Positions 1 to 64,000 of a stretch of 64,000 nt of DNA are shown one piece after another (positions within the stretch are counted from its first letter, which is position 1; every line of letters begins with the position of its first letter). Location of the stretch: assembly GCF_010645065.1 (NCBI RefSeq), contig NZ_JAADZW010000011.1, forward strand, positions 1-64,000. The letters are read 5' to 3'. Both the position numbers and the translations under genes were made by a program. The DNA is from Flavobacterium fluviatile (GTDB taxonomy: Bacteria > Bacteroidota > Bacteroidia > Flavobacteriales > Flavobacteriaceae). The notes beneath the pieces were generated by a model. It was not told the origin of the DNA and did no database searches. It saw nothing but the letters and a program-made list of their open reading frames with translations.

Positions 1-76
1 TTTTTGGGCTTTTTAAAAGAGCTCAAATATTTTTCAGAATAACTTTTCAACTTACACAGTTAGTGAGACACTACCT

Positions 77-160
77 AAAATAAAAGCATTCAGAAATCAA
101 TTTAGAGTAGTAAGGAATATAGACTTCTTCTTATTCAGATTATCTAATCTTTTTGCTTAA
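77..160 (+). pseudogene. Transposase C-terminal remnant (copy 1)
   Basis: This stretch reads as 27 codons ending in a stop, with the pattern KIKAFRNQFR...FFLFRLSNLFA. The same tail recurs 110 bp downstream in a better-preserved form. It resembles the C-terminus of Bacteroidota DDE transposases (ISL3/ISAon1-like by memory of the tail, family uncertain). The frame is not preserved upstream of position 77, so only the end survives. Confidence 0.55.
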
Positions 161-185
161 TCCCCAACTTTTGCACCTGATCCCT

Positions 186-296
186 AATGCTGCAGCAGAA
201 TCTTTCAATGCAAAAATAAAAGCTTTTAGATCCCAATTAAGAGGTGTTAGAAATGTAGAATTCTTCCTTTTTAGGCTAACTAATATTTATGCTTAA
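186..296 (+). pseudogene. Transposase C-terminal remnant (copy 2)
   Basis: Thirty-six codons and a stop read NAAAESFNAKIKAFRSQLRG and continue to LTNIYA. The NAAAESFNAKIKAFR motif is typical of the end of Bacteroidota DDE transposases. Both remnants are followed by similar C-rich sequence ending in GATCCC(C), at about 160-183 and 303-331, as expected if two related IS 3' ends are stacked here. No catalytic part is present, so the element is dead. Between this and the terminator (297-375) I see nothing else. Confidence 0.6.
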
Positions 297-375
297 TTTT
301 TCAATCCCACAGGTTTTCGTATTGATCCCCATTTTTCAGAACAGGTACACCGATAGGTACAGTTTATCGTAAAAG

Positions 376-420
376 CAAAAAAACCTTTAAATCGTGAGAT
401 CTAAAGGTTTTTGTTTTTTG
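376..420. terminator. Bidirectional intrinsic terminator
   Basis: A 13-bp stem with one mismatch (381-393 pairing with 398-410) has A-runs on the left and T-runs on the right, so it could act in both directions. In the minus direction it lies just after the tRNA-Ser 3' fragment at 446-467, where a native tRNA terminator would be expected. Confidence 0.7.
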
Positions 421-445
421 AAGATTTCTTTCGAAATATCATCAA

Positions 446-467
446 GCGGAGAAAGAGGGATTCGAAC
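446..467 (-). other. Detached 3' end of a tRNA-Ser gene (probable attachment-site remnant)
   Basis: On the minus strand this reads T-loop TTCGAAT, T-stem 3' strand CCCTC, acceptor 3' strand TTTCTCC, then a G discriminator. G73 with a CUCC-type acceptor is the tRNA-Ser pattern. The bases preceding the T-loop are T-rich and do not pair with CCCTC, so this is not a complete tRNA; it breaks in the T-loop. That is what remains on one side after a tyrosine integrase inserts into the 3' end of a tRNA gene. A terminator follows at 376-420. Island origin is inference, because no integrase is visible. Confidence 0.6.
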
Positions 468-521
468 AAAAATTCTGCGTCCCGCTTTTATACTGCATTT
501 CTAATATTTTTTCTGTTTTGC

Positions 522-537
522 GCCACGATTCTGCCAC
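522..537. other. Possible integrase arm-like site, left copy
   Basis: GCCACGATTCTGCCAC occurs about 60 bp from the tRNA-Ser fragment. A 15/16 match, GCCACGATTGTGCCAC, occurs at 59453-59468. Both are near an A/T-rich TGCATTTTGAAAA-type stretch, in opposite order. The element contains the repeated half GCCAC, as arm sites of tyrosine recombinases can. From 538 to 784 I find no gene: the region is AT-rich and the open frame over 411-608 crosses the tRNA fragment and is not credible. Confidence 0.35.
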
Positions 538-818
538 GGACTTTTTATGCGTTTTTATGCATTTTGAAAAGTTCCGGAGCAAATTATCCGTTTAAATTTA
601 AGTTGTAATTCTTAATTGATTCTAATACAAAAGTAAACCTTTTTATTACAAACTGCGACAAATATTTTATTACCTTTTAAGTAATTTAAATAGAATTGAA
701 TTATATTGGCTTTTTGTGTCACAAAGAAGATTCATTTCAGTTCAAGTAGATAATTCGTTTTTCTTAATTTTCATTGAGGCCACCTTAACTTTTTGTCGCA
801 GAAATAGTATCAAGTCCA

Positions 819-1117
819 GTATAGGTTTTTCCAGATTTGTCTACACCTACCACCACGCTACCACCAGGCTCACCATCTAAATGGAACTGAATATTTTTGG
901 AATCTTTCCACCATACTCCAAACGTATGGTAATCTTCATTCCATTTTACATCTTTCAACGGATTTACGTCTAGTAAACCACTTTGATTGAAGTTTCCATA
1001 ATTTCTAATTTCTCCTGGCGTTTTTCCCGAATCAGCATGAAAATATTGTGGATTCATTTGGGTGGGAAAATTGGGTTGACAACCGCATGATGGTTTTGAA
1101 TTATTCTCAATAATGTC
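819..1117 (-). pseudogene. GH16 internal fragment, partial duplication of the adjacent gene
   Basis: These 299 bp repeat 1342-1640, an internal part of the GH16 gene immediately upstream (about residues 277-376), at an offset of 523 bp. I count three base differences, and all three change an amino acid (Ser/Pro, Tyr/His, Ala/Gly). The fragment begins inside the catalytic EIDIIE motif, so it lacks the first catalytic glutamate, and it carries no signal peptide or barrel ends. An ATG-started frame spanning 785-1195 reads through it but is an accident of the 64-bp junction. Non-functional. Confidence 0.85.
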
Positions 1118-1181
1118 TGTTAGATAAATTAGGCAATATGGTTGACTTTCTTTTGACAAGAAAAAGACAAAGAATGAGCGC

Positions 1182-2468
1182 TCAGTCTTTTTCAAGTTTC
1201 CAAGTTCTAACCCAATCCACTTTCATGGTATTGATACTATTATCATTCAGATCTGATTTTGAAGCTAATCCGCCTAACCACGTTTCATCAGCCGTCCATA
1301 AATCAAAAATGATTTCTAAATCTCTAGTAAACTCGCGATCGGTATAGGTTTTTCCAGATTTGTCTACACCTACCACCACGCTACCAGCAGGCTCACCATC
1401 TAAATAGAACTGAATATTTTTGGAATCTTTCCACCATACTCCAAACGTATGGTAATCTTCATTCCATTTTACATCTTTCAACGGATTTACGTCTAGTAAA
1501 CCACTTTGATTGAAGTTTCCATAATTTCTAATTTCTCCTGGCGTTTTTCCCGAATCAGCATGAAAATATTGTGAATTCATTTGGGTGGGAAAATTGGGTT
1601 GACAACCGCATGATGGTTTTGAATTATTCTCAATAATGTCGATTTCATTCCTATTATAAGAGTCTCCATTGTTTAACCAATAGGTATTATATGCAGAAAT
1701 ATGAGCCGATTTTATTCTTGCTTCAGTATACATTGGATAGCTAATTTTAGTTCTTGAATGTATTCTAGCAGTTTGAAACCATCTTCCATCAGGATTACTC
1801 TCGTTTAAAGTTGCTTTTATCCATAAATTACCATCAGTAACACCAGAGTTGCTATTTGATGTTGACATGAAAACGGGTATACCGTAATTCCATGTAGATT
1901 TATACCATTTTGTAGCATCCCAAGCTGTAAATTCATCAGACATGTCTTCCTGCTTCACCCATTTCATGTCAGATGGAGTTGTATTTGTAATTGAAACAAA
2001 TGAAGGATAATTTGGATCTATGTTTTTGAAATCTTCTGCAGTGGGGCCTTTAATTAGGGTATTAATCGTTATGTTTACTTTTGCAGTTGCTTTGTCTCCA
2101 TTTTTATCTGTTAAGGTATACGAAAAACTATCGGAGCCGTAAAAATTTATTTTTGGAACATATTCAAAAATACCGTCTTTAACTTCTATTACAGTACCGT
2201 TGCTAGCAGTAGATAATAGGCTATAATCATCTCCTTTACCTCCATCTTGACCGATATTATCATTTAAAGAAACATTTACCTGATTGGAAGTTCCAGTGCT
2301 GCTGTTTTCATCAACAACAAGGACATCGTCTTGAGCTGTAGGTTTGGAGTAATCAGGAATAATGTCTGACTCAGAACTATTGCTGCTACAACTACATAGA
2401 TACACTAGAGATGTTATAGCTATAAGTAAAAATTTTGTTTTTTCTGTAAGGGCGTGTTTAAAAATCAT
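1182..2468 (-). CDS. GH16 family lipoprotein, probable beta-agarase/porphyranase
   Basis: This 428-residue protein is predicted to hydrolyse beta-1,4 linkages of agar-type galactan at the cell surface. A lipoprotein signal peptide ends at the lipobox cysteine (about C27). Residues 43-140 look like a cadherin-like/Big tandem domain (TAQDDVLVVDENS...GSDSFSYTLTD). Residues 170-428 form a GH16 jelly roll with the catalytic signature EIDIIE at 275-280 (E275 nucleophile, D277, E280 acid/base by family pattern). It lies at the 3' end of the susC-led minus-strand series, 269 bp after the previous gene. Substrate choice among agarose, porphyran and hybrids cannot be read from sequence. Part of the catalytic domain is duplicated downstream at 819-1117. 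Confidence 0.85.
   Translation of the reverse strand: MIFKHALTEKTKFLLIAITSLVYLCSCSSNSSESDIIPDYSKPTAQDDVLVVDENSSTGTSNQVNVSLNDNIGQDGGKGDDYSLLSTASNGTVIEVKDGIFEYVPKINFYGSDSFSYTLTDKNGDKATAKVNITINTLIKGPTAEDFKNIDPNYPSFVSITNTTPSDMKWVKQEDMSDEFTAWDATKWYKSTWNYGIPVFMSTSNSNSGVTDGNLWIKATLNESNPDGRWFQTARIHSRTKISYPMYTEARIKSAHISAYNTYWLNNGDSYNRNEIDIIENNSKPSCGCQPNFPTQMNSQYFHADSGKTPGEIRNYGNFNQSGLLDVNPLKDVKWNEDYHTFGVWWKDSKNIQFYLDGEPAGSVVVGVDKSGKTYTDREFTRDLEIIFDLWTADETWLGGLASKSDLNDNSINTMKVDWVRTWKLEKD
1342..1640. repeat. 299-bp direct repeat, parental copy inside the GH16 gene
   Basis: Source copy of the duplicated segment at 819-1117. The right boundary falls within the codons of the catalytic motif and the left boundary at codon 376. 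The two copies are separated by 224 bp that contain the true 3' end of the gene plus 64 bp of non-repeated sequence. Confidence 0.85.
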
Positions 2469-2737
2469 TTTATTTAATTTAACTAATTAATCCTAAAAGG
2501 ATATTTTTTTATTGTTGAAAATATAAGAATTTCGCTTCGTATTTTAGGATTATTATATTTATAGTTTAGTAGTACAAAATTGGTTTTGTTAATTTTAAGC
2601 ACTTTTTGACAAATGAATGAAGTGCTATTTTTTAAGTAGTTTAGAATTTCGCTATTTTATTTTAAAACCAAATTGTCTTTAACCTCTTAGTTCTAATTAC
2701 CGAATCAGAGATATGTGGTTAAAGACCAATTTAGAAA

Positions 2738-3475
2738 TTATTCTTTTATTAATTTTCCAGAACCTGCATCTGTAGCGATGATATAGGTTCCTTTAGATAA
2801 ATCCGATACATTTAATGAACTAGTTGCTGCTGTTTCTTTTACTAGGGCACCTGACATACTTAAGACTTTATAAGTTTTAGTTTCTAAGTCAGCATTAAAA
2901 GTAACTACTTCAGTAGCTGGATTTGGGTAAAAAGCGACAGTGTTTCTGTTTGTTTTTTTTGTACTTAAAGTTTCCGTTACACCTACTACGTAATTTACAT
3001 AATTTTGATCGGTTGAAGGATTAGATCCAACAATTTGCAGAATATAATTATATCCTTGTACATAGCCAGGAGTTTCAGCTATAGGTAATGTGCCAGTAGG
3101 TAAACTGATAACAACAGTTGCGGCTCCATTGGTAAAGTCTGCTGCGGATAAAGTTTTTAAAACAGTTAAATTATCTGAACCCCAACCCAATGGTGCTATT
3201 CCGAAACCAGATCTAGAGAAATTTATATATATAGTATTACCAACTGAAGGATTAGTAGCGTCAAAATTAGTAATTTCAATAGTTATTGTTTTGGCAGTTG
3301 TATTATCAAAAGTATAGTTAGGAATTCCGCCCCAGGGATAACCAGCAAAGCTACCTGGCTTAGAAACATAGGTATTGCCTCCGTTCATTGTTGTAGAATA
3401 ATAAACTTGTGCAGTCAAATTTGTAGTGCTTATACTTAAGCCAAACATAATTAATAATAATGTAATTTTTTTCAT
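2738..3475 (-). CDS. T9SS-secreted protein of unknown function
   Basis: I do not recognise the N-terminal domain. The 245-residue protein has a clear signal peptide (MKKITLLLIMFGLSISTTNL, cleaved after TAQ). A beta-rich, aromatic- and Gly-rich region covers about 24-165. A type A T9SS sorting domain covers about 180-245, starting FYPNPATEVV and ending in the basic tail GSGKLIKE. It should therefore be exported through the outer membrane and attached or released. It sits between the GH86 enzyme and the GH16 lipoprotein, so a galactan-binding or accessory enzymatic role is plausible but inferred. No GH-type acidic motif is evident. Weak half-sites resembling the PUL operator lie upstream around 3582-3615. 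Confidence 0.75.
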   Translation of the reverse strand: MKKITLLLIMFGLSISTTNLTAQVYYSTTMNGGNTYVSKPGSFAGYPWGGIPNYTFDNTTAKTITIEITNFDATNPSVGNTIYINFSRSGFGIAPLGWGSDNLTVLKTLSAADFTNGAATVVISLPTGTLPIAETPGYVQGYNYILQIVGSNPSTDQNYVNYVVGVTETLSTKKTNRNTVAFYPNPATEVVTFNADLETKTYKVLSMSGALVKETAATSSLNVSDLSKGTYIIATDAGSGKLIKE

Positions 3476-3751
3476 GGTTTTTTTGTTTTAGTTGTTAATA
3501 TTTTGAGAAAAGCATGGCGTATATGCTTTTATTCTTTAGTAAGATTATTGTTTAAATTTTCTTTTAAGTAAATTTGTTACTCGACAAAAACTAGACTATA
3601 ATGAAAGTAAACTACTATTTATATAAACATTTCCCATGAATTATAAGTTTTTTTATTATACTCGTTAAACGCTTGAAAAAATCATGCAAATAGTTCTTAG
3701 TTAAGGGGAAGGGGATAACTAAATGGTTCTGGACAGAAAGTATTGAGTGTT

Positions 3752-5932
3752 TTACTTTTTAATAAACTTTGCTGCCCCTATTTTCTTGTTTTCTTTTAAA
3801 AAAACGATATAATAAATCCCTTCTGAAAGTGAACTCACATTAATTCTAGCACTACTAAGGATTTCTTTTTTTACTAATTTCCCAGCACCATCATATATCA
3901 TTGCAGTCGAGTTTGATTCGTTTGCATACGTATTTTTGATTGTTAGGGTGTCAATAACTGGATTAGGATAAATTGTTATTGTATTGTCGTTTTCGAAAGT
4001 TTTTGGATCTACTGATAACAGATTAGTACTAAAATTATATACTTGTAATGCTACTGAACTCACATGACCACCTGTGTCAGGTAATTGTACTGCTATTTGA
4101 TTATTTGCAGTAACAAGATTATAAGGCACTGGAATTTCTAGAACGCCAAAAAATCGATCTCTTTCTGCTTGGTCATAACCGCGGAAGTTAGTTGGCACAG
4201 GGATAATAGTATTGTTCACTTTGACAATCGGACTTAAAGATTGTCCATGATCTCTTCCTAAACCAATTCTTAATACGGCATCTCCATAAGTGCTTTTCTG
4301 AACGCCATTTACACTAAAATTAATAGGCTGATTTGCGCTAATAGGTTGCAAATAGGTCGTTGCAAAATATTTAGTTTCGTCGCAAGTTTCATTAATTGTT
4401 ATGGCATTGGCAAAGGTATACTCTAAAATAATAGTTGATTCGGCACCCAGTGTAACTGATGTTAGTGGTGATGGCACAGTACTTTCTTCTAGTGTAGCGA
4501 AGTTATTTATAAGAGTTAATTGTTTTTTGTTAATGCTTGTAATGGCAGTATTGTTGATGTTAAAAAGGTTTAAGTTTACTTTAGTTGCTTGGAAGTTTAA
4601 ATTGTTTAGAATCACATAAGCCTTATTACCATCGATATAGGTATTGGTTAAAACATCTAAATTATCCGTCTTACTATATACTCGTGTACCTTTAACATTT
4701 TTCCATAATTGATAAAATTTTACCAAGTCCGTATAAACCCATTGTCCGGTATAACTCGCTGGTTCATTTGCTTTTCGCATCAAACGATGAGAATATGGAA
4801 CTCCATTATACATTCCCCATTCCGCTTTGGTAACTACAAATGGAATAGCAAAATCAATAGTATTGGGTCTTTCAAGAAAAGCCATTAATTGGGAATTCAT
4901 GGCTTTTAAAATCAACCAATCTCTATAAGAACTCCATTGACTGTTATTGTAATCATGAGTTTGAGCTCCGTATTCTGAGATTACATAGGGTTTAGTAACA
5001 CCAAATTTCATTACGCTATACTGGTCCATCATATCAAAAGTAGCCTCAATATTGCTCCCGGAACGCAATTGTTTTTTTCCGTTATTGATCGATGAAAAAT
5101 CATAAAGGTGTAAAGACCAAAAATCCATTTTGCTTCCGGCAACGTCCATAAATAATTTATCGCGATTGTTCCAACGCTGAAAATTTCCTACTTCAAATTC
5201 AGGAAAAGCATTGGTGTAACCCCCGATTTTAGCGTTTGGGACCTGTACTCTAATGGCATCAGCAACACCATTATGAAAGTCGGCTATATCTTTTATCGAT
5301 TTAGTGTATTCTTTTAATCCTCCTAAAAGGTCATAATCAGGTTCGTTTATTACTTCAACATATGTAGGTTTCTTTTGGCCTGTAGTACCATCACCACTAA
5401 ATGCGTTGATGTAACGCCCCATATATTCACCCGTTGCAGTGGCATTGGCTAAATACCAGCCAGAATTAGTGGGTTGATGATCTGTTCCAGTCCAAAACGG
5501 ATGCAATTGAGCACATAAAACTAAACTCTTTCTATTTTCGTATTGATGAAGGTTGGTTTTTTGGGCATATTGACTTTTACTGTAATTTCCTAGAGAAGTG
5601 ATTTGAGTAGGATTCGCAAAACCAGGTCTGGCAGGATCTTGATTTAATTGATTTTTTAATACATAAGTAATTCCTCCTGTATCTCTTCCTAGGTACACAT
5701 CTAGGCCATTTAAAAATTCATTTCTTAAATCGGGCGAAACATTATCGCCATCCCATTCAGTTTCTGTTTGATTGGCATGCGTTGTTATGAATTTTGAACG
5801 ATCAAAAGTAGAGATGCCTCCTACGGAATGTTTCACGTTAAGTTTTAGATTTACATTTACTTGCGCATAAGTAGGAAAGGCACACGCTAGTAGTATGGCG
5901 TAACGAAACACTATTCGTTTGTTTCTTTTCAT
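3752..5932 (-). CDS. GH86 beta-agarase/beta-porphyranase with T9SS sorting domain
   Basis: This 726-residue endo-acting enzyme is predicted to cut agarose or porphyran outside the cell. A signal peptide (cleaved after TYAQ) precedes a TIM-barrel domain containing PTYVEVINEPDYD, with E197 as likely acid/base, and PYVISEYGAQTHDY, with E320 as likely nucleophile, the clan GH-A arrangement known for GH86. Beta-sandwich domains follow (about 430-640). A T9SS sorting domain (ITIYPNPVIDTL to AAKFIKK) ends the protein. It follows the surface glycan-binding lipoprotein gene by 118 bp and is probably co-transcribed with susCD. Porphyranase versus agarase specificity is not decidable from sequence reading; the P450 and sulfatase elsewhere in the locus favour a porphyran-like substrate. 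Confidence 0.85.
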   Translation of the reverse strand: MKRNKRIVFRYAILLACAFPTYAQVNVNLKLNVKHSVGGISTFDRSKFITTHANQTETEWDGDNVSPDLRNEFLNGLDVYLGRDTGGITYVLKNQLNQDPARPGFANPTQITSLGNYSKSQYAQKTNLHQYENRKSLVLCAQLHPFWTGTDHQPTNSGWYLANATATGEYMGRYINAFSGDGTTGQKKPTYVEVINEPDYDLLGGLKEYTKSIKDIADFHNGVADAIRVQVPNAKIGGYTNAFPEFEVGNFQRWNNRDKLFMDVAGSKMDFWSLHLYDFSSINNGKKQLRSGSNIEATFDMMDQYSVMKFGVTKPYVISEYGAQTHDYNNSQWSSYRDWLILKAMNSQLMAFLERPNTIDFAIPFVVTKAEWGMYNGVPYSHRLMRKANEPASYTGQWVYTDLVKFYQLWKNVKGTRVYSKTDNLDVLTNTYIDGNKAYVILNNLNFQATKVNLNLFNINNTAITSINKKQLTLINNFATLEESTVPSPLTSVTLGAESTIILEYTFANAITINETCDETKYFATTYLQPISANQPINFSVNGVQKSTYGDAVLRIGLGRDHGQSLSPIVKVNNTIIPVPTNFRGYDQAERDRFFGVLEIPVPYNLVTANNQIAVQLPDTGGHVSSVALQVYNFSTNLLSVDPKTFENDNTITIYPNPVIDTLTIKNTYANESNSTAMIYDGAGKLVKKEILSSARINVSSLSEGIYYIVFLKENKKIGAAKFIKK

Positions 5933-6050
5933 GGTATTTTGAGAGTATAAAAATAGCTTGTATTAGAAAGTCTGTTTGAAAGCAAGGGCAGTAAATAGGT
6001 AAATTATTTACTGCCCCTTGCACTTATTTGTTTAAAATTATCATTACTAG

Positions 6051-7631
6051 TTACGGTCTTAATTTAGCTTCACTAACAGTAATGTCATCGATATAGAATT
6101 TTAAAGCAGAGGAGTTACCTTGGTTGTCACTTCTAAGCATAAAACTATAATCAGCAGTTGTATTGATTTTTACTAGTGCAGAACTGTAAACCCATTTTCC
6201 AACTGCAAAATCTGCTGAGAATCCAGGGTTTGGACCTATTCCCCAGTCTGTATTTGGAGTAAAGTATAATCTTAAATCAGGAACAGAGGCTTTGTCACCT
6301 AAGCTTTCTACATAAACCCATGATCCCATAGAATAGGTTTTGCCAGCAGTAAGTCTAAAAGTTCCTTTATCGCCACCATGATTATAACCTAAAATCATAC
6401 CGCCACGAGCATCTATTTGAACGGACAAGCTTTTTTTGCCGCCATGTGCTTTTGTACTTGTAACCGCCGATGTAAATTTGTTCCACGGAGCTCCCCAGCC
6501 AAGATATACCCAGTCAGCACTAGTTGAAGTTTCAAAACCATAATCAAAAGTAGTTGAAGCTAAAATATTAACGGATTTGAAAGATACAGCAACATCTGTA
6601 AATGAACTAGCAAAAACAGCATCTGCAGTGGTTAACGATCCTTTTGTGTATGATACAGTAATAATATCGTCGTTGTACAAGGTTTGCCCAGCTAATTTTA
6701 AAAGAACAATATTACCTTCAGTTGGGCTTATTGTCGCACTAGAAATAGTTACAGGTAGCGTAGCACCAGATTTGTTTTTTAATGTAACAGAAAAATCAGA
6801 TGCTTTTAATGTTTCAGCATTCATTTCTCTACTGTAATTCAGAGCTATATTTCCTTGATCGTCTATTACTTGAGCGTCATCCATGGTAACTGGGTCAGTC
6901 GATGGAATTACGTTGATAAAATCTTTAAGCATTACTGTTGCTTCACCAAATGGGCGAGGGGTATTGGCTTTGATAGTAAATCCAAATGTTCCTAGTTTTT
7001 TATATCTTACATCTACTGTTTTAGTATCAGTTGTTGATGTCGCAGGATCTCCTCCGTCGATAGTCCAAAGATAGGCTTCTGGTTCCCCTTCAGTAATCAA
7101 AGTATATCTAATCGTTCTTCCTGCTAGTACTTCATTTTTTGCACCATTAACTACATTTAGTTCTGCTCCTAAAGTACCGTCTGTATTTAAATAATTTGCT
7201 TTAACAACAATGCTTATTGGAGCTAAAACGGTTACTACTATCGTAGTATCTAATACTTTGGCAACAGGATTTGTGCTTCCTGTAGTATAAGCTTCTCCTT
7301 TAAAAACTTGATGTAATTTTACTTCATGTTTTCCAACAACGTTAAATATAGCTTTAACATTCTGTTCCGTTGAAGTAACGTCATTGTCAGAATCTACAAT
7401 GTCAACAACGCCTTCTGGAAAAGTCCAAAGTCTTGACTCAACCCCCGCTGAAATATCTCCAAAGGTTTCGTGGCTACCTACCCTAATTTTATTTCCATAG
7501 TCCATTTGTGAACTAACAATAATTCTGCTGTTGGCCTCATTCAAATCGATAGAATCATAAATGTCACTACATGAATATAACCCTATTGCAACAAGAAATA
7601 GTGCAATTACTATTTTAAGTTTTGTTTTCAT
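6051..7631 (-). CDS. PKD- and CBM-like surface glycan-binding lipoprotein
   Basis: This 526-residue lipoprotein (lipobox ending at C21) occupies the position after SusD where PULs encode a SusE/F-like or other surface glycan-binding protein. Residues 30-125 and 130-245 are beta-rich, the second with a PKD-like pattern (EAYLWTIDGG...FTIKAN). Residues about 250-355 resemble a Big/SwmB-like domain (LNYSREMNAETLKASDF). The C-terminal 160 residues resemble a CBM4/9/22-type galactose-binding fold (FDYGFETS...WVYLGWG...FYIDDITVSE). It should bind galactan at the outer membrane and hand it to SusCD. Only 19 bp separate it from susD, supporting one operon. No catalytic motif is evident. Confidence 0.75.
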   Translation of the reverse strand: MKTKLKIVIALFLVAIGLYSCSDIYDSIDLNEANSRIIVSSQMDYGNKIRVGSHETFGDISAGVESRLWTFPEGVVDIVDSDNDVTSTEQNVKAIFNVVGKHEVKLHQVFKGEAYTTGSTNPVAKVLDTTIVVTVLAPISIVVKANYLNTDGTLGAELNVVNGAKNEVLAGRTIRYTLITEGEPEAYLWTIDGGDPATSTTDTKTVDVRYKKLGTFGFTIKANTPRPFGEATVMLKDFINVIPSTDPVTMDDAQVIDDQGNIALNYSREMNAETLKASDFSVTLKNKSGATLPVTISSATISPTEGNIVLLKLAGQTLYNDDIITVSYTKGSLTTADAVFASSFTDVAVSFKSVNILASTTFDYGFETSTSADWVYLGWGAPWNKFTSAVTSTKAHGGKKSLSVQIDARGGMILGYNHGGDKGTFRLTAGKTYSMGSWVYVESLGDKASVPDLRLYFTPNTDWGIGPNPGFSADFAVGKWVYSSALVKINTTADYSFMLRSDNQGNSSALKFYIDDITVSEAKLRP

Positions 7632-7650
7632 AATTTAAGTGGTATTGAAA

Positions 7651-9381
7651 TTAGTTGTTTAATTGACTATTTGTTTGTCTCTCAACCGATGGTATAGGGA
7701 AATAATCATTTTTAGCTGGAGTATAAGTTACAGCAGCATTCTTGAAATCATCCCTGATTCTTTCTATAATATACAATGGTGCTTTGTTAGCTATAGTTGT
7801 AAAATTTTTCACTCTCCAATTTTCATCTGCAAGTAATTCAGTGAAAACAGATTTTGCAATTCCCCATCGTACTAAGTCTTTCCATCTATGACCTTCAAAA
7901 GCCAATTCAAGCGGTCTTTCTACTCTATGAATATGTGTTAAAACATTTTCTTTTGTAGGAGGTACTAAAGGTTGATTACCATGTACTTCTTTGCTTATAT
8001 GTAATTGTGGAAACGTATTACTATTTGTTGCTAAATATTGTTTTAATGTAATTACACCCGCACGAGTTCTAACAAAATCAATATACTTAATAGCTTCATT
8101 TACATCGCCAGTGCTGTTAAGAATTGCTTCAGCATACATTAAATAAACATCTGCCAACCTAATTTGCCTGCAGTTAATTCCGCTTCTAGAGTTTCCGTCC
8201 TCGTTAGCCAAATGATACCAGTTAGTATATTTCTTAACATAGGCACTTTGACCATAACCCCAACCTTTTAATTCAGCTACATTTCTTAAATAATATTGTC
8301 CTTCAAGATTTTTTGGGGCAATAGTAGCAGTAAGACGTTTAGACTGTAAATTAGTAGTGTTTATTGGATTTGTGACATCTACCGCATCATTAGTGTATAA
8401 TTCGTGTAAGAAATAAGATGGCAATATCGTATTAAATCCACCATAATTTAATTGCGCTAGCCCTACAGCTAAATTTGAAGCTTCTGCTCCAGCTGCATAA
8501 GGTGTGTCGTCAACATTACTTCCGTTAGCACCTGGATTTTCAGTTGCACTATAGGCAACTTCAAGAATTGACTCACTATTAAATTCGTGCTCTTCATCAA
8601 AATTATCCATGATATTCGCAGTCAGGCTATAAACACCTGAATCAATTACACTTTTAAATTCAGTCGCAGCTGGTCCCCATTGTTTGTCAAATAAATATAC
8701 TTTTCCAAGTATAGAAGTAGCGGTACCCCAAGTAACTCTACCTAAGTCTTTACCAGACCATGTTTCTGGCAGATTGGCTTTAGCAAATTCCAAATCAGGA
8801 ATGATAATTTGGCTATTAACCTCTGCGATTGAGCTAAATTTCACATTAAAATCTGCTTTTGTTTGCGGAACTTCTGTATGAATAACAGCTCCTCCATAAG
8901 TATTAGCTACTAAGAAATAGAAGAAAGCTCTTAAGGTACGGGCTTGGCCTTCAATACTTTCTTTTTCACCGGCAGCAAAAATACTTGGGTCAGCAGATTG
9001 AATTTTTTCTATTACTTGATTGGCTCTAAATATTCCAGTGTACAAATTTGCCCATTTGTTAGTAACCGCTTCACTGGCATCGTTAAAAGTGAAATTTCTG
9101 TAAGCATAGGGTCTGTACCAAGATTCAGTACCCCCTAAGTCTGCCATAATTTCATCTTCAATTAGGCCATTACCGCTTATTGATTGAAATTGTAAAGCCC
9201 CATAAACTGTAGTTAAGGCTGACTGAAAATCTTTTGTAGTTTTCCAAAAAGTTTGATTTGTAATTGTATTTGGATTTACCTGAGTCAAAAAATCCTCATC
9301 ATTACAACCTGAAGTAAGTAAAACAGTGCATATCGCTAATGATGCTAGTTTTACTTTTATATTTATTTTTCTATGTATCAT
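7651..9381 (-). CDS. susD: SusD/RagB family nutrient-binding lipoprotein
   Basis: This 576-residue outer-membrane lipoprotein (lipobox TSGC, C26) shows the SusD pattern: an N-terminal FLTQVNPNTITNQTFWKT start, helical TPR-like pairs, the YLMYAEAILN motif and the C-terminal RVERPLELAFEGHRWKDLVRW block. SusD proteins lid the partner SusC barrel and capture oligosaccharides. It is 20 bp downstream of the SusC gene. The pair together with GH16/GH86 enzymes defines this as an agar/porphyran PUL importer; the actual ligand is inferred. Confidence 0.95.
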   Translation of the reverse strand: MIHRKINIKVKLASLAICTVLLTSGCNDEDFLTQVNPNTITNQTFWKTTKDFQSALTTVYGALQFQSISGNGLIEDEIMADLGGTESWYRPYAYRNFTFNDASEAVTNKWANLYTGIFRANQVIEKIQSADPSIFAAGEKESIEGQARTLRAFFYFLVANTYGGAVIHTEVPQTKADFNVKFSSIAEVNSQIIIPDLEFAKANLPETWSGKDLGRVTWGTATSILGKVYLFDKQWGPAATEFKSVIDSGVYSLTANIMDNFDEEHEFNSESILEVAYSATENPGANGSNVDDTPYAAGAEASNLAVGLAQLNYGGFNTILPSYFLHELYTNDAVDVTNPINTTNLQSKRLTATIAPKNLEGQYYLRNVAELKGWGYGQSAYVKKYTNWYHLANEDGNSRSGINCRQIRLADVYLMYAEAILNSTGDVNEAIKYIDFVRTRAGVITLKQYLATNSNTFPQLHISKEVHGNQPLVPPTKENVLTHIHRVERPLELAFEGHRWKDLVRWGIAKSVFTELLADENWRVKNFTTIANKAPLYIIERIRDDFKNAAVTYTPAKNDYFPIPSVERQTNSQLNN

Positions 9382-9401
9382 TTTAATTTAATTTTAAGTT
9401 G

Positions 9402-12400
9402 TTAAAATTTAACCTGTAAACCAAGCACAAATCTTCTCGAAACAGGATAACTACCGCTATCTACACCACGTGTACTGATTCCATTTCCACCAACTTCAGG
9501 ATCGTAACCAGTATATTTTGTAAAAGTGAAAGGGTTCATACCTGTAACATACAATCTTATTTTACTTATTCCGTACTGAGTCATAAGCAATTCAGGTAAT
9601 GAATAACCTAAAGTTAAATTACGAATTCTGAAGTAGGTACCATCTTCTAACCAATAATCAGAACTTGCTCTAACGTTATTGTGATAAGCATTTCCTCTGT
9701 CTGAAGGCACATCAGAAGTAGGGTTCTCAGGAGACCACATAGAATATTGGTCTAAATGTCTTCCTTGTGTGTATGCAAAATATCTTGAACCATTGAATAA
9801 TTTAGCTCCGTAAGAAAAATAAGTCTGAATTCCAAAATCGAAACTTTTGTACGTTAGATCTAAATTCAACCCTGATTCAAATTTTGCCTGACCAGAACCC
9901 GCATATACACGGTCATCGTCAGTGATTTTATTGTCACCATTTTGATCAATGTAGCGCATATCACCCAAAATTGCACTTGGTTCTATTTTTTTGTACTCAA
10001 GTAAAGTTGCGTCGTCTTTTATAACACCTGCATTTTCTAGTAAAAAGTAAGCGCCAGCTTCATGACCTACAGCAAAGAATGTAGTAAAATCTACAGCATT
10101 CCCTAATGAATTGGTAGGACGTCCGTTACCATAACCTCTTTCAATGCCATCAAGGTTAGTTATTTCATTTACGTTTTTAGTAAAAGTTCCAGAAATATTA
10201 TATTTGAGACCATTTCCCATTTGGTTTTTATAGCTCATTGCTAGCTCAATACCTTTGTTAGTCATATTTCCAGCATTGACAATGATTGGGCTATACACAT
10301 CGACTGCGTTGGGATTGTACGTACCACCAGACGCAGGAGTTTGCTGAGGCAATAACATATCTTTTTTGTCATTCTTGTAGATATCAGCAGTAAAAGTTAA
10401 CTTGTTTTGAAACATAGCTAAATCCAATCCAATATTATTTGAAATACTTGTTTCCCATTTTACATCTGGATTAGAGAAACGTCTTTGTATAGCTCCATTT
10501 GCTAATGACTGATCTGAACCAAATAAGTAATTTACACCTGACTCAATTTGACCCGCATACGTATATGGAGGGATACTTTGGTTACCTAACTGAGCATAAC
10601 TTGCCCTTAATTTTAAGCTGTTTACTACTTTGTTGATAGCACCATCCTTGAAAAATTTTTCTTCAGATATATTCCAACCAGCAGAAACACCCGGGAAAGT
10701 ACCGTACCTGTTATCAGGTCCAAAGTTTGAGGAACCATCTCGTCTAATACTAGCTGATATTAAATAACGATCATTGTAGTTATATTGTACTCTACCTAAT
10801 AAACCACTAATGCTATTTGTGTAATCATAACTTGTTGGTTTTGTTCCTGCCTGACCTGAACCTAAAGAAGGCGTTTCATTGCTTAATAAACCAATTACAC
10901 CTACACCAACTTGTTTCGAATTGTATTCTTCGCGTGAAGCTACTCCAGTAAAGTTGAAAGAATGTTTACCTAAATTTAATTTATAATCCAGGATGTTTTC
11001 TATAGTAGATCTGTCTGTAAAAGTGTAATCTTCGTTCAATAATGCATCCGCTCTTGAGGCAGTTGCATTATATGAGCCATCAAGACCATATACCAATACT
11101 TGTGGACGGAAAAAAGACCTTCTATAATCCCAATTACTTTTACCTATATTTAATTTATAGGTTAAGTTTTTTACTATTTCATATTGTAAATTAACGGCAA
11201 TATTGCTTGATGTAACTTTTCTTTTGTCAACATTTTGTAATTCTCTTGCCAAATAGCCATAATAAATAGCATTTTCTACAGGATAATCAACACTAGACCC
11301 GGATCCCTGTACATCGCTTAATGGAATTTGCCATGGTCTTTGTCCAATAGCATATTCATATAAAGACCATGGTTCTTGCGTTCTATTTTCTACAGTCATC
11401 CCCATACTTACAAACGCTTTGAATTTACCTTTTGTAAATTGACCATTAATGCGGTTACTTAATCTATCAAAATCAGAGTTAATTAAAATTCCTTCTTGGT
11501 TATAATAATTTGAATTAAAATTCAATGTTAAATCCTGTGTTCCACCAGAAACACCTAGTCCGTAATTAGTAATTAAAGCATTGTTGTTTTGTACGTCGCC
11601 AACGTAGTCACTATCATAGTCTAAAAGTTCTGGTGTTGTAATAAAAAAAGTTGGTAACTGGCTAGACAACATTGCCTTTGTTGTATAATCCTCAAACAAT
11701 TGCTGCTGAGTGTTCATTAAAGGTGTACCTGAAGTAATATTTTGGATACCCGAATAAGCATTGAAATCTATACTAATTTTTCCCTTTTTACCTCTTTTAG
11801 TAGTAATCAAGATAACACCATTTGAGGCCCTAGTACCATAAACGGAGGCAGCAGCACCATCTTTTAATACGTCTAATGATTCAATTTGATCAGGTGAGAT
11901 ATTTGGGTTGCTTTGATAAGGAATTCCATCCACTACATACAATGGTTCTAATGAACCTGTCAATGAACCAACTCCTCTAATTTGGATATTAGTTGCTTCA
12001 CCAGGACGCCCACTAGCAGCCTGAACGTTAACCCCAGCAATTTGGCCTTGTAATGATTCTCCAACATCTGCTACTGGAGCTTTCGCAATAAGGTCTGCCT
12101 TTACGGTAGCAACAGCACCTGTAACCTCTTTTTTCTTTTGAGTTCCATAACCTACGACCACAACTTCATTTAAAATTTGCGTATCAGGCTGCATCTGAAT
12201 GTCTAACTTTTTAGTAGTGCCAACAGTTCTTGTGAGTGTTCTGTATCCCATAAATGAGAAAACTAAGGTTTGTTTTTCACTCACCTCCATTTCATAGCTT
12301 CCATCCATATCTGTAGAGGTACTAGTTGTAGATCCCTGGATTTTAATTGTTACCCCTGGTATTGGTAGCCCACTTTCATCTTTTACTTTTCCAGTAAGTT

Positions 12401-12491
12401 TGTTTTGTGCACTCACATCGAATGCACAAAGAAACAAGAGAAAAAACATTATAAGGAATGTCTTTTTCCAAAAGTTATACTCTTTTTTCAT
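9402..12491 (-). CDS. susC: SusC/RagA family TonB-dependent outer-membrane transporter
   Basis: This 1029-residue protein has a signal peptide ending near DVSAQ, then a CarboxypepD_reg-like domain (LTGKVKDESGLPIPGVTIKI, about 31-105). The SusC-type junction LNEVVVVGYGTQKKKEVTGA, the plug (about 115-230) and a 22-stranded beta-barrel ending in RFVLGLQVKF follow. It should import galactan oligosaccharides with TonB-ExbBD energy, with SusD as lid. It is the first gene of the minus-strand series. Four half-sites of the putative PUL operator lie 140-220 bp upstream, so induction with the GH2-GH117 and agarase units is likely. Confidence 0.96.
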   Translation of the reverse strand: MKKEYNFWKKTFLIMFFLLFLCAFDVSAQNKLTGKVKDESGLPIPGVTIKIQGSTTSTSTDMDGSYEMEVSEKQTLVFSFMGYRTLTRTVGTTKKLDIQMQPDTQILNEVVVVGYGTQKKKEVTGAVATVKADLIAKAPVADVGESLQGQIAGVNVQAASGRPGEATNIQIRGVGSLTGSLEPLYVVDGIPYQSNPNISPDQIESLDVLKDGAAASVYGTRASNGVILITTKRGKKGKISIDFNAYSGIQNITSGTPLMNTQQQLFEDYTTKAMLSSQLPTFFITTPELLDYDSDYVGDVQNNNALITNYGLGVSGGTQDLTLNFNSNYYNQEGILINSDFDRLSNRINGQFTKGKFKAFVSMGMTVENRTQEPWSLYEYAIGQRPWQIPLSDVQGSGSSVDYPVENAIYYGYLARELQNVDKRKVTSSNIAVNLQYEIVKNLTYKLNIGKSNWDYRRSFFRPQVLVYGLDGSYNATASRADALLNEDYTFTDRSTIENILDYKLNLGKHSFNFTGVASREEYNSKQVGVGVIGLLSNETPSLGSGQAGTKPTSYDYTNSISGLLGRVQYNYNDRYLISASIRRDGSSNFGPDNRYGTFPGVSAGWNISEEKFFKDGAINKVVNSLKLRASYAQLGNQSIPPYTYAGQIESGVNYLFGSDQSLANGAIQRRFSNPDVKWETSISNNIGLDLAMFQNKLTFTADIYKNDKKDMLLPQQTPASGGTYNPNAVDVYSPIIVNAGNMTNKGIELAMSYKNQMGNGLKYNISGTFTKNVNEITNLDGIERGYGNGRPTNSLGNAVDFTTFFAVGHEAGAYFLLENAGVIKDDATLLEYKKIEPSAILGDMRYIDQNGDNKITDDDRVYAGSGQAKFESGLNLDLTYKSFDFGIQTYFSYGAKLFNGSRYFAYTQGRHLDQYSMWSPENPTSDVPSDRGNAYHNNVRASSDYWLEDGTYFRIRNLTLGYSLPELLMTQYGISKIRLYVTGMNPFTFTKYTGYDPEVGGNGISTRGVDSGSYPVSRRFVLGLQVKF

Positions 12492-12630
12492 AAAGTTTTG
12501 GTAGTTAAATTAATTGACGGTTAGTTTTTTTTTTTTTTTGATAATGAAATTTTAGTCCGGATTTTTTATTGATTTCGTATTTTATCGATTGCTAAATTAC
12601 TTAAATGACATTATCAATGGTTTTTTTTAA

Positions 12631-12708
12631 ACTAGATATAAACTGAACAGACATGCATTTTTTTTAGTAAAATAAGGCGTTTAACAACTGAACTAACTAA
12701 ACTAGACA
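12631..12708 (-). promoter_or_regulatory. Putative PUL operator upstream of susC
   Basis: On the minus strand, TGTTCAGTTTATATCTAGT (12649-12631) begins two 11-bp direct repeats of the form TnTnnAGTTTA. Two more half-sites, TGTCTAGTTTA (12708-12698) and AGTTCAGTTGT (12694-12684), lie just upstream. The same 19-mer occurs before both agarase copies and, with one change, before GH2-GH117. The rest of the 578-bp gap (12492-13069) is AT-rich with a run of T at 12527-12539 and no credible gene. I saw no clear TAnnTTTG promoter element. Confidence 0.6.
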
Positions 12709-13069
12709 CAACTATATCTTGACAAAACTCAATTTTTGATAAAATACTGCTTATATAGTACTATTTTGTCTGGATTTTTTCAGTTAAAGAATAACTAAAA
12801 ATAAACTCGTAAAATTAAATTTGGTTTTTATATAAATATTTGATGAATTCAGGTTAATTTTTAGAATTGAGGTTGTTTTATAGTTATTAGTATTAAGTTT
12901 ATATGCGTTTTGCAGTTGATTTTGGATTTTATTTTTATGCCAAGATTCTGCGTTAGATTATTTCCTCATATAGTTGACGCACATTAAAAAGATTTTAATT
13001 GCTAAAAGGTAAAAAGACAGTATATATCAGTTTAATTTGGATTATTTGTCTCCTATTGTGTAGTATGGA

Positions 13070-14752
13070 TTAAAGTGAAGCAATAAAATCGGCTAAATTT
13101 TCATTTCTATCCAGCTTAAACTTTTTGCGTAAACGGTATCTTGAGGTGTGTACGCTTTCGAAAGAGATACCTAATAGAGAGGACATATCCTTGCTGGAAA
13201 AATTAAGCTTTACCAAAGCACATATTTTGAGATCAGTTTGCCCCAGATCTGGATATTTCTCTTTAAGGTTTTTATAAAAACTTTGGTTCACGGCAGTAAA
13301 TCGGGCTTCGAATTCTTTCCAGTTACTTGCAGAAGAACCTTGAATAGTTTTTAGCATATTGTTTATAGAGGTGCTGTCAATATTCTCTTTGTTTTCGGTA
13401 ATGCTTTTCTTTAGTTTTTCTATAAATTCCTCTTTTTCAATTAGCTGTAAGGCAGATGACGTGAGTTCCTTATTTTTTAATTCTAAAATCTCACTATTTT
13501 TTATCAGCTCTAACTCCTGTTTTTTTGCTAATAATTCTTTTTCGGCAAGATGCTTTCTGCGAATGTTTTTAAACAGCTGATGCCCGTAGATTATTAAAAA
13601 TAGAATTACAATTATCATGATTGTCGATTTGAGAAACCAAATATTTTCTTCGCTTTCCAGTTCTTTTATATGCTGTTCTTTTAATAGTTCTTTTTCCTTT
13701 TGCTTTTGAATGCGGTATTTGTCATTTATTTCAAATAAGTGCTGATTGTTCTTGCTTTTTCGGCCAAATATTTTATTATTCAATGTCATAGCTTCATTTG
13801 CATGAAAATAAGCAAGTTTGTACTTGTTGCTTTTAGAGTAAACTGTGGCCAGAGCAGTATGATCCATTAATTTATAATTCGCATGGCTTTTGTATATTTT
13901 GGATAAGGCTAATGATTTTTCTAAATAAATTTCGCTCTGAGTATAATCTCCTTTCATTTTATATACATTTCCTAATAAAGAATTGATAATAATAAGGTAG
14001 GATTTGTCGTTTTTTTCAAAATAATTTTTTGCCTCTAGTAATTTTGAAATAGCGGCATCAAACTTTTTATCAGTAGCGGCAAGAAAACCAGCTTCGGCCT
14101 CGATATAGCCATTGTTGGCTTTGTTTTTTGTTTTTTGTTTGGAGATATAGCAGCTATCAAGGTAAATTTTGGCCATTTTGTAATTCCCATTTACACGATA
14201 AAAATTTACTAATGCAAAATAATCGCTCACAATGTATCCGTTATCCATTTCATTTGCAGCAACGAGTTTTTCTTTTAATTTATGAGAAAGGGTAAAATAT
14301 TTTAAGGCTTCATCATCCCGTTGGTAAAAACTATAAAGCCAGCCCAAAGCATGGTATATAGTGGCTTTGGAGAAATCGTCTTTAGATTGGTCAGCAAGTA
14401 ATAATGCTTTCCAGTACAAATCGTAGGAATTTCCATAATCGACACTATGTCCGTATAAATCGGCAAGTTCGCTTATGCTGTGTATTAAGTTGAAAGTGTC
14501 TTTTTCTATCTTATATTTTTCAATACTTTTTTTGTAATAATAAATGGCTTTTTTCGAGTCAATATATTTTATGGCTTTGGCTTTTCGGAGGTACTCATTT
14601 TCTTTATATGTTTTCTGGGCGGTTGTCGAAAATGAAAAAAAGAGTACAATAAGTAGAGTAAAATACTTTTTTAAATTCAAAGAATGAATGAATTCAAATT
14701 TCTTTGGTTTTTTTCTTTTTACGGGTGCTTGTCGGTTAAATAGGAATTTCAT
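13070..14752 (-). CDS. TPR-containing transmembrane LuxR-type transcriptional regulator
   Basis: This 560-residue protein is probably the local PUL regulator. A basic N-terminus precedes a signal/anchor segment (KKYFTLLIVLFFSFSTTAQ). About ten TPR-like helical pairs occupy roughly 50-350 in the periplasm. One transmembrane helix (STIMIIVILFLIIYG, near 375-393) leads into a charged coiled coil (about 395-470) and a C-terminal LuxR-like helix-turn-helix (LGQTDLKICALVKLNFSSKD then SLLGISFESVHTSRYRLRKK). This layout would couple a periplasmic signal to cytoplasmic DNA binding without a phosphorelay. It is neither a hybrid two-component system nor a SusR. It lies between two of the putative operator clusters. 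Confidence 0.8.
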   Translation of the reverse strand: MKFLFNRQAPVKRKKPKKFEFIHSLNLKKYFTLLIVLFFSFSTTAQKTYKENEYLRKAKAIKYIDSKKAIYYYKKSIEKYKIEKDTFNLIHSISELADLYGHSVDYGNSYDLYWKALLLADQSKDDFSKATIYHALGWLYSFYQRDDEALKYFTLSHKLKEKLVAANEMDNGYIVSDYFALVNFYRVNGNYKMAKIYLDSCYISKQKTKNKANNGYIEAEAGFLAATDKKFDAAISKLLEAKNYFEKNDKSYLIIINSLLGNVYKMKGDYTQSEIYLEKSLALSKIYKSHANYKLMDHTALATVYSKSNKYKLAYFHANEAMTLNNKIFGRKSKNNQHLFEINDKYRIQKQKEKELLKEQHIKELESEENIWFLKSTIMIIVILFLIIYGHQLFKNIRRKHLAEKELLAKKQELELIKNSEILELKNKELTSSALQLIEKEEFIEKLKKSITENKENIDSTSINNMLKTIQGSSASNWKEFEARFTAVNQSFYKNLKEKYPDLGQTDLKICALVKLNFSSKDMSSLLGISFESVHTSRYRLRKKFKLDRNENLADFIASL

Positions 14753-14843
14753 AAATCTTGATGATTAAATTTAAATGAAAAAAATGTAAGTTAATGGGGT
14801 TTGCTTATAGTATTGTACTTAATAACAAGTGCAATATAAAAAT

Positions 14844-14907
14844 TGTCTAGTTTATTTTGTGTGCAATACCTCTCGATTTTAGCAATGTTCAGTTTATGTC
14901 TAGTTGC
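14844..14907 (+). promoter_or_regulatory. Putative PUL operator upstream of GH2-GH117
   Basis: The plus strand carries TGTCTAGTTTA (14844-14854), TGTTCAGTTTA (14886-14896) and TGTCTAGTTGC (14897-14907). The last two form a near-exact copy (18/19) of the 19-mer found before susC and the agarases. Spacings of 42 and 11 bp place the half-sites on one face of the helix. The 491-bp gap 14753-15243 separates the divergent regulator and GH2 genes; beyond these sites I find only AT-rich leader sequence. Confidence 0.6.
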
Positions 14908-15243
14908 TTATATGTTACTATATCTCTTATTATCACCATATTTGCTAATGTTGTTTATTCATAAAAAATAAAAGGTTTTTATATGTATTGTGCTATTTAA
15001 ATCTATTTAAATTATGATATATATAATTTTATATTAAAAGACAAATTTGTTGCGAAATGAATTTGTGAAATAAATATACTAACGATCATTGTTGCTTAAT
15101 GTAATCCGATACTTAATTTTTTATTTGGATTGTCTATTTGATTATTCTGTCATGTTCAGAATAAAAGAATAATGAAACTCAATAAAAAAACACAAATAGT
15201 TAAAAGAGAAACAATCTCTTTATAGTTAATTAAAAAAAATAGA

Positions 15244-17787
15244 GTGAAAAAGAATTTAAAAAAGAAGAGGTATAATGTACTGAAAAAGATTTCTTACGGA
15301 AGTATATTGTGTATGGCTTTATATGGTTGTACAGCTTCAAAAACAGACGGGACTAGTTCTGATTTTAATTTTGACTGGAGGTTTAAATTCGAAAGAGCAG
15401 AACAGGCGGGTGTGAATAACTGGGAAGAAATTAATTTACCGCATGATTGGAGTGCCACTTTTAGTTTTGACTCTATTAAAGGAGAAGGAGCTACTGGATA
15501 TAAAGTAGGTGGAATTGGTTTGTATGAAAAAGATTTTTCACTAGGTAAAGAATCCAATACCTTACATTATATTCTTTTTGATGGAATTTATAATAACAGC
15601 GAAGTTTGGTTAAATGATCAAAAGCTGGGTGAGCATCCTTATGGATATTCTCCATTTTATTATGACATCACTCCTTATATAGGTGATAATAAAAATACGG
15701 TGAAAGTAAAGGTAGATCATTCAAGATACGCTGACAGCCGCTGGTATACAGGTTCGGGAATTTATAGAAATGTAAAATTAATTGCCAAAAACAAATTGCA
15801 CGTTCCTATTTGGGGTACTTATATCACAACTCCTGCAGTTACAAAAGAAAAAAGTGAAGTAAATGTAGAAGTTAAAGTAAAGAATGCTTTTGATACGACT
15901 CAGGATTTTGAAGTAGTTGCCGAAATTCTAGACGCTACTAATAAGAAGGTAGCAGAAGAAACGACGAAACTTAGCTTGAATGCAGGAAAAGAAAAAGAAC
16001 TAGCGCTAAGAACAACTATTGCAAATCCTGCTTTATGGGATGTGAATTCTCCCAACCTTTATCATGCAAAAATCACGATTCGACAAAATGGACGATCGGT
16101 TGATGAAACGATTACGACTTTTGGTGTGCGTACTATAAAGTTTGATGTTAACAATGGTTTTTATTTGAATGGCAAAAACATGAAAATAAAAGGAGTGTGT
16201 TTGCATCATGATGGAGGATTGGTTGGTGCTGCTGTGCCTAAGGATGTTTGGAGAAGACGTTTTGTGAAGTTGAAAGAAGCAGGAGTAAACGCGATTCGTA
16301 TTTCTCATAATCCAGGATCGGCAGAATTTATCGATTTGTGTGACGAGATGGGATTTCTGGTTCAAGATGAGTTTTTTGACGAATGGGATAATCCAAAAGA
16401 CAAACGCTTGAATATGAAAGAGAAGTCGGTAGATTACATTACACGTGGTTATGGCGAACATTTTCAGGACTGGGCAGAACGTGATTTAAAAAACACGATG
16501 TTACGCGACCGAAATCATGCTTCAATTTTTCAGTGGAGCATTGGTAACGAAATAGAGTGGACATATCAAAGATCAGTTGATGCAACGGGTTTCTTTAATA
16601 TGAATTGGGATGGTAATTATTTCTGGTCTATTCCACCTATTGGTCCAGAAGAAATTAAGAGAAGGTATGAAACCAGTCCAAAAGAAAAATACAATATTGG
16701 TGAAACAGCTCATAAATTGGCAAAATGGACGAGAGAAATGGATACAACCCGATATGTTATTGCAAATTCCATATTGCCATCGGTTAGTCATATAAACGGT
16801 TTTGGAGATGCAGTAGATATTTTGGGCTACAGTTACCGTCGCGTAATGTATGACTACGGACATAAAAACTATCCAAATAAAATTATAATGGGTACTGAGA
16901 ATTTGGTACAATGGCATGAATGGAAAGCCATATTGGATCGTCCGTTTGTATCTGGAACTTTTTTATGGACTGGAATTGACTATTTGGGAGAATCTAACAA
17001 AAGATGGCCAAAAAAAGGAACTGACAGCGGTATGCTTGATTTTGCGGGATTTGAAAAGCCTTCTTACCACATGATGAAGTCGCTATGGAATGATGCACCT
17101 GAATTATACATTGCTACCCAAACAGAAGAAAAATCAAATTATAAAGTTGATGAAAAAACAGGGCAGCCTGTTGAAAAGAAAAAAGGTGCCTGGGAAACAG
17201 CGCTATGGGTTTGGCAAGATGTAAATGAACATTGGGAGTATGCAAACGGTACTAGAACAATAGTAGAAATTTATTCCAATTGTGATGAAGTAGAATTGTT
17301 TTTGAATGAAGTGTCTCTTGGGAAGAAAAAATTGGCAGATTTTGAAGATCATATTTACAAGTGGTCTGTTCCGTATCAGAAAGGTACACTTTACGCTAAA
17401 GGCACTCATAAAGGAAAAACTGTTGAAACGAAATTAATAACGCCTTCAAAACCCCATGCTATTAAGTTGACAACGGATAGAACATTGATAAATGCAGACG
17501 GTTATCAAGTGGCTCACATTGTAGCTCAAGTTGTTGATGCTGATGGTAATCCAATAAAAACCTTTAATCCTGAGATTAGCTTTACGGTTGAAGGAAAAGC
17601 TAAAGTTCTAGGGATTGATAATGGTGCAGTTGGAAATGTACAGGATTTTCAGTCTAATAAAATTATCATGAGTCAAGGAAGATGCCTATTTATTATACAA
17701 TCCAAAAAAGACCAAACTTCAAATATTATTATAAAAGCAAAAACAAGTAATCTAGAAAGCAATACAATAAAAATTACTCAAAAATAA
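15244..17787 (+). CDS. GH2 beta-galactosidase-like lipoprotein
   Basis: This 847-residue protein likely removes beta-galactose from the non-reducing end of agaro/porphyran oligosaccharides in the periplasm. The start is a GTG; the next in-frame ATG falls inside the signal peptide, so the GTG is preferred. The lipobox ends at C29. The sugar-binding domain (about 40-185), Ig-like domain (about 190-290) and TIM barrel follow. [10 protein letters not shown] gives acid/base E436 and [10 protein letters not shown] gives nucleophile E552. The C-terminal beta domains (from about 620) include an invasin/Big-like section. GH117 follows after 23 bp, a pairing consistent with alternate removal of Gal and anhydro-Gal. 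Confidence 0.88.
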
Positions 17788-17810
17788 ACTAATTAAAAAA
17801 AACGATACCT

Positions 17811-19061
17811 ATGAATACTATAACAAGAACAGTAATGATGGGCATGCTCTATTTAGGGATGACATTTACATCAGCTACAGCTCAGTCTAAAAAAGAGGAG
17901 AAAGAGCTTAGAGCATTAGCAATCAAATATCAGGATAAATATGGTATTAAAGATGTTGATCATTTAAGTGCGGCAACTAAAAGAGCCTTAAAATGGGATC
18001 AAAATTTAGGAAATGAATGGTTTATTGAATTTGGAGAACCACAACCGCTAAAAGGTGATTTGGCTTATGAAGAGGGAGTAGTGCGTCGTGATCCAAGTGG
18101 TATTATCCAGGAAAACGGCAAGTATTATGTATGGTATTCTAAAAGCACCGGACCTACTGAAGGTTTTGGTGGGGATATGGAAAATAAAAAAGTATTTCCG
18201 TGGGATCGATGTGATATTTGGTACGCTACATCTACAGATGGTTGGACTTGGAAAGAAGAAGGGAAAGCTATTGCTAGAGGAAAAAAAGGATCGTATGATG
18301 ATCGTTCCGTTTTTACAGTTGAGATCATGAAATGGGAAGGTAAATATTACCTATGTTACCAAACTGTCGAAGGAATATACAATGTACGTGTAAAAGAAAA
18401 AGTGGGAATGGCTTGGTCTACATCGCCAGATGGACCTTGGACAAAGTTGGATGCGCCAGTGTTGGCTCCAGCTGAAAATGGTATATGGAAAGGTACGGAA
18501 GACAACCGTTTTCTGGTAGAGAAAAAAGGGGATTTTGATAGTCATAAAACACACGACCCTTGTATTTTGCCTTATAAAGGAAAATTTTATTTGTATTACA
18601 AAGGGGAACAAATGGGAGAAGAAATGACTTTTGGAGGTCGTCAAATTCGTCATGGGGTTGCTATAGCAGATAATCCACTGGGACCTTATGTAAAATCACC
18701 TTACAACCCAATCAGTAATAGTGGTCACGAAATATGTGTTTGGCCTTATAACGGTGGAATCGCTTCATTGATTACTACTGATGGTCCAGAGAAAAACACG
18801 ATTCAATGGTCACCTGACGGAATCAATTTTGAAATCAAAGCTTCTATAAAAGATGCGCCACACGCCATCGGTTTAAACAGAACGGCTGATAATGAAAAAG
18901 AACCTACGGAAGTTTTGCGTTGGGGATTAACACATAAATACAACAACTGGAATTACCAAAGTATCATGCGTTTTTCATCAGAAAGAAAAACAACTCACGT
19001 GGCTCCTGGCGAAAGCTCCGTGAATGGAAAAGAGGAAAAGGCTGAAAACATGCACAAATAA
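17811..19061 (+). CDS. GH117 alpha-1,3-(3,6-anhydro)-L-galactosidase (neoagaro-oligosaccharide hydrolase)
   Basis: This 416-residue enzyme releases 3,6-anhydro-L-galactose from the non-reducing end of neoagaro-oligosaccharides. The signal peptide is cleaved near ATAQ. The N-terminal helical segment (about 25-75) is the swapped region of the family dimer. The five-bladed propeller shows the family residues: D94 (RRDPSG), D249 (THDPC), H306 and E307 ([10 protein letters not shown]). Their spacing matches characterised GH117 proteins. It is co-directional with GH2 and followed by a strong terminator, so GH2-GH117 forms one unit. It feeds the L-AHG catabolic genes downstream. Confidence 0.93.
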
Positions 19062-19081
19062 TAACGCTTTTTAAATTCTTA

Positions 19082-19134
19082 AAATTCCCTTTTTAATTCT
19101 TTTATAAAGAAGATTAAAAAGGGAATTCTTTTTT
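19082..19134 (+). terminator. Intrinsic terminator after GH117
   Basis: A long stem formed by AATTCCCTTTTTAATTCTT and its near-complement, with a short loop around 19101-19108, is followed by a run of T. It closes the GH2-GH117 unit before the iclR-type gene. Confidence 0.85.
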
Positions 19135-19234
19135 AGTTTATTATATAAGGCATGATGTTATATGCAAAAAATAAGAAATGATTACATTTTAGTAAATAAT
19201 GCTACTTTTGTTAAATAATTAAGAGACCTTTTAT

Positions 19235-20026
19235 ATGATTTCAGAAAAAGAAGATTTAAAATCGAACTATAATGTTCCTAATTTAGAACGCGGCTTGTTG
19301 ATCATAGAGTTGTTAGCAGTGCATCCAAAAGGCCTTACGTTGGCAGAAATCATTCAATCTTTGGATATTACAAAATCGAGTGCTTTTCGAATTACCAATA
19401 CTTTAATATTTAAGAACTATCTCCAAAAAAACGAAACAACCAAAAAGATTTCGCTTTCTAGAAAAATGCTAACTTTAGGTATTTCTTCCATGAATGAGCA
19501 AAGTATTGTGGAGTTGTCTATAGACATAATGAGAGCTTTACGAGATGAATTGAAAGAATCTGTGATGTTAGGTGTTGTTTTAGGACAACGTGGTACCATC
19601 TTAGAGCAAGTATCTTCATCCTATCCTGTAAAGTTGTTTGTGGAGCAGGGTACACAATTTTATTTGCACAGTTCGGTAGGCGGAAAATCTATTTTGTCTT
19701 TTATGCCTGAAGAAGAATCCTTAGCACTAATAAATTCTTTAGACTTTAAAAAATTCACCAACAATACAATTATTGATAAGGAGCGTTTTACAAAGCAGCT
19801 AGAGGAAGTGCGTAAATTAGGGTATGCCATAGATAATGGGGAGGATATTCAGGGAATCCATTGTATTGGTGCGCCCATCTTCAATGAATCTGGTTATCCT
19901 GTTGCCGCACTTTGGATCACTGCTCCACACGGTCGACTGCCTCACGAAGATTTTGAAGCAAAGGGTAAAATTGTTGCGAATTATGCTTTAGAAATTTCGT
20001 TAAAACTGGGATATGTCGGCAGATGA
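19235..20026 (+). CDS. IclR family transcriptional regulator
   Basis: This 263-residue protein has the IclR winged helix at about 15-80 (LERGLLIIELLAVHPKGLTL...KSSAFRITNTL). The ligand-binding domain at about 95-260 includes HSSVGGKSILSFMPEEE and GYAIDNGEDIQGIHCIGAPI. It is flanked by terminators on both sides and so is probably transcribed alone. It precedes the L-AHG pathway operon, whose leader carries palindromic sites, so regulation of that operon by a pathway intermediate is the likely role. The effector is unknown. Confidence 0.92.
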   Translation: MISEKEDLKSNYNVPNLERGLLIIELLAVHPKGLTLAEIIQSLDITKSSAFRITNTLIFKNYLQKNETTKKISLSRKMLTLGISSMNEQSIVELSIDIMRALRDELKESVMLGVVLGQRGTILEQVSSSYPVKLFVEQGTQFYLHSSVGGKSILSFMPEEESLALINSLDFKKFTNNTIIDKERFTKQLEEVRKLGYAIDNGEDIQGIHCIGAPIFNESGYPVAALWITAPHGRLPHEDFEAKGKIVANYALEISLKLGYVGR

Positions 20027-20057
20027 TAATTAGTTTTCATAAATAAAAAGTAATAAT

Positions 20058-20087
20058 AAAGCGTCAAAAATTTCTTGACGCTTTTTT
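20058..20087 (+). terminator. Intrinsic terminator after the IclR gene
   Basis: AAAGCGTCAA pairs with TTGACGCTTT around a 7-nt loop, followed by seven T. It separates the regulator from the catabolic operon. Confidence 0.88.
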
Positions 20088-20114
20088 TATAATTAGTTTT
20101 ATCTGTGAAATTAG

Positions 20115-20209
20115 TTTCATATACGAAAAAAAATAATAGTCAAATGGATTTTTATTCATTCGAATTATTATATTTGTTTCAAATAAGAAACAAGTTTATT
20201 ATTTGAAAC
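20115..20209 (+). promoter_or_regulatory. Leader of the L-AHG operon with palindromic operators
   Basis: Two symmetric elements precede the dehydrogenase gene. TTTCATATACGAAA at 20115-20128 is nearly palindromic. GTTTCAAATAA (20176-20186) is the exact inverted repeat of TTATTTGAAAC (20199-20209). TATATTTG at 20169-20176 fits the Bacteroidota -7 element TAnnTTTG, though I could not see a convincing -33 element. The arrangement suits an IclR-type repressor; which element binds it is inference. Confidence 0.5.
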
Positions 20210-20222
20210 TAAAAACATAAAA

Positions 20223-21239
20223 ATGAAAGCAACAATTTATGAAGGCAATAAAACCTTCACGGTAATTGAAAAGGAAATTAAAGAGCCATCAGCTGGAGAA
20301 GTACGAATTAAAGTTGCCTATGTAGGAGTATGTGGAACCGATGTACACATTTACCACGGAATGATGGACAAACGTGTAAGTATTCCAGAAACAATCGGGC
20401 ATGAAATGTCAGGTGTGGTAGATGCAGTTGGAGAAGGCGTTACGGATTTTGAGGTGGGAGACAAAATTGTAGTGCGTCCTTTAGATGATAGAAAAGTAAA
20501 AGCATCTGATAAAGGTTTCAATCACATTTGTGAAGAGTTGAAGTTTATCGGTATTGATAGTGAAGGTGCGATGCAACAATATTGGAATGTGCCGACTTTC
20601 GTCCTTCATAAATTAAAAGCTTCTACAGATTTAAAATTAGCGGCACTAATTGAACCGCTTTCTGTAGCAACACACGATGTTCGCAGAAGTGGATTGGTAA
20701 GAGGAGAAACAGCAGTAGTTTTAGGAGGAGGCCCAATAGGACTATTGGTAGCCATGGTAGCTAAAGAAGTAGGAGCACAGGTTATTATTTCAGAAGTAAA
20801 TCCAAATCGTATTGCAAAAGCAAAAGAACTTGGTTTTGACGTTGTAAGTCCAATTGAGGTAGATTTAGTTGAATATGTAAAGAGCAAAACGGAAAACCGC
20901 AGAGCTGATGTTGTATTTGAAGTAGCTGGTGTACAGCCCGCTTTAGATATCATGTGTGAGGTAGCTGGTATTCGTGGACGAATTGTAATGGTAGCGATAC
21001 ACGGGGTTAAAAAAGAAGTGGATTTGTTTAAGTTTTTCTGGAAGGAATTGTCTTTAATCGGAGCGCGTGTTTACGAGAAAGAAGATTATGAAAAGTCAAT
21101 TGAATTGATCACTGCCAACGAATTGCCTTTTGAACAAATGATTACCGATGTGCAACCATTAAGTAATATTCAACAGGTTTTTGAAAACATCGACAAAAAT
21201 CCAGAAGGATTAAAAGTATTGATGGACTGCCAATTGTAA
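20223..21239 (+). CDS. Zn-dependent medium-chain dehydrogenase, probable 2-keto-3-deoxy-L-galactonate dehydrogenase
   Basis: This 338-residue cytoplasmic enzyme is proposed to oxidise 2-keto-3-deoxy-L-galactonate to the 2,5-diketo acid in L-AHG catabolism. Catalytic zinc ligands C37, H60 and E61 are visible (VCGTDVHI, TIGHEMSG), as is the Rossmann glycine motif VVLGGGPIGLLVAMVAKEVG. The four-cysteine structural zinc lobe usual in sorbitol/threonine-dehydrogenase relatives is missing: the corresponding loop (about 83-106) keeps only one cysteine. It is the first gene of the operon, 120 bp before an SDR that would do the complementary reduction. An L-galactonate dehydrogenase role is an alternative. 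Confidence 0.75.
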   Translation: MKATIYEGNKTFTVIEKEIKEPSAGEVRIKVAYVGVCGTDVHIYHGMMDKRVSIPETIGHEMSGVVDAVGEGVTDFEVGDKIVVRPLDDRKVKASDKGFNHICEELKFIGIDSEGAMQQYWNVPTFVLHKLKASTDLKLAALIEPLSVATHDVRRSGLVRGETAVVLGGGPIGLLVAMVAKEVGAQVIISEVNPNRIAKAKELGFDVVSPIEVDLVEYVKSKTENRRADVVFEVAGVQPALDIMCEVAGIRGRIVMVAIHGVKKEVDLFKFFWKELSLIGARVYEKEDYEKSIELITANELPFEQMITDVQPLSNIQQVFENIDKNPEGLKVLMDCQL

Positions 21240-21358
21240 TCCGTTAGTGTAATTATTAAAAACGTCTGTTCGAGTGTTTTTTGTGGAGTGAAAAGGAGCA
21301 AGAAATGTATCGAGAATCGTTTTTAATACTAAGAATAAATAATTTAAAAGAAAAGATA

Positions 21359-22129
21359 ATGAGTGTTTTAGATACATTTAATTTAAAAGGAAAAGTAGCC
21401 TTGGTAACAGGTTGCAAAAGAGGAATAGGAAAAGCAATGGCTATTGGTTTAGCGCAAGCTGGTGCTGACGTGATTGGTGTAAGTGCTTCATTAGAAACAG
21501 AAGGAAGTGAAGTTGAAAAAGCAGTAACTGCTTTAGGAAGAAAGTTTAAAGGATACGCTTGTGACTTTAGTAACAGAGAGTCTTTGTATGCCTTTATTGA
21601 AGCTGTCAAAGCTGACTTTCCTCAGATTGATATTTTAGTGAATAATGCAGGTACCATTCTTAGAGCGCCAGCAGCAGAGCACCCCGATGAAATGTGGGAC
21701 AAAGTAGTCGAAGTAAATCAAAATGCACAATTTATCTTGACTAGAGAAATTGGTAAAGATATGGTTGCTCGAGGAAGTGGCAAAGTAGTATTTACAGCTT
21801 CTTTATTAACATTCCAAGGAGGAATTACAGTTCCAGGATACGCTGCTAGTAAAGGAGCTATCGGTCAATTAACAATGGCTTTTGCTAACGAATGGGCTTC
21901 AAAAGGGGTAAATGTAAATGCTATTGCTCCAGGATATATTGATACTGATAATACCGAAGCATTGCGTAATGACCCTGTTCGTTCTGCATCCATTTTATCA
22001 AGAATACCAGCAGGTCGTTGGGGTAAACCAGAAGATTTTGCTGGACCAACTGTTTTCTTATGTTCTGAGGCAGCGTCTTACATGCACGGTACAACGATGC
22101 TTGTTGATGGTGGCTGGATGGGACGTTAA
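21359..22129 (+). CDS. SDR family oxidoreductase, probable 2,5-diketo-3-deoxy-galactonate reductase (KduD-like)
   Basis: I place the start at 21359 (MSVLDTFNLKGKVALVTG), giving 256 residues; a longer frame opening at 21281 adds 26 residues that do not match the family. The NAD(P) motif TGCKRGIGKA lies at about 17-26, the NNAG motif at about 91-94, and the catalytic S and YxxxK pair in TASLL and GYAASKG. Family relatives are 2-deoxy-D-gluconate/KduD dehydrogenases. In this operon it would reduce the diketo intermediate to 2-keto-3-deoxy-D-gluconate, inverting C5 together with the preceding dehydrogenase. The aldehyde dehydrogenase gene follows after 25 bp. Confidence 0.8.
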   Translation: MSVLDTFNLKGKVALVTGCKRGIGKAMAIGLAQAGADVIGVSASLETEGSEVEKAVTALGRKFKGYACDFSNRESLYAFIEAVKADFPQIDILVNNAGTILRAPAAEHPDEMWDKVVEVNQNAQFILTREIGKDMVARGSGKVVFTASLLTFQGGITVPGYAASKGAIGQLTMAFANEWASKGVNVNAIAPGYIDTDNTEALRNDPVRSASILSRIPAGRWGKPEDFAGPTVFLCSEAASYMHGTTMLVDGGWMGR

Positions 22130-22154
22130 TATTAATATTTAAAATTGGAGTAAA

Positions 22155-23609
22155 ATGGCTGAAATTAAAGAATACCAATTATTTATAAACGGAGAGTGGA
22201 GAACTTCTACTTCTGGAGAAACAATTGACGTGTTAAGTCCTGCAACTGAAGAAGTGGTGGCAAGAGTACAAAACGGTACTGCTGAAGAAGCTTTAGAAAC
22301 TTTAGCTTTTGCAGATAAAGCTCAAAAAGAGTGGAAGAAAAAACCTGCCAGAGAAAGAGCAGAATTATTATATAAATTCTCTAACGAAATTAAAGCAAAT
22401 GCTGAATATCTAGCACAATTAATTGTAAAAGAGCAAGGTAAATTATTAAAAGTAGCTCGTTTTGAAGTAGCAGTAGCTTCATCTTTTATCGAGTATGCTT
22501 GTGAAGGCGCTCGCAGAATCGAAGGAGATATTATCCCTTCTGATAATGCCAATGAGCAAATTTGGATTCAGAAAGTACCTCGTGGCGTAATCGTTGCCAT
22601 CACAGCTTGGAATTTTCCTTTTGCTTTAGCAGCTCGTAAGTTAGGACCAGCTTTGATTGCAGGAAACAGTATTGTTATCAAACCAACGTCTGAAACACCT
22701 TTATCTACTTTAGAATTAGGAAATATTGCCAATAAGGTAGGGATTCCTGCGGGGGTTATCAACATCCTTACAGGTCCAGGTAGAGCGATGGGGAATGCTT
22801 TGGTAAAAAGCCCAATCACGAAAATGGTTACCATGACAGGTTCTACACCTGTAGGTCAGGATATTGCTCGTAATGCAGCAGATAACTTAACGCACGTTCA
22901 ATTAGAATTAGGAGGAAAAGCACCTTTTATCGTTTTTGCTGATGCTGATATCGATGCGGCTGTAGATGCTGCCTTACATTCGCGTTTTGACAACTGTGGT
23001 CAAGTGTGTACTTGTAACGAACGTATGTATTTGCACGAGGATATCTATGATGTTTTTATGGAAAAATTCATTCCAAAAGTAAAAGCGTTAAAAGTAGGTG
23101 ATCCAATGTTGGAAGAAACAGATATGGGACCAAAAGTAAACGCTGCCGAATTGAAAGCAATGGAACATTTAGTTGCTGTGAGTGTCAAAGAAGGAGCAAC
23201 CGTTGCCACTGGTGGAAACAAACCAACGGGTGCTGGATTTGAAAAGGGATATTGGTTTGAACCGACTGTTTTGACCAATGTTACGCAAGACATGACTATT
23301 GTTCACGAAGAGTCTTTTGGACCAATTTTACCTGTTTTAAAATTCAAAACTTTTGAAGAAGTTATTGGTTTTGCCAATGATTGTGAATATGGTTTGGCTG
23401 CTATGGTTTTCACCAATGACATGAACACGATTATGAAATGTAATGACGAATTAGAATACGGAGAAATTTATGTAAACCGTGGCCATGGTGAACAACACCA
23501 AGGTTTCCACAACGGATATAAATTATCTGGTTCTGGCGGAGAGGATGGAAAGTATGGTTTTGAACAGTATTTAGAAAAGAAAACTTTTTACATTAGACAT
23601 AAAGCTTAG
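22155..23609 (+). CDS. Aldehyde dehydrogenase, probable 3,6-anhydro-L-galactose dehydrogenase
   Basis: This 484-residue AldA-like enzyme is proposed to oxidise the aldehyde of L-AHG to 3,6-anhydro-L-galactonate. Catalytic E251 (QLELGGKAPF) and nucleophile C285 (NCGQVCTCNERM) are in their expected places, with cofactor motif TGSTPVGQ and the C-terminal ESFGPILPVL block. Length and similarity fit lactaldehyde/glycolaldehyde dehydrogenases, from which L-AHG dehydrogenases arise. Placement beside the cycloisomerase gene and downstream of GH117 supports the assignment; D-sugar aldehydes remain possible substrates. Confidence 0.85.
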   Translation: MAEIKEYQLFINGEWRTSTSGETIDVLSPATEEVVARVQNGTAEEALETLAFADKAQKEWKKKPARERAELLYKFSNEIKANAEYLAQLIVKEQGKLLKVARFEVAVASSFIEYACEGARRIEGDIIPSDNANEQIWIQKVPRGVIVAITAWNFPFALAARKLGPALIAGNSIVIKPTSETPLSTLELGNIANKVGIPAGVINILTGPGRAMGNALVKSPITKMVTMTGSTPVGQDIARNAADNLTHVQLELGGKAPFIVFADADIDAAVDAALHSRFDNCGQVCTCNERMYLHEDIYDVFMEKFIPKVKALKVGDPMLEETDMGPKVNAAELKAMEHLVAVSVKEGATVATGGNKPTGAGFEKGYWFEPTVLTNVTQDMTIVHEESFGPILPVLKFKTFEEVIGFANDCEYGLAAMVFTNDMNTIMKCNDELEYGEIYVNRGHGEQHQGFHNGYKLSGSGGEDGKYGFEQYLEKKTFYIRHKA

Positions 23610-23625
23610 TTAATACACAATTATT

Positions 23626-25173
23626 ATGAAAATTACCCCCTATTTAAAACTTGCAACGTTTCTTTGTTTAACAATCGCTACAACTTGCTTGGCTCAGACT
23701 AAAGATAGTAAAACAACTCGCCCCAACGTAGTTTTGATTTACCTTGATGACTTGGGTTACGGCGACTTAAGTTGTTATGGCGCTACTACATTGCAAACGC
23801 CAAATATTGATAAGTTGGCCAATGGGGGGATACTTTTCAAAAATGGTTACGCGACCTCTGCTACTTGTACACCAAGTAGATATGGAATCTTAACAGGGGT
23901 GTATCCTTGGCGTAATAAAGATGCCAAAATTTTACCGGGAACAGCTCCTTTGTTGATTTCTACTGAGCAAGAAACAATTGCAAAAGTTTTTCAGTCAAAA
24001 GGATATGAAACGGCCGTTATCGGAAAATGGCATTTAGGTTTAGGAACAGGAAATGTGAACTGGAATGCACACATTTCTCCTGGACCCAATGAAGTAGGTT
24101 TTGATTATTCACATATTATGGCGGCAACGCAAGATCGAGTGCCTACGGTTTATATTGAGAATGGAAATGTGGTTGGCTTAGATCCTAAAGATCCAATTGA
24201 AGTTAATTACCATAAGAATTTCCCAGGAGAACCTACAGCAATTGAAAATCCTGAATTACTAAAAATGAAATGGCACCATGGACATAACAATAGCATTGTC
24301 AATGGAATTCCTAGAATTGGTTTTATGAAAGGGGGACAATCTGCAAAATGGTCAGACGTAGATATGGCGGATCATTTTTTAGCAAAAGCGACCACTTATA
24401 TAAAAGAACATAAAAACAAACCTTTCTTTTTGTACTATGCTTTACAAGAACCTCATGTTCCTAGAACACCGCATCCTCGTTTTGTAGGTAAATCGGGAAT
24501 GGGACCACGTGGCGATGTAATCCTTGAGGCCGATTGGATAATTGGTCAATTGGTAGCAAGTTTAGAAGCAGAAGGAATGTTAGAGAATACTTTGATTGTT
24601 TTTTCTAGTGATAATGGTCCAGTTTTAAATGATGGATATGAAGATGATGCGGTTGAAAAATTAGGAAATCATGACCCCAAAGGTGGTTTAAGAGGAGGCA
24701 AATACAGTTTGTTAGATGCGGGTGCTCATGTTCCTTTCATCACGTATTGGAAAGGCACGATTAAGCCAAAAGTATCCGATGCCTTAGTGTGTCAAATGGA
24801 TTTGATGGCTTCACTGGCAACCTTAATTGATGCAAAGACAAGTCCAACGGATAGTCAAGATATTTTGCCTGTTTTTTTAGGAAAAAGTGATAAAGGAAGA
24901 AATTCTTTGATACTAGAAGCGAATACAAAAACATTACTGAGAAAGGGAGATTGGTTGATGATTCCACCTTATGAAGGTCCTGCTGTAATAGCGGACGTTC
25001 AGATTGAAACTGGAATGGAAAAAGATTATCAATTATACAACGTAAAAAAAGATCCCGCTCAGAAAAATAATGTAGCAAAATCAAATCCGAAGAAATTATC
25101 AGAAATGGTGAAGGATTTTGAAAAAATGCGGGGCGATGCTTATTCTGGTGTTCAACAACTTGAGTTAAAGTAG
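23626..25173 (+). CDS. Type I (S1) sulfatase
   Basis: This 515-residue secreted or periplasmic sulfatase has a signal peptide (cleaved after CLAQ) and the metal-binding start VVLIYLDDLGYGDLSCYG. The formylglycine signature CTPSRYGILTG has C81 as the residue to be modified. GKWHLG and SSDNGP match the active-site shell, and the C-terminal subdomain follows the arylsulfatase pattern. In porphyran the expected substrate is L-galactose-6-sulfate. It is the only sulfatase in the window, and the anaerobic or aerobic formylglycine-generating enzyme must be encoded elsewhere. It sits in the L-AHG operon, 16 bp after the aldehyde dehydrogenase. Confidence 0.9.
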   Translation: MKITPYLKLATFLCLTIATTCLAQTKDSKTTRPNVVLIYLDDLGYGDLSCYGATTLQTPNIDKLANGGILFKNGYATSATCTPSRYGILTGVYPWRNKDAKILPGTAPLLISTEQETIAKVFQSKGYETAVIGKWHLGLGTGNVNWNAHISPGPNEVGFDYSHIMAATQDRVPTVYIENGNVVGLDPKDPIEVNYHKNFPGEPTAIENPELLKMKWHHGHNNSIVNGIPRIGFMKGGQSAKWSDVDMADHFLAKATTYIKEHKNKPFFLYYALQEPHVPRTPHPRFVGKSGMGPRGDVILEADWIIGQLVASLEAEGMLENTLIVFSSDNGPVLNDGYEDDAVEKLGNHDPKGGLRGGKYSLLDAGAHVPFITYWKGTIKPKVSDALVCQMDLMASLATLIDAKTSPTDSQDILPVFLGKSDKGRNSLILEANTKTLLRKGDWLMIPPYEGPAVIADVQIETGMEKDYQLYNVKKDPAQKNNVAKSNPKKLSEMVKDFEKMRGDAYSGVQQLELK

Positions 25174-25192
25174 CGCATAATTATAAAAATAG

Positions 25193-27391
25193 ATGAAGTT
25201 TTTTAGTAAATACATTTCGAATATAATCCTTTGCACTTGTTTAATAGCAGCATCAGCGGTGAAAAGTCAGAACCAAAAATGGTTTGACGAATCATTGTCT
25301 TTTGAAAAAAGGGTTGATTTGTTGTTGAATGCAATGACTATTGATGAGAAATGTGGTCAATTTACTTCAGATACCCCTGCAATTCCTCGTTTAGGAGTTC
25401 CCGAATACAATTGGTGGAACGAAGCACTTCATGGTGTTGCCCGAAATGGAAAAGCCACTATTTTTCCGCAAGGTATTGCGATGGGCGCTACTTTTAATCC
25501 TAGTTTGATTAAGGAGGTGGCGAATGCTATTTCGGATGAAGCAAGAGCGAAGTTTCAAGTTTCAAAATCAATTGGAAATAGGGGTATGTATGCGGGTTTG
25601 ACTTTTTGGTCGCCCAATATCAATATTTTCAGAGACCCTCGTTGGGGACGAGGTCAAGAAACCTATGGGGAAGATCCTTTTCTAACGTCAAAAATTGGAG
25701 TTGCTTTTGTAGAAGGTTTACAAGGAGATAATCCAAAGTATTTTAAAACCACCGCTTGCGCTAAACATTTTGCCGTACACTCTGGACCGGAGGCTTTACG
25801 GCATAGTTTTAATGCCAATCCTTCTAAATTAGATTTGTACGAAACCTATTTACCAGCCTTTAAGTCATTGGTACAAGAAGGGAATGTACAAGGAATCATG
25901 GGAGCTTACAATGCTGTTTATGGTGATCCTGCCAATGCAAGCAAGCTTTTGATGGATGATATTTTAAAAAAGCAATGGGGTTTTGAAGGTTATATCGTAT
26001 CTGATTGTGGTGCTCTAGGGGACATAATGAAAGGACACAAAAAAGTAAAAACTGTTGAGGAAGCTGCTGCACTTGCTTTAAAAACTGGAGTGAATTTGAA
26101 CTGTGGTTGGGTCTATAAAAACATAAAATCGGCGCTGGACAAAGGATTAATTAGCGAAGAGTTGATTAATGAGCGTTTGAAAAAACTGTTTTTAATTCGT
26201 TTTCAATTAGGTTTTTTTGACAAAGACGAAAGCAATCCATACAATAATATTGGTATTGAAGTAATCAACTCCGATGCGCATAAAGCAATTGCCAGAAAAG
26301 CATCGCAGCAATCCATTGTACTCCTGAAAAATAAGGACAATGTATTGCCTTTGGATAAAAATATTAAAACCTTATACGTTACAGGTTCGTTCGCGGCTTC
26401 AACAGATATATTGTTAGCGAATTATTATGGATCTGCGCCCAATATGGTGACCGTTCTTGAAGGAATTACAGATAAAGTTTCACTGGGAACTTCTGTTGAA
26501 TACCGTTTAGGAGTATTGCCTTTTCAAAATAATTTAAACCCATTGAACTGGGCGGTGCAAGTACCTAAAACAGTTGACGCAACGGTATTAGTAGCCGGTA
26601 TTTCAAACGAAATTGAAGGAGAAGAAGTAGATGCTATTGCTTCGGAACACAAAGGAGACCGTATAGATTTAAAATTACCGCAAAGTCAAATTGATTATAT
26701 AAAAGCAGTAAGTAAAAACAAAAAAGGACCGCTTATCTTGGTTTTAGGAACAGGAAGCCCCGTTTCATTAGACGAAGTAGAACCTTATGTTGATGCTATT
26801 GTTTTGATGTGGTATCCAGGCGAACAAGGGGGAAATGCCGTGGCTGATGTTATTTTTGGCGATGTAGCGCCTTCTGGTCACTTGCCAATTACCTTTCCAA
26901 AAAATGTGGAGCAGTTGCCTCCTTTTGATGATTATAGCATGAAAGGCAGAACCTATAAATACATGACCGAAGAACCGATGTATCCCTTTGGTTTTGGACT
27001 TTCATATAGTACTTTGGAGTTAAAAAATGCAACTTCCACCGCAACTGCAATCACAAAACGAACAGCATTTACGATTTCTGTTGACGTTTTAAATAGTGGA
27101 AAAAATAAGTTTGAAGATGTGGTTCAGCTGTATTTAGTTCCAGAAGACACTAAAGGCTTTTTACCTTTTTATACTTTAAAAAGTTTTGAAAGAGTGTCAT
27201 TGAATTCGGGCGAAACGAAAAAAGTTTCTTTTGCTTTAACGGACAACGACTTAAAACAGACAAATCTGAAAGGTGTAAAAGATTGGATAAAAGGGAATTA
27301 TAAAATAATAATTTCAAATGCTTTGCCAAGTCAAAGAAGTATGGATTTAGGAGCTGCAAAACCAGCCGAAATAGATATAAAATTAAAATAA
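25193..27391 (+). CDS. GH3 family beta-glycosidase
   Basis: This 732-residue enzyme has a signal peptide (cleaved near VKSQ), a GH3 N-terminal barrel with KHFAVHSGPE, and nucleophile D271 in YIVSDCGALGDI. The C-terminal alpha/beta sandwich (IVLLKNKDNVLPL...GEQGGNAVADVIFG) and a fibronectin-III-like domain (from about 625) follow. It resembles the BxlA/beta-xylosidase-like branch of GH3. In this operon, an exo-acting beta-galactosidase or beta-glucosidase on decorated galactan fragments is the natural inference. The gene starts 19 bp after the sulfatase gene and ends 15 bp before the cycloisomerase gene. Confidence 0.9.
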   Translation: MKFFSKYISNIILCTCLIAASAVKSQNQKWFDESLSFEKRVDLLLNAMTIDEKCGQFTSDTPAIPRLGVPEYNWWNEALHGVARNGKATIFPQGIAMGATFNPSLIKEVANAISDEARAKFQVSKSIGNRGMYAGLTFWSPNINIFRDPRWGRGQETYGEDPFLTSKIGVAFVEGLQGDNPKYFKTTACAKHFAVHSGPEALRHSFNANPSKLDLYETYLPAFKSLVQEGNVQGIMGAYNAVYGDPANASKLLMDDILKKQWGFEGYIVSDCGALGDIMKGHKKVKTVEEAAALALKTGVNLNCGWVYKNIKSALDKGLISEELINERLKKLFLIRFQLGFFDKDESNPYNNIGIEVINSDAHKAIARKASQQSIVLLKNKDNVLPLDKNIKTLYVTGSFAASTDILLANYYGSAPNMVTVLEGITDKVSLGTSVEYRLGVLPFQNNLNPLNWAVQVPKTVDATVLVAGISNEIEGEEVDAIASEHKGDRIDLKLPQSQIDYIKAVSKNKKGPLILVLGTGSPVSLDEVEPYVDAIVLMWYPGEQGGNAVADVIFGDVAPSGHLPITFPKNVEQLPPFDDYSMKGRTYKYMTEEPMYPFGFGLSYSTLELKNATSTATAITKRTAFTISVDVLNSGKNKFEDVVQLYLVPEDTKGFLPFYTLKSFERVSLNSGETKKVSFALTDNDLKQTNLKGVKDWIKGNYKIIISNALPSQRSMDLGAAKPAEIDIKLK

Positions 27392-27406
27392 CAAATTAAG
27401 TAACAG

Positions 27407-28498
27407 ATGAATACAGCAATTAAAAATATAAAAGTTCAATTATTTAAGGTGCCTTTACCTGAAATTTTAAATGATGCAAAACACGGTGACCACTCACATT
27501 TTGAATTGGTTACCACTACAATTACACTTGAAGATGGTTCAGAAGGTACAGGATATACCTATACTGGCGGTAAAGGTGGTTATGCGATCAAAGCAATGGT
27601 AGAGCATGATTTTGCTTCGGTATTGGTAGGTAAAGATGGAACTGATATTGATGGAATTTACGACTTCATGGAATGGCACGTACATTATGTAGGTCGTGGC
27701 GGTATTGCTTCATTTGCTATTTCAACTATTGATATTGCGCTTTGGGACATTAAATGTAAAAAAGCAGGCCAGCCACTTTGGAAAATGGCAGGTGGTGAAG
27801 GCAATACGTGTAAAGCATATTGTGGTGGAATAGATTTGCAATTTCCAATTGAAAAGCTTTTACGCAACATGCAAGGCTACATGGATGCTGGATTTAGAGC
27901 GGTGAAAATTAAAATTGGACGTGAGAATCTTGAAGAGGATTTAGAGCGTATCAAAGCGGTGCGTGAATTTGTTGGTCCGGACGTAACTTTTATGGTCGAT
28001 GCTAATTACTCCATGTCGAAAGAAAAAGCCATTCGCGCCATTGAAGGTTTCAGACAATACGATATTACTTGGTTTGAAGAGCCAATCATACCAGACGATT
28101 ACAAAGGCTACGGCGAAATCGTTGATAAAACACGATTTCCTTTAGCAATGGGCGAAAACTTACACACGATTCACGAATTTGAATACGCTTTTGATCAAGC
28201 AAAATTATCATTTATTCAGCCTGATGCTTCCAACTGTGGGGGTATTACAGGATGGTTGGCTGCAGCTAGATTGGCGGACAAACACAATATTCCAGCTTGT
28301 TCCCACGGAATGCAAGAGCTACATGTAAGTTTGGTTTCTTCGCAACCTAATTCAGGTTGGTTAGAAGTACATAGTTTTCCTATAGACGAATACACAACAC
28401 GCCCTTTGGTGGTAGAAAATCACAGAGCAGTAGCACCTGATTATCCTGGAACTGGCGTGATATTCAATTGGGAGAAATTAGCACCTTATAAAATGTAA
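27407..28498 (+). CDS. Enolase-superfamily 3,6-anhydro-L-galactonate cycloisomerase
   Basis: This 363-residue cytoplasmic enzyme belongs to the mandelate racemase/muconate lactonizing group. The KxK base pair K167/K169 (AVKIKIG), metal ligands D198 (FMVDANYS), E224 (WFEEPI) and E250 (AMGENLHT), and H300 (CSHGMQEL) are all in register (26-residue spacing). Known L-AHG pathways use such an enzyme to open the anhydro ring of 3,6-anhydro-L-galactonate, giving 2-keto-3-deoxy-L-galactonate. It is the last gene of the operon beginning at 20223. A sugar-acid dehydratase function is the alternative. Confidence 0.85.
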
Positions 28499-28957
28499 TT
28501 AATGTGTAGCCTAAAACGAAAGTAGGCAGTCATCTTATGTTTTCATCAACTAGGAATCGGATTAAATAAAAAAAGTCGTTCGAACTTGACAGAGAGTTGC
28601 TAACTTTTGATCATAAAAACTGAATTCAATTGCCTTTAGCTTTTGCTAAAGGTTCAATTTAATTAATTAAAATGGCTTTAGCCGAAATTAGATTTTGATT
28701 AAACCCTCAATATCATCAATATTATCATGCAATTGAAAATAGCGTTTAAAAAGTAATCCTCAAAAATCTAATATAAATAGAACTAAAAGGAAGTTAGATA
28801 AAATTGTTTCGATTAAAAAGATTTGTTACCGAAATGTTTATTAAATCGATTTTAATCTTTGAATCAGTGGCAAAACAAAGTAGTAGCGTAATTGAAAGTA
28901 TAATATTGACTAGCAACTACTATTTGTAATAAAGTAATTGTATAAAAAAATAAAAAA
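28499..28957 (+). other. 459-bp intergenic gap with one hairpin
   Basis: No gene is visible. A perfect 8-bp hairpin, CCTTTAGC TTTT GCTAAAGG (28633-28652), could end the upstream transcript but lacks a downstream T-run. The remainder is AT-rich and presumably holds the promoter for the epimerase-transporter-GH2 unit. Confidence 0.4.
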
Positions 28958-30004
28958 ATGGAAGTAACTAAATCAAAATTTGGAACTCATCATAACAAAG
29001 AAGTATCGCAATATACTTTGTCCAATGACAACGGAATGGTTGTAAAAATAATGGATTTTGGAGCGACAATCACTTCAATTACAGTGCCTAACAGCGATGG
29101 AAGTCGTGACGAACTGGTATGTGGTTTTGAGAAGTTTGAAAGTTATTTTTCAGAAGAATACAAGAATAATGCGCCTTATTTTGGATCAATTGTCGGAAGA
29201 TATTCATCGCAAATTAAGGATTCGAAATTTACCTTAAACGGAAAAGAATATTTGTTAACCGCTAATTGTGGTAACAACAATTTACATGGAGGTGCAGTAG
29301 GTTTTGATAAGAAAATGTGGGAAAGCGAAATCCAAATGAACGGTGACAAAGTAGGGGTGAAAATGTCCCTATTAAGTACTGATTTAGAAGAAGGTTTTCC
29401 CGGAAATGTTAAAGTTTTTTGTTTTTATAGTTTGGACAATGACAATGTGTTGAGTGTCCGTTATCTAGCGAGTACAGATGCGGACACACCGTTGTCGCTT
29501 ACCAACCACGCGTATTTTAATTTATCGGGTTTTACCAATTCGATTGAAAATCATACTGTGACTGTGGCGGCTGCAAAGAAGTTAGAAATAGACCATACCG
29601 GTGCTGCAACGGGTAAAGTAGTAGACTTAGAAGGGCAAGTAGATGATTTAAGATTTACACAAAAAATTGCTGACTTACATGCTAAAATGAAAGATGGTTT
29701 TGAACATTACTTCATTTTTGATAAAAATAATTTTGAACTTGAACAAGTAGCTGAATTTCAATGTGCAGAAAAGAATCGTTCTTTAACCGTATTTACTGCA
29801 GAACCAGGAATGCTTTTTTATACAGGAAAATACACTTCGGATGCATTGCAGCGCGAGACAGGCGAGAAGTACGGAAAATATAGGGGTTTTTGCTGTGAAA
29901 CACATCGTTATCCAAACGGTATGAACATCAGCAATTCACCAAAATCTATTACCAAAAAAGACGAAGATTTTCAAAGTGAAACGATTTTTAAATTTTCCTT
30001 TTAA
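28958..30004 (+). CDS. galM: Aldose 1-epimerase
   Basis: This 348-residue mutarotase interconverts alpha and beta anomers of free sugars, here probably D-galactose released by the GH2 enzymes. Catalytic acid H184 (SLTNHAYFNLSG) and base E282 (FTAEPGMLFYTG) are visible, as are the NLHGG motif and the GFCCETHRYPN block near the end. There is no signal peptide, so it is cytoplasmic. The transporter gene follows after 33 bp, suggesting co-transcription of uptake and mutarotation. Confidence 0.93.
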   Translation: MEVTKSKFGTHHNKEVSQYTLSNDNGMVVKIMDFGATITSITVPNSDGSRDELVCGFEKFESYFSEEYKNNAPYFGSIVGRYSSQIKDSKFTLNGKEYLLTANCGNNNLHGGAVGFDKKMWESEIQMNGDKVGVKMSLLSTDLEEGFPGNVKVFCFYSLDNDNVLSVRYLASTDADTPLSLTNHAYFNLSGFTNSIENHTVTVAAAKKLEIDHTGAATGKVVDLEGQVDDLRFTQKIADLHAKMKDGFEHYFIFDKNNFELEQVAEFQCAEKNRSLTVFTAEPGMLFYTGKYTSDALQRETGEKYGKYRGFCCETHRYPNGMNISNSPKSITKKDEDFQSETIFKFSF

Positions 30005-30037
30005 ATAATATAATTAACAACCAAAAAAATAAATACG

Positions 30038-31054
30038 ATGACAGAAGGAATGTTTTTGGCAATTTTCGCCGGATTGATGTTAGGGCTTTATGCACTACCT
30101 GAAAAATTTACAAAAGATTTTAAATATGAGAACACTTGGAGTTTATTCTTCTTGTTGACCATGTTTGTAGTTCCCATTATTGCCTCTGCTTCGCTAATTA
30201 CAGGTTTTTCGGAAATCTTTTTGAATATGCCAACTGAAATTTTGGTCAAAATGGCTCTAGCTAGTTTCTTATGGGGAACAGGAGTAATGATGTGGGGAAA
30301 AGCCATTAATCACATTGGTTTGTCTTTAGGTTTTTCTTTGTTTATCGGAACGATTATTTTGGTAGGATCCTTATTGCCTTTCGTAGTAGAGGGATTGCCA
30401 CCAACAAATAAATTAACGCTTATTCTATCAGGACTTTTTGTAGTACTGATTGGGGTTTTTGCCAATGGTCAAGCAGGTCTTATTAGAGAAAAATTTGAAA
30501 AATCAACTGGAAAAGACGGCGCTCCTGAAAAAGGATCTATGGCTACTGGTATTATAATCGCTGTTGTAGGTGGCTTATTGGCTACTGGATTTAGTTATGC
30601 CAATGCTGTAGGAAGACCTTATTTACATGAAGCTTGTCAAGCGCATGGAAATGCCGAATGGATTACCGCCGTTGCAGTAATGTTCCCCATTTTCATTAGT
30701 GGAGGTGTAGTAATGACCGCTTATTTTATCGGACAATTGTCTACTAAAAAAGCGTGGGTAAATTTTAAAACTCCTGCTTTCTCTCAGAACTTCATATTAA
30801 TTTTAGTAATGGCTGTTTTTCACTATGCAGCTTCAGCATTGTTTGCGTATGCCGCTTTTAAATTAGGAAGTAGCGGGAATACTGTTGGTTATGCCATATT
30901 CAATACCTCATGTGTGGTTACCGCTATTATGAGTGGTATTGTAACAGGAGAGTGGCGTAATGCCTCAGACAAAGCGAGAAATTTTTTGTATGTGGGTTTG
31001 GCTTGTATGGTAATCGGAATTGTGATTGTTGCTTTTGGAAATGGCGTAGCATAA
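30038..31054 (+). CDS. RhaT-like sugar/proton symporter
   Basis: This 338-residue inner-membrane protein has about ten hydrophobic helices in the drug/metabolite-transporter pattern of the L-rhamnose/H+ symporter RhaT. Examples are FLAIFAGLMLGLYALPEKF at the start and a long final pair near 280-335. Rhamnose genes are absent from the window. The neighbouring epimerase and galactan genes suggest transport of a deoxy/anhydro or L-configured hexose such as L-AHG or L-galactose. The substrate is inference. Confidence 0.8.
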   Translation: MTEGMFLAIFAGLMLGLYALPEKFTKDFKYENTWSLFFLLTMFVVPIIASASLITGFSEIFLNMPTEILVKMALASFLWGTGVMMWGKAINHIGLSLGFSLFIGTIILVGSLLPFVVEGLPPTNKLTLILSGLFVVLIGVFANGQAGLIREKFEKSTGKDGAPEKGSMATGIIIAVVGGLLATGFSYANAVGRPYLHEACQAHGNAEWITAVAVMFPIFISGGVVMTAYFIGQLSTKKAWVNFKTPAFSQNFILILVMAVFHYAASALFAYAAFKLGSSGNTVGYAIFNTSCVVTAIMSGIVTGEWRNASDKARNFLYVGLACMVIGIVIVAFGNGVA

Positions 31055-31167
31055 TTTAAGAGAAGCAATCATCAATGTAATTAACAGATTTTGATATTCA
31101 AAACGAAGTGTTTTTATCTCTTTTTTTGAAAATCAGTTTTATGAATTTGTTTTAATACTGTAAAGCA

Positions 31168-33717
31168 ATGGAAAGAAAGTTAGTGAAATGTATTACTTTT
31201 TTTATAAGTTTTTTTTGGATTTTAGGCAGTTACGCACAACCCAATACGACTTTGTCACTTGAAGATTCAAGTCAGCAAGTGCTTGATTTAAGTGGTTATA
31301 AATGGCGATTTAAAATGATGGCACCCGGCGAAGGAATCAAAAAAGGGCTTCATAAATTACCTGCAGAAGATATTGAAACCTTAGTGTGGAATAATGCCAA
31401 AGTGCCAGGAGATGTCTACACTGATTTATGGAAAGCAGGAGTCATTGAAGATCCGCATTTTGGAAGAAATAGTGTCAAAGCCCAATGGGTACAGCAATAT
31501 GAGTGGTGGTATGCTTTGCAATTCAGTATAACAGAAGGTATCGAAAACCAGATGGTAGATCTTGTTTTTGAAAGTGTTGATTACAGTTGTGAAGTCTGGC
31601 TAAATGGTCATTACTTAGGAAAGCATGAAGGGGTATTTTCTCCATTTTCATTTAATGTCAACGACTATTTAAGAATTCATAAATGGGATTTCCTCAAAGG
31701 ACGAAATATGTTGGTGGTAAAACTGGATACACCACCGCAAGTCAATGCTTTTGTAGCGGGTAAAAAAACACCTTGGTTTGGCGATTATTGGAGAGATATT
31801 ACTCCAATCGGAATTGTAGGGCCCGTAAAATTGATACGTACGGGTAAGATTCGTTTTAAAGATGTGTATGCCAATAATAAAATTAATAAAGATGGCTCAG
31901 CCGATGTCAGTCTTGAACTTACGGTGGAAAATACCAATCGAGTAGCCAAAGAATGTTCTTTTGAAGCAGTGCTGAATGGTAAAAACTTTAAAATGAAGGA
32001 GGAGAAAGTTGTTTTTAAAAAAACGATTTCGCCTGGAACGCATAAAGTAATTCAGAAAATACATCTTAAGGATGCTAAGTTATGGTGGCCTTGGGACTTA
32101 GGAGATCAAAATTTATATATCGCAAAAATAGCCATTAAAGATGGTAAACTAAATCAGGATGTTAACGAAACTACTTTTGGTATTCGTGAGGTGACTTCCA
32201 AATGGAATCCTGGTTTTGTAAAGGATGTCGATGTTACTTTTCCGCGTTCGACTTATATAAATGGAAAGTTTCATTTTATTCGTTCGGCTTGTTGGGGTGG
32301 ACCGCCAAATATTTTTGTGGGTCGCACAGAAATAAGTGATTACAAAGAGTTGATTCGTTTGGCCAAAGAAATGAATATGAATAACATTCGGATTTTCGGA
32401 TGGCATCCTCCAGAAATTCCTGAGTTTTATCAATATTGTGATGAAATGGGTATGACCGTTTGGCAAGACATCATTCCGCTAGGTACAGGTAATATTCCAT
32501 CGGATGAGAAAAACTTAGCTGAAATTTTTAACGAAGGAGTGAAGGTTGTTGTGGCTCGAAGAAATTATCCGTCACTAATTATGATGGAAGGTGGAGAAGA
32601 AATGATGTTCCGTACCCGTGATCCAAAATTCGGGCGACAGTTTTTGGAGCGTTTAGGCGATTCCTTGCAAGCTCATGTGAACTTGCCTTATGTTCCCGAT
32701 TCACCAATGACGGATCATGTAGGACAGCAAGCAGGATTTAAACCAAAAGAAGCGGTTCATGCTTTGCGTTATTTTTATGAAATGGGACGATGGTTGCACG
32801 AAGATTGGTACCAAACAAATGCAAACGGATTTCCAATTGTTCCTGAATTTGCTATTACTTCTGTGCCATCGATAGAGAGTTTGAAAAAATTTATTCCTGA
32901 AAACGAAATGTGGCCTCCGGGATTGAGCTGGGGTCACCACTGGGCCGATTTGACGCATTTGCGCATGCAAAACTGGGATGTTTTTAATAGTGAAATGAAA
33001 GGGTCGCTGGAAGAGTTTGTCAATGCAACGCAAGATGCACAAGGAATTATTTTCCAAAACGGAATCGAACATTTCCGACGTGACAAACCTAGTTTAAGCG
33101 GTATTGCATTGTGCCATTATATCACTTATGGTCCTGATATGAAATGGGCGATTGTAGATAATTACAGAAAACCAAAAAACTCCTATTATTTTGTTCAAAA
33201 GGCTTATCAGCCCTTATTGGTAAATTTTGAATTCAAAAAACGCCGTTGGGATACTAAAGAGCCTTTTATTGGAAATATTTGGATCATTAATGATTTTTAT
33301 AAAGAATACAAAGACTGTAAGGTGAAGTTTGAAATGAAAGACGACTCGGGTGCGGTGATTTCAACCAAAAATTTTGAAGTGTCAAAAATTGAGGAAAATA
33401 GTGCCAAATCGTTTTTCCCTATAAACGAAAAAGTACTGAAAACGGTAAAGTCAAAGTTCTATGTCAATCTGGAACTGACTGATAAATCTGGAAAAATAAT
33501 CTCTAAAAACGATTATTTCTTTTTGATAGGCGACCAAAAAGAAGCCACAAAATATTTCAATGAATGGCAAAAACTGCGTTTAAAAGAAGAAAATGATAAT
33601 GGAGGTTATGGTTCTTATTATCATTATTTCAAAGAGTTTACAGGCGAAGATGGAAAGAGATATGAAAGTCAAATTCAAAACCCTAGAGCTACAGGTTTTG
33701 AGAATGATAAAAAATAA
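31168..33717 (+). CDS. GH2 family exo-glycosidase, beta-mannosidase-like architecture
   Basis: This 849-residue secreted protein (signal peptide cleaved after SYAQ) has the long GH2 layout of beta-mannosidase-type enzymes. The sugar-binding domain covers about 40-220, an Ig-like domain 225-330, the barrel 335-640 and a C-terminal Ig-like region 670-800. The presumed acid/base E478 lies in LIMMEGGEEMMF, where the usual preceding Asn of the GH-A 'NE' pair is Glu (E477). E560 in IVPEFAITS is the likely nucleophile. It may act on a charged or methylated galactan fragment rather than on mannosides; that is inference. It ends the epimerase-transporter unit and is followed by a terminator. Confidence 0.8.
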   Translation: MERKLVKCITFFISFFWILGSYAQPNTTLSLEDSSQQVLDLSGYKWRFKMMAPGEGIKKGLHKLPAEDIETLVWNNAKVPGDVYTDLWKAGVIEDPHFGRNSVKAQWVQQYEWWYALQFSITEGIENQMVDLVFESVDYSCEVWLNGHYLGKHEGVFSPFSFNVNDYLRIHKWDFLKGRNMLVVKLDTPPQVNAFVAGKKTPWFGDYWRDITPIGIVGPVKLIRTGKIRFKDVYANNKINKDGSADVSLELTVENTNRVAKECSFEAVLNGKNFKMKEEKVVFKKTISPGTHKVIQKIHLKDAKLWWPWDLGDQNLYIAKIAIKDGKLNQDVNETTFGIREVTSKWNPGFVKDVDVTFPRSTYINGKFHFIRSACWGGPPNIFVGRTEISDYKELIRLAKEMNMNNIRIFGWHPPEIPEFYQYCDEMGMTVWQDIIPLGTGNIPSDEKNLAEIFNEGVKVVVARRNYPSLIMMEGGEEMMFRTRDPKFGRQFLERLGDSLQAHVNLPYVPDSPMTDHVGQQAGFKPKEAVHALRYFYEMGRWLHEDWYQTNANGFPIVPEFAITSVPSIESLKKFIPENEMWPPGLSWGHHWADLTHLRMQNWDVFNSEMKGSLEEFVNATQDAQGIIFQNGIEHFRRDKPSLSGIALCHYITYGPDMKWAIVDNYRKPKNSYYFVQKAYQPLLVNFEFKKRRWDTKEPFIGNIWIINDFYKEYKDCKVKFEMKDDSGAVISTKNFEVSKIEENSAKSFFPINEKVLKTVKSKFYVNLELTDKSGKIISKNDYFFLIGDQKEATKYFNEWQKLRLKEENDNGGYGSYYHYFKEFTGEDGKRYESQIQNPRATGFENDKK

Positions 33718-33837
33718 TTAAGACTAACAAACGATTTTCACTTTATAATATTATGAATAGAAAATTGCTTCAAAAAAAGATGCAATCTAAAAGGAGCACT
33801 TCAGATTGAATTTAAAACTAAATATAGTTGAAAAAAC

Positions 33838-33893
33838 AAAAACGCTTACAGAGGAACTTTAAAATCCTACTATAAGCGTTTTTTTTATAAGCT
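33838..33893. terminator. Bidirectional terminator between converging genes
   Basis: ACGCTTA...AGGA pairs with TCCT...TAAGCGT, flanked by A-runs on the left and eight T on the right. It lies between the GH2 gene (plus) and the lipoprotein gene (minus). Confidence 0.8.
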
Positions 33894-33976
33894 AGAAAAA
33901 AGTAGCTAATCAAAACGACTGAAATTTTTTCAGCTTTCTTATTTTACAAGTATTTTTTATAATGCTATTTTCGGTT

Positions 33977-34843
33977 TTAATCCACAGCTAATTTAAGACC
34001 TCTTAAACCCATATCTACTGGAATTTCTCCGGCAGTAGGCTCATATTTTCCATCAACATTTACTTCGTTCCATTCAAAGCTATTGTTTATAGAAAATGAA
34101 ATAGTAATCGTTACATCTTTTGTCTCATTTCCTGTAATAGCTAAAGCTTTATCGAATTTACCTGTTAAGACACAAGAACCTTCTGGAATTGGAGAAGTTT
34201 GGTAAATTGGGTTTGGAACCGTTATGGCTCCTGCAGGTGCTTGACCATCAATAACAGTCCCTAAAGCTTCAAAACCCCAATAACCTTGTAGTTTATTAGC
34301 TTTTATAACTACGTTTTTACCATTTATCGTATAATTATCAATATAAGTGTTATAACCTAAAAAACTTGTCAATGTTGCATCGTATTCGGCACCATTGTAA
34401 AGTGCTTTTACTTTTCCATTTTGATAAGAAGCAGATATACGAAGCCACTCATAATTTCCCTTTTTAATATCTTTTAAAGGGATTTTTAAAAACATTTCTC
34501 CGTCTTTCACAAAAATTTCTTTGCTAAAATCAATAGCTTTTTCACCTCCTTTGGTTGTTTCTTCACCTTTGTAAATAACTTCACCTTGTCCAATTAAAGT
34601 ATTCGCAGTAGGGGATAGTTCTAAATAATGAGCACTCATTTCATTCATTACCGGAGTTTGCGCCGCATTTCCTTGTGCTATAACCGAAGGGTTTACTAAG
34701 TTGTCTAATCGAACCTGATTTTCATCAAATTTTAATTTTACAATCAAGTTGGCATTTGTTTCTGCAGTAGCATCATCTGACGAACTGCAAGAGGTAAGCG
34801 CCAGTAAAAAGGATGCAAAAAGTAGTAGGTTAATTTTTTTCAT
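33977..34843 (-). CDS. Lipoprotein of unknown function
   Basis: I do not assign a family to this 288-residue protein. The signal peptide ends at lipobox cysteine C19 (LALTSCSSSDD). The rest is predicted beta-rich without repeats, with tryptophan-containing segments (GNYEWLRISASY, LQGYWGFEALG, FEWNEVNVDGKYEPTAGE) and a conserved-looking end VDMGLRGLKLAVD. It is exported and probably surface-anchored. It follows the AraC-type regulator by 120 bp on the same strand, so the two may be linked. A glycan-binding role is possible but unsupported. Confidence 0.75.
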   Translation of the reverse strand: MKKINLLLFASFLLALTSCSSSDDATAETNANLIVKLKFDENQVRLDNLVNPSVIAQGNAAQTPVMNEMSAHYLELSPTANTLIGQGEVIYKGEETTKGGEKAIDFSKEIFVKDGEMFLKIPLKDIKKGNYEWLRISASYQNGKVKALYNGAEYDATLTSFLGYNTYIDNYTINGKNVVIKANKLQGYWGFEALGTVIDGQAPAGAITVPNPIYQTSPIPEGSCVLTGKFDKALAITGNETKDVTITISFSINNSFEWNEVNVDGKYEPTAGEIPVDMGLRGLKLAVD

Positions 34844-34963
34844 TTTTTTGATTTTGGGATTAATCGATAAGGATATTTTTTTAAAAAACTTCTAGCATAC
34901 TTTCCTAAAATTTTTCGAAATAAAATCTATGTTTCTATATGTTATAATCTTTTTTTATATTTT

Positions 34964-35842
34964 CTATATTTTAATAGTAGTGGCGACATGCTCTAAATGG
35001 TATTTTTTTCTAAATACTAAAGGCGAGCATTTCATGAATTTTTGAAACTGACGATAAAAAAAAGGCAAACTTTCATACCCACATTCATAGGCAATTTCGC
35101 TTACCTGTTTTTTGGTTTCAATTAGTTGTTTGCAAATTAAATTGATGCGGTACTCATTCACGAAAGTGAAAAATGACTTTCCTAAGTTTTTTTTGAAAAA
35201 GCGACAAAAGGTTTCTTCATTCATGTGCACTAAATCGGCAATTTCATTCAGACGAATTTTCTGATTGTAATTTTCTTGTATATAATTATAAATCAGATTT
35301 ATTCGGTCATTTGCTTTACTGTTTAGATTAGGTACAAAACCGTCTGAACTAAGGGTTTCCACCTCTTTTATTTTGCTTAGATCTTCTAAAAGTAGAAGTA
35401 AGGCAAGTAGTTTTTCTAGTGGTTTTTGGGTAATGATTTTTTGCAGCCGCTCGAGAATCACATCGTTTTCAATAGTGCGGAAAGAGAGTCCTTTTGAAGC
35501 ATCTGATAATATCCTTTTTATAGAATGAAATTCTTTTTTCTCCAACCAATTTTCGCCCAAAACGCTATCGTCCCATTGCAATACAATCGATTGAACTCCG
35601 CCTTTTAGGTTATCATGATTTTTCCAATAATGCGGCAAATTTTTACCTAACAATACAAAATCCCTTTTTTTAAACTCCTGAACGCTATTACCAACAAAAC
35701 GGGTACCTTCTCCTTTTACAATATAAGTAAGTTCATATTCAGGATGAAAATGCCAAGGTGTTTCAAAATTTTCAGCCTCATATATAAATGCGTTAAAAGA
35801 ACTTTCTACCGAAGAGGGTACTTTTTCAAATAGTGCTTTCAT
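34964..35842 (-). CDS. AraC family transcriptional regulator
   Basis: This 292-residue protein has a cupin-like sensor (about 15-130, with ETPWHFHPEYELTYIVKGEG) and a C-terminal double helix-turn-helix (about 185-285, LNEIADLVHMNEETFCRFFK and VSEIAYECGYESLPFFYRQF). It is divergent from the alcohol dehydrogenase-P450 unit across a 158-bp gap that carries three helically phased CAATAT elements. It probably activates that unit, the adjacent lipoprotein gene, or both. The inducer is unknown; 6-O-methyl-galactose is an attractive guess. Confidence 0.93.
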   Translation of the reverse strand: MKALFEKVPSSVESSFNAFIYEAENFETPWHFHPEYELTYIVKGEGTRFVGNSVQEFKKRDFVLLGKNLPHYWKNHDNLKGGVQSIVLQWDDSVLGENWLEKKEFHSIKRILSDASKGLSFRTIENDVILERLQKIITQKPLEKLLALLLLLEDLSKIKEVETLSSDGFVPNLNSKANDRINLIYNYIQENYNQKIRLNEIADLVHMNEETFCRFFKKNLGKSFFTFVNEYRINLICKQLIETKKQVSEIAYECGYESLPFFYRQFQKFMKCSPLVFRKKYHLEHVATTIKI

Positions 35843-35862
35843 TTTTTTTCTTCAAATATATT

Positions 35863-35932
35863 CAATATTGATTATTAAAAGAAGATTATTTAAAATTTTA
35901 GGTCAATATAAGGTATTAATTGTGCAATATTG
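35863..35932 (+). promoter_or_regulatory. Phased CAATAT elements, candidate AraC-type operator
   Basis: CAATAT occurs at 35863, 35904 and 35925, giving 41- and 21-bp steps that place them on the same face of DNA. The first and third are within the palindrome CAATATTG. They lie in the divergent region between the araC-type gene and the alcohol dehydrogenase-P450 unit. Confidence 0.4.
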
Positions 35933-36000
35933 GTACTGTGACTAATGACTATAGTATATACTTTTAACTTTTATAAAAAGATAAACTTTAAAAGTATTCT

Positions 36001-37116
36001 ATGAGTATTAATTGTAAAGCAGCCATTGCAAAAGGAGATGGAACATTTTCTATAGAGACCATTACAGTAAATGATCCGCAAGGGGATGAGGTGATAGTAG
36101 CCATTAAAGCGGCAGGTTTGTGTCATACCGATTATGACTCCTTAAATTGGGGAAAACCAATTGTAATGGGGCATGAAGGAGCAGGAATTGTTACTGCAGT
36201 TGGGACAAATGTAAAAAGCGTACAAGTAGGTGATGCAGTGATTTTGAATTGGGCAACTCCTTGTGGAAAATGCTTTCAATGCGAGCATGAGAATGAACAC
36301 ATTTGCGAAAATAATTCGCCTGTAGTAGCAGGAGGAAATGGATATACCCCTGGACATGCCCATTTGGAAGGAACAACTTTGAATGGGTTACCAATCATTC
36401 GCTCCTTTAATATAGGAACGCTTGCCGAATATACTCTGGTAAAAGAATCGGCAGTAGTTAAAAATCCAATTCAAAACATGTCCTTTTCGGCAGCAAGTAT
36501 AGTAAGCTGTGGCGTTATGACGGGTTTTGGATCTGCTGTAAATACGGCTCAGGTTACCGAAAATTCATCGGCTGTAGTGCTTGGAACAGGAGGAGTTGGT
36601 TTGAATGTAATTCAAGGATTAAAAGTGTCAAAAGCCTCTAAAATAATTGCGATTGATATCAATCAAGAGCGATTGAATATGGCAGTTGAATTTGGTGCGA
36701 CTCATACCATTTTGGCCGATAAGAATGACAGAGGAATGTTACAAGCGGCTCAAAAGGTAAAAGAGATGACAGTTGGTCGTGGTGCTGATTATGCTTTTGA
36801 GTGTACTGCAATTCCAGCTTTGGGCGCTGCACCGTTGGCAATGGTTCGAAATGCTGGTACTGCTGTTCAGGTTAGCGGAATCGAACAAGAGGTTTTGATT
36901 GATATGGCCTTATTCGAATGGGATAAAAAATACATCAATCCGTTGTACGGAAAATGCAATCCGCAAAAAGATTTCCCATTAATTATCGAACATTATCGAA
37001 AAGGAGAAATCAAATTAGACGAGATGATTACTAAAACGTATCCTCTGGAAGAATTGCAACAAGCCTTAGACGATATGTTGGCTGGAAAAAATGCAAAAGG
37101 TGTAATTACTTTTTAA
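36001..37116 (+). CDS. Zn-dependent alcohol dehydrogenase, class III-like
   Basis: This 371-residue enzyme resembles glutathione-dependent formaldehyde/alcohol dehydrogenases. Catalytic zinc ligands C41 (LCHTDYD), H58 and E59 (GHEGAGIV) and the structural zinc cysteines C88, C91, C94 and C102 are intact. The Rossmann motif is LGTGGVGLNVIQG. It heads the unit that encodes the P450 demethylase, whose reaction releases formaldehyde, so aldehyde or formaldehyde handling is the natural inference. Oxidation of another alcohol intermediate of methyl-galactose metabolism is equally possible. The esterase gene begins 8 bp later. Confidence 0.85.
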   Translation: MSINCKAAIAKGDGTFSIETITVNDPQGDEVIVAIKAAGLCHTDYDSLNWGKPIVMGHEGAGIVTAVGTNVKSVQVGDAVILNWATPCGKCFQCEHENEHICENNSPVVAGGNGYTPGHAHLEGTTLNGLPIIRSFNIGTLAEYTLVKESAVVKNPIQNMSFSAASIVSCGVMTGFGSAVNTAQVTENSSAVVLGTGGVGLNVIQGLKVSKASKIIAIDINQERLNMAVEFGATHTILADKNDRGMLQAAQKVKEMTVGRGADYAFECTAIPALGAAPLAMVRNAGTAVQVSGIEQEVLIDMALFEWDKKYINPLYGKCNPQKDFPLIIEHYRKGEIKLDEMITKTYPLEELQQALDDMLAGKNAKGVITF

Positions 37117-37124
37117 TTTTAGAA

Positions 37125-37922
37125 ATGATGTCAAAATTTAGAACGACCGAAATATCCAACCCAGAATTTGAGAGCAATAACCTTCGATTCATTACGGTTA
37201 AAACTCCTAATCTGAATGGGCGAGGAGACATCTGTGTTTTTGTACCGCCTTTTAAAGATTTAAAAGACCTTCCTATTGTAACGCTAATGCACGGGGTGTA
37301 TGGCAGTGCTTGGATTTGGGCGCACAAAGCAGGAGTACATTTTACCGCTTTAAAAATGATGGAAGAAGGACTGATACAACCGATGGTAATTGCAATGCCT
37401 TCAGATGGATTATGGGGAGATGGTTCAGCATATTTACCGCATAATAATGCCCATTATGAAAAATGGATTGTCGAAGATGTGATTGATGCCGTGAGAGAAA
37501 ATATCAACTGCACTAGCGAAAAATCCAAATTGTTTATCTCGGGACTTTCGATGGGCGGTTATGGGGCTTTGCGTTTGGGAGCCAAGTTTCCAGAGCGTTA
37601 CCAAGGTATTTCAGCACATTCTTCGATGACCAATAAAAATCAAATGCATTTGTTTGTAGAAGAAGACGAAAGCAATTACAATCAATTTGACCCCATTAAC
37701 GAGGACGTTTTAAGTTTGATTATAAAAAATAAAGAGCAATTGCCACCCATACGTTTTGATTGTGGCAAAGAGGATTTACTCATCGAATACAATCGGAATC
37801 TGCATAAAGGTTTAACAGATGCCAATATAAACCATCAATACCAAGAATTTGAAGGCGCACACGAATGGCCGTACTGGCAAGAACACATCAAAGACAGTTT
37901 GTTGTTTTTTAATGAGTTTTAA
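37125..37922 (+). CDS. Alpha/beta-hydrolase esterase (esterase D-like)
   Basis: This 265-residue hydrolase has nucleophile S142 in GLSMGGYG, with D217 (KEDLLIEYN) and H246 (EGAHEWPYW) as probable triad partners. ATG codons at 37125 and 37128 are both possible starts. Relatives include S-formylglutathione hydrolases and feruloyl/acetyl esterases. Immediate coupling to a class III-like dehydrogenase suggests a two-step formaldehyde-to-formate route, with the esterase cleaving a thiol- or sugar-linked formyl ester. No glutathione synthesis gene is visible here, so the thiol partner is open. There is no signal peptide. Confidence 0.82.
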   Translation: MMSKFRTTEISNPEFESNNLRFITVKTPNLNGRGDICVFVPPFKDLKDLPIVTLMHGVYGSAWIWAHKAGVHFTALKMMEEGLIQPMVIAMPSDGLWGDGSAYLPHNNAHYEKWIVEDVIDAVRENINCTSEKSKLFISGLSMGGYGALRLGAKFPERYQGISAHSSMTNKNQMHLFVEEDESNYNQFDPINEDVLSLIIKNKEQLPPIRFDCGKEDLLIEYNRNLHKGLTDANINHQYQEFEGAHEWPYWQEHIKDSLLFFNEF

Positions 37923-38003
37923 AAACTGAAAATCTATTTAAGGAGCTGAGTTTAATTAACAATATGAAAAGGTTAGTGTAAATAAATGATGGAGTTAATG
38001 TTC

Positions 38004-38041
38004 CTGCAAGGTCTTTTTCGAGACCTTGTAGGTGTGTTTTT
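38004..38041 (+). terminator. Intrinsic terminator or attenuator between esterase and P450 genes
   Basis: An 11-bp stem (CTGCAAGGTCT with AGACCTTGTAG, one G-U pair) is followed by GTGTG and five T. It suggests that the P450-ferredoxin-reductase genes are at least partly transcribed separately from the dehydrogenase and esterase. Confidence 0.7.
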
Positions 38042-38095
38042 ATCAGCATTTGAAACTTAAATGTTAAAAAAAAGATACTAATAAAAATATAAAAG

Positions 38096-39247
38096 ATGAA
38101 AAATAGTGAGTTTAACGATCCATTTGAAGAAGCACGTGTAAACCAAGGTTTTGGAGAAATGGACGATCAAAATGATCCTGTAACCATGCTATTGCGTCAC
38201 AAAGATGTGCGCAAAGGAGCTCACGACTGGAAAACCTTTCAATCAGGGGCGGTACCAGGTCGTATTGTGATTCCTTCAGAAGTGAACATCAGAACAACAC
38301 GTCAGATTCCGTTTGAAGTAGATCCGCCGCAACATAAAGACTTTAGAGCTATTTTGGATCCTTGGTTCAAAAGACCTTTAGAGGAAGAATACCAAGCCAA
38401 ATTAAAAGAGCAAATTAGTGCTTTAGTTGATGAGGTTTTAGCCAAAGATTCGGTAGATGTAATCAGTGAATTTTCATTAAAACTACAGTCAAGAGCCTTG
38501 ACTTTATTACTAAATACGCCTTATGAAGAAGCTGACTTATGGATTTCATGGGGAACTCACGTTTTTCGTAGTGAAGGAGAAGCCTTAGATGGTGCTAAAG
38601 CGGCTATTTTGTATGATTATATCGATGGCCGAATTGATGAAGCCATTGCCAAGCCTGGAGAAGATTTGTATTCAGTATTACTGAATGCTGTAGTTGATGG
38701 CAAAAAATTAACAAAAGAAGAAGTGAAAGGCGTGATGATTTTGACGTTTGCAGGTGGCCGTGATACGGTAATCAATGCGGTGTCAAATTCCATTGCATAT
38801 TTTACAGAGCACCCAAAGTCATTAGATCGTTTACGTGCAGAACCTGAAATAAGAAACAAAGCTATTGAAGAGTTGATTCGCTATTTTGCGCCATTAACTC
38901 AGATGGGACGAGTAGCCACAACAGATACTGCTGTTTGTGAACATGCTATAAAAGCAGATACAAGAGCTTCTTTGTGTTGGGCGTCTGCAAATCGAGATGC
39001 CACTGTTTTTGAAAATCCAAATGAATTGGTTTTAGATCGTAAAATGAACCCGCATTTGAGCTTCGGATTCGGGACACACAACTGTTTGGGAGCAACCCAC
39101 GCTCGTACAATTATGAAAATAGTGGTGGAAGTATTAACGGAAAAAGTGAGCACTATGGAAATTGTGAGTGCCGAAGAAAATATCGAAGATTTAGGTGATT
39201 TCAAACGTAAAGTTGGCTTTCACCGCTTACAAGTAAAATTTAATTAA
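38096..39247 (+). CDS. Cytochrome P450, probable 6-O-methyl-D-galactose demethylase
   Basis: This 383-residue soluble bacterial P450 has the I-helix motif AGGRDT (219-224), the ExxR pair E259/R262 (EELIR) and the heme-thiolate signature FGFGTHNCLG with ligand C330. P450s with a dedicated ferredoxin and reductase in porphyran loci of marine Bacteroidota (Zobellia, Formosa) are known to demethylate 6-O-methyl-D-galactose to galactose plus formaldehyde. The same three-gene order occurs here within a galactan PUL, so the assignment is strong. It also points to natural porphyran rather than pure agarose as the target. Confidence 0.92.
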   Translation: MKNSEFNDPFEEARVNQGFGEMDDQNDPVTMLLRHKDVRKGAHDWKTFQSGAVPGRIVIPSEVNIRTTRQIPFEVDPPQHKDFRAILDPWFKRPLEEEYQAKLKEQISALVDEVLAKDSVDVISEFSLKLQSRALTLLLNTPYEEADLWISWGTHVFRSEGEALDGAKAAILYDYIDGRIDEAIAKPGEDLYSVLLNAVVDGKKLTKEEVKGVMILTFAGGRDTVINAVSNSIAYFTEHPKSLDRLRAEPEIRNKAIEELIRYFAPLTQMGRVATTDTAVCEHAIKADTRASLCWASANRDATVFENPNELVLDRKMNPHLSFGFGTHNCLGATHARTIMKIVVEVLTEKVSTMEIVSAEENIEDLGDFKRKVGFHRLQVKFN

Positions 39248-39264
39248 TTAAAAAAATAAAGAAA

Positions 39265-39573
39265 ATGGCAAAAATAACTTTTATCACTAGCGATGATGAA
39301 ACAATAACTTTAGAAGGAACATCGGGTAGCGTAATGGCACTTGCAGTTGACAATGGTATCAAAGGAATCGATGGTGATTGCGGAGGGGTATGTTCGTGTG
39401 CTACTTGTCACGTACATGTTTTACCAGAACATGTTTCAAAAACGGGAACCGCTAGCGAAATTGAAACGGATATGCTAGAATTAGATGATGATGCGGATGA
39501 ATTCAGCCGTTTGTGTTGTCAATTAGAAATTACCGAAGCGTTGGACGGAGTAGTGCTTCGTGTGGCTAAATAA
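39265..39573 (+). CDS. 2Fe-2S ferredoxin, P450 redox partner
   Basis: This 102-residue putidaredoxin-like ferredoxin has cluster ligands C39, C45 and C48 (DCGGVCSCATC) and C85 in the RLCCQLE segment. It should pass electrons from the adjacent reductase to the P450. It begins 17 bp after the P450 gene and ends 14 bp before the reductase gene, so the three are co-transcribed. Confidence 0.95.
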   Translation: MAKITFITSDDETITLEGTSGSVMALAVDNGIKGIDGDCGGVCSCATCHVHVLPEHVSKTGTASEIETDMLELDDDADEFSRLCCQLEITEALDGVVLRVAK

Positions 39574-39587
39574 TTAAAAAATGTTGT

Positions 39588-40835
39588 ATGTCTGAAACTA
39601 AGAAACCAATTTGTGTGATTATAGGAGCGAGCCATGGCGGCGTAAATTGTGCTACGGCTTTACGAAAAGAAGGCTGGGAAGGCGACATATTGCTTTTTGA
39701 TGCCGATCCTGTGTTGCCATACCACCGCCCGCCCTTGTCTAAGGCCTATTTGACAAGTAATGATGGTATTGATAAGAATGTTTTAAAATCAGCAGAAAGC
39801 TACCAAAAAGAAGACATCACCTTGAATCTGGGGGTAAAGGTGGTCGCAATACATGCAAAAGAGCAAACCATTACTTTGGAAGACGGAACGCAACAGAATT
39901 ATGATCAATTGGTTTTGGCTACGGGAGCAAGACCTGTTATACCGCCAATTGAAGGATTAGCAACTGCTCAAAATGCATTTCCTTTGCGTACTGCTGCGCA
40001 CGTTGCTTCTATCAAAAAGGGCATCAATGCGAGTGCTACTAAACGTGTTGTTGTGATTGGAGGAGGTTATATCGGACTAGAAACGGCTGCTTCCTTAAAA
40101 AGATTAGGCGCTGAGGTGGTGGTATTGGAACGTGAATCTCGAATTTTAGCACGAGTGACTGCTCCGGAAATGTCTAGTTTTTTTCATGAGTTGCATCATC
40201 AAAATGGAGTAGAGGTGCTTACGGGTAAAAATGTAAGCGCGATTGAAAATAATGACGCTTCAAATGTGGTGGTTTGTACCGATGGTTCTCGCTATCCAGC
40301 GGATATGATTATTGTGGGTGTAGGTATTTTGGTAAATAAAGAATTGGCAGAACAAGCAGGAATCAAAATTGAAAATGGGATAGTAGTCAATGAAAAGGCG
40401 CAAACCAGCGAGGCCAATATTTATGCAATTGGTGATTGTACGTACCATTTTAACCCGCATTACAACCGCTTTATCCGTTTGGAATCGGTTCAGAATGCCG
40501 TAGATCAGTCCAAAATCGCGGCTGCTGCAATATGTGGAGGTGCTTCGGTTTACGACACCATTCCATGGTTTTGGTCGGATCAGTACGATGTCAAATTACA
40601 AATGGTTGGTCTGTCACAAGGCTATACCGAGGTCGTGGTTAGAAAAGAAGATAAGCCCAATAGTTTTTCAGTTTGGTACTTTAATGAAGATACTTTATTG
40701 TCCGTAGATGCGGTTAATAATGCCAAGGCTTATGTATTAGGTACAAAAGCTATTAAGCAGAAAATTAAAATTGATAAATGGAAATTATTTGATAGTACCT
40801 CTATTTTAAAGTTAGATACTATTGTAGCGGACTAG
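39588..40835 (+). CDS. FAD-dependent NAD(P)H:ferredoxin reductase
   Basis: This 415-residue pyridine-nucleotide/FAD oxidoreductase has the FAD motif variant IIGASHGGVNCATALRKEGW near the start and the NAD motif VVIGGGYIGLETAASLKRLG near 150. It also has the second FAD motif NIYAIGDC and a C-terminal dimerisation-type domain. The GASH variant is common in ferredoxin reductases of monooxygenase systems. It completes the NAD(P)H to ferredoxin to P450 chain and is followed by a terminator. Confidence 0.93.
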   Translation: MSETKKPICVIIGASHGGVNCATALRKEGWEGDILLFDADPVLPYHRPPLSKAYLTSNDGIDKNVLKSAESYQKEDITLNLGVKVVAIHAKEQTITLEDGTQQNYDQLVLATGARPVIPPIEGLATAQNAFPLRTAAHVASIKKGINASATKRVVVIGGGYIGLETAASLKRLGAEVVVLERESRILARVTAPEMSSFFHELHHQNGVEVLTGKNVSAIENNDASNVVVCTDGSRYPADMIIVGVGILVNKELAEQAGIKIENGIVVNEKAQTSEANIYAIGDCTYHFNPHYNRFIRLESVQNAVDQSKIAAAAICGGASVYDTIPWFWSDQYDVKLQMVGLSQGYTEVVVRKEDKPNSFSVWYFNEDTLLSVDAVNNAKAYVLGTKAIKQKIKIDKWKLFDSTSILKLDTIVAD

Positions 40836-40887
40836 ATTGGAACTAAAAAAGCGAATATTCAAAAAAATAAAACGAGTTATAAAGTAG

Positions 40888-40930
40888 AAAAGAGACTGTG
40901 AATAAAATAATTTTATCACAATCTCTTTTT
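40888..40930. terminator. Bidirectional terminator between converging units
   Basis: AAAAGAGACTGTGA pairs with TCACAATCTCTTTT with one mismatch, followed by T on the right and preceded by A on the left. It separates the reductase gene (plus) from the aldolase gene (minus). Confidence 0.8.
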
Positions 40931-40944
40931 ATATTTAGATATAA

Positions 40945-41610
40945 TTATTTTAACTTCGAAATAATTTCAATAACTTCTTTAACTTTTTCAGTTAATCCCT
41001 TAAAATCTTTATTTGCCACAATCTCTTTAGTTATTAATTGGGATCCCATTCCTACACAAGTTACTCCAGCGTTAAACCATGAAGTCAGATTTTCAGCTGT
41101 TGGATGTACTCCTCCAGTTGGCATAATAGATGTCCAAGGTTGTGGACCTTTAATTCCTTTTATAAATTCAGGTCCATAAATATCGCCCGGAAAAAGTTTA
41201 ACGATTTCGCAACCTAATTCTTCTGCTTTTGTTATTTCTGTAAGTGTTCCGCACCCAGGAGACCATAAAACTTTGCGTCGGTTACAAACTATTACAATAT
41301 CCTCACGTAATACTGGAGTTACAATAAAATTTGCGCCAAGTTGCATGTATAACGAGGCAGCTGCAGCATCGGTTACGGAGCCAACCCCCATTATCATTCC
41401 AGGTAATTCTTTAATTGCATACTTGGTAAGTTCGCCAAAAATTTCGTGCGCAAAATCGCCACGAGCTGTAAATTCCAGCAAACGTGCACCACCATCATAA
41501 CACGCTTTTAAAATATTCTTACTTAATTCGATATCATTACTGAAAAATAGTGGAATCATTCCAGTATTTTTCATCGCTTGAGCTACTTCAATTCGGGTAT
41601 ATTGTGCCAT
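40945..41610 (-). CDS. eda: KDPG/KHG aldolase
   Basis: I start this gene at 41610 (MAQYTRIEVAQAMKNTG), giving 221 residues. A longer frame from 41652 would overlap the kinase gene by 35 bp, whereas this start leaves a 7-bp gap. The class I aldolase has the Schiff-base lysine K138 in EIVKLFPGD and the catalytic glutamate in LLEFTARGDF. It splits 2-keto-3-deoxy-6-phosphogluconate into pyruvate and glyceraldehyde-3-phosphate, the last step of L-AHG catabolism. It is the last gene of the minus-strand agarase unit. Confidence 0.93.
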   Translation of the reverse strand: MAQYTRIEVAQAMKNTGMIPLFFSNDIELSKNILKACYDGGARLLEFTARGDFAHEIFGELTKYAIKELPGMIMGVGSVTDAAAASLYMQLGANFIVTPVLREDIVIVCNRRKVLWSPGCGTLTEITKAEELGCEIVKLFPGDIYGPEFIKGIKGPQPWTSIMPTGGVHPTAENLTSWFNAGVTCVGMGSQLITKEIVANKDFKGLTEKVKEVIEIISKLK

Positions 41611-41617
41611 ATTTATA

Positions 41618-42640
41618 TTATCTTGATACTTTTCCTGTAAAATCACCTCCAATTAATTTTTCAACTTCTTCAAGTGTTACTAAGTTATAGTCGCCTGCAA
41701 TAGTATGTTTCAGACAGCAGGCTGCTACAGCAAAATTAAGGGCTCTTTGTTTGTTTAGTGGTTCTTCATTTAATCCATAAATTAAGCCTCCCATAAAAGC
41801 ATCACCACTTCCAACACGATCTACAACCGGAGTTACATCTTGAACGTCTGCATCATAAATTGTATTTCCATCGTATAAAATTCCTCCTATACGTTGATGA
41901 GAAGCACTTACAGAATAGCGCAATGTGGTTGCCATAAATTTTAACGACGGAATTAGTTTAAAAATGGTATCATACAGCTCGGGCAGTGATTCCTGATTTT
42001 GATAATCCGGATTCATTTGTGGTAGGCCCAGCATGAAATTTGCAGTGTCTAGATCTCCTAAAATTACGTTGCAATATTGCAGAATTTTAGGCATAACTTC
42101 TTTTGGATGTTTACCATATTTCCAAAGTTTTGATCTGTAGTTTAAATCACAAGAAATTGTTAAGCCCATATCTTTAGCAATTTCCAAAGCCTCAACACAA
42201 GCCTCAGCGGCACTTTCAGATAGGGAAGGAGTAATGCCACTCCAGTGAAACCAAGTGGCATCTTTTAGAATTTCTTTCCAGTCAATCATTCCTTTTTTTA
42301 AAGTTGACATTCCACTATTTTCGCGATCGTAAACAATATTACTGGCTCTTGTACTAGTTCCTGTTTCTAGAAAATAAATCCCAATTCGATCACCATCCAA
42401 GAGCACATTCTGACAGCCAACATTAAGTTTTCTCATCTCTTTTAGTGCACAATTACCTAATTCATTATTTGGTAATCGTGTAATATATTCTGTATTCAGA
42501 CCATAATTTGCCAGAGATACAGAAACATTAAATTCTCCACCGCCATAAGTAGCTTTATACGATTCTGCTTGTGAGAACCTTAAATGTCTTTCCGTTGAAA
42601 GACGCAGTAAAATTTCACCGAAAGTGACTATTTTTGTCAT
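41618..42640 (-). CDS. kdgK: 2-keto-3-deoxygluconate kinase, PfkB family
   Basis: This 340-residue sugar kinase has the PfkB signature DRVGSGDAFMGGLIYG with catalytic D280 and the N-terminal substrate region YGGGEFNVSVSLANYG. It phosphorylates KDG to KDPG, linking the L-AHG pathway enzymes at 20-28 kb to the aldolase immediately downstream. It follows the GH16 gene by 17 bp, so the kinase and aldolase are co-expressed with extracellular agarases rather than with the earlier pathway steps. Confidence 0.93.
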   Translation of the reverse strand: MTKIVTFGEILLRLSTERHLRFSQAESYKATYGGGEFNVSVSLANYGLNTEYITRLPNNELGNCALKEMRKLNVGCQNVLLDGDRIGIYFLETGTSTRASNIVYDRENSGMSTLKKGMIDWKEILKDATWFHWSGITPSLSESAAEACVEALEIAKDMGLTISCDLNYRSKLWKYGKHPKEVMPKILQYCNVILGDLDTANFMLGLPQMNPDYQNQESLPELYDTIFKLIPSLKFMATTLRYSVSASHQRIGGILYDGNTIYDADVQDVTPVVDRVGSGDAFMGGLIYGLNEEPLNKQRALNFAVAACCLKHTIAGDYNLVTLEEVEKLIGGDFTGKVSR

Positions 42641-42657
42641 TTTAATTTATAGTTTAA

Positions 42658-43917
42658 TTATTTGCTTTTTAAATTAATAATCAATGTACTAGAATCAATA
42701 TCAACAGGATCTTTAGTGTTCAATGGTCGAATTATAGCCAATAATGAATATCCAGATTTTGGTTCAAGTTTTTTATCTATTCTCATATCGTATTCTAAAT
42801 TAGCATAACCAGTGTAGGCAATGAATTTAGTTTCTTTAATTAGTTTTCCTTCAGGATCGGATAGTTTTAGTAGTATTTCACGATCTTCAATGGCCTTATA
42901 TTGTATTGGGATTTTTAAAATTGTTTTAGAAACTAAGTTTATAATAGCCGCGTGAAAAAGAATTTGTTCATTAAAAAGAGGGATAACCGGTTCGTTGTTA
43001 GAAGACGGAATTGGCATATTAGCCTCTACCAATTTATAAGCGCGTACCCAATCATAATAAACGGTATTTTTTGTTGGATCTGCTAATTCGGCATCATTTG
43101 GCAACTCAATCCAAGGAAAAGGGTAGGTTTCTGATACCAGACGCATGTGCATTGGTCTGTCAAACGGTTTTTTGTTTATTTCGGAATAAAATTTTTGATG
43201 TTTTGGTTCACCATTATTGTAGTAATAACTTGCTGTTTGTTCATCGCGCCACCATCCACCATACACATTAAAATTTTCAGAAGATAATTCCGCATTTTGA
43301 AAAACAACTTGAGGAGCGCGGTAATCATGAACCTCTCCATTGCAGTCTGTGTACCAATAATGAGAGTTAGAATGCATTCCATTGGCAAAATAACTGCCTT
43401 CAAAAGGTCCATTTCTGCCAATAGATTCATGAATATCCCATTCTAAACTGTATTTGTCACACTCTTTTAGACTTTTCGTTTTTCCATTGGTAGAAAACCA
43501 AAAAGTAGCCGACATAGTGGTAGCCGCAGCCTTAATTCGGGATTCATAATACCCAAATAGCACTGTTTTTTTGGAGACAACCGCTCCGCCTGCGATAGTA
43601 AATTTTTCTTCCCCGTTGGCGTTTTTGATAAGGGTGTCTTTTTTCATTTTTTCCCCTTTAATTTGTAAAAAACCATCTTTTACGGAAACCTGAGAAGCCA
43701 GAAACAAGCCAGGAACTCTGCCTTTCCATTGCGGATGGTAATCAAACCATTTGGTTGTATCAATTTGCGTTCCGTTAAACTCATCTGAAAGCTCGGGATT
43801 TAGAACCCATCTTTTCCCCAAGGGCGGTTCTGGAGGACCAGATGTTATCGTTTGAGATTGAACCCAATGTAAATTAGCAAACGCCAATAGTATCATTATT
43901 CTTTTTATAGACATCAT
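42658..43917 (-). CDS. GH16 family endo-galactanase (porphyranase/agarase-like)
   Basis: This 419-residue enzyme has a signal peptide (cleaved near HWVQS) and a GH16 domain spanning about 25-305. The catalytic signature EWDIHE at 159-164 gives E159, D161 and E164. An accessory beta domain of about 105 residues follows. The EWDIHE variant differs from the EIDI(I/L)E of the other three GH16 sequences here, suggesting a different subfamily and subsite preference. There is no T9SS domain and no lipobox, so a periplasmic or freely secreted location is likely. It lies between the FG-GAP lipoprotein and the KDG kinase genes. Confidence 0.85.
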   Translation of the reverse strand: MMSIKRIMILLAFANLHWVQSQTITSGPPEPPLGKRWVLNPELSDEFNGTQIDTTKWFDYHPQWKGRVPGLFLASQVSVKDGFLQIKGEKMKKDTLIKNANGEEKFTIAGGAVVSKKTVLFGYYESRIKAAATTMSATFWFSTNGKTKSLKECDKYSLEWDIHESIGRNGPFEGSYFANGMHSNSHYWYTDCNGEVHDYRAPQVVFQNAELSSENFNVYGGWWRDEQTASYYYNNGEPKHQKFYSEINKKPFDRPMHMRLVSETYPFPWIELPNDAELADPTKNTVYYDWVRAYKLVEANMPIPSSNNEPVIPLFNEQILFHAAIINLVSKTILKIPIQYKAIEDREILLKLSDPEGKLIKETKFIAYTGYANLEYDMRIDKKLEPKSGYSLLAIIRPLNTKDPVDIDSSTLIINLKSK

Positions 43918-43964
43918 TTATATTTTTAGGATAATTGTGTTTTTTAATCTAGTTGTTAAATGAT

Positions 43965-46166
43965 TCACGGAGTAGTATAAACTTGGTTTACCTTTAAATT
44001 TTTTGCAGTATAAGTCTCGCCATTTCTCCATCGAACGGTGATGCTTTTAATTGTTTCGTCATCACCTAGACCAAAATGTACGGTATTCAATAAACTTTGC
44101 GAAAATACTTCTCCTGATGATCCTACTCTTTTGGTATAGCTTTTAGAGGGTGTAGTGACCGTTACAGTAGCAGACATCGGATCAATATGATGCAAATCGG
44201 AATAATTTACGCGAACTAGCACATAGTTTTTATTCTGGATCAAACTATTGTCATACAGATACCATTTTCCATAATTATCGCTTCCGTTTAGTAAATCGAT
44301 ATTTCCGTCAAGGTTAAAATCAAAAGCTTGCCCCATATCCCCATGTCCAGGATCATTAGGGTCATGAGCATTATGAAGCGTTGTAGTTTCAAATTGCCCC
44401 TTTCCGTTATTTAGCAAAAGCCAATCACTCACGCTCGATTTCAAAAAGCCAAACCTATATACGAACAAATCAATATGACTGTCATTATTAAAATCGGCTG
44501 CAACCACCCCTTGATTATTTCCTCCCAAAGGTACATTCCACTTGGTGGTAACATCGGTAAAATGATTATTGTCGTTTCTAAATAATACATCCTGAACATT
44601 TCTGTTTTGCGGTGTCCATTCTGGATGTACAGATTGAACTCCATCAATAGATATTCTAATTTCCCAATAGATATTGCCGTTTCTAACAGATTCCAATCGC
44701 CATTTGTTGTTGCCTAAATAACCAAGATACCAACCATTTTCTTTTCTTTCATTCGGCCATCCTTTGGCCATTTCTGGGGTTACTTTTATGGTGTCCTTTT
44801 CCTGAACGTCCAGGATCTCTTTTTTGGAAGCGCCTAAGTGCAAAGGAAATCCATCATTATACATACGATACCATAAAAATATGCCCGATAAGGTAATGTC
44901 ACCCGGAGCCTCAAAGTCGATGCTGGTAATGCCTTTGTTGCCTTCGTCTCGCATATCCATACGTTTGGTAATAGGGTTGTAATCCAAAGATTTATTGGCT
45001 ATTTCGTAGCTAGGTTTTCCTCTACTTAAATAAATATCCATGTCTCCATCATTGTCAATATCTATTTCGCATGCCCCGGTAATCAAATCTGTTTTTTGAA
45101 GATTTTCGGGTACCCATTGCTTGGTAACATCAGTAAAGGTTAAATCGCCATTGCCAACCCAAACCGATATAGGCGAAAACAGAATTAAGTCGTCTTTTTG
45201 ATCTCCATTAATATCCGTCACTAAAACGCGTTCGGCATTGGCACCTTCAATTGCTTTACTATGTGCAATCTTGAAATGACCATTTCCTATGTTTGTGTAT
45301 ATAATTTGTTGACTTCCGGAACTACTATTAATTCCTTCGGCATTGATAAGTAATAAATCCAAATCGCCATCCAAATCCATATCGATCCATCGAACTGCTC
45401 TACCGCGTGAGCCGTGTGTAATTCCGGCTTCGATCGAAACTTCTGTAAATTTTCCATTGTCATTGCGTAGTAAATGAGGCGGTTGTGGGTCAGTTCCATT
45501 ACCACCGCCTTGTGCAATAATAATATCCACATCGCCATCATTGTCATAGTCGCCGACTGCAGAACCGTGTATGTCCCATTGCTTGAGTATTTCGGAATGT
45601 TCTTGAACTTTGTTGTTTCCGAGATTCCAAAAAAGTTTGGCAGGCACTTTGTCGTGGTTGTTTAAAACAAAATCATACAAACCATCATTATTCAAATCAC
45701 CCACCGATGGACCGCCGTATTTCCAAGTATATTCTGTCTTTAATCCAGATTCATCCGAAATGTCTTTAAATTGCGGGATAGCTGGAATGTCTGTAGCGTT
45801 AAATTTTATATCCAAAAGGGTGATCTCACCACCTTGTTTGAGTATTTTAATTTTCTTTTCTCCCTCTGTTTTAAAATCGACTAATGCGTTTACAGTAACA
45901 ATACCAGCGTTCGGAATATCAATATTGTCTACCAAAATTTGGCTATCACAAACTAAGGATAAGTTAGAATAGTTATTTTTGGAATCTACTTTCAGGTGGA
46001 CTATCCGTTCCGTTTTTCCTTCTACTGTATATTGGATTTCTACCGGTTCGTTATGAACAGCTATAGGAGTTTTTAATGTTTGATTAGTGGTACTCGAGCA
46101 GCTATTTAATAAAAGTGAAAGAGTTAGGGTCAGGAGTGTTTGGTGGGTTAGATTGATGAATTTCAT
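43965..46166 (-). CDS. FG-GAP/VCBS-repeat lipoprotein with ASPIC/UnbV C-terminal domain
   Basis: I choose the start at 46166 (MKFINLTHQTLL), one base beyond the stop of the upstream agarase gene. It gives a normal lipoprotein signal (C23) and 733 residues; a frame from 46226 adds 20 implausible residues. After a small beta domain, a beta-propeller carries several DxDxDG-type calcium loops (DLNNDGLYD, DYDNDGDVD, DMDLDGDLD, DIDNDGDMD, DFNLDGNID). The C-terminus (about 660-733, VGSSGEVFSQSLLNTVHFGL) matches the ASPIC/UnbV pattern. Such proteins are surface-exposed in Bacteroidota, function mostly unknown. Its position between two agarase genes suggests galactan binding or an uncharacterised lyase/hydrolase role. 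Confidence 0.8.
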   Translation of the reverse strand: MKFINLTHQTLLTLTLSLLLNSCSSTTNQTLKTPIAVHNEPVEIQYTVEGKTERIVHLKVDSKNNYSNLSLVCDSQILVDNIDIPNAGIVTVNALVDFKTEGEKKIKILKQGGEITLLDIKFNATDIPAIPQFKDISDESGLKTEYTWKYGGPSVGDLNNDGLYDFVLNNHDKVPAKLFWNLGNNKVQEHSEILKQWDIHGSAVGDYDNDGDVDIIIAQGGGNGTDPQPPHLLRNDNGKFTEVSIEAGITHGSRGRAVRWIDMDLDGDLDLLLINAEGINSSSGSQQIIYTNIGNGHFKIAHSKAIEGANAERVLVTDINGDQKDDLILFSPISVWVGNGDLTFTDVTKQWVPENLQKTDLITGACEIDIDNDGDMDIYLSRGKPSYEIANKSLDYNPITKRMDMRDEGNKGITSIDFEAPGDITLSGIFLWYRMYNDGFPLHLGASKKEILDVQEKDTIKVTPEMAKGWPNERKENGWYLGYLGNNKWRLESVRNGNIYWEIRISIDGVQSVHPEWTPQNRNVQDVLFRNDNNHFTDVTTKWNVPLGGNNQGVVAADFNNDSHIDLFVYRFGFLKSSVSDWLLLNNGKGQFETTTLHNAHDPNDPGHGDMGQAFDFNLDGNIDLLNGSDNYGKWYLYDNSLIQNKNYVLVRVNYSDLHHIDPMSATVTVTTPSKSYTKRVGSSGEVFSQSLLNTVHFGLGDDETIKSITVRWRNGETYTAKNLKVNQVYTTP

Positions 46167-46167
46167 T

Positions 46168-47418
46168 TTATTCTTTAATAATTTTTTGAGTAACAGTAGT
46201 GCCTTCTTCCCAATTGATTTGTGCAAAATACATTCCAGCGCTTAAGTTTTTGTTAGCAATAGTAGCATTGGTATTATTGATTTTTTCAACCAACAATTTA
46301 GTTCCGCTCAAACTGTAAATTTGAACAGTGCTTATGTTTTTTTCTGATTTTATTTGAATAGAATCTTTAAAAGGATTTGGAAATAGCATCAATTTTTTTT
46401 CTTCAATCTTGGCATCTTGTTTCCCTAAATTTGGATCGGTCACAGGTTTGTAAATTCGAATCCAATCGATATTGAAATTATGATTGTCAAAATTTGTAAT
46501 TTCTTCATCAGTAGGAGTACGTCCTTTACAGGCATTCCAGTTTTGATCTTCCATATTAATAATGATATCCATTTCTTTTACCAGTCCCGTGCGTGTAGTG
46601 GCAGTTCTTGGAGTAGCTGTTGAGGTATAGTTTAATGGGTCTATTCCGTCTTTGCCGTTCACAGTATCTAGATTGTCCATTACCTTGACTAATTGACCAT
46701 CCAAGTAGTATTCTAACCGAGTTTGACTAGCCCAGTACACACCAAGACGAATCCATTTGTCTGTCCAATAGGTTTTTGTAGCTCCCGTGTACCATGTGCT
46801 GGCATCGGTAGGCTGATAATCCAAAAACGGACTTCTAATAAATACATGGTGACTTAAATGCAAACGTTGTGCTAGCCAATCATTTCTAGTTGCTTTTCCG
46901 CCGTATGCTTCCAGGATATCGATTTCTTGGGTGTCATCTGGACTAAGCATCCAAATATCAGAAGCCATAACTGCATTTGCGATTTTAAAACGCGCTTCTA
47001 CATATACAGGGTACTTTACCCTTGTTTTCGATGTAATGCAGCCCGCTCTTGTAGCCGCCATAGTCCAGCTTTCGGCAACATTATCTCCATCACAATCTAC
47101 AGTAAAAGTCTTAGTTTCATTTGCTTGTCTAGTTGCAAAAACATGCAGATTTCCTCCGCTAACGGTAGTATTCTCATACCTCCATTTTGTAGGCCCTGGA
47201 CCATCCCAAGTGTTGTGATAAAAGTTAGTCCACTTTCCGCCAATCGTTGCTTGATTAGTGGACGCTTCATAGGTGTAATTAAAATCATCAGACTGTGGCT
47301 GAATTTTCCAAATTTTTCCTGTTCCAGCATTTGCAGGAACGGGAATGCCATTCCAATCTTGACTGTATAAAAACGGAGACATACATAAAGTAAGCAGTAC
47401 AATTAATTTTAGTTTCAT
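46168..47418 (-). CDS. agaA-like: GH16 beta-agarase with T9SS sorting domain (copy 1)
   Basis: This 416-residue enzyme closely recalls Zobellia AgaA-type beta-agarases: mature start QDWNGIPVPAN, the block LAQRLHLSHHVFIRSPFLDY, and the catalytic signature EIDILE at 165-170 (E165, D167, E170). The signal peptide is MKLKLIVLLTLCMSPFLYSQ. A T9SS sorting domain starts at LMLFPNPFKDS and ends QKIIKE. It heads the minus-strand unit with the FG-GAP lipoprotein, GH16, KDG kinase and aldolase genes. The putative PUL operator lies 79 bp upstream. A near-identical copy is at 56426-57676. Confidence 0.93.
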   Translation of the reverse strand: MKLKLIVLLTLCMSPFLYSQDWNGIPVPANAGTGKIWKIQPQSDDFNYTYEASTNQATIGGKWTNFYHNTWDGPGPTKWRYENTTVSGGNLHVFATRQANETKTFTVDCDGDNVAESWTMAATRAGCITSKTRVKYPVYVEARFKIANAVMASDIWMLSPDDTQEIDILEAYGGKATRNDWLAQRLHLSHHVFIRSPFLDYQPTDASTWYTGATKTYWTDKWIRLGVYWASQTRLEYYLDGQLVKVMDNLDTVNGKDGIDPLNYTSTATPRTATTRTGLVKEMDIIINMEDQNWNACKGRTPTDEEITNFDNHNFNIDWIRIYKPVTDPNLGKQDAKIEEKKLMLFPNPFKDSIQIKSEKNISTVQIYSLSGTKLLVEKINNTNATIANKNLSAGMYFAQINWEEGTTVTQKIIKE

Positions 47419-47518
47419 TATTCTTTGTTTAAATAATTATAATCTTTTTTTGGTCCCGCAATTTACTTTTTCAAAGTGTAGGTCAATGTTTAGGGGACTA
47501 GATATAAACTGAACAATA
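46196..47518. repeat. 1.3-kb direct repeat covering agarase copy 1
   Basis: Aligned with 56454-57776 at a constant offset of 10,258 bp without indels. On reading I found no difference from about 46254 to 47464. The last ~90 coding bases and the ~100 bp upstream differ at several positions. Both copies have the same orientation. Confidence 0.9.
47497..47515 (-). promoter_or_regulatory. Putative PUL operator upstream of agarase copy 1
   Basis: Minus strand reads TGTTCAGTTTATATCTAGT, identical to the sites before susC and agarase copy 2. It is 79 bp from the start codon. Confidence 0.55.
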
Positions 47519-47885
47519 GGAATAATTTGTACAAAATGAATTAAAGGTTTTCAGTGTAAAACTGGATTGCTACTGGTTACCTTGCCATAGAGGAATTTTA
47601 TATCTTTAGAGTTAGTAGCTTATAATAAGTCTTTATTTAAAATCAATAGTATTCTAAACACCTATACTTTTAATGTAATATAATAAGATTAAAAAAATTA
47701 GTTGTCGCAATAGTGACGAAGTACTGAAGATTTGACGGTATAGGCAAGTTGTTGTTTTTATGAAAGAAATAATTGCAGAAATAATGTTAAAAACAATTGG
47801 ATCAAGAATAGCTCCAGCTTCTTCATGCAAAATATTTAATAGCTAATAATTTATCACATTGCTAAAATTTATAAAATGACTTTCG
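47519..47885. other. Intergenic gap between agarase copy 1 and the LacI gene
   Basis: No convincing gene. A 28-codon ATG frame at 47760-47846 (MKEIIAEIMLKTIGSRIAPA and eight more) has no supporting context. An inverted repeat around TCACTTCAATGAAGTGA at the LacI gene's 3' end (about 47887-47903) may serve in termination. Confidence 0.3.
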
Positions 47886-48911
47886 TCACTTCAATGAAGT
47901 GATTTTTAGAGAAGAAGCACGTATATTTAATTGCCCATTTAAGGTAATGCTTTTAGGCTGGAAACCTTTCTTTGTTTCAATTTGTTCAATAAGTATTTTA
48001 GCAGCTTCTTCACCAATTTCCCTTGCAGGTTGCGAAACAGAAGTCAGTGGAGGCTCAATTATAGTTGCCATTTGTGAATCGGTAAAACCAACAAAAGCAA
48101 TGTCATTTGGTATAGAAAATCCATTTTTCTTAAAAACTTGCATGGCTCCAATAGTTACCGGATCATTTGCTCCAAAGATAGCGTCAGGAATATTTCCTGA
48201 GTCTATTATATTTTGCGCCGCTTTTTGACCATCGGCTAATGTGAATCCCGTAGCTACAATTTGATTTTTATTATAGCTCAATTGGTATTTTTGGTGAGCG
48301 TCTAAAAATCCTCTTAGACGCTCATTTGTCAATGAAACGCCATCCCTACCTTTGAGATGTACAATATTCTTGCAACCTTGATTAATCAAATGCTCGGTGG
48401 CAAAAAAGGCCCATTTGTAATCGTTAAAAACAACTTTAGAACAATTGAGTTGATTGTTTACCCTATTGAAAAGCACGATTGGAAAGCCCGACGCAATTAA
48501 ATTTTGATAATAATCGGTATTATTGCTTTCACTTGATAATGAAACAATCAAGCCATCAACCATGCTATCTTCTAAGGTTTTGATATTTTTTAATTCAGTT
48601 TCAAAACATTCGCTAGACTGAGCAATTAGCACTTGATAACCATTTTCAAACAAAATTTCTTGAACCCCTATGATGACCTCAGGAAAAAATGCATTGATAA
48701 ACTCAGGTACAATAATACCAATAGTAAAAGAACGCTGTTGCATTAACTTTTTAGCAATAGGATTAGGACGATATCCTAATGCTTTGGCCGTTTTTAAAAC
48801 CAATGCTTTGGTTTCAGGATTGATATCAGCCTTGTCGTTGAAGGCTCTTGAAACCGTAGAAACTGAAGTGTTCAATTGTTTAGCAATGTCTTTGATGGTA
48901 ATATATTTCAT
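47886..48911 (-). CDS. LacI family transcriptional regulator
   Basis: I start at 48911 (MKYITIKDIAKQLNTSVSTV), giving 341 residues; a frame from 48977 adds a hydrophobic stretch not found in the family. The HTH is at about 4-25 with the hinge near 45-60, followed by a periplasmic-binding-protein-like domain (FTIGIIVPEFINAFFPEVI; AAQNIIDSGNIPDAIFGAND). It is divergent from the symporter-oxidoreductase-GH2-GH117-like unit. Two LacI-type operators lie in the gap, so it probably represses that unit and itself until an incoming sugar binds. Confidence 0.93.
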   Translation of the reverse strand: MKYITIKDIAKQLNTSVSTVSRAFNDKADINPETKALVLKTAKALGYRPNPIAKKLMQQRSFTIGIIVPEFINAFFPEVIIGVQEILFENGYQVLIAQSSECFETELKNIKTLEDSMVDGLIVSLSSESNNTDYYQNLIASGFPIVLFNRVNNQLNCSKVVFNDYKWAFFATEHLINQGCKNIVHLKGRDGVSLTNERLRGFLDAHQKYQLSYNKNQIVATGFTLADGQKAAQNIIDSGNIPDAIFGANDPVTIGAMQVFKKNGFSIPNDIAFVGFTDSQMATIIEPPLTSVSQPAREIGEEAAKILIEQIETKKGFQPKSITLNGQLNIRASSLKITSLK

Positions 48912-48982
48912 GCGAATTAAACAACTTGAAAAGATTATTTTACAAATGAAAATGATTAATAGGTTATAAAAGTACAATAATT

Positions 48983-49029
48983 TTCGGTAACGTTCTCGAA
49001 AGATTTAACAAGCTTCGGTAACGTTCTCG
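48983..49029. promoter_or_regulatory. Two LacI-type operators
   Basis: TTCGGTAACGTTCTCG occurs exactly at 48983-48998 and again at 49014-49029, 31 bp apart (three helical turns). The core GGTAACGTTCTC is symmetric about the central CG, the classic LacI/GalR operator form. They lie between the LacI gene and the symporter gene. Confidence 0.8.
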
Positions 49030-49195
49030 GTAGGGTTTGTAAAAAATATAATTTAATTCCATTTATTCAATTCTTACTTTTAATAAAAATTAAAAAAAGG
49101 TTATGAAATCGCCTTTTAAGAAAGCTTTGCATATGCAAATAAAATTGGTTAAAAAGCGATTTTATCAATGACCACTAAAAAACAAATTTACTTAT

Positions 49196-50842
49196 ATGAA
49201 AAACATTGATATTTGGGTGATTCTGATTTTTTCTGCACTCATTTTTGTTTGCGGTTTGGCTTTTTCTAAAACAGGAAAAAACATGAAATCCTATTTTGCT
49301 GCTGGAGGCGCCTTGCCTTGGTGGATGAGTGGGTTGTCTTTATTCATGAGTTTTTTCTCGGCAGGAACCTTTGTTGTTTGGGGTTCTATAGCGTACAAAA
49401 GTGGTTGGGTAGCTGTAAGTATTCAATGGACTATGGCTATTGCAGGTATCCTTATAGGTTTTTTTATTGCTCCCAAATGGCGTAAAACAAATTCGCTAAC
49501 CGTAGCCGAATACATAACCAATCGTTATGGTTTTAAAATTCAAAAAACATATACCTATTTATTTCTACTGACTTCATTATTTACCACAGGAGCATTTTTA
49601 TACCCTGTGGCCAAGATTGTAGAGGTTTCTACAGGGATTCCTATTTATACCAGCATCATCAGTTTAGGGATCTTAATTTTAATCTATACCGCCGTGGGAG
49701 GACTTTGGGCAGTTATCGTTACCGATGTGTTGCAGTTTGTGGTTTTAACAGCCGTTGTCATAATCATAGTTCCATTGGCTTTTGATAAAATTGGAGGAGT
49801 AGGCCAATTCATAGAACTTTCGCCTGATGCTTTTTTCAATTTGGTAAACGAAGAATATTCTATTGCTTTTATAATTGCTTTTGGACTTTATAATTTATTT
49901 TTTTTGGCCGGAAACTGGGCTTATGTACAACGTTACACCTCTGTTGCCACACCCAAAGACGCTCAAAAAGTGGGCTGGTTGTTTGGAGCTTTGTATGTGA
50001 TAAGTCCGTTATTTTGGATGTTACCTCCTATGATTTACCGCATTCTAAACCCAAATCTTGATGGAGTAGAGTCAGAAGGTGCTTATTTATTAATGTGTAA
50101 AGAAGTTTTACCAGCGGGAATGCTCGGTTTAATGCTCGTTGGGATGATATTTGCCACTTCTAGTTCGGTAAATACCACTTTAAATATCGCCGCAGGAGTT
50201 TTTACCAATGACCTTTTTAAACATTTCAAACCTCAGGCAAGTGACGCTCAATTGATGCGTGTGGGGAAAACGGCTACCGTTGTTTTAGGCTTGATTACCA
50301 TTGGGGTAGCTTTGGTTGTACCACTTTTAGGAGGTGTTGTCAATTTTGTTTTGAGTTTAGCAGCGGTAACAGGAGGAGCCATGTTTTTGCCTCCGTTGTG
50401 GACTATTTTCTCTAAAAAACAAACAGGGACTAGTATGTTATCGGTTACCTTAATCACCTTATTGATTACGGGATTTTTCAAATTTTTAGCTCCACAATTA
50501 CTAGATATAACCCTGAGTCGTAGTGCCGAAATGATTCTAGGTGTTGCTGTTCCAATGGTATTAATGTTGGTATCAGAATTCTATTTAATCCAAACCAATC
50601 CATCGCAAGATACTTATGAAGCTTATGTACAAAAAACAGCTATTGGTGAAAATGTATATGAAGATGATTCGGATGGAAGTAATAAAAAAGGGGGAAGAGT
50701 CATTGGAATTGGAGTTGCCTTAACAGGAGCCTTAATACTTTCATTAGAATTTATTTCTACTATTTTAATTTCTATCGTGGTAGGAGTGGGAGCAGCAGTT
50801 TGCTTATTGGGCATCTTCATAGTTTATAAAAATAAAGAATAA
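49196..50842 (+). CDS. Sodium/solute symporter (SSS/SLC5 family)
   Basis: This 548-residue inner-membrane protein has 13-14 hydrophobic helices and SSS features (LPWWMSGLSLFMSFFSAGTF, AEYITNRYG, GNWAYVQRYTSV). A hydrophilic segment near 480-505 precedes the last two helices. It should import a sugar with Na+. Being first in a LacI-controlled unit with an FAD oxidoreductase, GH2 and a GH117-like enzyme, it probably carries a mono- or disaccharide made by those hydrolases. The substrate is unknown. Confidence 0.88.
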   Translation: MKNIDIWVILIFSALIFVCGLAFSKTGKNMKSYFAAGGALPWWMSGLSLFMSFFSAGTFVVWGSIAYKSGWVAVSIQWTMAIAGILIGFFIAPKWRKTNSLTVAEYITNRYGFKIQKTYTYLFLLTSLFTTGAFLYPVAKIVEVSTGIPIYTSIISLGILILIYTAVGGLWAVIVTDVLQFVVLTAVVIIIVPLAFDKIGGVGQFIELSPDAFFNLVNEEYSIAFIIAFGLYNLFFLAGNWAYVQRYTSVATPKDAQKVGWLFGALYVISPLFWMLPPMIYRILNPNLDGVESEGAYLLMCKEVLPAGMLGLMLVGMIFATSSSVNTTLNIAAGVFTNDLFKHFKPQASDAQLMRVGKTATVVLGLITIGVALVVPLLGGVVNFVLSLAAVTGGAMFLPPLWTIFSKKQTGTSMLSVTLITLLITGFFKFLAPQLLDITLSRSAEMILGVAVPMVLMLVSEFYLIQTNPSQDTYEAYVQKTAIGENVYEDDSDGSNKKGGRVIGIGVALTGALILSLEFISTILISIVVGVGAAVCLLGIFIVYKNKE

Positions 50843-50868
50843 ATACATACGATTTAATTAAGAAAAAA

Positions 50869-53148
50869 ATGCAAGTAGAAAGCTTTAGTTCAAAAGTAAG
50901 ATCCAATAAAATTACTACAATTCAATCTGATTTAGTCGTTGTTGGCGGAGGATTAGCTGGTGTTTGTGCGGCCATTGCAGCTGCCCGTGAGGGTGTAACT
51001 GTAACTCTTGTTCAAGATAGACCTGTTTTGGGTGGTAACGCTTCAAGCGAAGTTCGTTTGTGGACTTTGGGCGCAACTTCACATATGGGAAACAACAACC
51101 GTTGGGCTCGTGAGGGCGGTATCATCGATGAGATTTTAGTCGAAAATTTATATCGAAATAAAGAAGGAAATGCACTTATATTTGATACGGTTTTGTTAGA
51201 AAAAGTTTCGAATGAGAAAAATTTAACGCTGTTATTAAACACCGCAGTTTATGAGGTAGAAAAAGCGGATACCAAAAACATTAGTCAAGTTACTGCCTTT
51301 TGTAGCCAAAATTCAACTACTTATATCATTAAATCCAATTTATTTTGTGACGCTTCGGGAGATGGAATTGTGGGTTTTCAGGCTGGCGCTGCGTTTAGAA
51401 TGGGTGCTGAAACAGTGGAAGAATTTGGAGAGAAATTTGCTCCTGACCAATCCTATGGTGAATTACTAGGACATACCATTTATTTTTACAGTAAAGATAC
51501 GGGAGCACCAGTAAAATATGTCGCTCCAGAATTTGCCTTAAAAGACATTACCGAAATTCCACGATATAAAAGCTTGAGTGATAAAGATTCGGGTTGTCGT
51601 TTGTGGTGGTTGGAATATGGCGGACGAAAAGATACCATTCACGAATCTGAAGACATCAAATGGGAACTATGGAAAGTAGTTTATGGGGTTTGGGATTACA
51701 TCAAAAACTCGGGTGAATTTCCTGATGCTGCAAATCTAACGTTGGAGTGGGTTGGAACGATTCCTGGTAAACGAGAAAGCCGCCGTTTTGAGGGACATTA
51801 TATGATCAAACAACAAGATCTAATCGAACAAAATACGTTTGAGGATGCGGTGTCTTTTGGAGGCTGGGCAGTCGATTTACATCCTTCGGATGGGGTCTAT
51901 GACAGCCGTCCGGGTTGTACCCAATACCATTCTAAAGGGGTATATCAGATTCCGCTACGCACCATGATAAGTCAAAATATAGAGAATTTATTTCTTTCCG
52001 GACGTATCATTAGCGCTACTCACGTAGCTTTTGGTTCGACTCGTGTCATGGCAACTTGTGCTCATGCCGCACAGGCTGTTGGATACGGAGCGGCACAATG
52101 TGTGAAAAATAATTTGAAACCAGCCCAATTGCTAATTTCTGATAATCTAAAAGAATTGCAACAAACCTTGAGCATCAATGGGCAAAGCATTCCAGGGATA
52201 GCCATTGATAAAACTCAAAATTTATTGAAACAAGCAACCATCCAAGCTTCTTCTACTTTAAAATTAAACCAAATAGATTTTGACGGTGAATATACATCTC
52301 TAGAAGTGGCGGTTGCTCAATTATTGCCTTTCAAAGCCCATCAAAACTATGGCTTTAAAGTAAAAGTAAAAGCGCAAGAAGCTACCATGCTAACAGTACA
52401 ATTGCGTACTTCGTCCAAAGCCAGAAATTACACGCCTGATATTATTTTAGAAACGATAGAAATAAAAATTAACCCAGGCGAACAAGAAGTAGCTTTTGAA
52501 TTTAAAACAGCCACGACTGAAAATCAGTATGCTTTTGTTACTTTTTTATCCAATGACAAACTGAGTATTCAAAGCAGTACAAAACGATATACAGGAGTTC
52601 TTTCGGTCTTCAATGGACAAAATAAAGCGGTAAATAATAACGGAAAACAAACGCCTCCTGACAACATCGGAATTGATGCTTTTGAATTTTGGATTCCGTT
52701 TCGCAGACCCAAAGGACAGAATATTGCCATGCAAATCGAACCAACCGTAGCGTGTTTTGGAGTAGAAAATCTAACCAATGGTTTTGTACGTCCTTATGGC
52801 AGTGCCAATGCTTGGTTGGCTGATCTTACTGATACCAAACCAACGCTACAGGTGGAATGGGAAACCGAAGTAGCACTTTCTGAAATAAAACTATTCTTAG
52901 ACCCTGATTACGACCACCCCATGGAATCGACTTTAATGGGACATCCCGAAGAAGTGGTTCCGTTTTGTGTGCAGAATTACACCATCAAAGACAGGAGTGG
53001 AAAAGTTTTATTCGAAAAAAAAAACAATTGTCAAGCAATTAATACTTGGACTTTCGATTCAAAAATAACAACCAAAGGATTTAGCATCGAATTGAAACAA
53101 AGCCATCCAAATGTGCCTGTAGCTGTTTTTGAAATTTTTTGCCAATAA
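50869..53148 (+). CDS. FAD-dependent oxidoreductase fused to a discoidin-like C-terminus
   Basis: This 759-residue protein has the dinucleotide motif GGGLAG at 26-31 (VVVGGGLAGVCAAIAAAREG) and the FAD_oxidored-type continuation RPVLGGNASSEVRLWTLGA. The second FAD region is LFLSGRIISATHVAFGSTRV near 370-390. From about 440 on, the chain is beta-rich; residues about 625-759 resemble an F5/8 or discoidin-like domain (WLADLTDTKPTLQVEWETEV...FEIFCQ). There is no signal peptide, so it is cytoplasmic. The reaction is unknown. Its neighbours imply oxidation of a sugar or glycoside derived from galactan, perhaps to assist an elimination-type cleavage. That is inference. Confidence 0.75.
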   Translation: MQVESFSSKVRSNKITTIQSDLVVVGGGLAGVCAAIAAAREGVTVTLVQDRPVLGGNASSEVRLWTLGATSHMGNNNRWAREGGIIDEILVENLYRNKEGNALIFDTVLLEKVSNEKNLTLLLNTAVYEVEKADTKNISQVTAFCSQNSTTYIIKSNLFCDASGDGIVGFQAGAAFRMGAETVEEFGEKFAPDQSYGELLGHTIYFYSKDTGAPVKYVAPEFALKDITEIPRYKSLSDKDSGCRLWWLEYGGRKDTIHESEDIKWELWKVVYGVWDYIKNSGEFPDAANLTLEWVGTIPGKRESRRFEGHYMIKQQDLIEQNTFEDAVSFGGWAVDLHPSDGVYDSRPGCTQYHSKGVYQIPLRTMISQNIENLFLSGRIISATHVAFGSTRVMATCAHAAQAVGYGAAQCVKNNLKPAQLLISDNLKELQQTLSINGQSIPGIAIDKTQNLLKQATIQASSTLKLNQIDFDGEYTSLEVAVAQLLPFKAHQNYGFKVKVKAQEATMLTVQLRTSSKARNYTPDIILETIEIKINPGEQEVAFEFKTATTENQYAFVTFLSNDKLSIQSSTKRYTGVLSVFNGQNKAVNNNGKQTPPDNIGIDAFEFWIPFRRPKGQNIAMQIEPTVACFGVENLTNGFVRPYGSANAWLADLTDTKPTLQVEWETEVALSEIKLFLDPDYDHPMESTLMGHPEEVVPFCVQNYTIKDRSGKVLFEKKNNCQAINTWTFDSKITTKGFSIELKQSHPNVPVAVFEIFCQ

Positions 53149-53257
53149 CCATTGATAGTAAGGATAGAATAAGTCAGTCTTTTATTTTAAAACTAGAAAG
53201 AAACAAAGAATAGAGGAAGCTATTGGTCGGAAATAAACAGGCGTAAATATTGAAAAT

Positions 53258-54955
53258 ATGAAAACAAAATTAATTATACTGGTATTTTTAGGCTTTATAG
53301 TTTCTAATGCCCAAACAATTTCATTAAATGGAAAATGGAAGTTTAAGGCTTCGAATACTCTTTCTGAATCAGAATTGTTGCAATCGGATTTTTCTAATTG
53401 GGATACTATGCAAGTACCGGGGAATTGGGATACTCACGAAAAATATGCAACTTATGTGGGCAAAGGCTATTATCAAAAAGACTTTAGAGTTCCTCAAAAA
53501 TGGCAAGGAAAACAAATCAGAGTTCAGTTTGAAGCTGTTTATGAAACCGCTATGGTTTGGGTCAACGGGAAATTACTAGGTAAACATGTTGGAGGCTATT
53601 TGCCTTTTGAATTTAACATCGCTCCTTTTCTAAAACTAGGCGAAAGCAATTCGATTATTGTCATGGCTGATAACTCTTACAAACGAGGCGCTTGGTGGGC
53701 TTGGGGCGGTATTAGCCGTGAGGTGTGGTTGGTAGCTACTGAAGATTTGCGTTTCGTTTACCAACATATTGCATCCATACCTGATTTTGAAAAAGGAGAA
53801 ATCAATTTTTCTATAAAATACAAGGTGGAAAATAATGGTACCAATAGTGCCACAGCTCAAATTCTACCCAAAATTAAAGGGATCGATGTAGCTCCTGTTT
53901 CGGTAAAAATAAACCGAAATGCAACCGCTATTGCTGAAATAAAATTCAAACGCAAACTAGCTGATTTTAAATTTTGGCATTTTGATAGTCCTAATTTGTA
54001 CCAATTGACGAGCGAACTGCAAGTAGAGGGAAAAAAAGTGGATGTTACCGAAGATAATTTTGGTATTCGAAAGTTTGAAGTTCGTGGCGAACAGTTTTAT
54101 TTGAACAATCAAGCGGTACGTATGAATGGAGTCAATCGGGTACACGATCATCCTAAATACGGCAATACCGAGCCAGATGGATTGATTAAAAAAGACATGA
54201 AAGACATTCAGTCTTTAGGTTGTACGTTCTCGAGATTGATGCATGCGCCTTTGTCCAAAAACCTTTTGGATTATTGTGACAAAAATGGTTTTCTATTAGT
54301 TGAAGAAATTCCGGTTTGGGGCGATGATGACCCTCAATCGTTTCCAAATAATCCAGTAACCAAAAAATGGATGGCCGATATGATCGAAAGAGATTTTAAT
54401 CATCCCTCAGTGGTGGCTTGGAGTGTGGGGAACGAATTACGTGATGCTGTAGCAGACTGGGACGAAAAAGCTTTGACTAAAGACCAATACGATTATGTAA
54501 ATGAGATGCTCGATTATGTGGCTAGTTTAGATACTACCCGCCTAAAAACCTATGTTACCATTACGTCTTATCGTAAGGGAGAAATTGGCACAGAACCTTA
54601 CGAAAAAGTAGATTTTATTTCGATGAATAGCTATGGAAATGCTCCTGTATTGGCGCAAAAAACACATGAAAAATTCCCAGGCAAACCCATTTTTGTTTCT
54701 GAAATTGGATTAAGCCAGATTGGTAATGAACCCAATTCGGAACTGCGTAAAGAATTGGTGACTTATATCAAGGAATTAAAACAATTTCCTTGGATTTCGG
54801 GTGTATCGCTATGGAGTTACAATGATTATAGAAGTAATTACAAAGGCACACCCACATCGGGTTATAGAGAATGGGGAATTGTAGATGCTTTTCGAAAAAA
54901 GAAAAAGAAAGCGTATGTACAATTGAAAGCCCTTTATAAAGAATGGGAAGAATAA
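53258..54955 (+). CDS. GH2 family beta-glycosidase (short form)
   Basis: This 565-residue enzyme has a signal peptide (cleaved near SNAQ), a sugar-binding domain (about 20-175), an Ig-like domain (about 180-280) and the barrel, with acid/base E393 (AWSVGNELRD) and nucleophile E482 (IFVSEIGLSQ). It ends directly after the barrel, lacking the long C-terminus of the other two GH2 proteins. It resembles beta-galactosidase/beta-glucuronidase types. The GH117-like gene follows after 46 bp, repeating the GH2-GH117 pairing seen at 15-19 kb. Confidence 0.87.
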   Translation: MKTKLIILVFLGFIVSNAQTISLNGKWKFKASNTLSESELLQSDFSNWDTMQVPGNWDTHEKYATYVGKGYYQKDFRVPQKWQGKQIRVQFEAVYETAMVWVNGKLLGKHVGGYLPFEFNIAPFLKLGESNSIIVMADNSYKRGAWWAWGGISREVWLVATEDLRFVYQHIASIPDFEKGEINFSIKYKVENNGTNSATAQILPKIKGIDVAPVSVKINRNATAIAEIKFKRKLADFKFWHFDSPNLYQLTSELQVEGKKVDVTEDNFGIRKFEVRGEQFYLNNQAVRMNGVNRVHDHPKYGNTEPDGLIKKDMKDIQSLGCTFSRLMHAPLSKNLLDYCDKNGFLLVEEIPVWGDDDPQSFPNNPVTKKWMADMIERDFNHPSVVAWSVGNELRDAVADWDEKALTKDQYDYVNEMLDYVASLDTTRLKTYVTITSYRKGEIGTEPYEKVDFISMNSYGNAPVLAQKTHEKFPGKPIFVSEIGLSQIGNEPNSELRKELVTYIKELKQFPWISGVSLWSYNDYRSNYKGTPTSGYREWGIVDAFRKKKKKAYVQLKALYKEWEE

Positions 54956-55001
54956 TTTAAACAAAAACTATTAAACAGTTTACAAACTCAATAAAATACA
55001 A

Positions 55002-56282
55002 ATGATGTTAGCTATTTTAAATAAAAACCGAATTACGACCACAATTTCTATCGGATTAGTTACTTTATTTTTAGCCACTTCTTGTGGAAGTTCGAAGCAA
55101 AAAGAGATTGTCGGTTATCCATGGGATATTCCACAAACCAAACCAAACCGAACTTTGAGTGCGGCTATGGAGCGTTTGTATGACAATTATTTAACTCCAA
55201 GGCCGGAGGATAACGAACTCTTTTCGAGTTTTAAATATACAGAACTCAAAGGATTTGATTATCATAATGGAGACGGAACAATCTCAAGACGTGACCCTTC
55301 CAAAATTATTTTCGAAAATGGAAAATACTATGTTTGGTACACTAAAAGAGATACAGAAACAGCTCCTGTAGGTGCTAGTAAAGCTAGTGAAAGTACCGAA
55401 AACATTCCCTCAACCGATTGGGATTTATGTGAAATATGGTACGCTACCAGTAAAGATGGCTTGTCTTGGGAAGAACAGGGCGTGGCAATCGAAAGACCTT
55501 TACTGCCACAAGTAGGATGGCGCTCAGTAGCGACTCCTGATATTTTAAAATGGGAAGGAAAATTTTATTTGTATTACCAAGGGTTTATGGAAGCCAGCGG
55601 AAAAAAAGGAGATCATTGTCCTGTGACTGCTTCATACTCTGATTCACCAGATGGCCCATGGATAGCGGCAAATAAAATAATTGTCGAAAATGGTGATAAA
55701 GGGACTTGGGATCAATTTTCTATTCATGATCCGTATCCTTTATTGTATAAAGGTAAAATCTACTTGTATTTTAAGGCGGCTTATGGTGATCGGCCTGATT
55801 ATTTAGTTGGGAATGGCTTGGCTATGGCCGATAATCCTTTGGGACCATTCACTAAGCATCCTTTGAATCCTTTATTCAATTCAGGTCACGAAACCGCTTT
55901 GTTTCCTTTTAAAGAGGGTATTGCTGCCCTGATTACAAGTAACGGAAATGAAAGCAACACTATCCAATATGCAAAGGACGGAGTCAATTTTAATATTGCT
56001 TCGGTTTCGGCTTTGCTGCCTACTGCTGCGGGGGCTTATGTACCCGATGCTTTTACAAGTAACGGCAACGGACGTGGTATAAGTTGGGGATTATGTCATT
56101 TTACAGATATGGGTGGTCCTAATAAAAACTATAGTATTCTAGGTCGTTTTGATTGTGATTTAAGTTTAGATATCTATGACCCGAAAATGAAAAACACGAA
56201 TCTCTTTTTGAAACCAGAAGTATATTTTTCGCAAAAACTTTCAGTAGAGCAATTGGAACGGATAAAAAAGGATAAAAACTAA
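55002..56282 (+). CDS. GH117-like lipoprotein, second paralogue
   Basis: This 426-residue lipoprotein (C28) keeps the GH117 residue set D98 (RRDPSK), D243 (IHDPY), H296 and E297 (NSGHETALFP). It differs strongly from the paralogue at 17811: it carries an insert after the first blade (VGASKASESTENIPSTDW), a shorter D-to-D spacing (145 versus 155), and no matching N-terminal helical dimerisation segment. GH117 has several clades, and only some are known to act on neoagaro-oligosaccharides, so the substrate here may be a modified or different anhydro/L-galactoside. The membrane anchor suggests periplasmic or surface action. Confidence 0.8.
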   Translation: MMLAILNKNRITTTISIGLVTLFLATSCGSSKQKEIVGYPWDIPQTKPNRTLSAAMERLYDNYLTPRPEDNELFSSFKYTELKGFDYHNGDGTISRRDPSKIIFENGKYYVWYTKRDTETAPVGASKASESTENIPSTDWDLCEIWYATSKDGLSWEEQGVAIERPLLPQVGWRSVATPDILKWEGKFYLYYQGFMEASGKKGDHCPVTASYSDSPDGPWIAANKIIVENGDKGTWDQFSIHDPYPLLYKGKIYLYFKAAYGDRPDYLVGNGLAMADNPLGPFTKHPLNPLFNSGHETALFPFKEGIAALITSNGNESNTIQYAKDGVNFNIASVSALLPTAAGAYVPDAFTSNGNGRGISWGLCHFTDMGGPNKNYSILGRFDCDLSLDIYDPKMKNTNLFLKPEVYFSQKLSVEQLERIKKDKN

Positions 56283-56318
56283 ATCCAGCATGCAAAAGCT
56301 CACATTATTGATCCAATT

Positions 56319-56356
56319 AGCGTTGGAAACAGATCTATAGTTAATCTCCAACGCTA
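56319..56356. terminator. Possible terminator hairpin after the GH117-like gene
   Basis: TAGCGTTGGA (56319-56328) and TCCAACGCTA (56347-56356) form a perfect 10-bp stem with an 18-nt loop. There is no strong T-run, so it may be a processing or weak termination site between converging genes. Confidence 0.4.
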
Positions 56357-56425
56357 CTAATGCTCAAGATTTCAAATGTTGTATTTTTTTCGAGAAAAGT
56401 AAATTTAGTTTGAAATTTTTGAGCT

Positions 56426-57676
56426 TTATTGTTTTATGACCTTTTGGGAAATTGTAGTGCCATCTTCCCAATTGATTTGTGCAAAATACATTCCAGCGCT
56501 TAAGTTTTTGGTAGCAATAGTAGCATTGGTATTATTGATTTTTTCAACCAACAATTTAGTTCCGCTCAAACTGTAAATTTGAACAGTGCTTATGTTTTTT
56601 TCTGATTTTATTTGAATAGAATCTTTAAAAGGATTTGGAAATAGCATCAATTTTTTTTCTTCAATCTTGGCATCTTGTTTCCCTAAATTTGGATCGGTCA
56701 CAGGTTTGTAAATTCGAATCCAATCGATATTGAAATTATGATTGTCAAAATTTGTAATTTCTTCATCAGTAGGAGTACGTCCTTTACAGGCATTCCAGTT
56801 TTGATCTTCCATATTAATAATGATATCCATTTCTTTTACCAGTCCCGTGCGTGTAGTGGCAGTTCTTGGAGTAGCTGTTGAGGTATAGTTTAATGGGTCT
56901 ATTCCGTCTTTGCCGTTCACAGTATCTAGATTGTCCATTACCTTGACTAATTGACCATCCAAGTAGTATTCTAACCGAGTTTGACTAGCCCAGTACACAC
57001 CAAGACGAATCCATTTGTCTGTCCAATAGGTTTTTGTAGCTCCCGTGTACCATGTGCTGGCATCGGTAGGCTGATAATCCAAAAACGGACTTCTAATAAA
57101 TACATGGTGACTTAAATGCAAACGTTGTGCTAGCCAATCATTTCTAGTTGCTTTTCCGCCGTATGCTTCCAGGATATCGATTTCTTGGGTGTCATCTGGA
57201 CTAAGCATCCAAATATCAGAAGCCATAACTGCATTTGCGATTTTAAAACGCGCTTCTACATATACAGGGTACTTTACCCTTGTTTTCGATGTAATGCAGC
57301 CCGCTCTTGTAGCCGCCATAGTCCAGCTTTCGGCAACATTATCTCCATCACAATCTACAGTAAAAGTCTTAGTTTCATTTGCTTGTCTAGTTGCAAAAAC
57401 ATGCAGATTTCCTCCGCTAACGGTAGTATTCTCATACCTCCATTTTGTAGGCCCTGGACCATCCCAAGTGTTGTGATAAAAGTTAGTCCACTTTCCGCCA
57501 ATCGTTGCTTGATTAGTGGACGCTTCATAGGTGTAATTAAAATCATCAGACTGTGGCTGAATTTTCCAAATTTTTCCTGTTCCAGCATTTGCAGGAACGG
57601 GAATGCCATTCCAATCTTGACTGTATAAAAACGGAGACATACATAAAGTAAGCAGTACAATTAATTTTAGTTTCAT
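56426..57676 (-). CDS. agaA-like: GH16 beta-agarase with T9SS sorting domain (copy 2)
   Basis: The 416-residue product differs from the copy at 46168-47418 only in its last ~34 residues (NATIATKN, WEDGTTISQKVIKQ versus NATIANKN, WEEGTTVTQKIIKE). Signal peptide, catalytic EIDILE (165-170) and the sorting domain are intact, so it should be active and secreted. It stands alone on the minus strand, with the same operator 79 bp upstream and an IS1595-type element further upstream. Two identical active copies raise agarase dosage or mark a recent rearrangement. Confidence 0.93.
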   Translation of the reverse strand: MKLKLIVLLTLCMSPFLYSQDWNGIPVPANAGTGKIWKIQPQSDDFNYTYEASTNQATIGGKWTNFYHNTWDGPGPTKWRYENTTVSGGNLHVFATRQANETKTFTVDCDGDNVAESWTMAATRAGCITSKTRVKYPVYVEARFKIANAVMASDIWMLSPDDTQEIDILEAYGGKATRNDWLAQRLHLSHHVFIRSPFLDYQPTDASTWYTGATKTYWTDKWIRLGVYWASQTRLEYYLDGQLVKVMDNLDTVNGKDGIDPLNYTSTATPRTATTRTGLVKEMDIIINMEDQNWNACKGRTPTDEEITNFDNHNFNIDWIRIYKPVTDPNLGKQDAKIEEKKLMLFPNPFKDSIQIKSEKNISTVQIYSLSGTKLLVEKINNTNATIATKNLSAGMYFAQINWEDGTTISQKVIKQ

Positions 57677-57776
57677 TATTCTTTGTTTAAATAATTATAA
57701 TCTTTTTTTGGTCCCGCAATTTAGTTTTTCGAAGTATAAGTCAATGTTTACGGGACTAGATATAAACTGAACAATA
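56454..57776. repeat. 1.3-kb direct repeat covering agarase copy 2
   Basis: Partner of 46196-47518 (offset 10,258 bp). Homology ends shortly after the operator on the upstream side, about 110 bp from the IS element. Confidence 0.9.
57755..57773 (-). promoter_or_regulatory. Putative PUL operator upstream of agarase copy 2
   Basis: Minus strand reads TGTTCAGTTTATATCTAGT, the same 19-mer as before susC and agarase copy 1, although flanking bases on both sides have diverged. Confidence 0.55.
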
Positions 57777-57885
57777 GTAACAATTAGAAAAATATCTCAA
57801 CAATTCTGTGGAACAGGATCATCATCTATCAACTTTTGCAAGCAGGATGGAGTTTGCAGGTTAAAATATATGATTTTGATTAATC

Positions 57886-58840
57886 GAGTTATACACTTAC
57901 TATCTGTTTTATTTCTTTTTGATATATGGGTTTGGCATTTACCATTCTTTCTATCGATTTATGAAAAATACTTGTTTTAAATTGAGAACGATTTATTCTA
58001 AAACAAAACTCATCAAAATAAGCTTGGATATGCCATTTACTAACATGAGTTGGTATTGTTCTAATCCATGATTTCAATTGCATGATTACAATGTGTAATT
58101 CCTTAAAATTTTTACCTTGATCACTTAGTTTTTGTTCAATATTATAAAGCTTTTTTAGAGGGTCATATCCTCTCCATTTATCGGTAACTATTTTGGCACT
58201 TTTGCTTATATGCTCTTCAAAAATTGGTGTTAGTGATTTTGAAGAATAGTCATCAATAGATTTTACATAAACTCTTTTTATTTGATGCTTTTTGTTTAAC
58301 TCTACTGCTATTACTGCCTTTTTCTTTTTAGAGTTATAACTCCTTCCTTGTTTTGCTTCTTCTTTTCCACCCACGGTAAATTCATCTACATGAACCAGTT
58401 CTGACAAAGGATATTTCTGACTGCTTTGCATTGCTTTACGTACTTTTTGCATAAAAAACCAGGCGGTACCTTGGCGAATTTCAAAACGTTTGCCCATTTG
58501 AATACTTGAAACACTTTTACCACTAGTTGTCATTTCAAATACGATACAAAAAGCTTTATGTAAACCAAATTTAACCTTATGAAAGAATGTATTGGCAGTA
58601 GAACTTTCCACATGTTGGCAGCCGTAACATTGATAATTATATCCTGATTTTTCACATCCTTTTGTATGACCACATTTCATATAAATAAAGCCATCTTTCC
58701 ATTTTATTTGTGCTAAATAAGCTTTGCAAGCTTCATCATCCGGCAATTCTTTTATAAAGTTTAGTATGCTTTGTCCTTCAAATGCTTCCATAGTAGTTGA
58801 TTTTAAAGGCATAGAGATACAGAAACTAAATGACTAACTC
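57886..58840 (-). mobile_element. IS1595-type insertion sequence
   Basis: The transposase gene is bracketed by imperfect inverted repeats: 57886-57906 and the complement of 58820-58840 match at 16 of 21 positions (GAGTTA..CA.TTA.T.TCTG). The left repeat overlaps the transposase stop codon. I could not define a convincing 8-bp target duplication (the flanks share GATT only), so the ends are approximate. Confidence 0.6.
57889..58812 (-). CDS. IS1595 family (ISXO2-like) transposase
   Basis: This 307-residue transposase has the N-terminal zinc-ribbon with two Cys pairs (KCGHTKGCEKSGYNYQCYGC) and the DDE-type domain with D143 (HVDEFTVGGKEE) and D211 (VTDKWRGYD). The ISXO2 hallmark block near the end is HVSKWHIQAYFDEFCFRINR. 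It appears full length with no internal stop, so it may be active. It lies next to agarase copy 2 and the right-hand att-like repeats, making it a plausible agent of local rearrangement. Confidence 0.92.
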   Translation of the reverse strand: MPLKSTTMEAFEGQSILNFIKELPDDEACKAYLAQIKWKDGFIYMKCGHTKGCEKSGYNYQCYGCQHVESSTANTFFHKVKFGLHKAFCIVFEMTTSGKSVSSIQMGKRFEIRQGTAWFFMQKVRKAMQSSQKYPLSELVHVDEFTVGGKEEAKQGRSYNSKKKKAVIAVELNKKHQIKRVYVKSIDDYSSKSLTPIFEEHISKSAKIVTDKWRGYDPLKKLYNIEQKLSDQGKNFKELHIVIMQLKSWIRTIPTHVSKWHIQAYFDEFCFRINRSQFKTSIFHKSIERMVNAKPIYQKEIKQIVSV

Positions 58841-59539
58841 AATTGATTAAATTTCTTAAATGTACCTGAACTGCCTGATGATTATGTATTAAAATGGAAA
58901 GTGAAATTTCTGACTAATATTTGTCAAGACATTTCTATATTAAAGTGGCAGATACTGGATATGACGGTTTCAAATAATTGAAGCAACAGTACAATACGCT
59001 CCAAACGATGACGGACTATATGATGTGGAGGGTCTTTTTTTTTTTATTCGCCGATCTATACTTCACTCGTTATATGATGGGAACAAGTGGAAAAGATGGA
59101 ATGAGGTCTATTGCCATCACGTCAATTTTAGATGTGTGAAGCTGTAACTATAACATTTCATGAAAGTTATCTGCTTTTTAAGATTTTAATCTGTTGTTTG
59201 CAATAGATACAGTGAATGTGCTGCTATTCGCGAGATGCTTTTTAAATAAAGTACTGTATAATAGTTTTGAATCTAAACTTGTTAGCAGTTGATTTTGCTT
59301 ACTTTCTATTTTCCAAAAAATCATGTGCCATGATTTTGCTGCAATTCTAAAACGAGTGATTGCTATAATATTTTTGATGTTTCTAAAAGTTTCGAACCTA
59401 AACTTCTTAGACCTTGATTTTGATGAGGTTGTACTTTTTCAAAATGCATTGTGCCACGATTGTGCCACAAAACTTAGACGGGTGAAATATCTTTAAAAAA
59501 CGCCCTAAGTTTTTGTGGCAGAAAAGGTATCCACCCCAA
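58841..59539. other. 699-bp region of decayed sequence and tandem att-like modules
   Basis: No intact gene. Around 58975-59140 short frames read EATVQYAPNDDGLYDVEG and, after a poly-T run that shifts frame, LFADLYFTRYMMGTSGKDGM, like a broken coding remnant of unknown origin. Two diverged tandem modules follow. Each starts AGTTT.GAA.CTAAACTT (59263 and 59388) and ends in a GTGCCA.GATT.TG element (about 59325 and 59451). The second contains TTCGAAC and the arm-like 16-mer found near the tRNA-Ser fragment at the left end. Confidence 0.45.
59463..59520. repeat. Inverted repeat beside the right-hand arm-like site
   Basis: TGCCACAAAACTTAG (59463-59477) is the inverted repeat of CTAAGTTTTTGTGGCA (59505-59520) with one extra T. 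The left arm overlaps the GCCAC element of the arm-like site. It lies 20 bp beyond the stop of the RES-domain gene and might also act on its transcript end, but it lacks a typical terminator tail. Confidence 0.55.
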
Positions 59540-60565
59540 TTACAATTTATCTTTTTTAATAAATGATTTCACAGTGCATTTTCCTAAAGTTAAATTGAAA
59601 GTAATGTTATCTTTAGACAATCTTTGTTGTCCTGATGGCAGCGTTTGTAATTTTCTAAGAAAATGAAAAATTTCATCCACTACAGGATCGTATAATATTT
59701 TTCCTTTTTCAAAATCAAAGGACTCGGTTCCAAATGAAGCAATCACATTATCTGTTGTAAGATCATAAGTTTCTGGATCTGTATTTTGATACTCATCTAA
59801 GATAAATCGTGTTTCAACTCCAATCAGATCATATTTTTCTAAAACAATACTATTTAAAATAGCAATATTGTGGCCAAATTTTTTCTTCTGTACGCTTGGG
59901 TAAATTATAGCTTCTATATTATCTTTTGAGGGAACAGGATAAAACAAAAATTGAGATGATAGTTCCGCACTAAAAAGATAATCTCGTGGTCGGTCTCTGG
60001 ATACTTCAAGACTGAAAACATCGACAAAGAAATCCTCCAAGATGTGGAAGATCTCTTGTAATTGATTTTCAAATATAGGATTTAGAGTTTTATCCTTTTG
60101 AATTAAATTACAATTAATTGTTGCTCCTTCTTTTAGTTTGAAATGAGATAGGGTTATTACATCACCTTTTTTGGGTTTCATTTCCCAATATGCTTCTGCT
60201 TCGTTAATACCGCAGTAAAGTACTTGGTGTTTGGGTAAATTACAACGACCATAATTGCATAAATCAACAGGGGGAGCAAGAAGTTGAGAAATATCAGTCA
60301 AATAACTTAATTCAGAGTCTTTTAAAATTTGATTATTTATTGAAATACGAACTATTCTTTGCGGAGGATCTTTTCGATAACTACCCGGTTTGATATTGAA
60401 AAAAGTATGAATGTCGTTTTGTAATTTAACAAAATCTTCATTTGATAAATCATGAGTTTTGCCTAAAAGAGTTCTATAATAGTTAACTTTCTCAAGAATA
60501 TCTTCAGTACGATTTAGATTTAGTTTTTCAGTATTGTATTTGTTATTAGCTACTTTTTCTATCAT
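59540..60565 (-). CDS. RES-domain protein (putative NAD+-consuming effector)
   Basis: This 341-residue protein has RES-family landmarks: a conserved arginine in PPQRIVRISIN, the block YGRCNLPKHQVLYCGINEAEAYWEM (aligning with the family's GRFN...LY..S...A..E motif), and later FSAELSSQF followed by AIIYPSVQKKKFGHNIAI. Characterised RES toxins degrade NAD+. An extra ~75-residue N-terminal helical segment and a C-terminal extension make it longer than simple RES/Xre-pair toxins, and no Xre antitoxin gene is adjacent. It follows a very large helical protein by 176 bp on the same strand. The effector role is inference. Confidence 0.6.
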   Translation of the reverse strand: MIEKVANNKYNTEKLNLNRTEDILEKVNYYRTLLGKTHDLSNEDFVKLQNDIHTFFNIKPGSYRKDPPQRIVRISINNQILKDSELSYLTDISQLLAPPVDLCNYGRCNLPKHQVLYCGINEAEAYWEMKPKKGDVITLSHFKLKEGATINCNLIQKDKTLNPIFENQLQEIFHILEDFFVDVFSLEVSRDRPRDYLFSAELSSQFLFYPVPSKDNIEAIIYPSVQKKKFGHNIAILNSIVLEKYDLIGVETRFILDEYQNTDPETYDLTTDNVIASFGTESFDFEKGKILYDPVVDEIFHFLRKLQTLPSGQQRLSKDNITFNLTLGKCTVKSFIKKDKL

Positions 60566-60741
60566 TACACTCTATTGTTTTAATTAGTTATTTTTTATTT
60601 AAGTAAATTTCATTCCATCTTTTAAAACAAATTGATTTGACTAACCAGTATACATAAAATATTATCTTTTATATTTTTCTTCATCGGGCGACATCCATCT
60701 TTAAAGAATAATATCATTAAAAGTAATAACGTTATAAAAAT

Positions 60742-63700
60742 TTACAGGATACTTTCTCTCATTAAATAACCATGTATTGAACCACGTTCTATCATAAAAT
60801 CAAGTATTGGGATGACCTTATTTTTTAATCTTATATCCTGTTTGATTTGTTTTTTATTTATAAAAATAAATTTTCTCATAAATATCTCTAAATAATATTC
60901 TGTATTTGATTGTAGCTTGCCTAAATTTAGAAATCTATTTTTGAAGATAATCGGGTATATCAAATCAATGCCTTCCTGTGTAAATTTACTGCCGATAGAG
61001 TTTACTACTTTGGCAACTGAATATAATACAGCGGGCTGATCTACCAATTCTGCTGCAACATTACGATATAAGGCTAAATTTTCCTTTTTTAAACTGTGCC
61101 ATTGTTCTGTATTTTCTCTCCAATTATTCCAGGCAAGAAGGTATGTCCAGATTAAATCGTTTATACTATAACTACGGGAGTTTTTGCAGACTGAAATAAA
61201 AGCTGGATACAAACTGTCCCATACCTGCCAAAATTGTTCGTAATGATTCATTCTATCTTGCGCAAAAATAATTTGGTCTAAAAAAGAAACTGTTTCTTCA
61301 GATACCTGAAAAGAATCTTTAAAAGGATTAAGGTAAATGTCCATTTCACTTTTTTCCCTTTCTAAAATAAAGTAAGCATATCTTTTAAAAATATTTACAC
61401 GTTCTTTATAAATGTCTATATTTTCATTTTCTTCGCGATATGTTCTCCTGTCTTGTAAAAGGATTGCAGCGAGTTTGGGTAAGGATTTTTGGTAAAAAGT
61501 TAAATGGTCTCTATCTTTTGTATTTGATGGAATTAACTGATAGATTATCTCTAAATCCTGAATACTGAACGCAGCAATATCGATCTGCTCAAATGACAGA
61601 TTATCAAAAGAGAAATCCGGAAGCTGATTTTCAAGTTCCACGAAGATAGTTTCTTTTGAAATTCTTTGCCAGTGGCCCGATTCCTTTTTTTTCTTTTTGT
61701 AAATGCTATCATATATAGGTTTTAAAATGCAAAAGCCTAGCAAAATTTTTTGACTGCTAACAGGATCTGTCTGCCAGAGATTGGACTTATGAATTGCTTC
61801 AATAGCATAATCGCATATGCGTTTGTAATAACCAATTGGTGTCCTGTCAAAAAGGGATAAAACTAAAATTGAAACACAGCTTTCATTATTTTGGGGATAA
61901 ATTTGCATTAAAGCCGGAACTGCATTTATTGATGCTTCTACACCATCACTTATCTGATAATCGTAATCATCAGAAAATAGCTCAGAAATTGACGTGAGAA
62001 TTATTTCATTGCAAAAATCCTTGTCTTCTGGAGATAATATATCTTTATATTGAATCATTAGCTTAGAACAAACATGTCCTGGTATGCTGTAATCAAATAT
62101 TCCCATTGCTTGTCTCCCCTCTTTCAGCTCCTGTACTAATTGTTTCGTTTCTAACAAAGCCGTGAGAGGATTGCTGTCATATTCTAAAAGTTTAGCACTA
62201 GCAGTTTGCTCTCTGCCGGAGATAAAGTCGCCCCAGGTTCTTAAAAATGAGTATTTAAAAGTATCATCAACATCTTTAACTGCCTGCTCGCTTTGTTGTT
62301 TTTGTTCCTCGGAGAGATTATTGGGGGTAAATTCAACTACAAACTTGTTATCCTCCTTACTTAAAATTTTCACAGAAAGGTTTCTTCTGTCCATTCGTGC
62401 CAGTAAAATATGTAAAGTATGATTTTCATGCTGGGATTTTTGACTCAGATTTTCTTTATGAATGTCTAAGATTTTATAAAGACTATTGATAAAGTCGGTA
62501 TTTTGATCCTCGGTAAAGTTTGTAACTCCACAAAATTGATAGTTTAGAAAAATTCTTTCCAGATTTAGGTTTCTATGACTGTCCTCACATGTTTTTATTC
62601 GTTCGTCATTATAGAATGTATCATGATCCAATCCAAATCCTATCGAATATAATGATTTAGCCTGATGCTCATTAAGGCTTCTTGAAGAATCCATATGGAA
62701 AAAGTCCAGTGTTTTGAATAAAACCAAAGCAACATTATAAAATTTATCAGGATAGGCCAATATAACGCTGCATACAACCGCTGTAATTGAAGCTGATTTT
62801 GATTTTAGAAGCTTTAGTAGTACTTTTTCCAGAATTTCAGTCTGCGGTAATTCTGCTAATTCCAGGAGCATTTTCTCCAATGCCATATGAACCGACTGTA
62901 ATAAATAGGGAACCACCGGACTGCTAAATCCTCTGTAAGCTCCCCAGAATGCCCAGCATAAATATTGTTTTACCTGCTCATTTTCAATGTACAAGGTTAT
63001 CTCGGTAACATCATCTTTACCATAATCGGATTTACGATATGATTCTACAGCATCGTTGGTAAATTCAATTATGAAATCAAGAGTTTGATAAAAGGAATTC
63101 TGCAGCAGCCAGTAAATAGGTGTCTGGTATGCACTTGCCGGAGAATAATTAAACCTAAATTCATCTGCAATGCCATATTTGGTTTCTACATGAAAACTAT
63201 CAGATTCAAAAGGATGTTTCTTTTTTTTGCTTTTTCGCCAAAATAAACCGCAAAGCTCAATAACAGATAATGGCAGTTTTTTAATCAGATTTAATGCAAG
63301 GTAAGGTTTGCTTAAAATAGTAGAGCAAAGTCCTTCATACGGCGAATTGTGGCTTCTCCATTGGTTGGCAATAACTTTGTCAAAGATGTTTTTTAATTCA
63401 GAGCTTATTTCATTAGAGGAATTAAAAACAACATTTAAGATTTTTTGTTGCGCTTTATCATCAATGTAAAATTTTTCAATTGTTTCTGTTTTTTCAATAA
63501 TGCTCAATGCTAACAGGCCTGAAATCCGTGTTGTTTCTCCATCCTTTTTATACTTAGTCCAATCGGCCAAAATAGGTAAAATTATTGGTAGGTTATTTTC
63601 AAAAAAAGAGCTTTTATATTTATCAATAAAAGCAATTACTACTTCCCATCCTTTGCCTTTTGGAGCTGTCGAATAGAAATCTTTTGTTGCAGCTATTTCT

Positions 63701-64000
63701 GTACATGCAATTCTCAATAAAAATAAAATTCTTTTTAGGGTTTTAAATTCTTCTGAGATAATGTTGTTTTCGAAAAAATTAAAAAAATATTCTGAATAAT
63801 CTGAAAGTAAAATTGAGATGAGCAATTCATCTTTCCAAAACTGAGAAATGTCAGCAGCTACAAAAATATTTTGAACAAAAGTTTCTACCTCGCTTGAATT
63901 TTTAGATAACTGTTCTGACATCCAAAGCCTAAAAGCTCGTCTAATAGGCAGTGAATTTCCTAATTCTTCAAAGAAAAGCGATACATTAACATGATTGGCA
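60742..64000 (-). CDS. Very large helical protein, 5' end outside the window
   Basis: I do not recognise this protein. A frame opens with ATG at 63921 (1059 residues), but the same frame stays open to the window edge, adding 26 codons (ending SLPIRRAFRLW before that Met). The true start is therefore probably beyond 64000. The visible part is almost entirely alpha-helical, rich in Leu, Phe, Lys and Glu, and looks like a long helical-repeat solenoid (segments such as IRRAFRLWMSEQL, LELAELPQTEILEKVLLKLL). There is no signal peptide, membrane helix or nucleotide-binding motif in view. Such solenoids often form the sensor half of NTPase-type defence proteins; that is a guess. The RES-domain gene follows. 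Confidence 0.65.
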   Translation of the reverse strand, partial: ANHVNVSLFFEELGNSLPIRRAFRLWMSEQLSKNSSEVETFVQNIFVAADISQFWKDELLISILLSDYSEYFFNFFENNIISEEFKTLKRILFLLRIACTEIAATKDFYSTAPKGKGWEVVIAFIDKYKSSFFENNLPIILPILADWTKYKKDGETTRISGLLALSIIEKTETIEKFYIDDKAQQKILNVVFNSSNEISSELKNIFDKVIANQWRSHNSPYEGLCSTILSKPYLALNLIKKLPLSVIELCGLFWRKSKKKKHPFESDSFHVETKYGIADEFRFNYSPASAYQTPIYWLLQNSFYQTLDFIIEFTNDAVESYRKSDYGKDDVTEITLYIENEQVKQYLCWAFWGAYRGFSSPVVPYLLQSVHMALEKMLLELAELPQTEILEKVLLKLLKSKSASITAVVCSVILAYPDKFYNVALVLFKTLDFFHMDSSRSLNEHQAKSLYSIGFGLDHDTFYNDERIKTCEDSHRNLNLERIFLNYQFCGVTNFTEDQNTDFINSLYKILDIHKENLSQKSQHENHTLHILLARMDRRNLSVKILSKEDNKFVVEFTPNNLSEEQKQQSEQAVKDVDDTFKYSFLRTWGDFISGREQTASAKLLEYDSNPLTALLETKQLVQELKEGRQAMGIFDYSIPGHVCSKLMIQYKDILSPEDKDFCNEIILTSISELFSDDYDYQISDGVEASINAVPALMQIYPQNNESCVSILVLSLFDRTPIGYYKRICDYAIEAIHKSNLWQTDPVSSQKILLGFCILKPIYDSIYKKKKKESGHWQRISKETIFVELENQLPDFSFDNLSFEQIDIAAFSIQDLEIIYQLIPSNTKDRDHLTFYQKSLPKLAAILLQDRRTYREENENIDIYKERVNIFKRYAYFILEREKSEMDIYLNPFKDSFQVSEETVSFLDQIIFAQDRMNHYEQFWQVWDSLYPAFISVCKNSRSYSINDLIWTYLLAWNNWRENTEQWHSLKKENLALYRNVAAELVDQPAVLYSVAKVVNSIGSKFTQEGIDLIYPIIFKNRFLNLGKLQSNTEYYLEIFMRKFIFINKKQIKQDIRLKNKVIPILDFMIERGSIHGYLMRESIL

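Follow-up and report, generated by a model that had tools for sequence, protein, structure and literature searches.

Control of polysaccharide utilization by membrane-bound regulators has been described in Bacteroides, where SusR (BT3705) and the related SusR2-4 act as one-component PUL regulators in which a single transmembrane segment joins a periplasmic sensor to a C-terminal HTH (as given in the available text of PMC3878776). According to the same text, the HTH of these proteins resembled no known DNA-binding domain, and the predicted SusR operator has two boxes at a distance of 67 or 77 bp, direct repeats separated by several helical turns that would place monomers on one face of the DNA. 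HTCS proteins, also covered there, are Bacteroidota PUL activators that have direct-repeat operators with an average spacing of 21 bp and an AraC HTH. For a red-algal galactan, CgrA of the Zobellia carrageenan PUL is a positive regulator tested by deletion; it is of the AraC type, and the available text of PMC5698469 reports that the cgrA deletion mutant grew on agar like the wild type.

The window, the whole 64,000-nt stretch of DNA analysed here, encodes a 560-aa protein (13070..14752, -) that Pfam, hydropathy and a structure model describe as a TPR-transmembrane-coiled-coil-LuxR-type HTH protein, the proposed regulator. Its predicted layout is like that of SusR; the substrate here is agar. 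The associated operator is a contiguous pair of half-sites 11 bp apart and does not show the spacing predicted for SusR. Like HTCS, the agar system has a direct-repeat operator, but in Pfam (E<=0.001) the protein matches TPR families only and lacks kinase, receiver and AraC domains; it also belongs to a different family from CgrA. Its predicted C-terminal fold is shared with LuxR/NarL proteins, which however carry a receiver or autoinducer domain where this protein has a TPR membrane sensor.

Operator sites and probable target genes of the agar locus

The preliminary description proposed a 19-nt operator before susC and both agarase copies and, with one change, before GH2-GH117. This was borne out: TGTTCAGTTTATATCTAGT occurs exactly at 12631-12649 (-) before susC, at 47497-47515 (-) before agarase copy 1 and at 57755-57773 (-) before agarase copy 2, and with one change, as TGTTCAGTTTATGTCTAGT, at 14886-14904 (+) before GH2-GH117, where 0 matches are expected from 100 shuffles. 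A weaker fifth operator, AGTCTAGTTTTTGTCGAGT at 3579-3597 (-), had been missed and was recovered with the refined motif. Both agarase sites lie inside a 1361-bp duplication (46167-47527 and 56425-57785, 98.7% identical) and therefore represent one operator by descent, leaving three independent sites among the four.

Scatter of the motif through unrelated genes had been set beforehand as the outcome that would refute a shared operator. Over the whole 5,113,333-bp genome, TGTTCAGTTTATATCTAGT has one additional match, at 3 mismatches, and its reversed pattern has two. All five matches of the refined motif with at most one mismatch in the 5.1-Mb genome lie inside the agar PUL. Two mismatches add 20 places, which resemble chance (reversed control, 42 in all) and were not taken as scatter.

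The 19-mer is a head-to-tail repeat of 11 bp, a direct repeat and not a palindrome; before susC, its half-sites are TGTTCAGT and TATCTAGT. The repeat unit had been given as TnTnnAGTTTA. The 11-bp repeat is real, but relatives keep a core of TGTYNAGT followed by three A/T-rich bases, and at the agarase and GH2 sites the second repeat lacks the trailing TTTA. Extra half-sites do exist upstream of the susC operator (TGTCTAGT from 12708 and AGTTCAGT from 12694; 12684..12708, -) and of the GH2 operator (TGTCTAGT, 14844..14851, +), although the claim that they are in phase holds for GH2 only, at 42 bp or four turns; those of susC are 59 and 45 bp from the operator, 5.6 and 4.3 turns, and out of phase. 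Unlike the SusR operator, the agar operator has occasional further sites, at distances that cluster at 31-32, 41-43 or 62-64 bp. A 10.5-bp period reaches a vector strength of 0.86 and is favoured, with others still allowed because nearby periods score 0.69-0.79.

The likely targets are transcription units of agar use. The susC-susD-PKD protein-GH86 genes form a probable operon (3752..12491, -; gaps of 20, 19 and 118 bp). GH2-GH117 (15244..19061, +; gap of 23 bp) is followed by a terminator-like hairpin (19083..19127, +; found by self-match, fold of -19.5 kcal/mol, z -3.6) and then a U run. Agarase copy 1 probably shares an operon with an FG-GAP protein, GH16, a PfkB kinase and an aldolase (40945..47418, -; gaps of -59, 47, 17 and -35 bp). 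Agarase copy 2 (56426..57676, -), recognised by domain search and comparison of the duplication, is likewise a likely target gene; an IS1595-type transposase adjoins it. A possible further target is a 245-aa protein with a T9SS sorting tail and no assigned function (2738..3475, -). In Zobellia galactanivorans, the ahgA (GH117) cluster is induced by agar, according to the available text of PMC5613140. Z. russellii has operators before its own GH117 and SusC, in a cluster that is presumably the counterpart of the ahgA cluster.

Pairing of the operator with the TPR-HTH protein

The TPR-LuxR protein had been named as the candidate partner of the operator. Hydropathy shows a hydrophobic stretch at its N-terminus and a single strong segment at residues 371-389, with a presumed orientation. 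For a model of the C-terminal domain, Foldseek and VIA both place LuxR/NarL-type domains (DosR, VpsT, LiaR, NarL) at the top of their lists; no Foldseek match falls under E 0.001, and the best structural match has Z 8.0 over 63 residues (rmsd 2.2), where a Z of 8 or less may reflect a common arrangement. On this model, the domain has a LuxR/NarL-like predicted fold. The Pfam GerE profile does not match the window protein; among six distant homologues, L293 passes (24.8 bits, cut-off 23.5), L184, L272, L278 and L295 match weakly and L178 does not match. The only NCBIfam hit of the window protein is a weak one to BT3442_fam, a model that in control genomes matched in Bacteroides ihuae and Methanosarcina acetivorans and did not recover SusR.

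At 61 of 77 named loci, the pattern TGTYNAGT-N3-TGTYNAGT lies within 500 bp of the gene for a TPR-HTH homologue (82 matches), and nine control patterns give 1-8 matches at the same loci; homologous loci are not independent observations. Other homologue loci have a matrix match of at least 10 bits in 26 of 29 cases (reversed control, 4/29), with a matrix trained partly on the same sequences. Among genomes, the exact pattern was found in 20 of the 27 that have the regulator, in none of seven GH117-positive genomes without it, and in 6 of 363 others, near the 7/397 of the reversed pattern. One exact 19-mer, in a genome where neither regulator nor GH117 was found (G258), falls within a long open frame (L243) and was taken as chance. 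Many Flavobacteriaceae carry the operator, as do several genera of more distant Bacteroidota.

Some observations count against the model. The exact pattern is absent from 7 of the 27 regulator-positive genomes, six of which have loci with variant or weak matches, and 8 of 78 loci lack an intergenic site that reaches 12 bits. Paralogues of the regulator within one genome (e.g. L079 and L108) have overlapping motifs, and the model leaves target selectivity between them unexplained. Even so, the co-occurrence across genera and the result for GH117 genomes without the regulator support the TPR-LuxR protein as partner, as do its predicted fold and the helix/half-site covariation described below. 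The suggestion that the agar operators would answer to a common regulator is supported by these sequence comparisons.

Another PUL regulator might bind the 19-mer, with the TPR protein merely nearby. The window also encodes a cupin-AraC protein (34964-35842), the foremost candidate, as well as IclR (19235-20026) and LacI (47886-48977) proteins, and the available text of PMC3878776 assigns direct-repeat sites to AraC-type HTCS regulators. We regard this as improbable: homologues of the three (at least 30% identity) are found in 7, 11 and 1 of 78 loci, which span at most 10 kb per side so that distant copies would be missed, whereas the operator is present in 70 of the 78 and adjoins the TPR gene in the 61 of 77 given above. 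Moreover, the 19-mer is a direct repeat rather than a palindrome, and HTCS repeats are wider apart, at the 21-bp average of that source. Since co-occurrence alone cannot name the binding protein, the site could also be bound by an unlinked or unknown factor co-inherited with agar PULs. This is very unlikely given the exact pattern in 0/7 GH117 genomes without the regulator versus 20/27 with it, and given that half-sites beside regulator genes of the wider family covary with the recognition helix of that same regulator.

Promoter geometry and direction of control

Nearly all sites near the regulator gene (104/107) point away from it, and sites face susC, GH2, GH117, agarase and GH86 genes. Of 208 strong sites, 197 fall outside coding sequence, in loci that are 88% coding. 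The sequence A..TTTG follows at an offset of 32 in 54 of 197 sites, compared with 0.59 on average at the other offsets. Scored against the six positions of TAnnTTTG, a -7 box with 5 or 6 matches accompanies 95 of 157 non-redundant sites, 80 of the 95 at offset 31-32; shifted controls give 13-25%. This places the operator at about -62 to -44, so that about 44 bp separate its end from the expected start downstream and it lies outside the core promoter. No -33 element is conserved at operator promoters, which together with the fixed distance from the -7 box fits an activator. Among distant TGT-type sites the 32-nt spacing to A..TTTG is found in 2/27, so this geometry is established for the agar clade only.

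In the window, -7-like boxes with 5/6 positions lie 31 nt behind the susC operator (TAATTTAG, 12592..12599, -) and 32 nt behind the GH2 operator (CATATTTG, 14937..14944, +). Against the model, the box of agarase copy 1, 31 nt behind its operator (TAAATTGC, 47458..47465, -), and that of copy 2 (TAAATTGC, 57716..57723, -) fit 4/6 positions only, as does that of the fifth site. Also, 340 bp separate the GH2 operator from the start codon as annotated (locus L058), which requires a leader of ~300 nt.

The same protein could instead bind as a repressor that agar oligosaccharides release, and the regulator gene itself could be repressed through the sites upstream of it. The position of the operator, upstream of the expected start at a fixed distance with no conserved -33 element, fits activation, and SusR, a membrane regulator of like layout, activates (available text of PMC3878776); repression is thus unlikely. 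The geometry also bears on whether the 19-mer is a functionless conserved remnant of a duplication or mobile element, as the duplicated agarase pair and the transposase beside copy 2 might suggest. However, the core and the -7 distance persist among 197 intergenic sites of which 157 resemble one another by less than 70% over 100 nt, and the strong sites are overwhelmingly non-coding (197/208), making a remnant extremely improbable.

Half-sites in the wider HTH family and proposed mechanism

The agar half-site does no better than control at loci of distant HTH homologues (at least 10 bits in 2 of 25 loci, L177-L201; reversed control, 3/25), so other half-sites were searched for. Tandems in which both copies start with TGT were found at 25/65 loci but at 5/40 of a held-out set, whereas an anchor-free search gave tandems at 29/65 and 20/40; the TGT start is therefore not universal. 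Overall, 11-bp tandem repeats of other half-sites are found at 49/105 loci (next best spacing, 16) and at 0/42 unrelated loci. The half-site follows the recognition helix in an automatic test on the 49 tandem-bearing loci, held-out set included, which redid a first test on 21 rows picked by hand with near-duplicates left out; ancestry is uncorrected in both. In the code proposed below, helix FESVHTSRYR pairs with TGTYNAGT, PDSVKTARYR with TGTTNACC, PKSVDQGRYR with TGTAGAGA, VRSVEVKRYR with TGTTGTGG and VRGVEISRYR with TGATGTAG. Helix-based expectations failed in the held-out set, with similarity at or near baseline, for L308, L313, L328, L314, L329 and L340.

We consider it quite likely that the agar PUL is activated by the TPR-HTH protein, as a membrane-bound one-component regulator acting through 11-bp tandem operators. 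The operator, its confinement to the agar PUL in its own genome, the pairing with the regulator clade, direction, promoter geometry and helix/half-site covariation were computed directly; physical binding, activation, membrane topology and ligand are what we infer. The TPR part would lie in the periplasm and sense an agar-derived oligosaccharide, connected through a single transmembrane helix and a coiled coil to the LuxR-type HTH domain in the cytoplasm. Head to tail, two such domains would occupy TGTYNAGT half-sites with an 11-bp spacing. The pair, at about -62 to -44 of promoters with a -7 box and without a conserved -33 element, would recruit RNA polymerase to the susCD uptake genes, the endo-agarase genes GH16 and GH86, and the oligosaccharide-cleaving genes GH2 and GH117. 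Further sites ~3, 4 or 6 helical turns away may strengthen binding at some promoters.

The enzymes of agar utilisation loci are well studied, and in the available texts of that literature we found no operator assigned to agar loci. The present result offers them a testable operator, a likely regulator and a promoter geometry. Beyond agar, Bacteroidota membrane one-component regulators with the LuxR-type HTH of the agar regulator and a TPR or beta-propeller sensor probably follow a phylum-wide code, binding 11-bp head-to-tail repeats near their own gene with a half-site readable from the recognition helix, so that regulons of uncharacterised PUL regulators would become predictable from sequence. 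If true, the 11-bp layout and the helix-following half-site would connect sensor proteins with unlinked target genes, and would also provide exchangeable parts for expression systems induced by glycans.

Operator sites within and beyond the agar/porphyran locus

The window, part of a draft genome of 5,113,333 bp in 115 contigs, contains a locus for agar/porphyran utilisation. On the minus strand lie the genes of SusC and SusD, of a PKD protein and of an enzyme of family GH86, on the plus strand those of GH2 and GH117 enzymes; the window also encodes two GH16 beta-agarases (copy 1 being the one tested), dehydrogenases, a mandelate-racemase-like enzyme and four regulators of TPR-HTH (13070-14752), IclR, AraC and LacI types. 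The GH117 is close to PDB 3p2n, a 3,6-anhydro-alpha-L-galactosidase. The preliminary description placed a shared 19-nt operator before susC, both agarases and, with one change, GH2-GH117. All four sites were indeed found, with exact copies at 12631, 47497 and 57755 (minus strand) and the changed copy at 14886 (plus strand), and the 19-mer is absent from shuffled window sequence. Both agarase operators lie within one 1361-bp duplication (46167-47527 and 56425-57785; 98.7% identity), whose border is 12 bp beyond the operator on the upstream side, which leaves three independent sites. An IS1595-type transposase gene (57889-58812) stands beside agarase copy 2.

Strong intergenic hairpins at 19083-19127, 20173-20213 and 33834-33886 (z -3.6 to -4.7) are probable terminators, the first standing between GH2-GH117 and the IclR gene. 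A cytochrome P450 adjoins a ferredoxin-reductase-like flavoprotein (38096-40835); such pairs demethylate 6-O-methyl-galactose in porphyran. A 299-bp direct repeat (819-1117 and 1342-1640, 99% identity) lies within and next to a gene that encodes a bacterial Ig domain.

When up to three mismatches to the 19-mer were allowed, one extra place was found in the genome and two with the reversed control. A genome-wide search had been proposed as a check, and the five places that match the refined pattern TGTYNAGTTNWTRTCNAGT with 0 or 1 mismatch all fall inside the window, the fifth being 3579-3597; the 20 further places at two mismatches are fewer than the 42 in all of the reversed control. Across 199 Flavobacterium genomes, counting the present one, the 19-mer is matched with at most two mismatches in 15: the present genome, G182, which carries the same four sites at identical local spacings, and 13 others that have one or two places each, all with two mismatches. 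The reversed pattern likewise matches in 15 genomes.

Co-occurrence of operator and regulator gene

The TPR-HTH protein is present in 29 of 397 family genomes (E<=1e-40). Of the 29 homologue loci (L029-L057), all except L054, L055 and L056 have a matrix match of at least 10 bits (26/29; reversed control, 4). A further 78 loci from named genomes, the best 78 of 224 relatives, were then considered; L058 (Flavobacterium potami 17A) was excluded from the flank test because its regulator is 100% identical to that of the window. In the 500-bp flanks of the regulator gene, the window consensus (at most four mismatches) gave 82 matches in 61 of the 77 remaining loci, while the reversed pattern gave 2 and each of eight scrambled patterns between 1 and 8. 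The remainder of these loci yielded 67 matches, with controls at 11 to 47. The consensus from the 82 matches, TGT(T/C)CAGTTTTTGTCTAGT, consists of TGTYNAGT half-sites whose starts are 11 bp apart. At 10 bits a weight matrix built from these matches detected 117 sites near the gene and 127 farther off, versus 1 and 26 when the sequence was reversed, although these counts are not independent, since the matrix was trained on the same loci.

Sites of at least 12 bits are non-coding in 197 of 208 cases, though the loci are 88% coding, and 70 of the 78 loci have such a site in intergenic DNA. The eight that do not are L107, L110, L112, L118, L119, L121, L122 and L124; L122 has a strong site, but within an open frame. 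Genes within 450 bp behind sites encode SusC (49), GH2 (38), GH117 (19), agarase (5), GH86 (4) and others, and 45 sites precede genes without a window homologue, such as those for a glyoxalase-like protein and a PSCyt/PSD1 protein. Homologues of the IclR, AraC and LacI regulators are present in 11, 7 and 1 of the 78 loci. Some genomes have two clade regulators with overlapping operator motifs (L064/L097, L079/L108, L085/L093, L083/L099).

GH117 (E<=1e-100) occurs in 34 of the 397 genomes, including all 27 regulator-positive ones (the 29 minus G270 and G445, dropped because their matches are merely 33% identical). The exact operator pattern is found in 20 of these 27 versus none of the 7 that have GH117 but lack the regulator (Fisher p = 0.0006), and in 6 of 363 other genomes; the reversed pattern is found in 7 of 397. 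A window-gene homologue (GH86, GH16, GH2, SusC etc.) accompanies 13 of 17 operator loci inspected in regulator-positive genomes, some of them near the regulator, and 1 of 6 in regulator-negative genomes, namely L246, which has a distant TPR-HTH gene. In L245 (G392) and L246 (G559), genomes without the agar regulator, operator-like sites precede the gene of a large protein of unknown kind, and that of L246 lies directly behind the different TPR-HTH gene. As a group, these comparisons strongly support a link between operator and regulator; on comparative grounds the preliminary description, with the TPR-HTH protein as the operator's probable partner, holds once the corrections made here are applied.

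In Zobellia russellii (L082), five of six places matching its own operator variant with 0-1 mismatch fall in a 14.1-kb stretch of a single contig (at most two mismatches: 15 places, control 6). GH117 and SusC are among the genes behind them, and this GH117 matches 3p2n, the Zobellia enzyme, at E 4e-230. A Z. galactanivorans cluster (ahgA, a TBDR/SGBP tandem and two regulators) is induced by agar and less by porphyran, according to sections of PMC5613140 in which the term 'binding site' is absent. Excerpts of PMC3878776 give an average spacing of 21 bp for HTCS motifs and 67/77 bp for SusR motifs. Searches of openly accessible main texts, with excerpts of PMC5698469, PMC9723704, PMC6874557, PMC10316084, PMC5127042 and PMC12125979 consulted as well, brought up no operator assigned either to agar PULs or to the regulator's HTH family.

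Promoter arrangement and regulator architecture

Within 600 bp of the regulator gene, 70 upstream sites face away from it and 3 towards it, and all 34 downstream sites face away. Of 197 sites, 54 have the motif A..TTTG behind the operator at offset 32 (mean for other offsets, 0.59). Among 157 non-redundant sites (<70% similar over 100 nt), TAnnTTTG is matched at 5/6 positions or better between offsets 27 and 37 in 95, with 80 of these at 31-32, and in 13-25% with shifted controls. A conserved -33 element is absent from the operator promoters examined. If the -7 box is placed at -12 to -5, as in the F. psychrophilum data excerpted from PMC9723704, the operator would cover about -62 to -44.

This geometry is matched in part by the promoters of the window: the -7-like boxes of susC (TAATTTAG, offset 31) and GH2 (CATATTTG, offset 32) agree at 5/6 positions, and those of the agarases (TAAATTGC, 47458-47465 and 57716-57723, offset 31) and the fifth site (TAATCTTA, offset 31) at 4/6. 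The agarase box is closer to TAnnTTGY (SM5) than to TAnnTTTG; SM5 is attributed to an alternative sigma factor in the same excerpts on F. psychrophilum (PMC9723704). Further same-strand operators lie 31-32, 41-43 or 62-64 bp off, near 3, 4 and 6 turns, in 45 of 57 pairs, which are not 45 events because relatives share these spacings. With a transcription start behind the operator, GH2 would have a leader of ~300 nt (14945-15243), in which a long open frame is absent. Operator distances of ~240-390 bp are also seen for GH2 or GH117 in other genera, and of ~60-70 bp in Aquimarina.

The regulator has a hydrophobic N-terminus and a single strong hydrophobic segment (371-389). Its predicted structure (mean pLDDT 82) comprises a TPR-like helical array, one helix spanning 337-453 and, at the C-terminus, a small helical domain; Pfam gave TPR matches only. 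Modelled alone (pLDDT 81), this last domain is similar to DNA-binding domains of the LuxR/NarL type (Z up to 8.0), and Foldseek returned no match for it with E under 0.001. We infer a periplasmic sensor joined to a cytoplasmic DNA-binding domain.

Tandem repeats beside distant homologues

Of 296 Bacteroidota genomes, 102 have HTH homologues that a profile of the regulator matches. Six distant homologues were scanned: four have TPR and two (~950 aa) propeller/Y_Y_Y sensors. At 25 distant-homologue loci the agar matrix has hardly any matches, and 11-bp-spaced direct repeats are prominent at such loci. Of 65 loci, 29 have a direct repeat at spacing 11 and at most 10 at any other; TGT-initial tandems occur at 11 bp in 25, at other spacings in at most 4, and in at most 2 in 100 dinucleotide shuffles. 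Among 40 held-out loci fetched later (counts summed over two size classes), spacing 11 occurs in 20 and the runner-up in 7. For all 105 loci the numbers are 49 and 16 (spacing 21), leaving 56 without an 11-bp tandem. Spacing 11 is found in none of 42 unrelated loci (20 own-genome, 15 genus and 7 GH117 loci without the regulator), whose non-coding DNA amounts to about one third of that in the 105. Sites of distant homologues do not show the promoter distance of 32 nt (2/27).

Similarity of recognition helices correlates with that of half-sites, kinship being ignored, at r = 0.55 for 49 loci, 0.65 for the first 29 and 0.41 for the 20 held-out, values reached by 0 of 5000 permutations in each set. 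An earlier test on 21 hand-picked rows, which omitted the near-duplicates L178, L182, L187, L192, L262 and L269 as well as L181, L276 and L280, gave r = 0.64. Where held-out helices are identical, half-sites agree for L307, L317 and L322 and nearly so for L309; those of L314, L329, L340, L308, L313 and L328 are not as the helix would predict. Judged from sequence, distant half-sites appear to vary in step with the recognition helix, in a correlation that ignores kinship. Such a wider 11-bp code would be more interesting than the link between operator and regulator, yet it is less certain.
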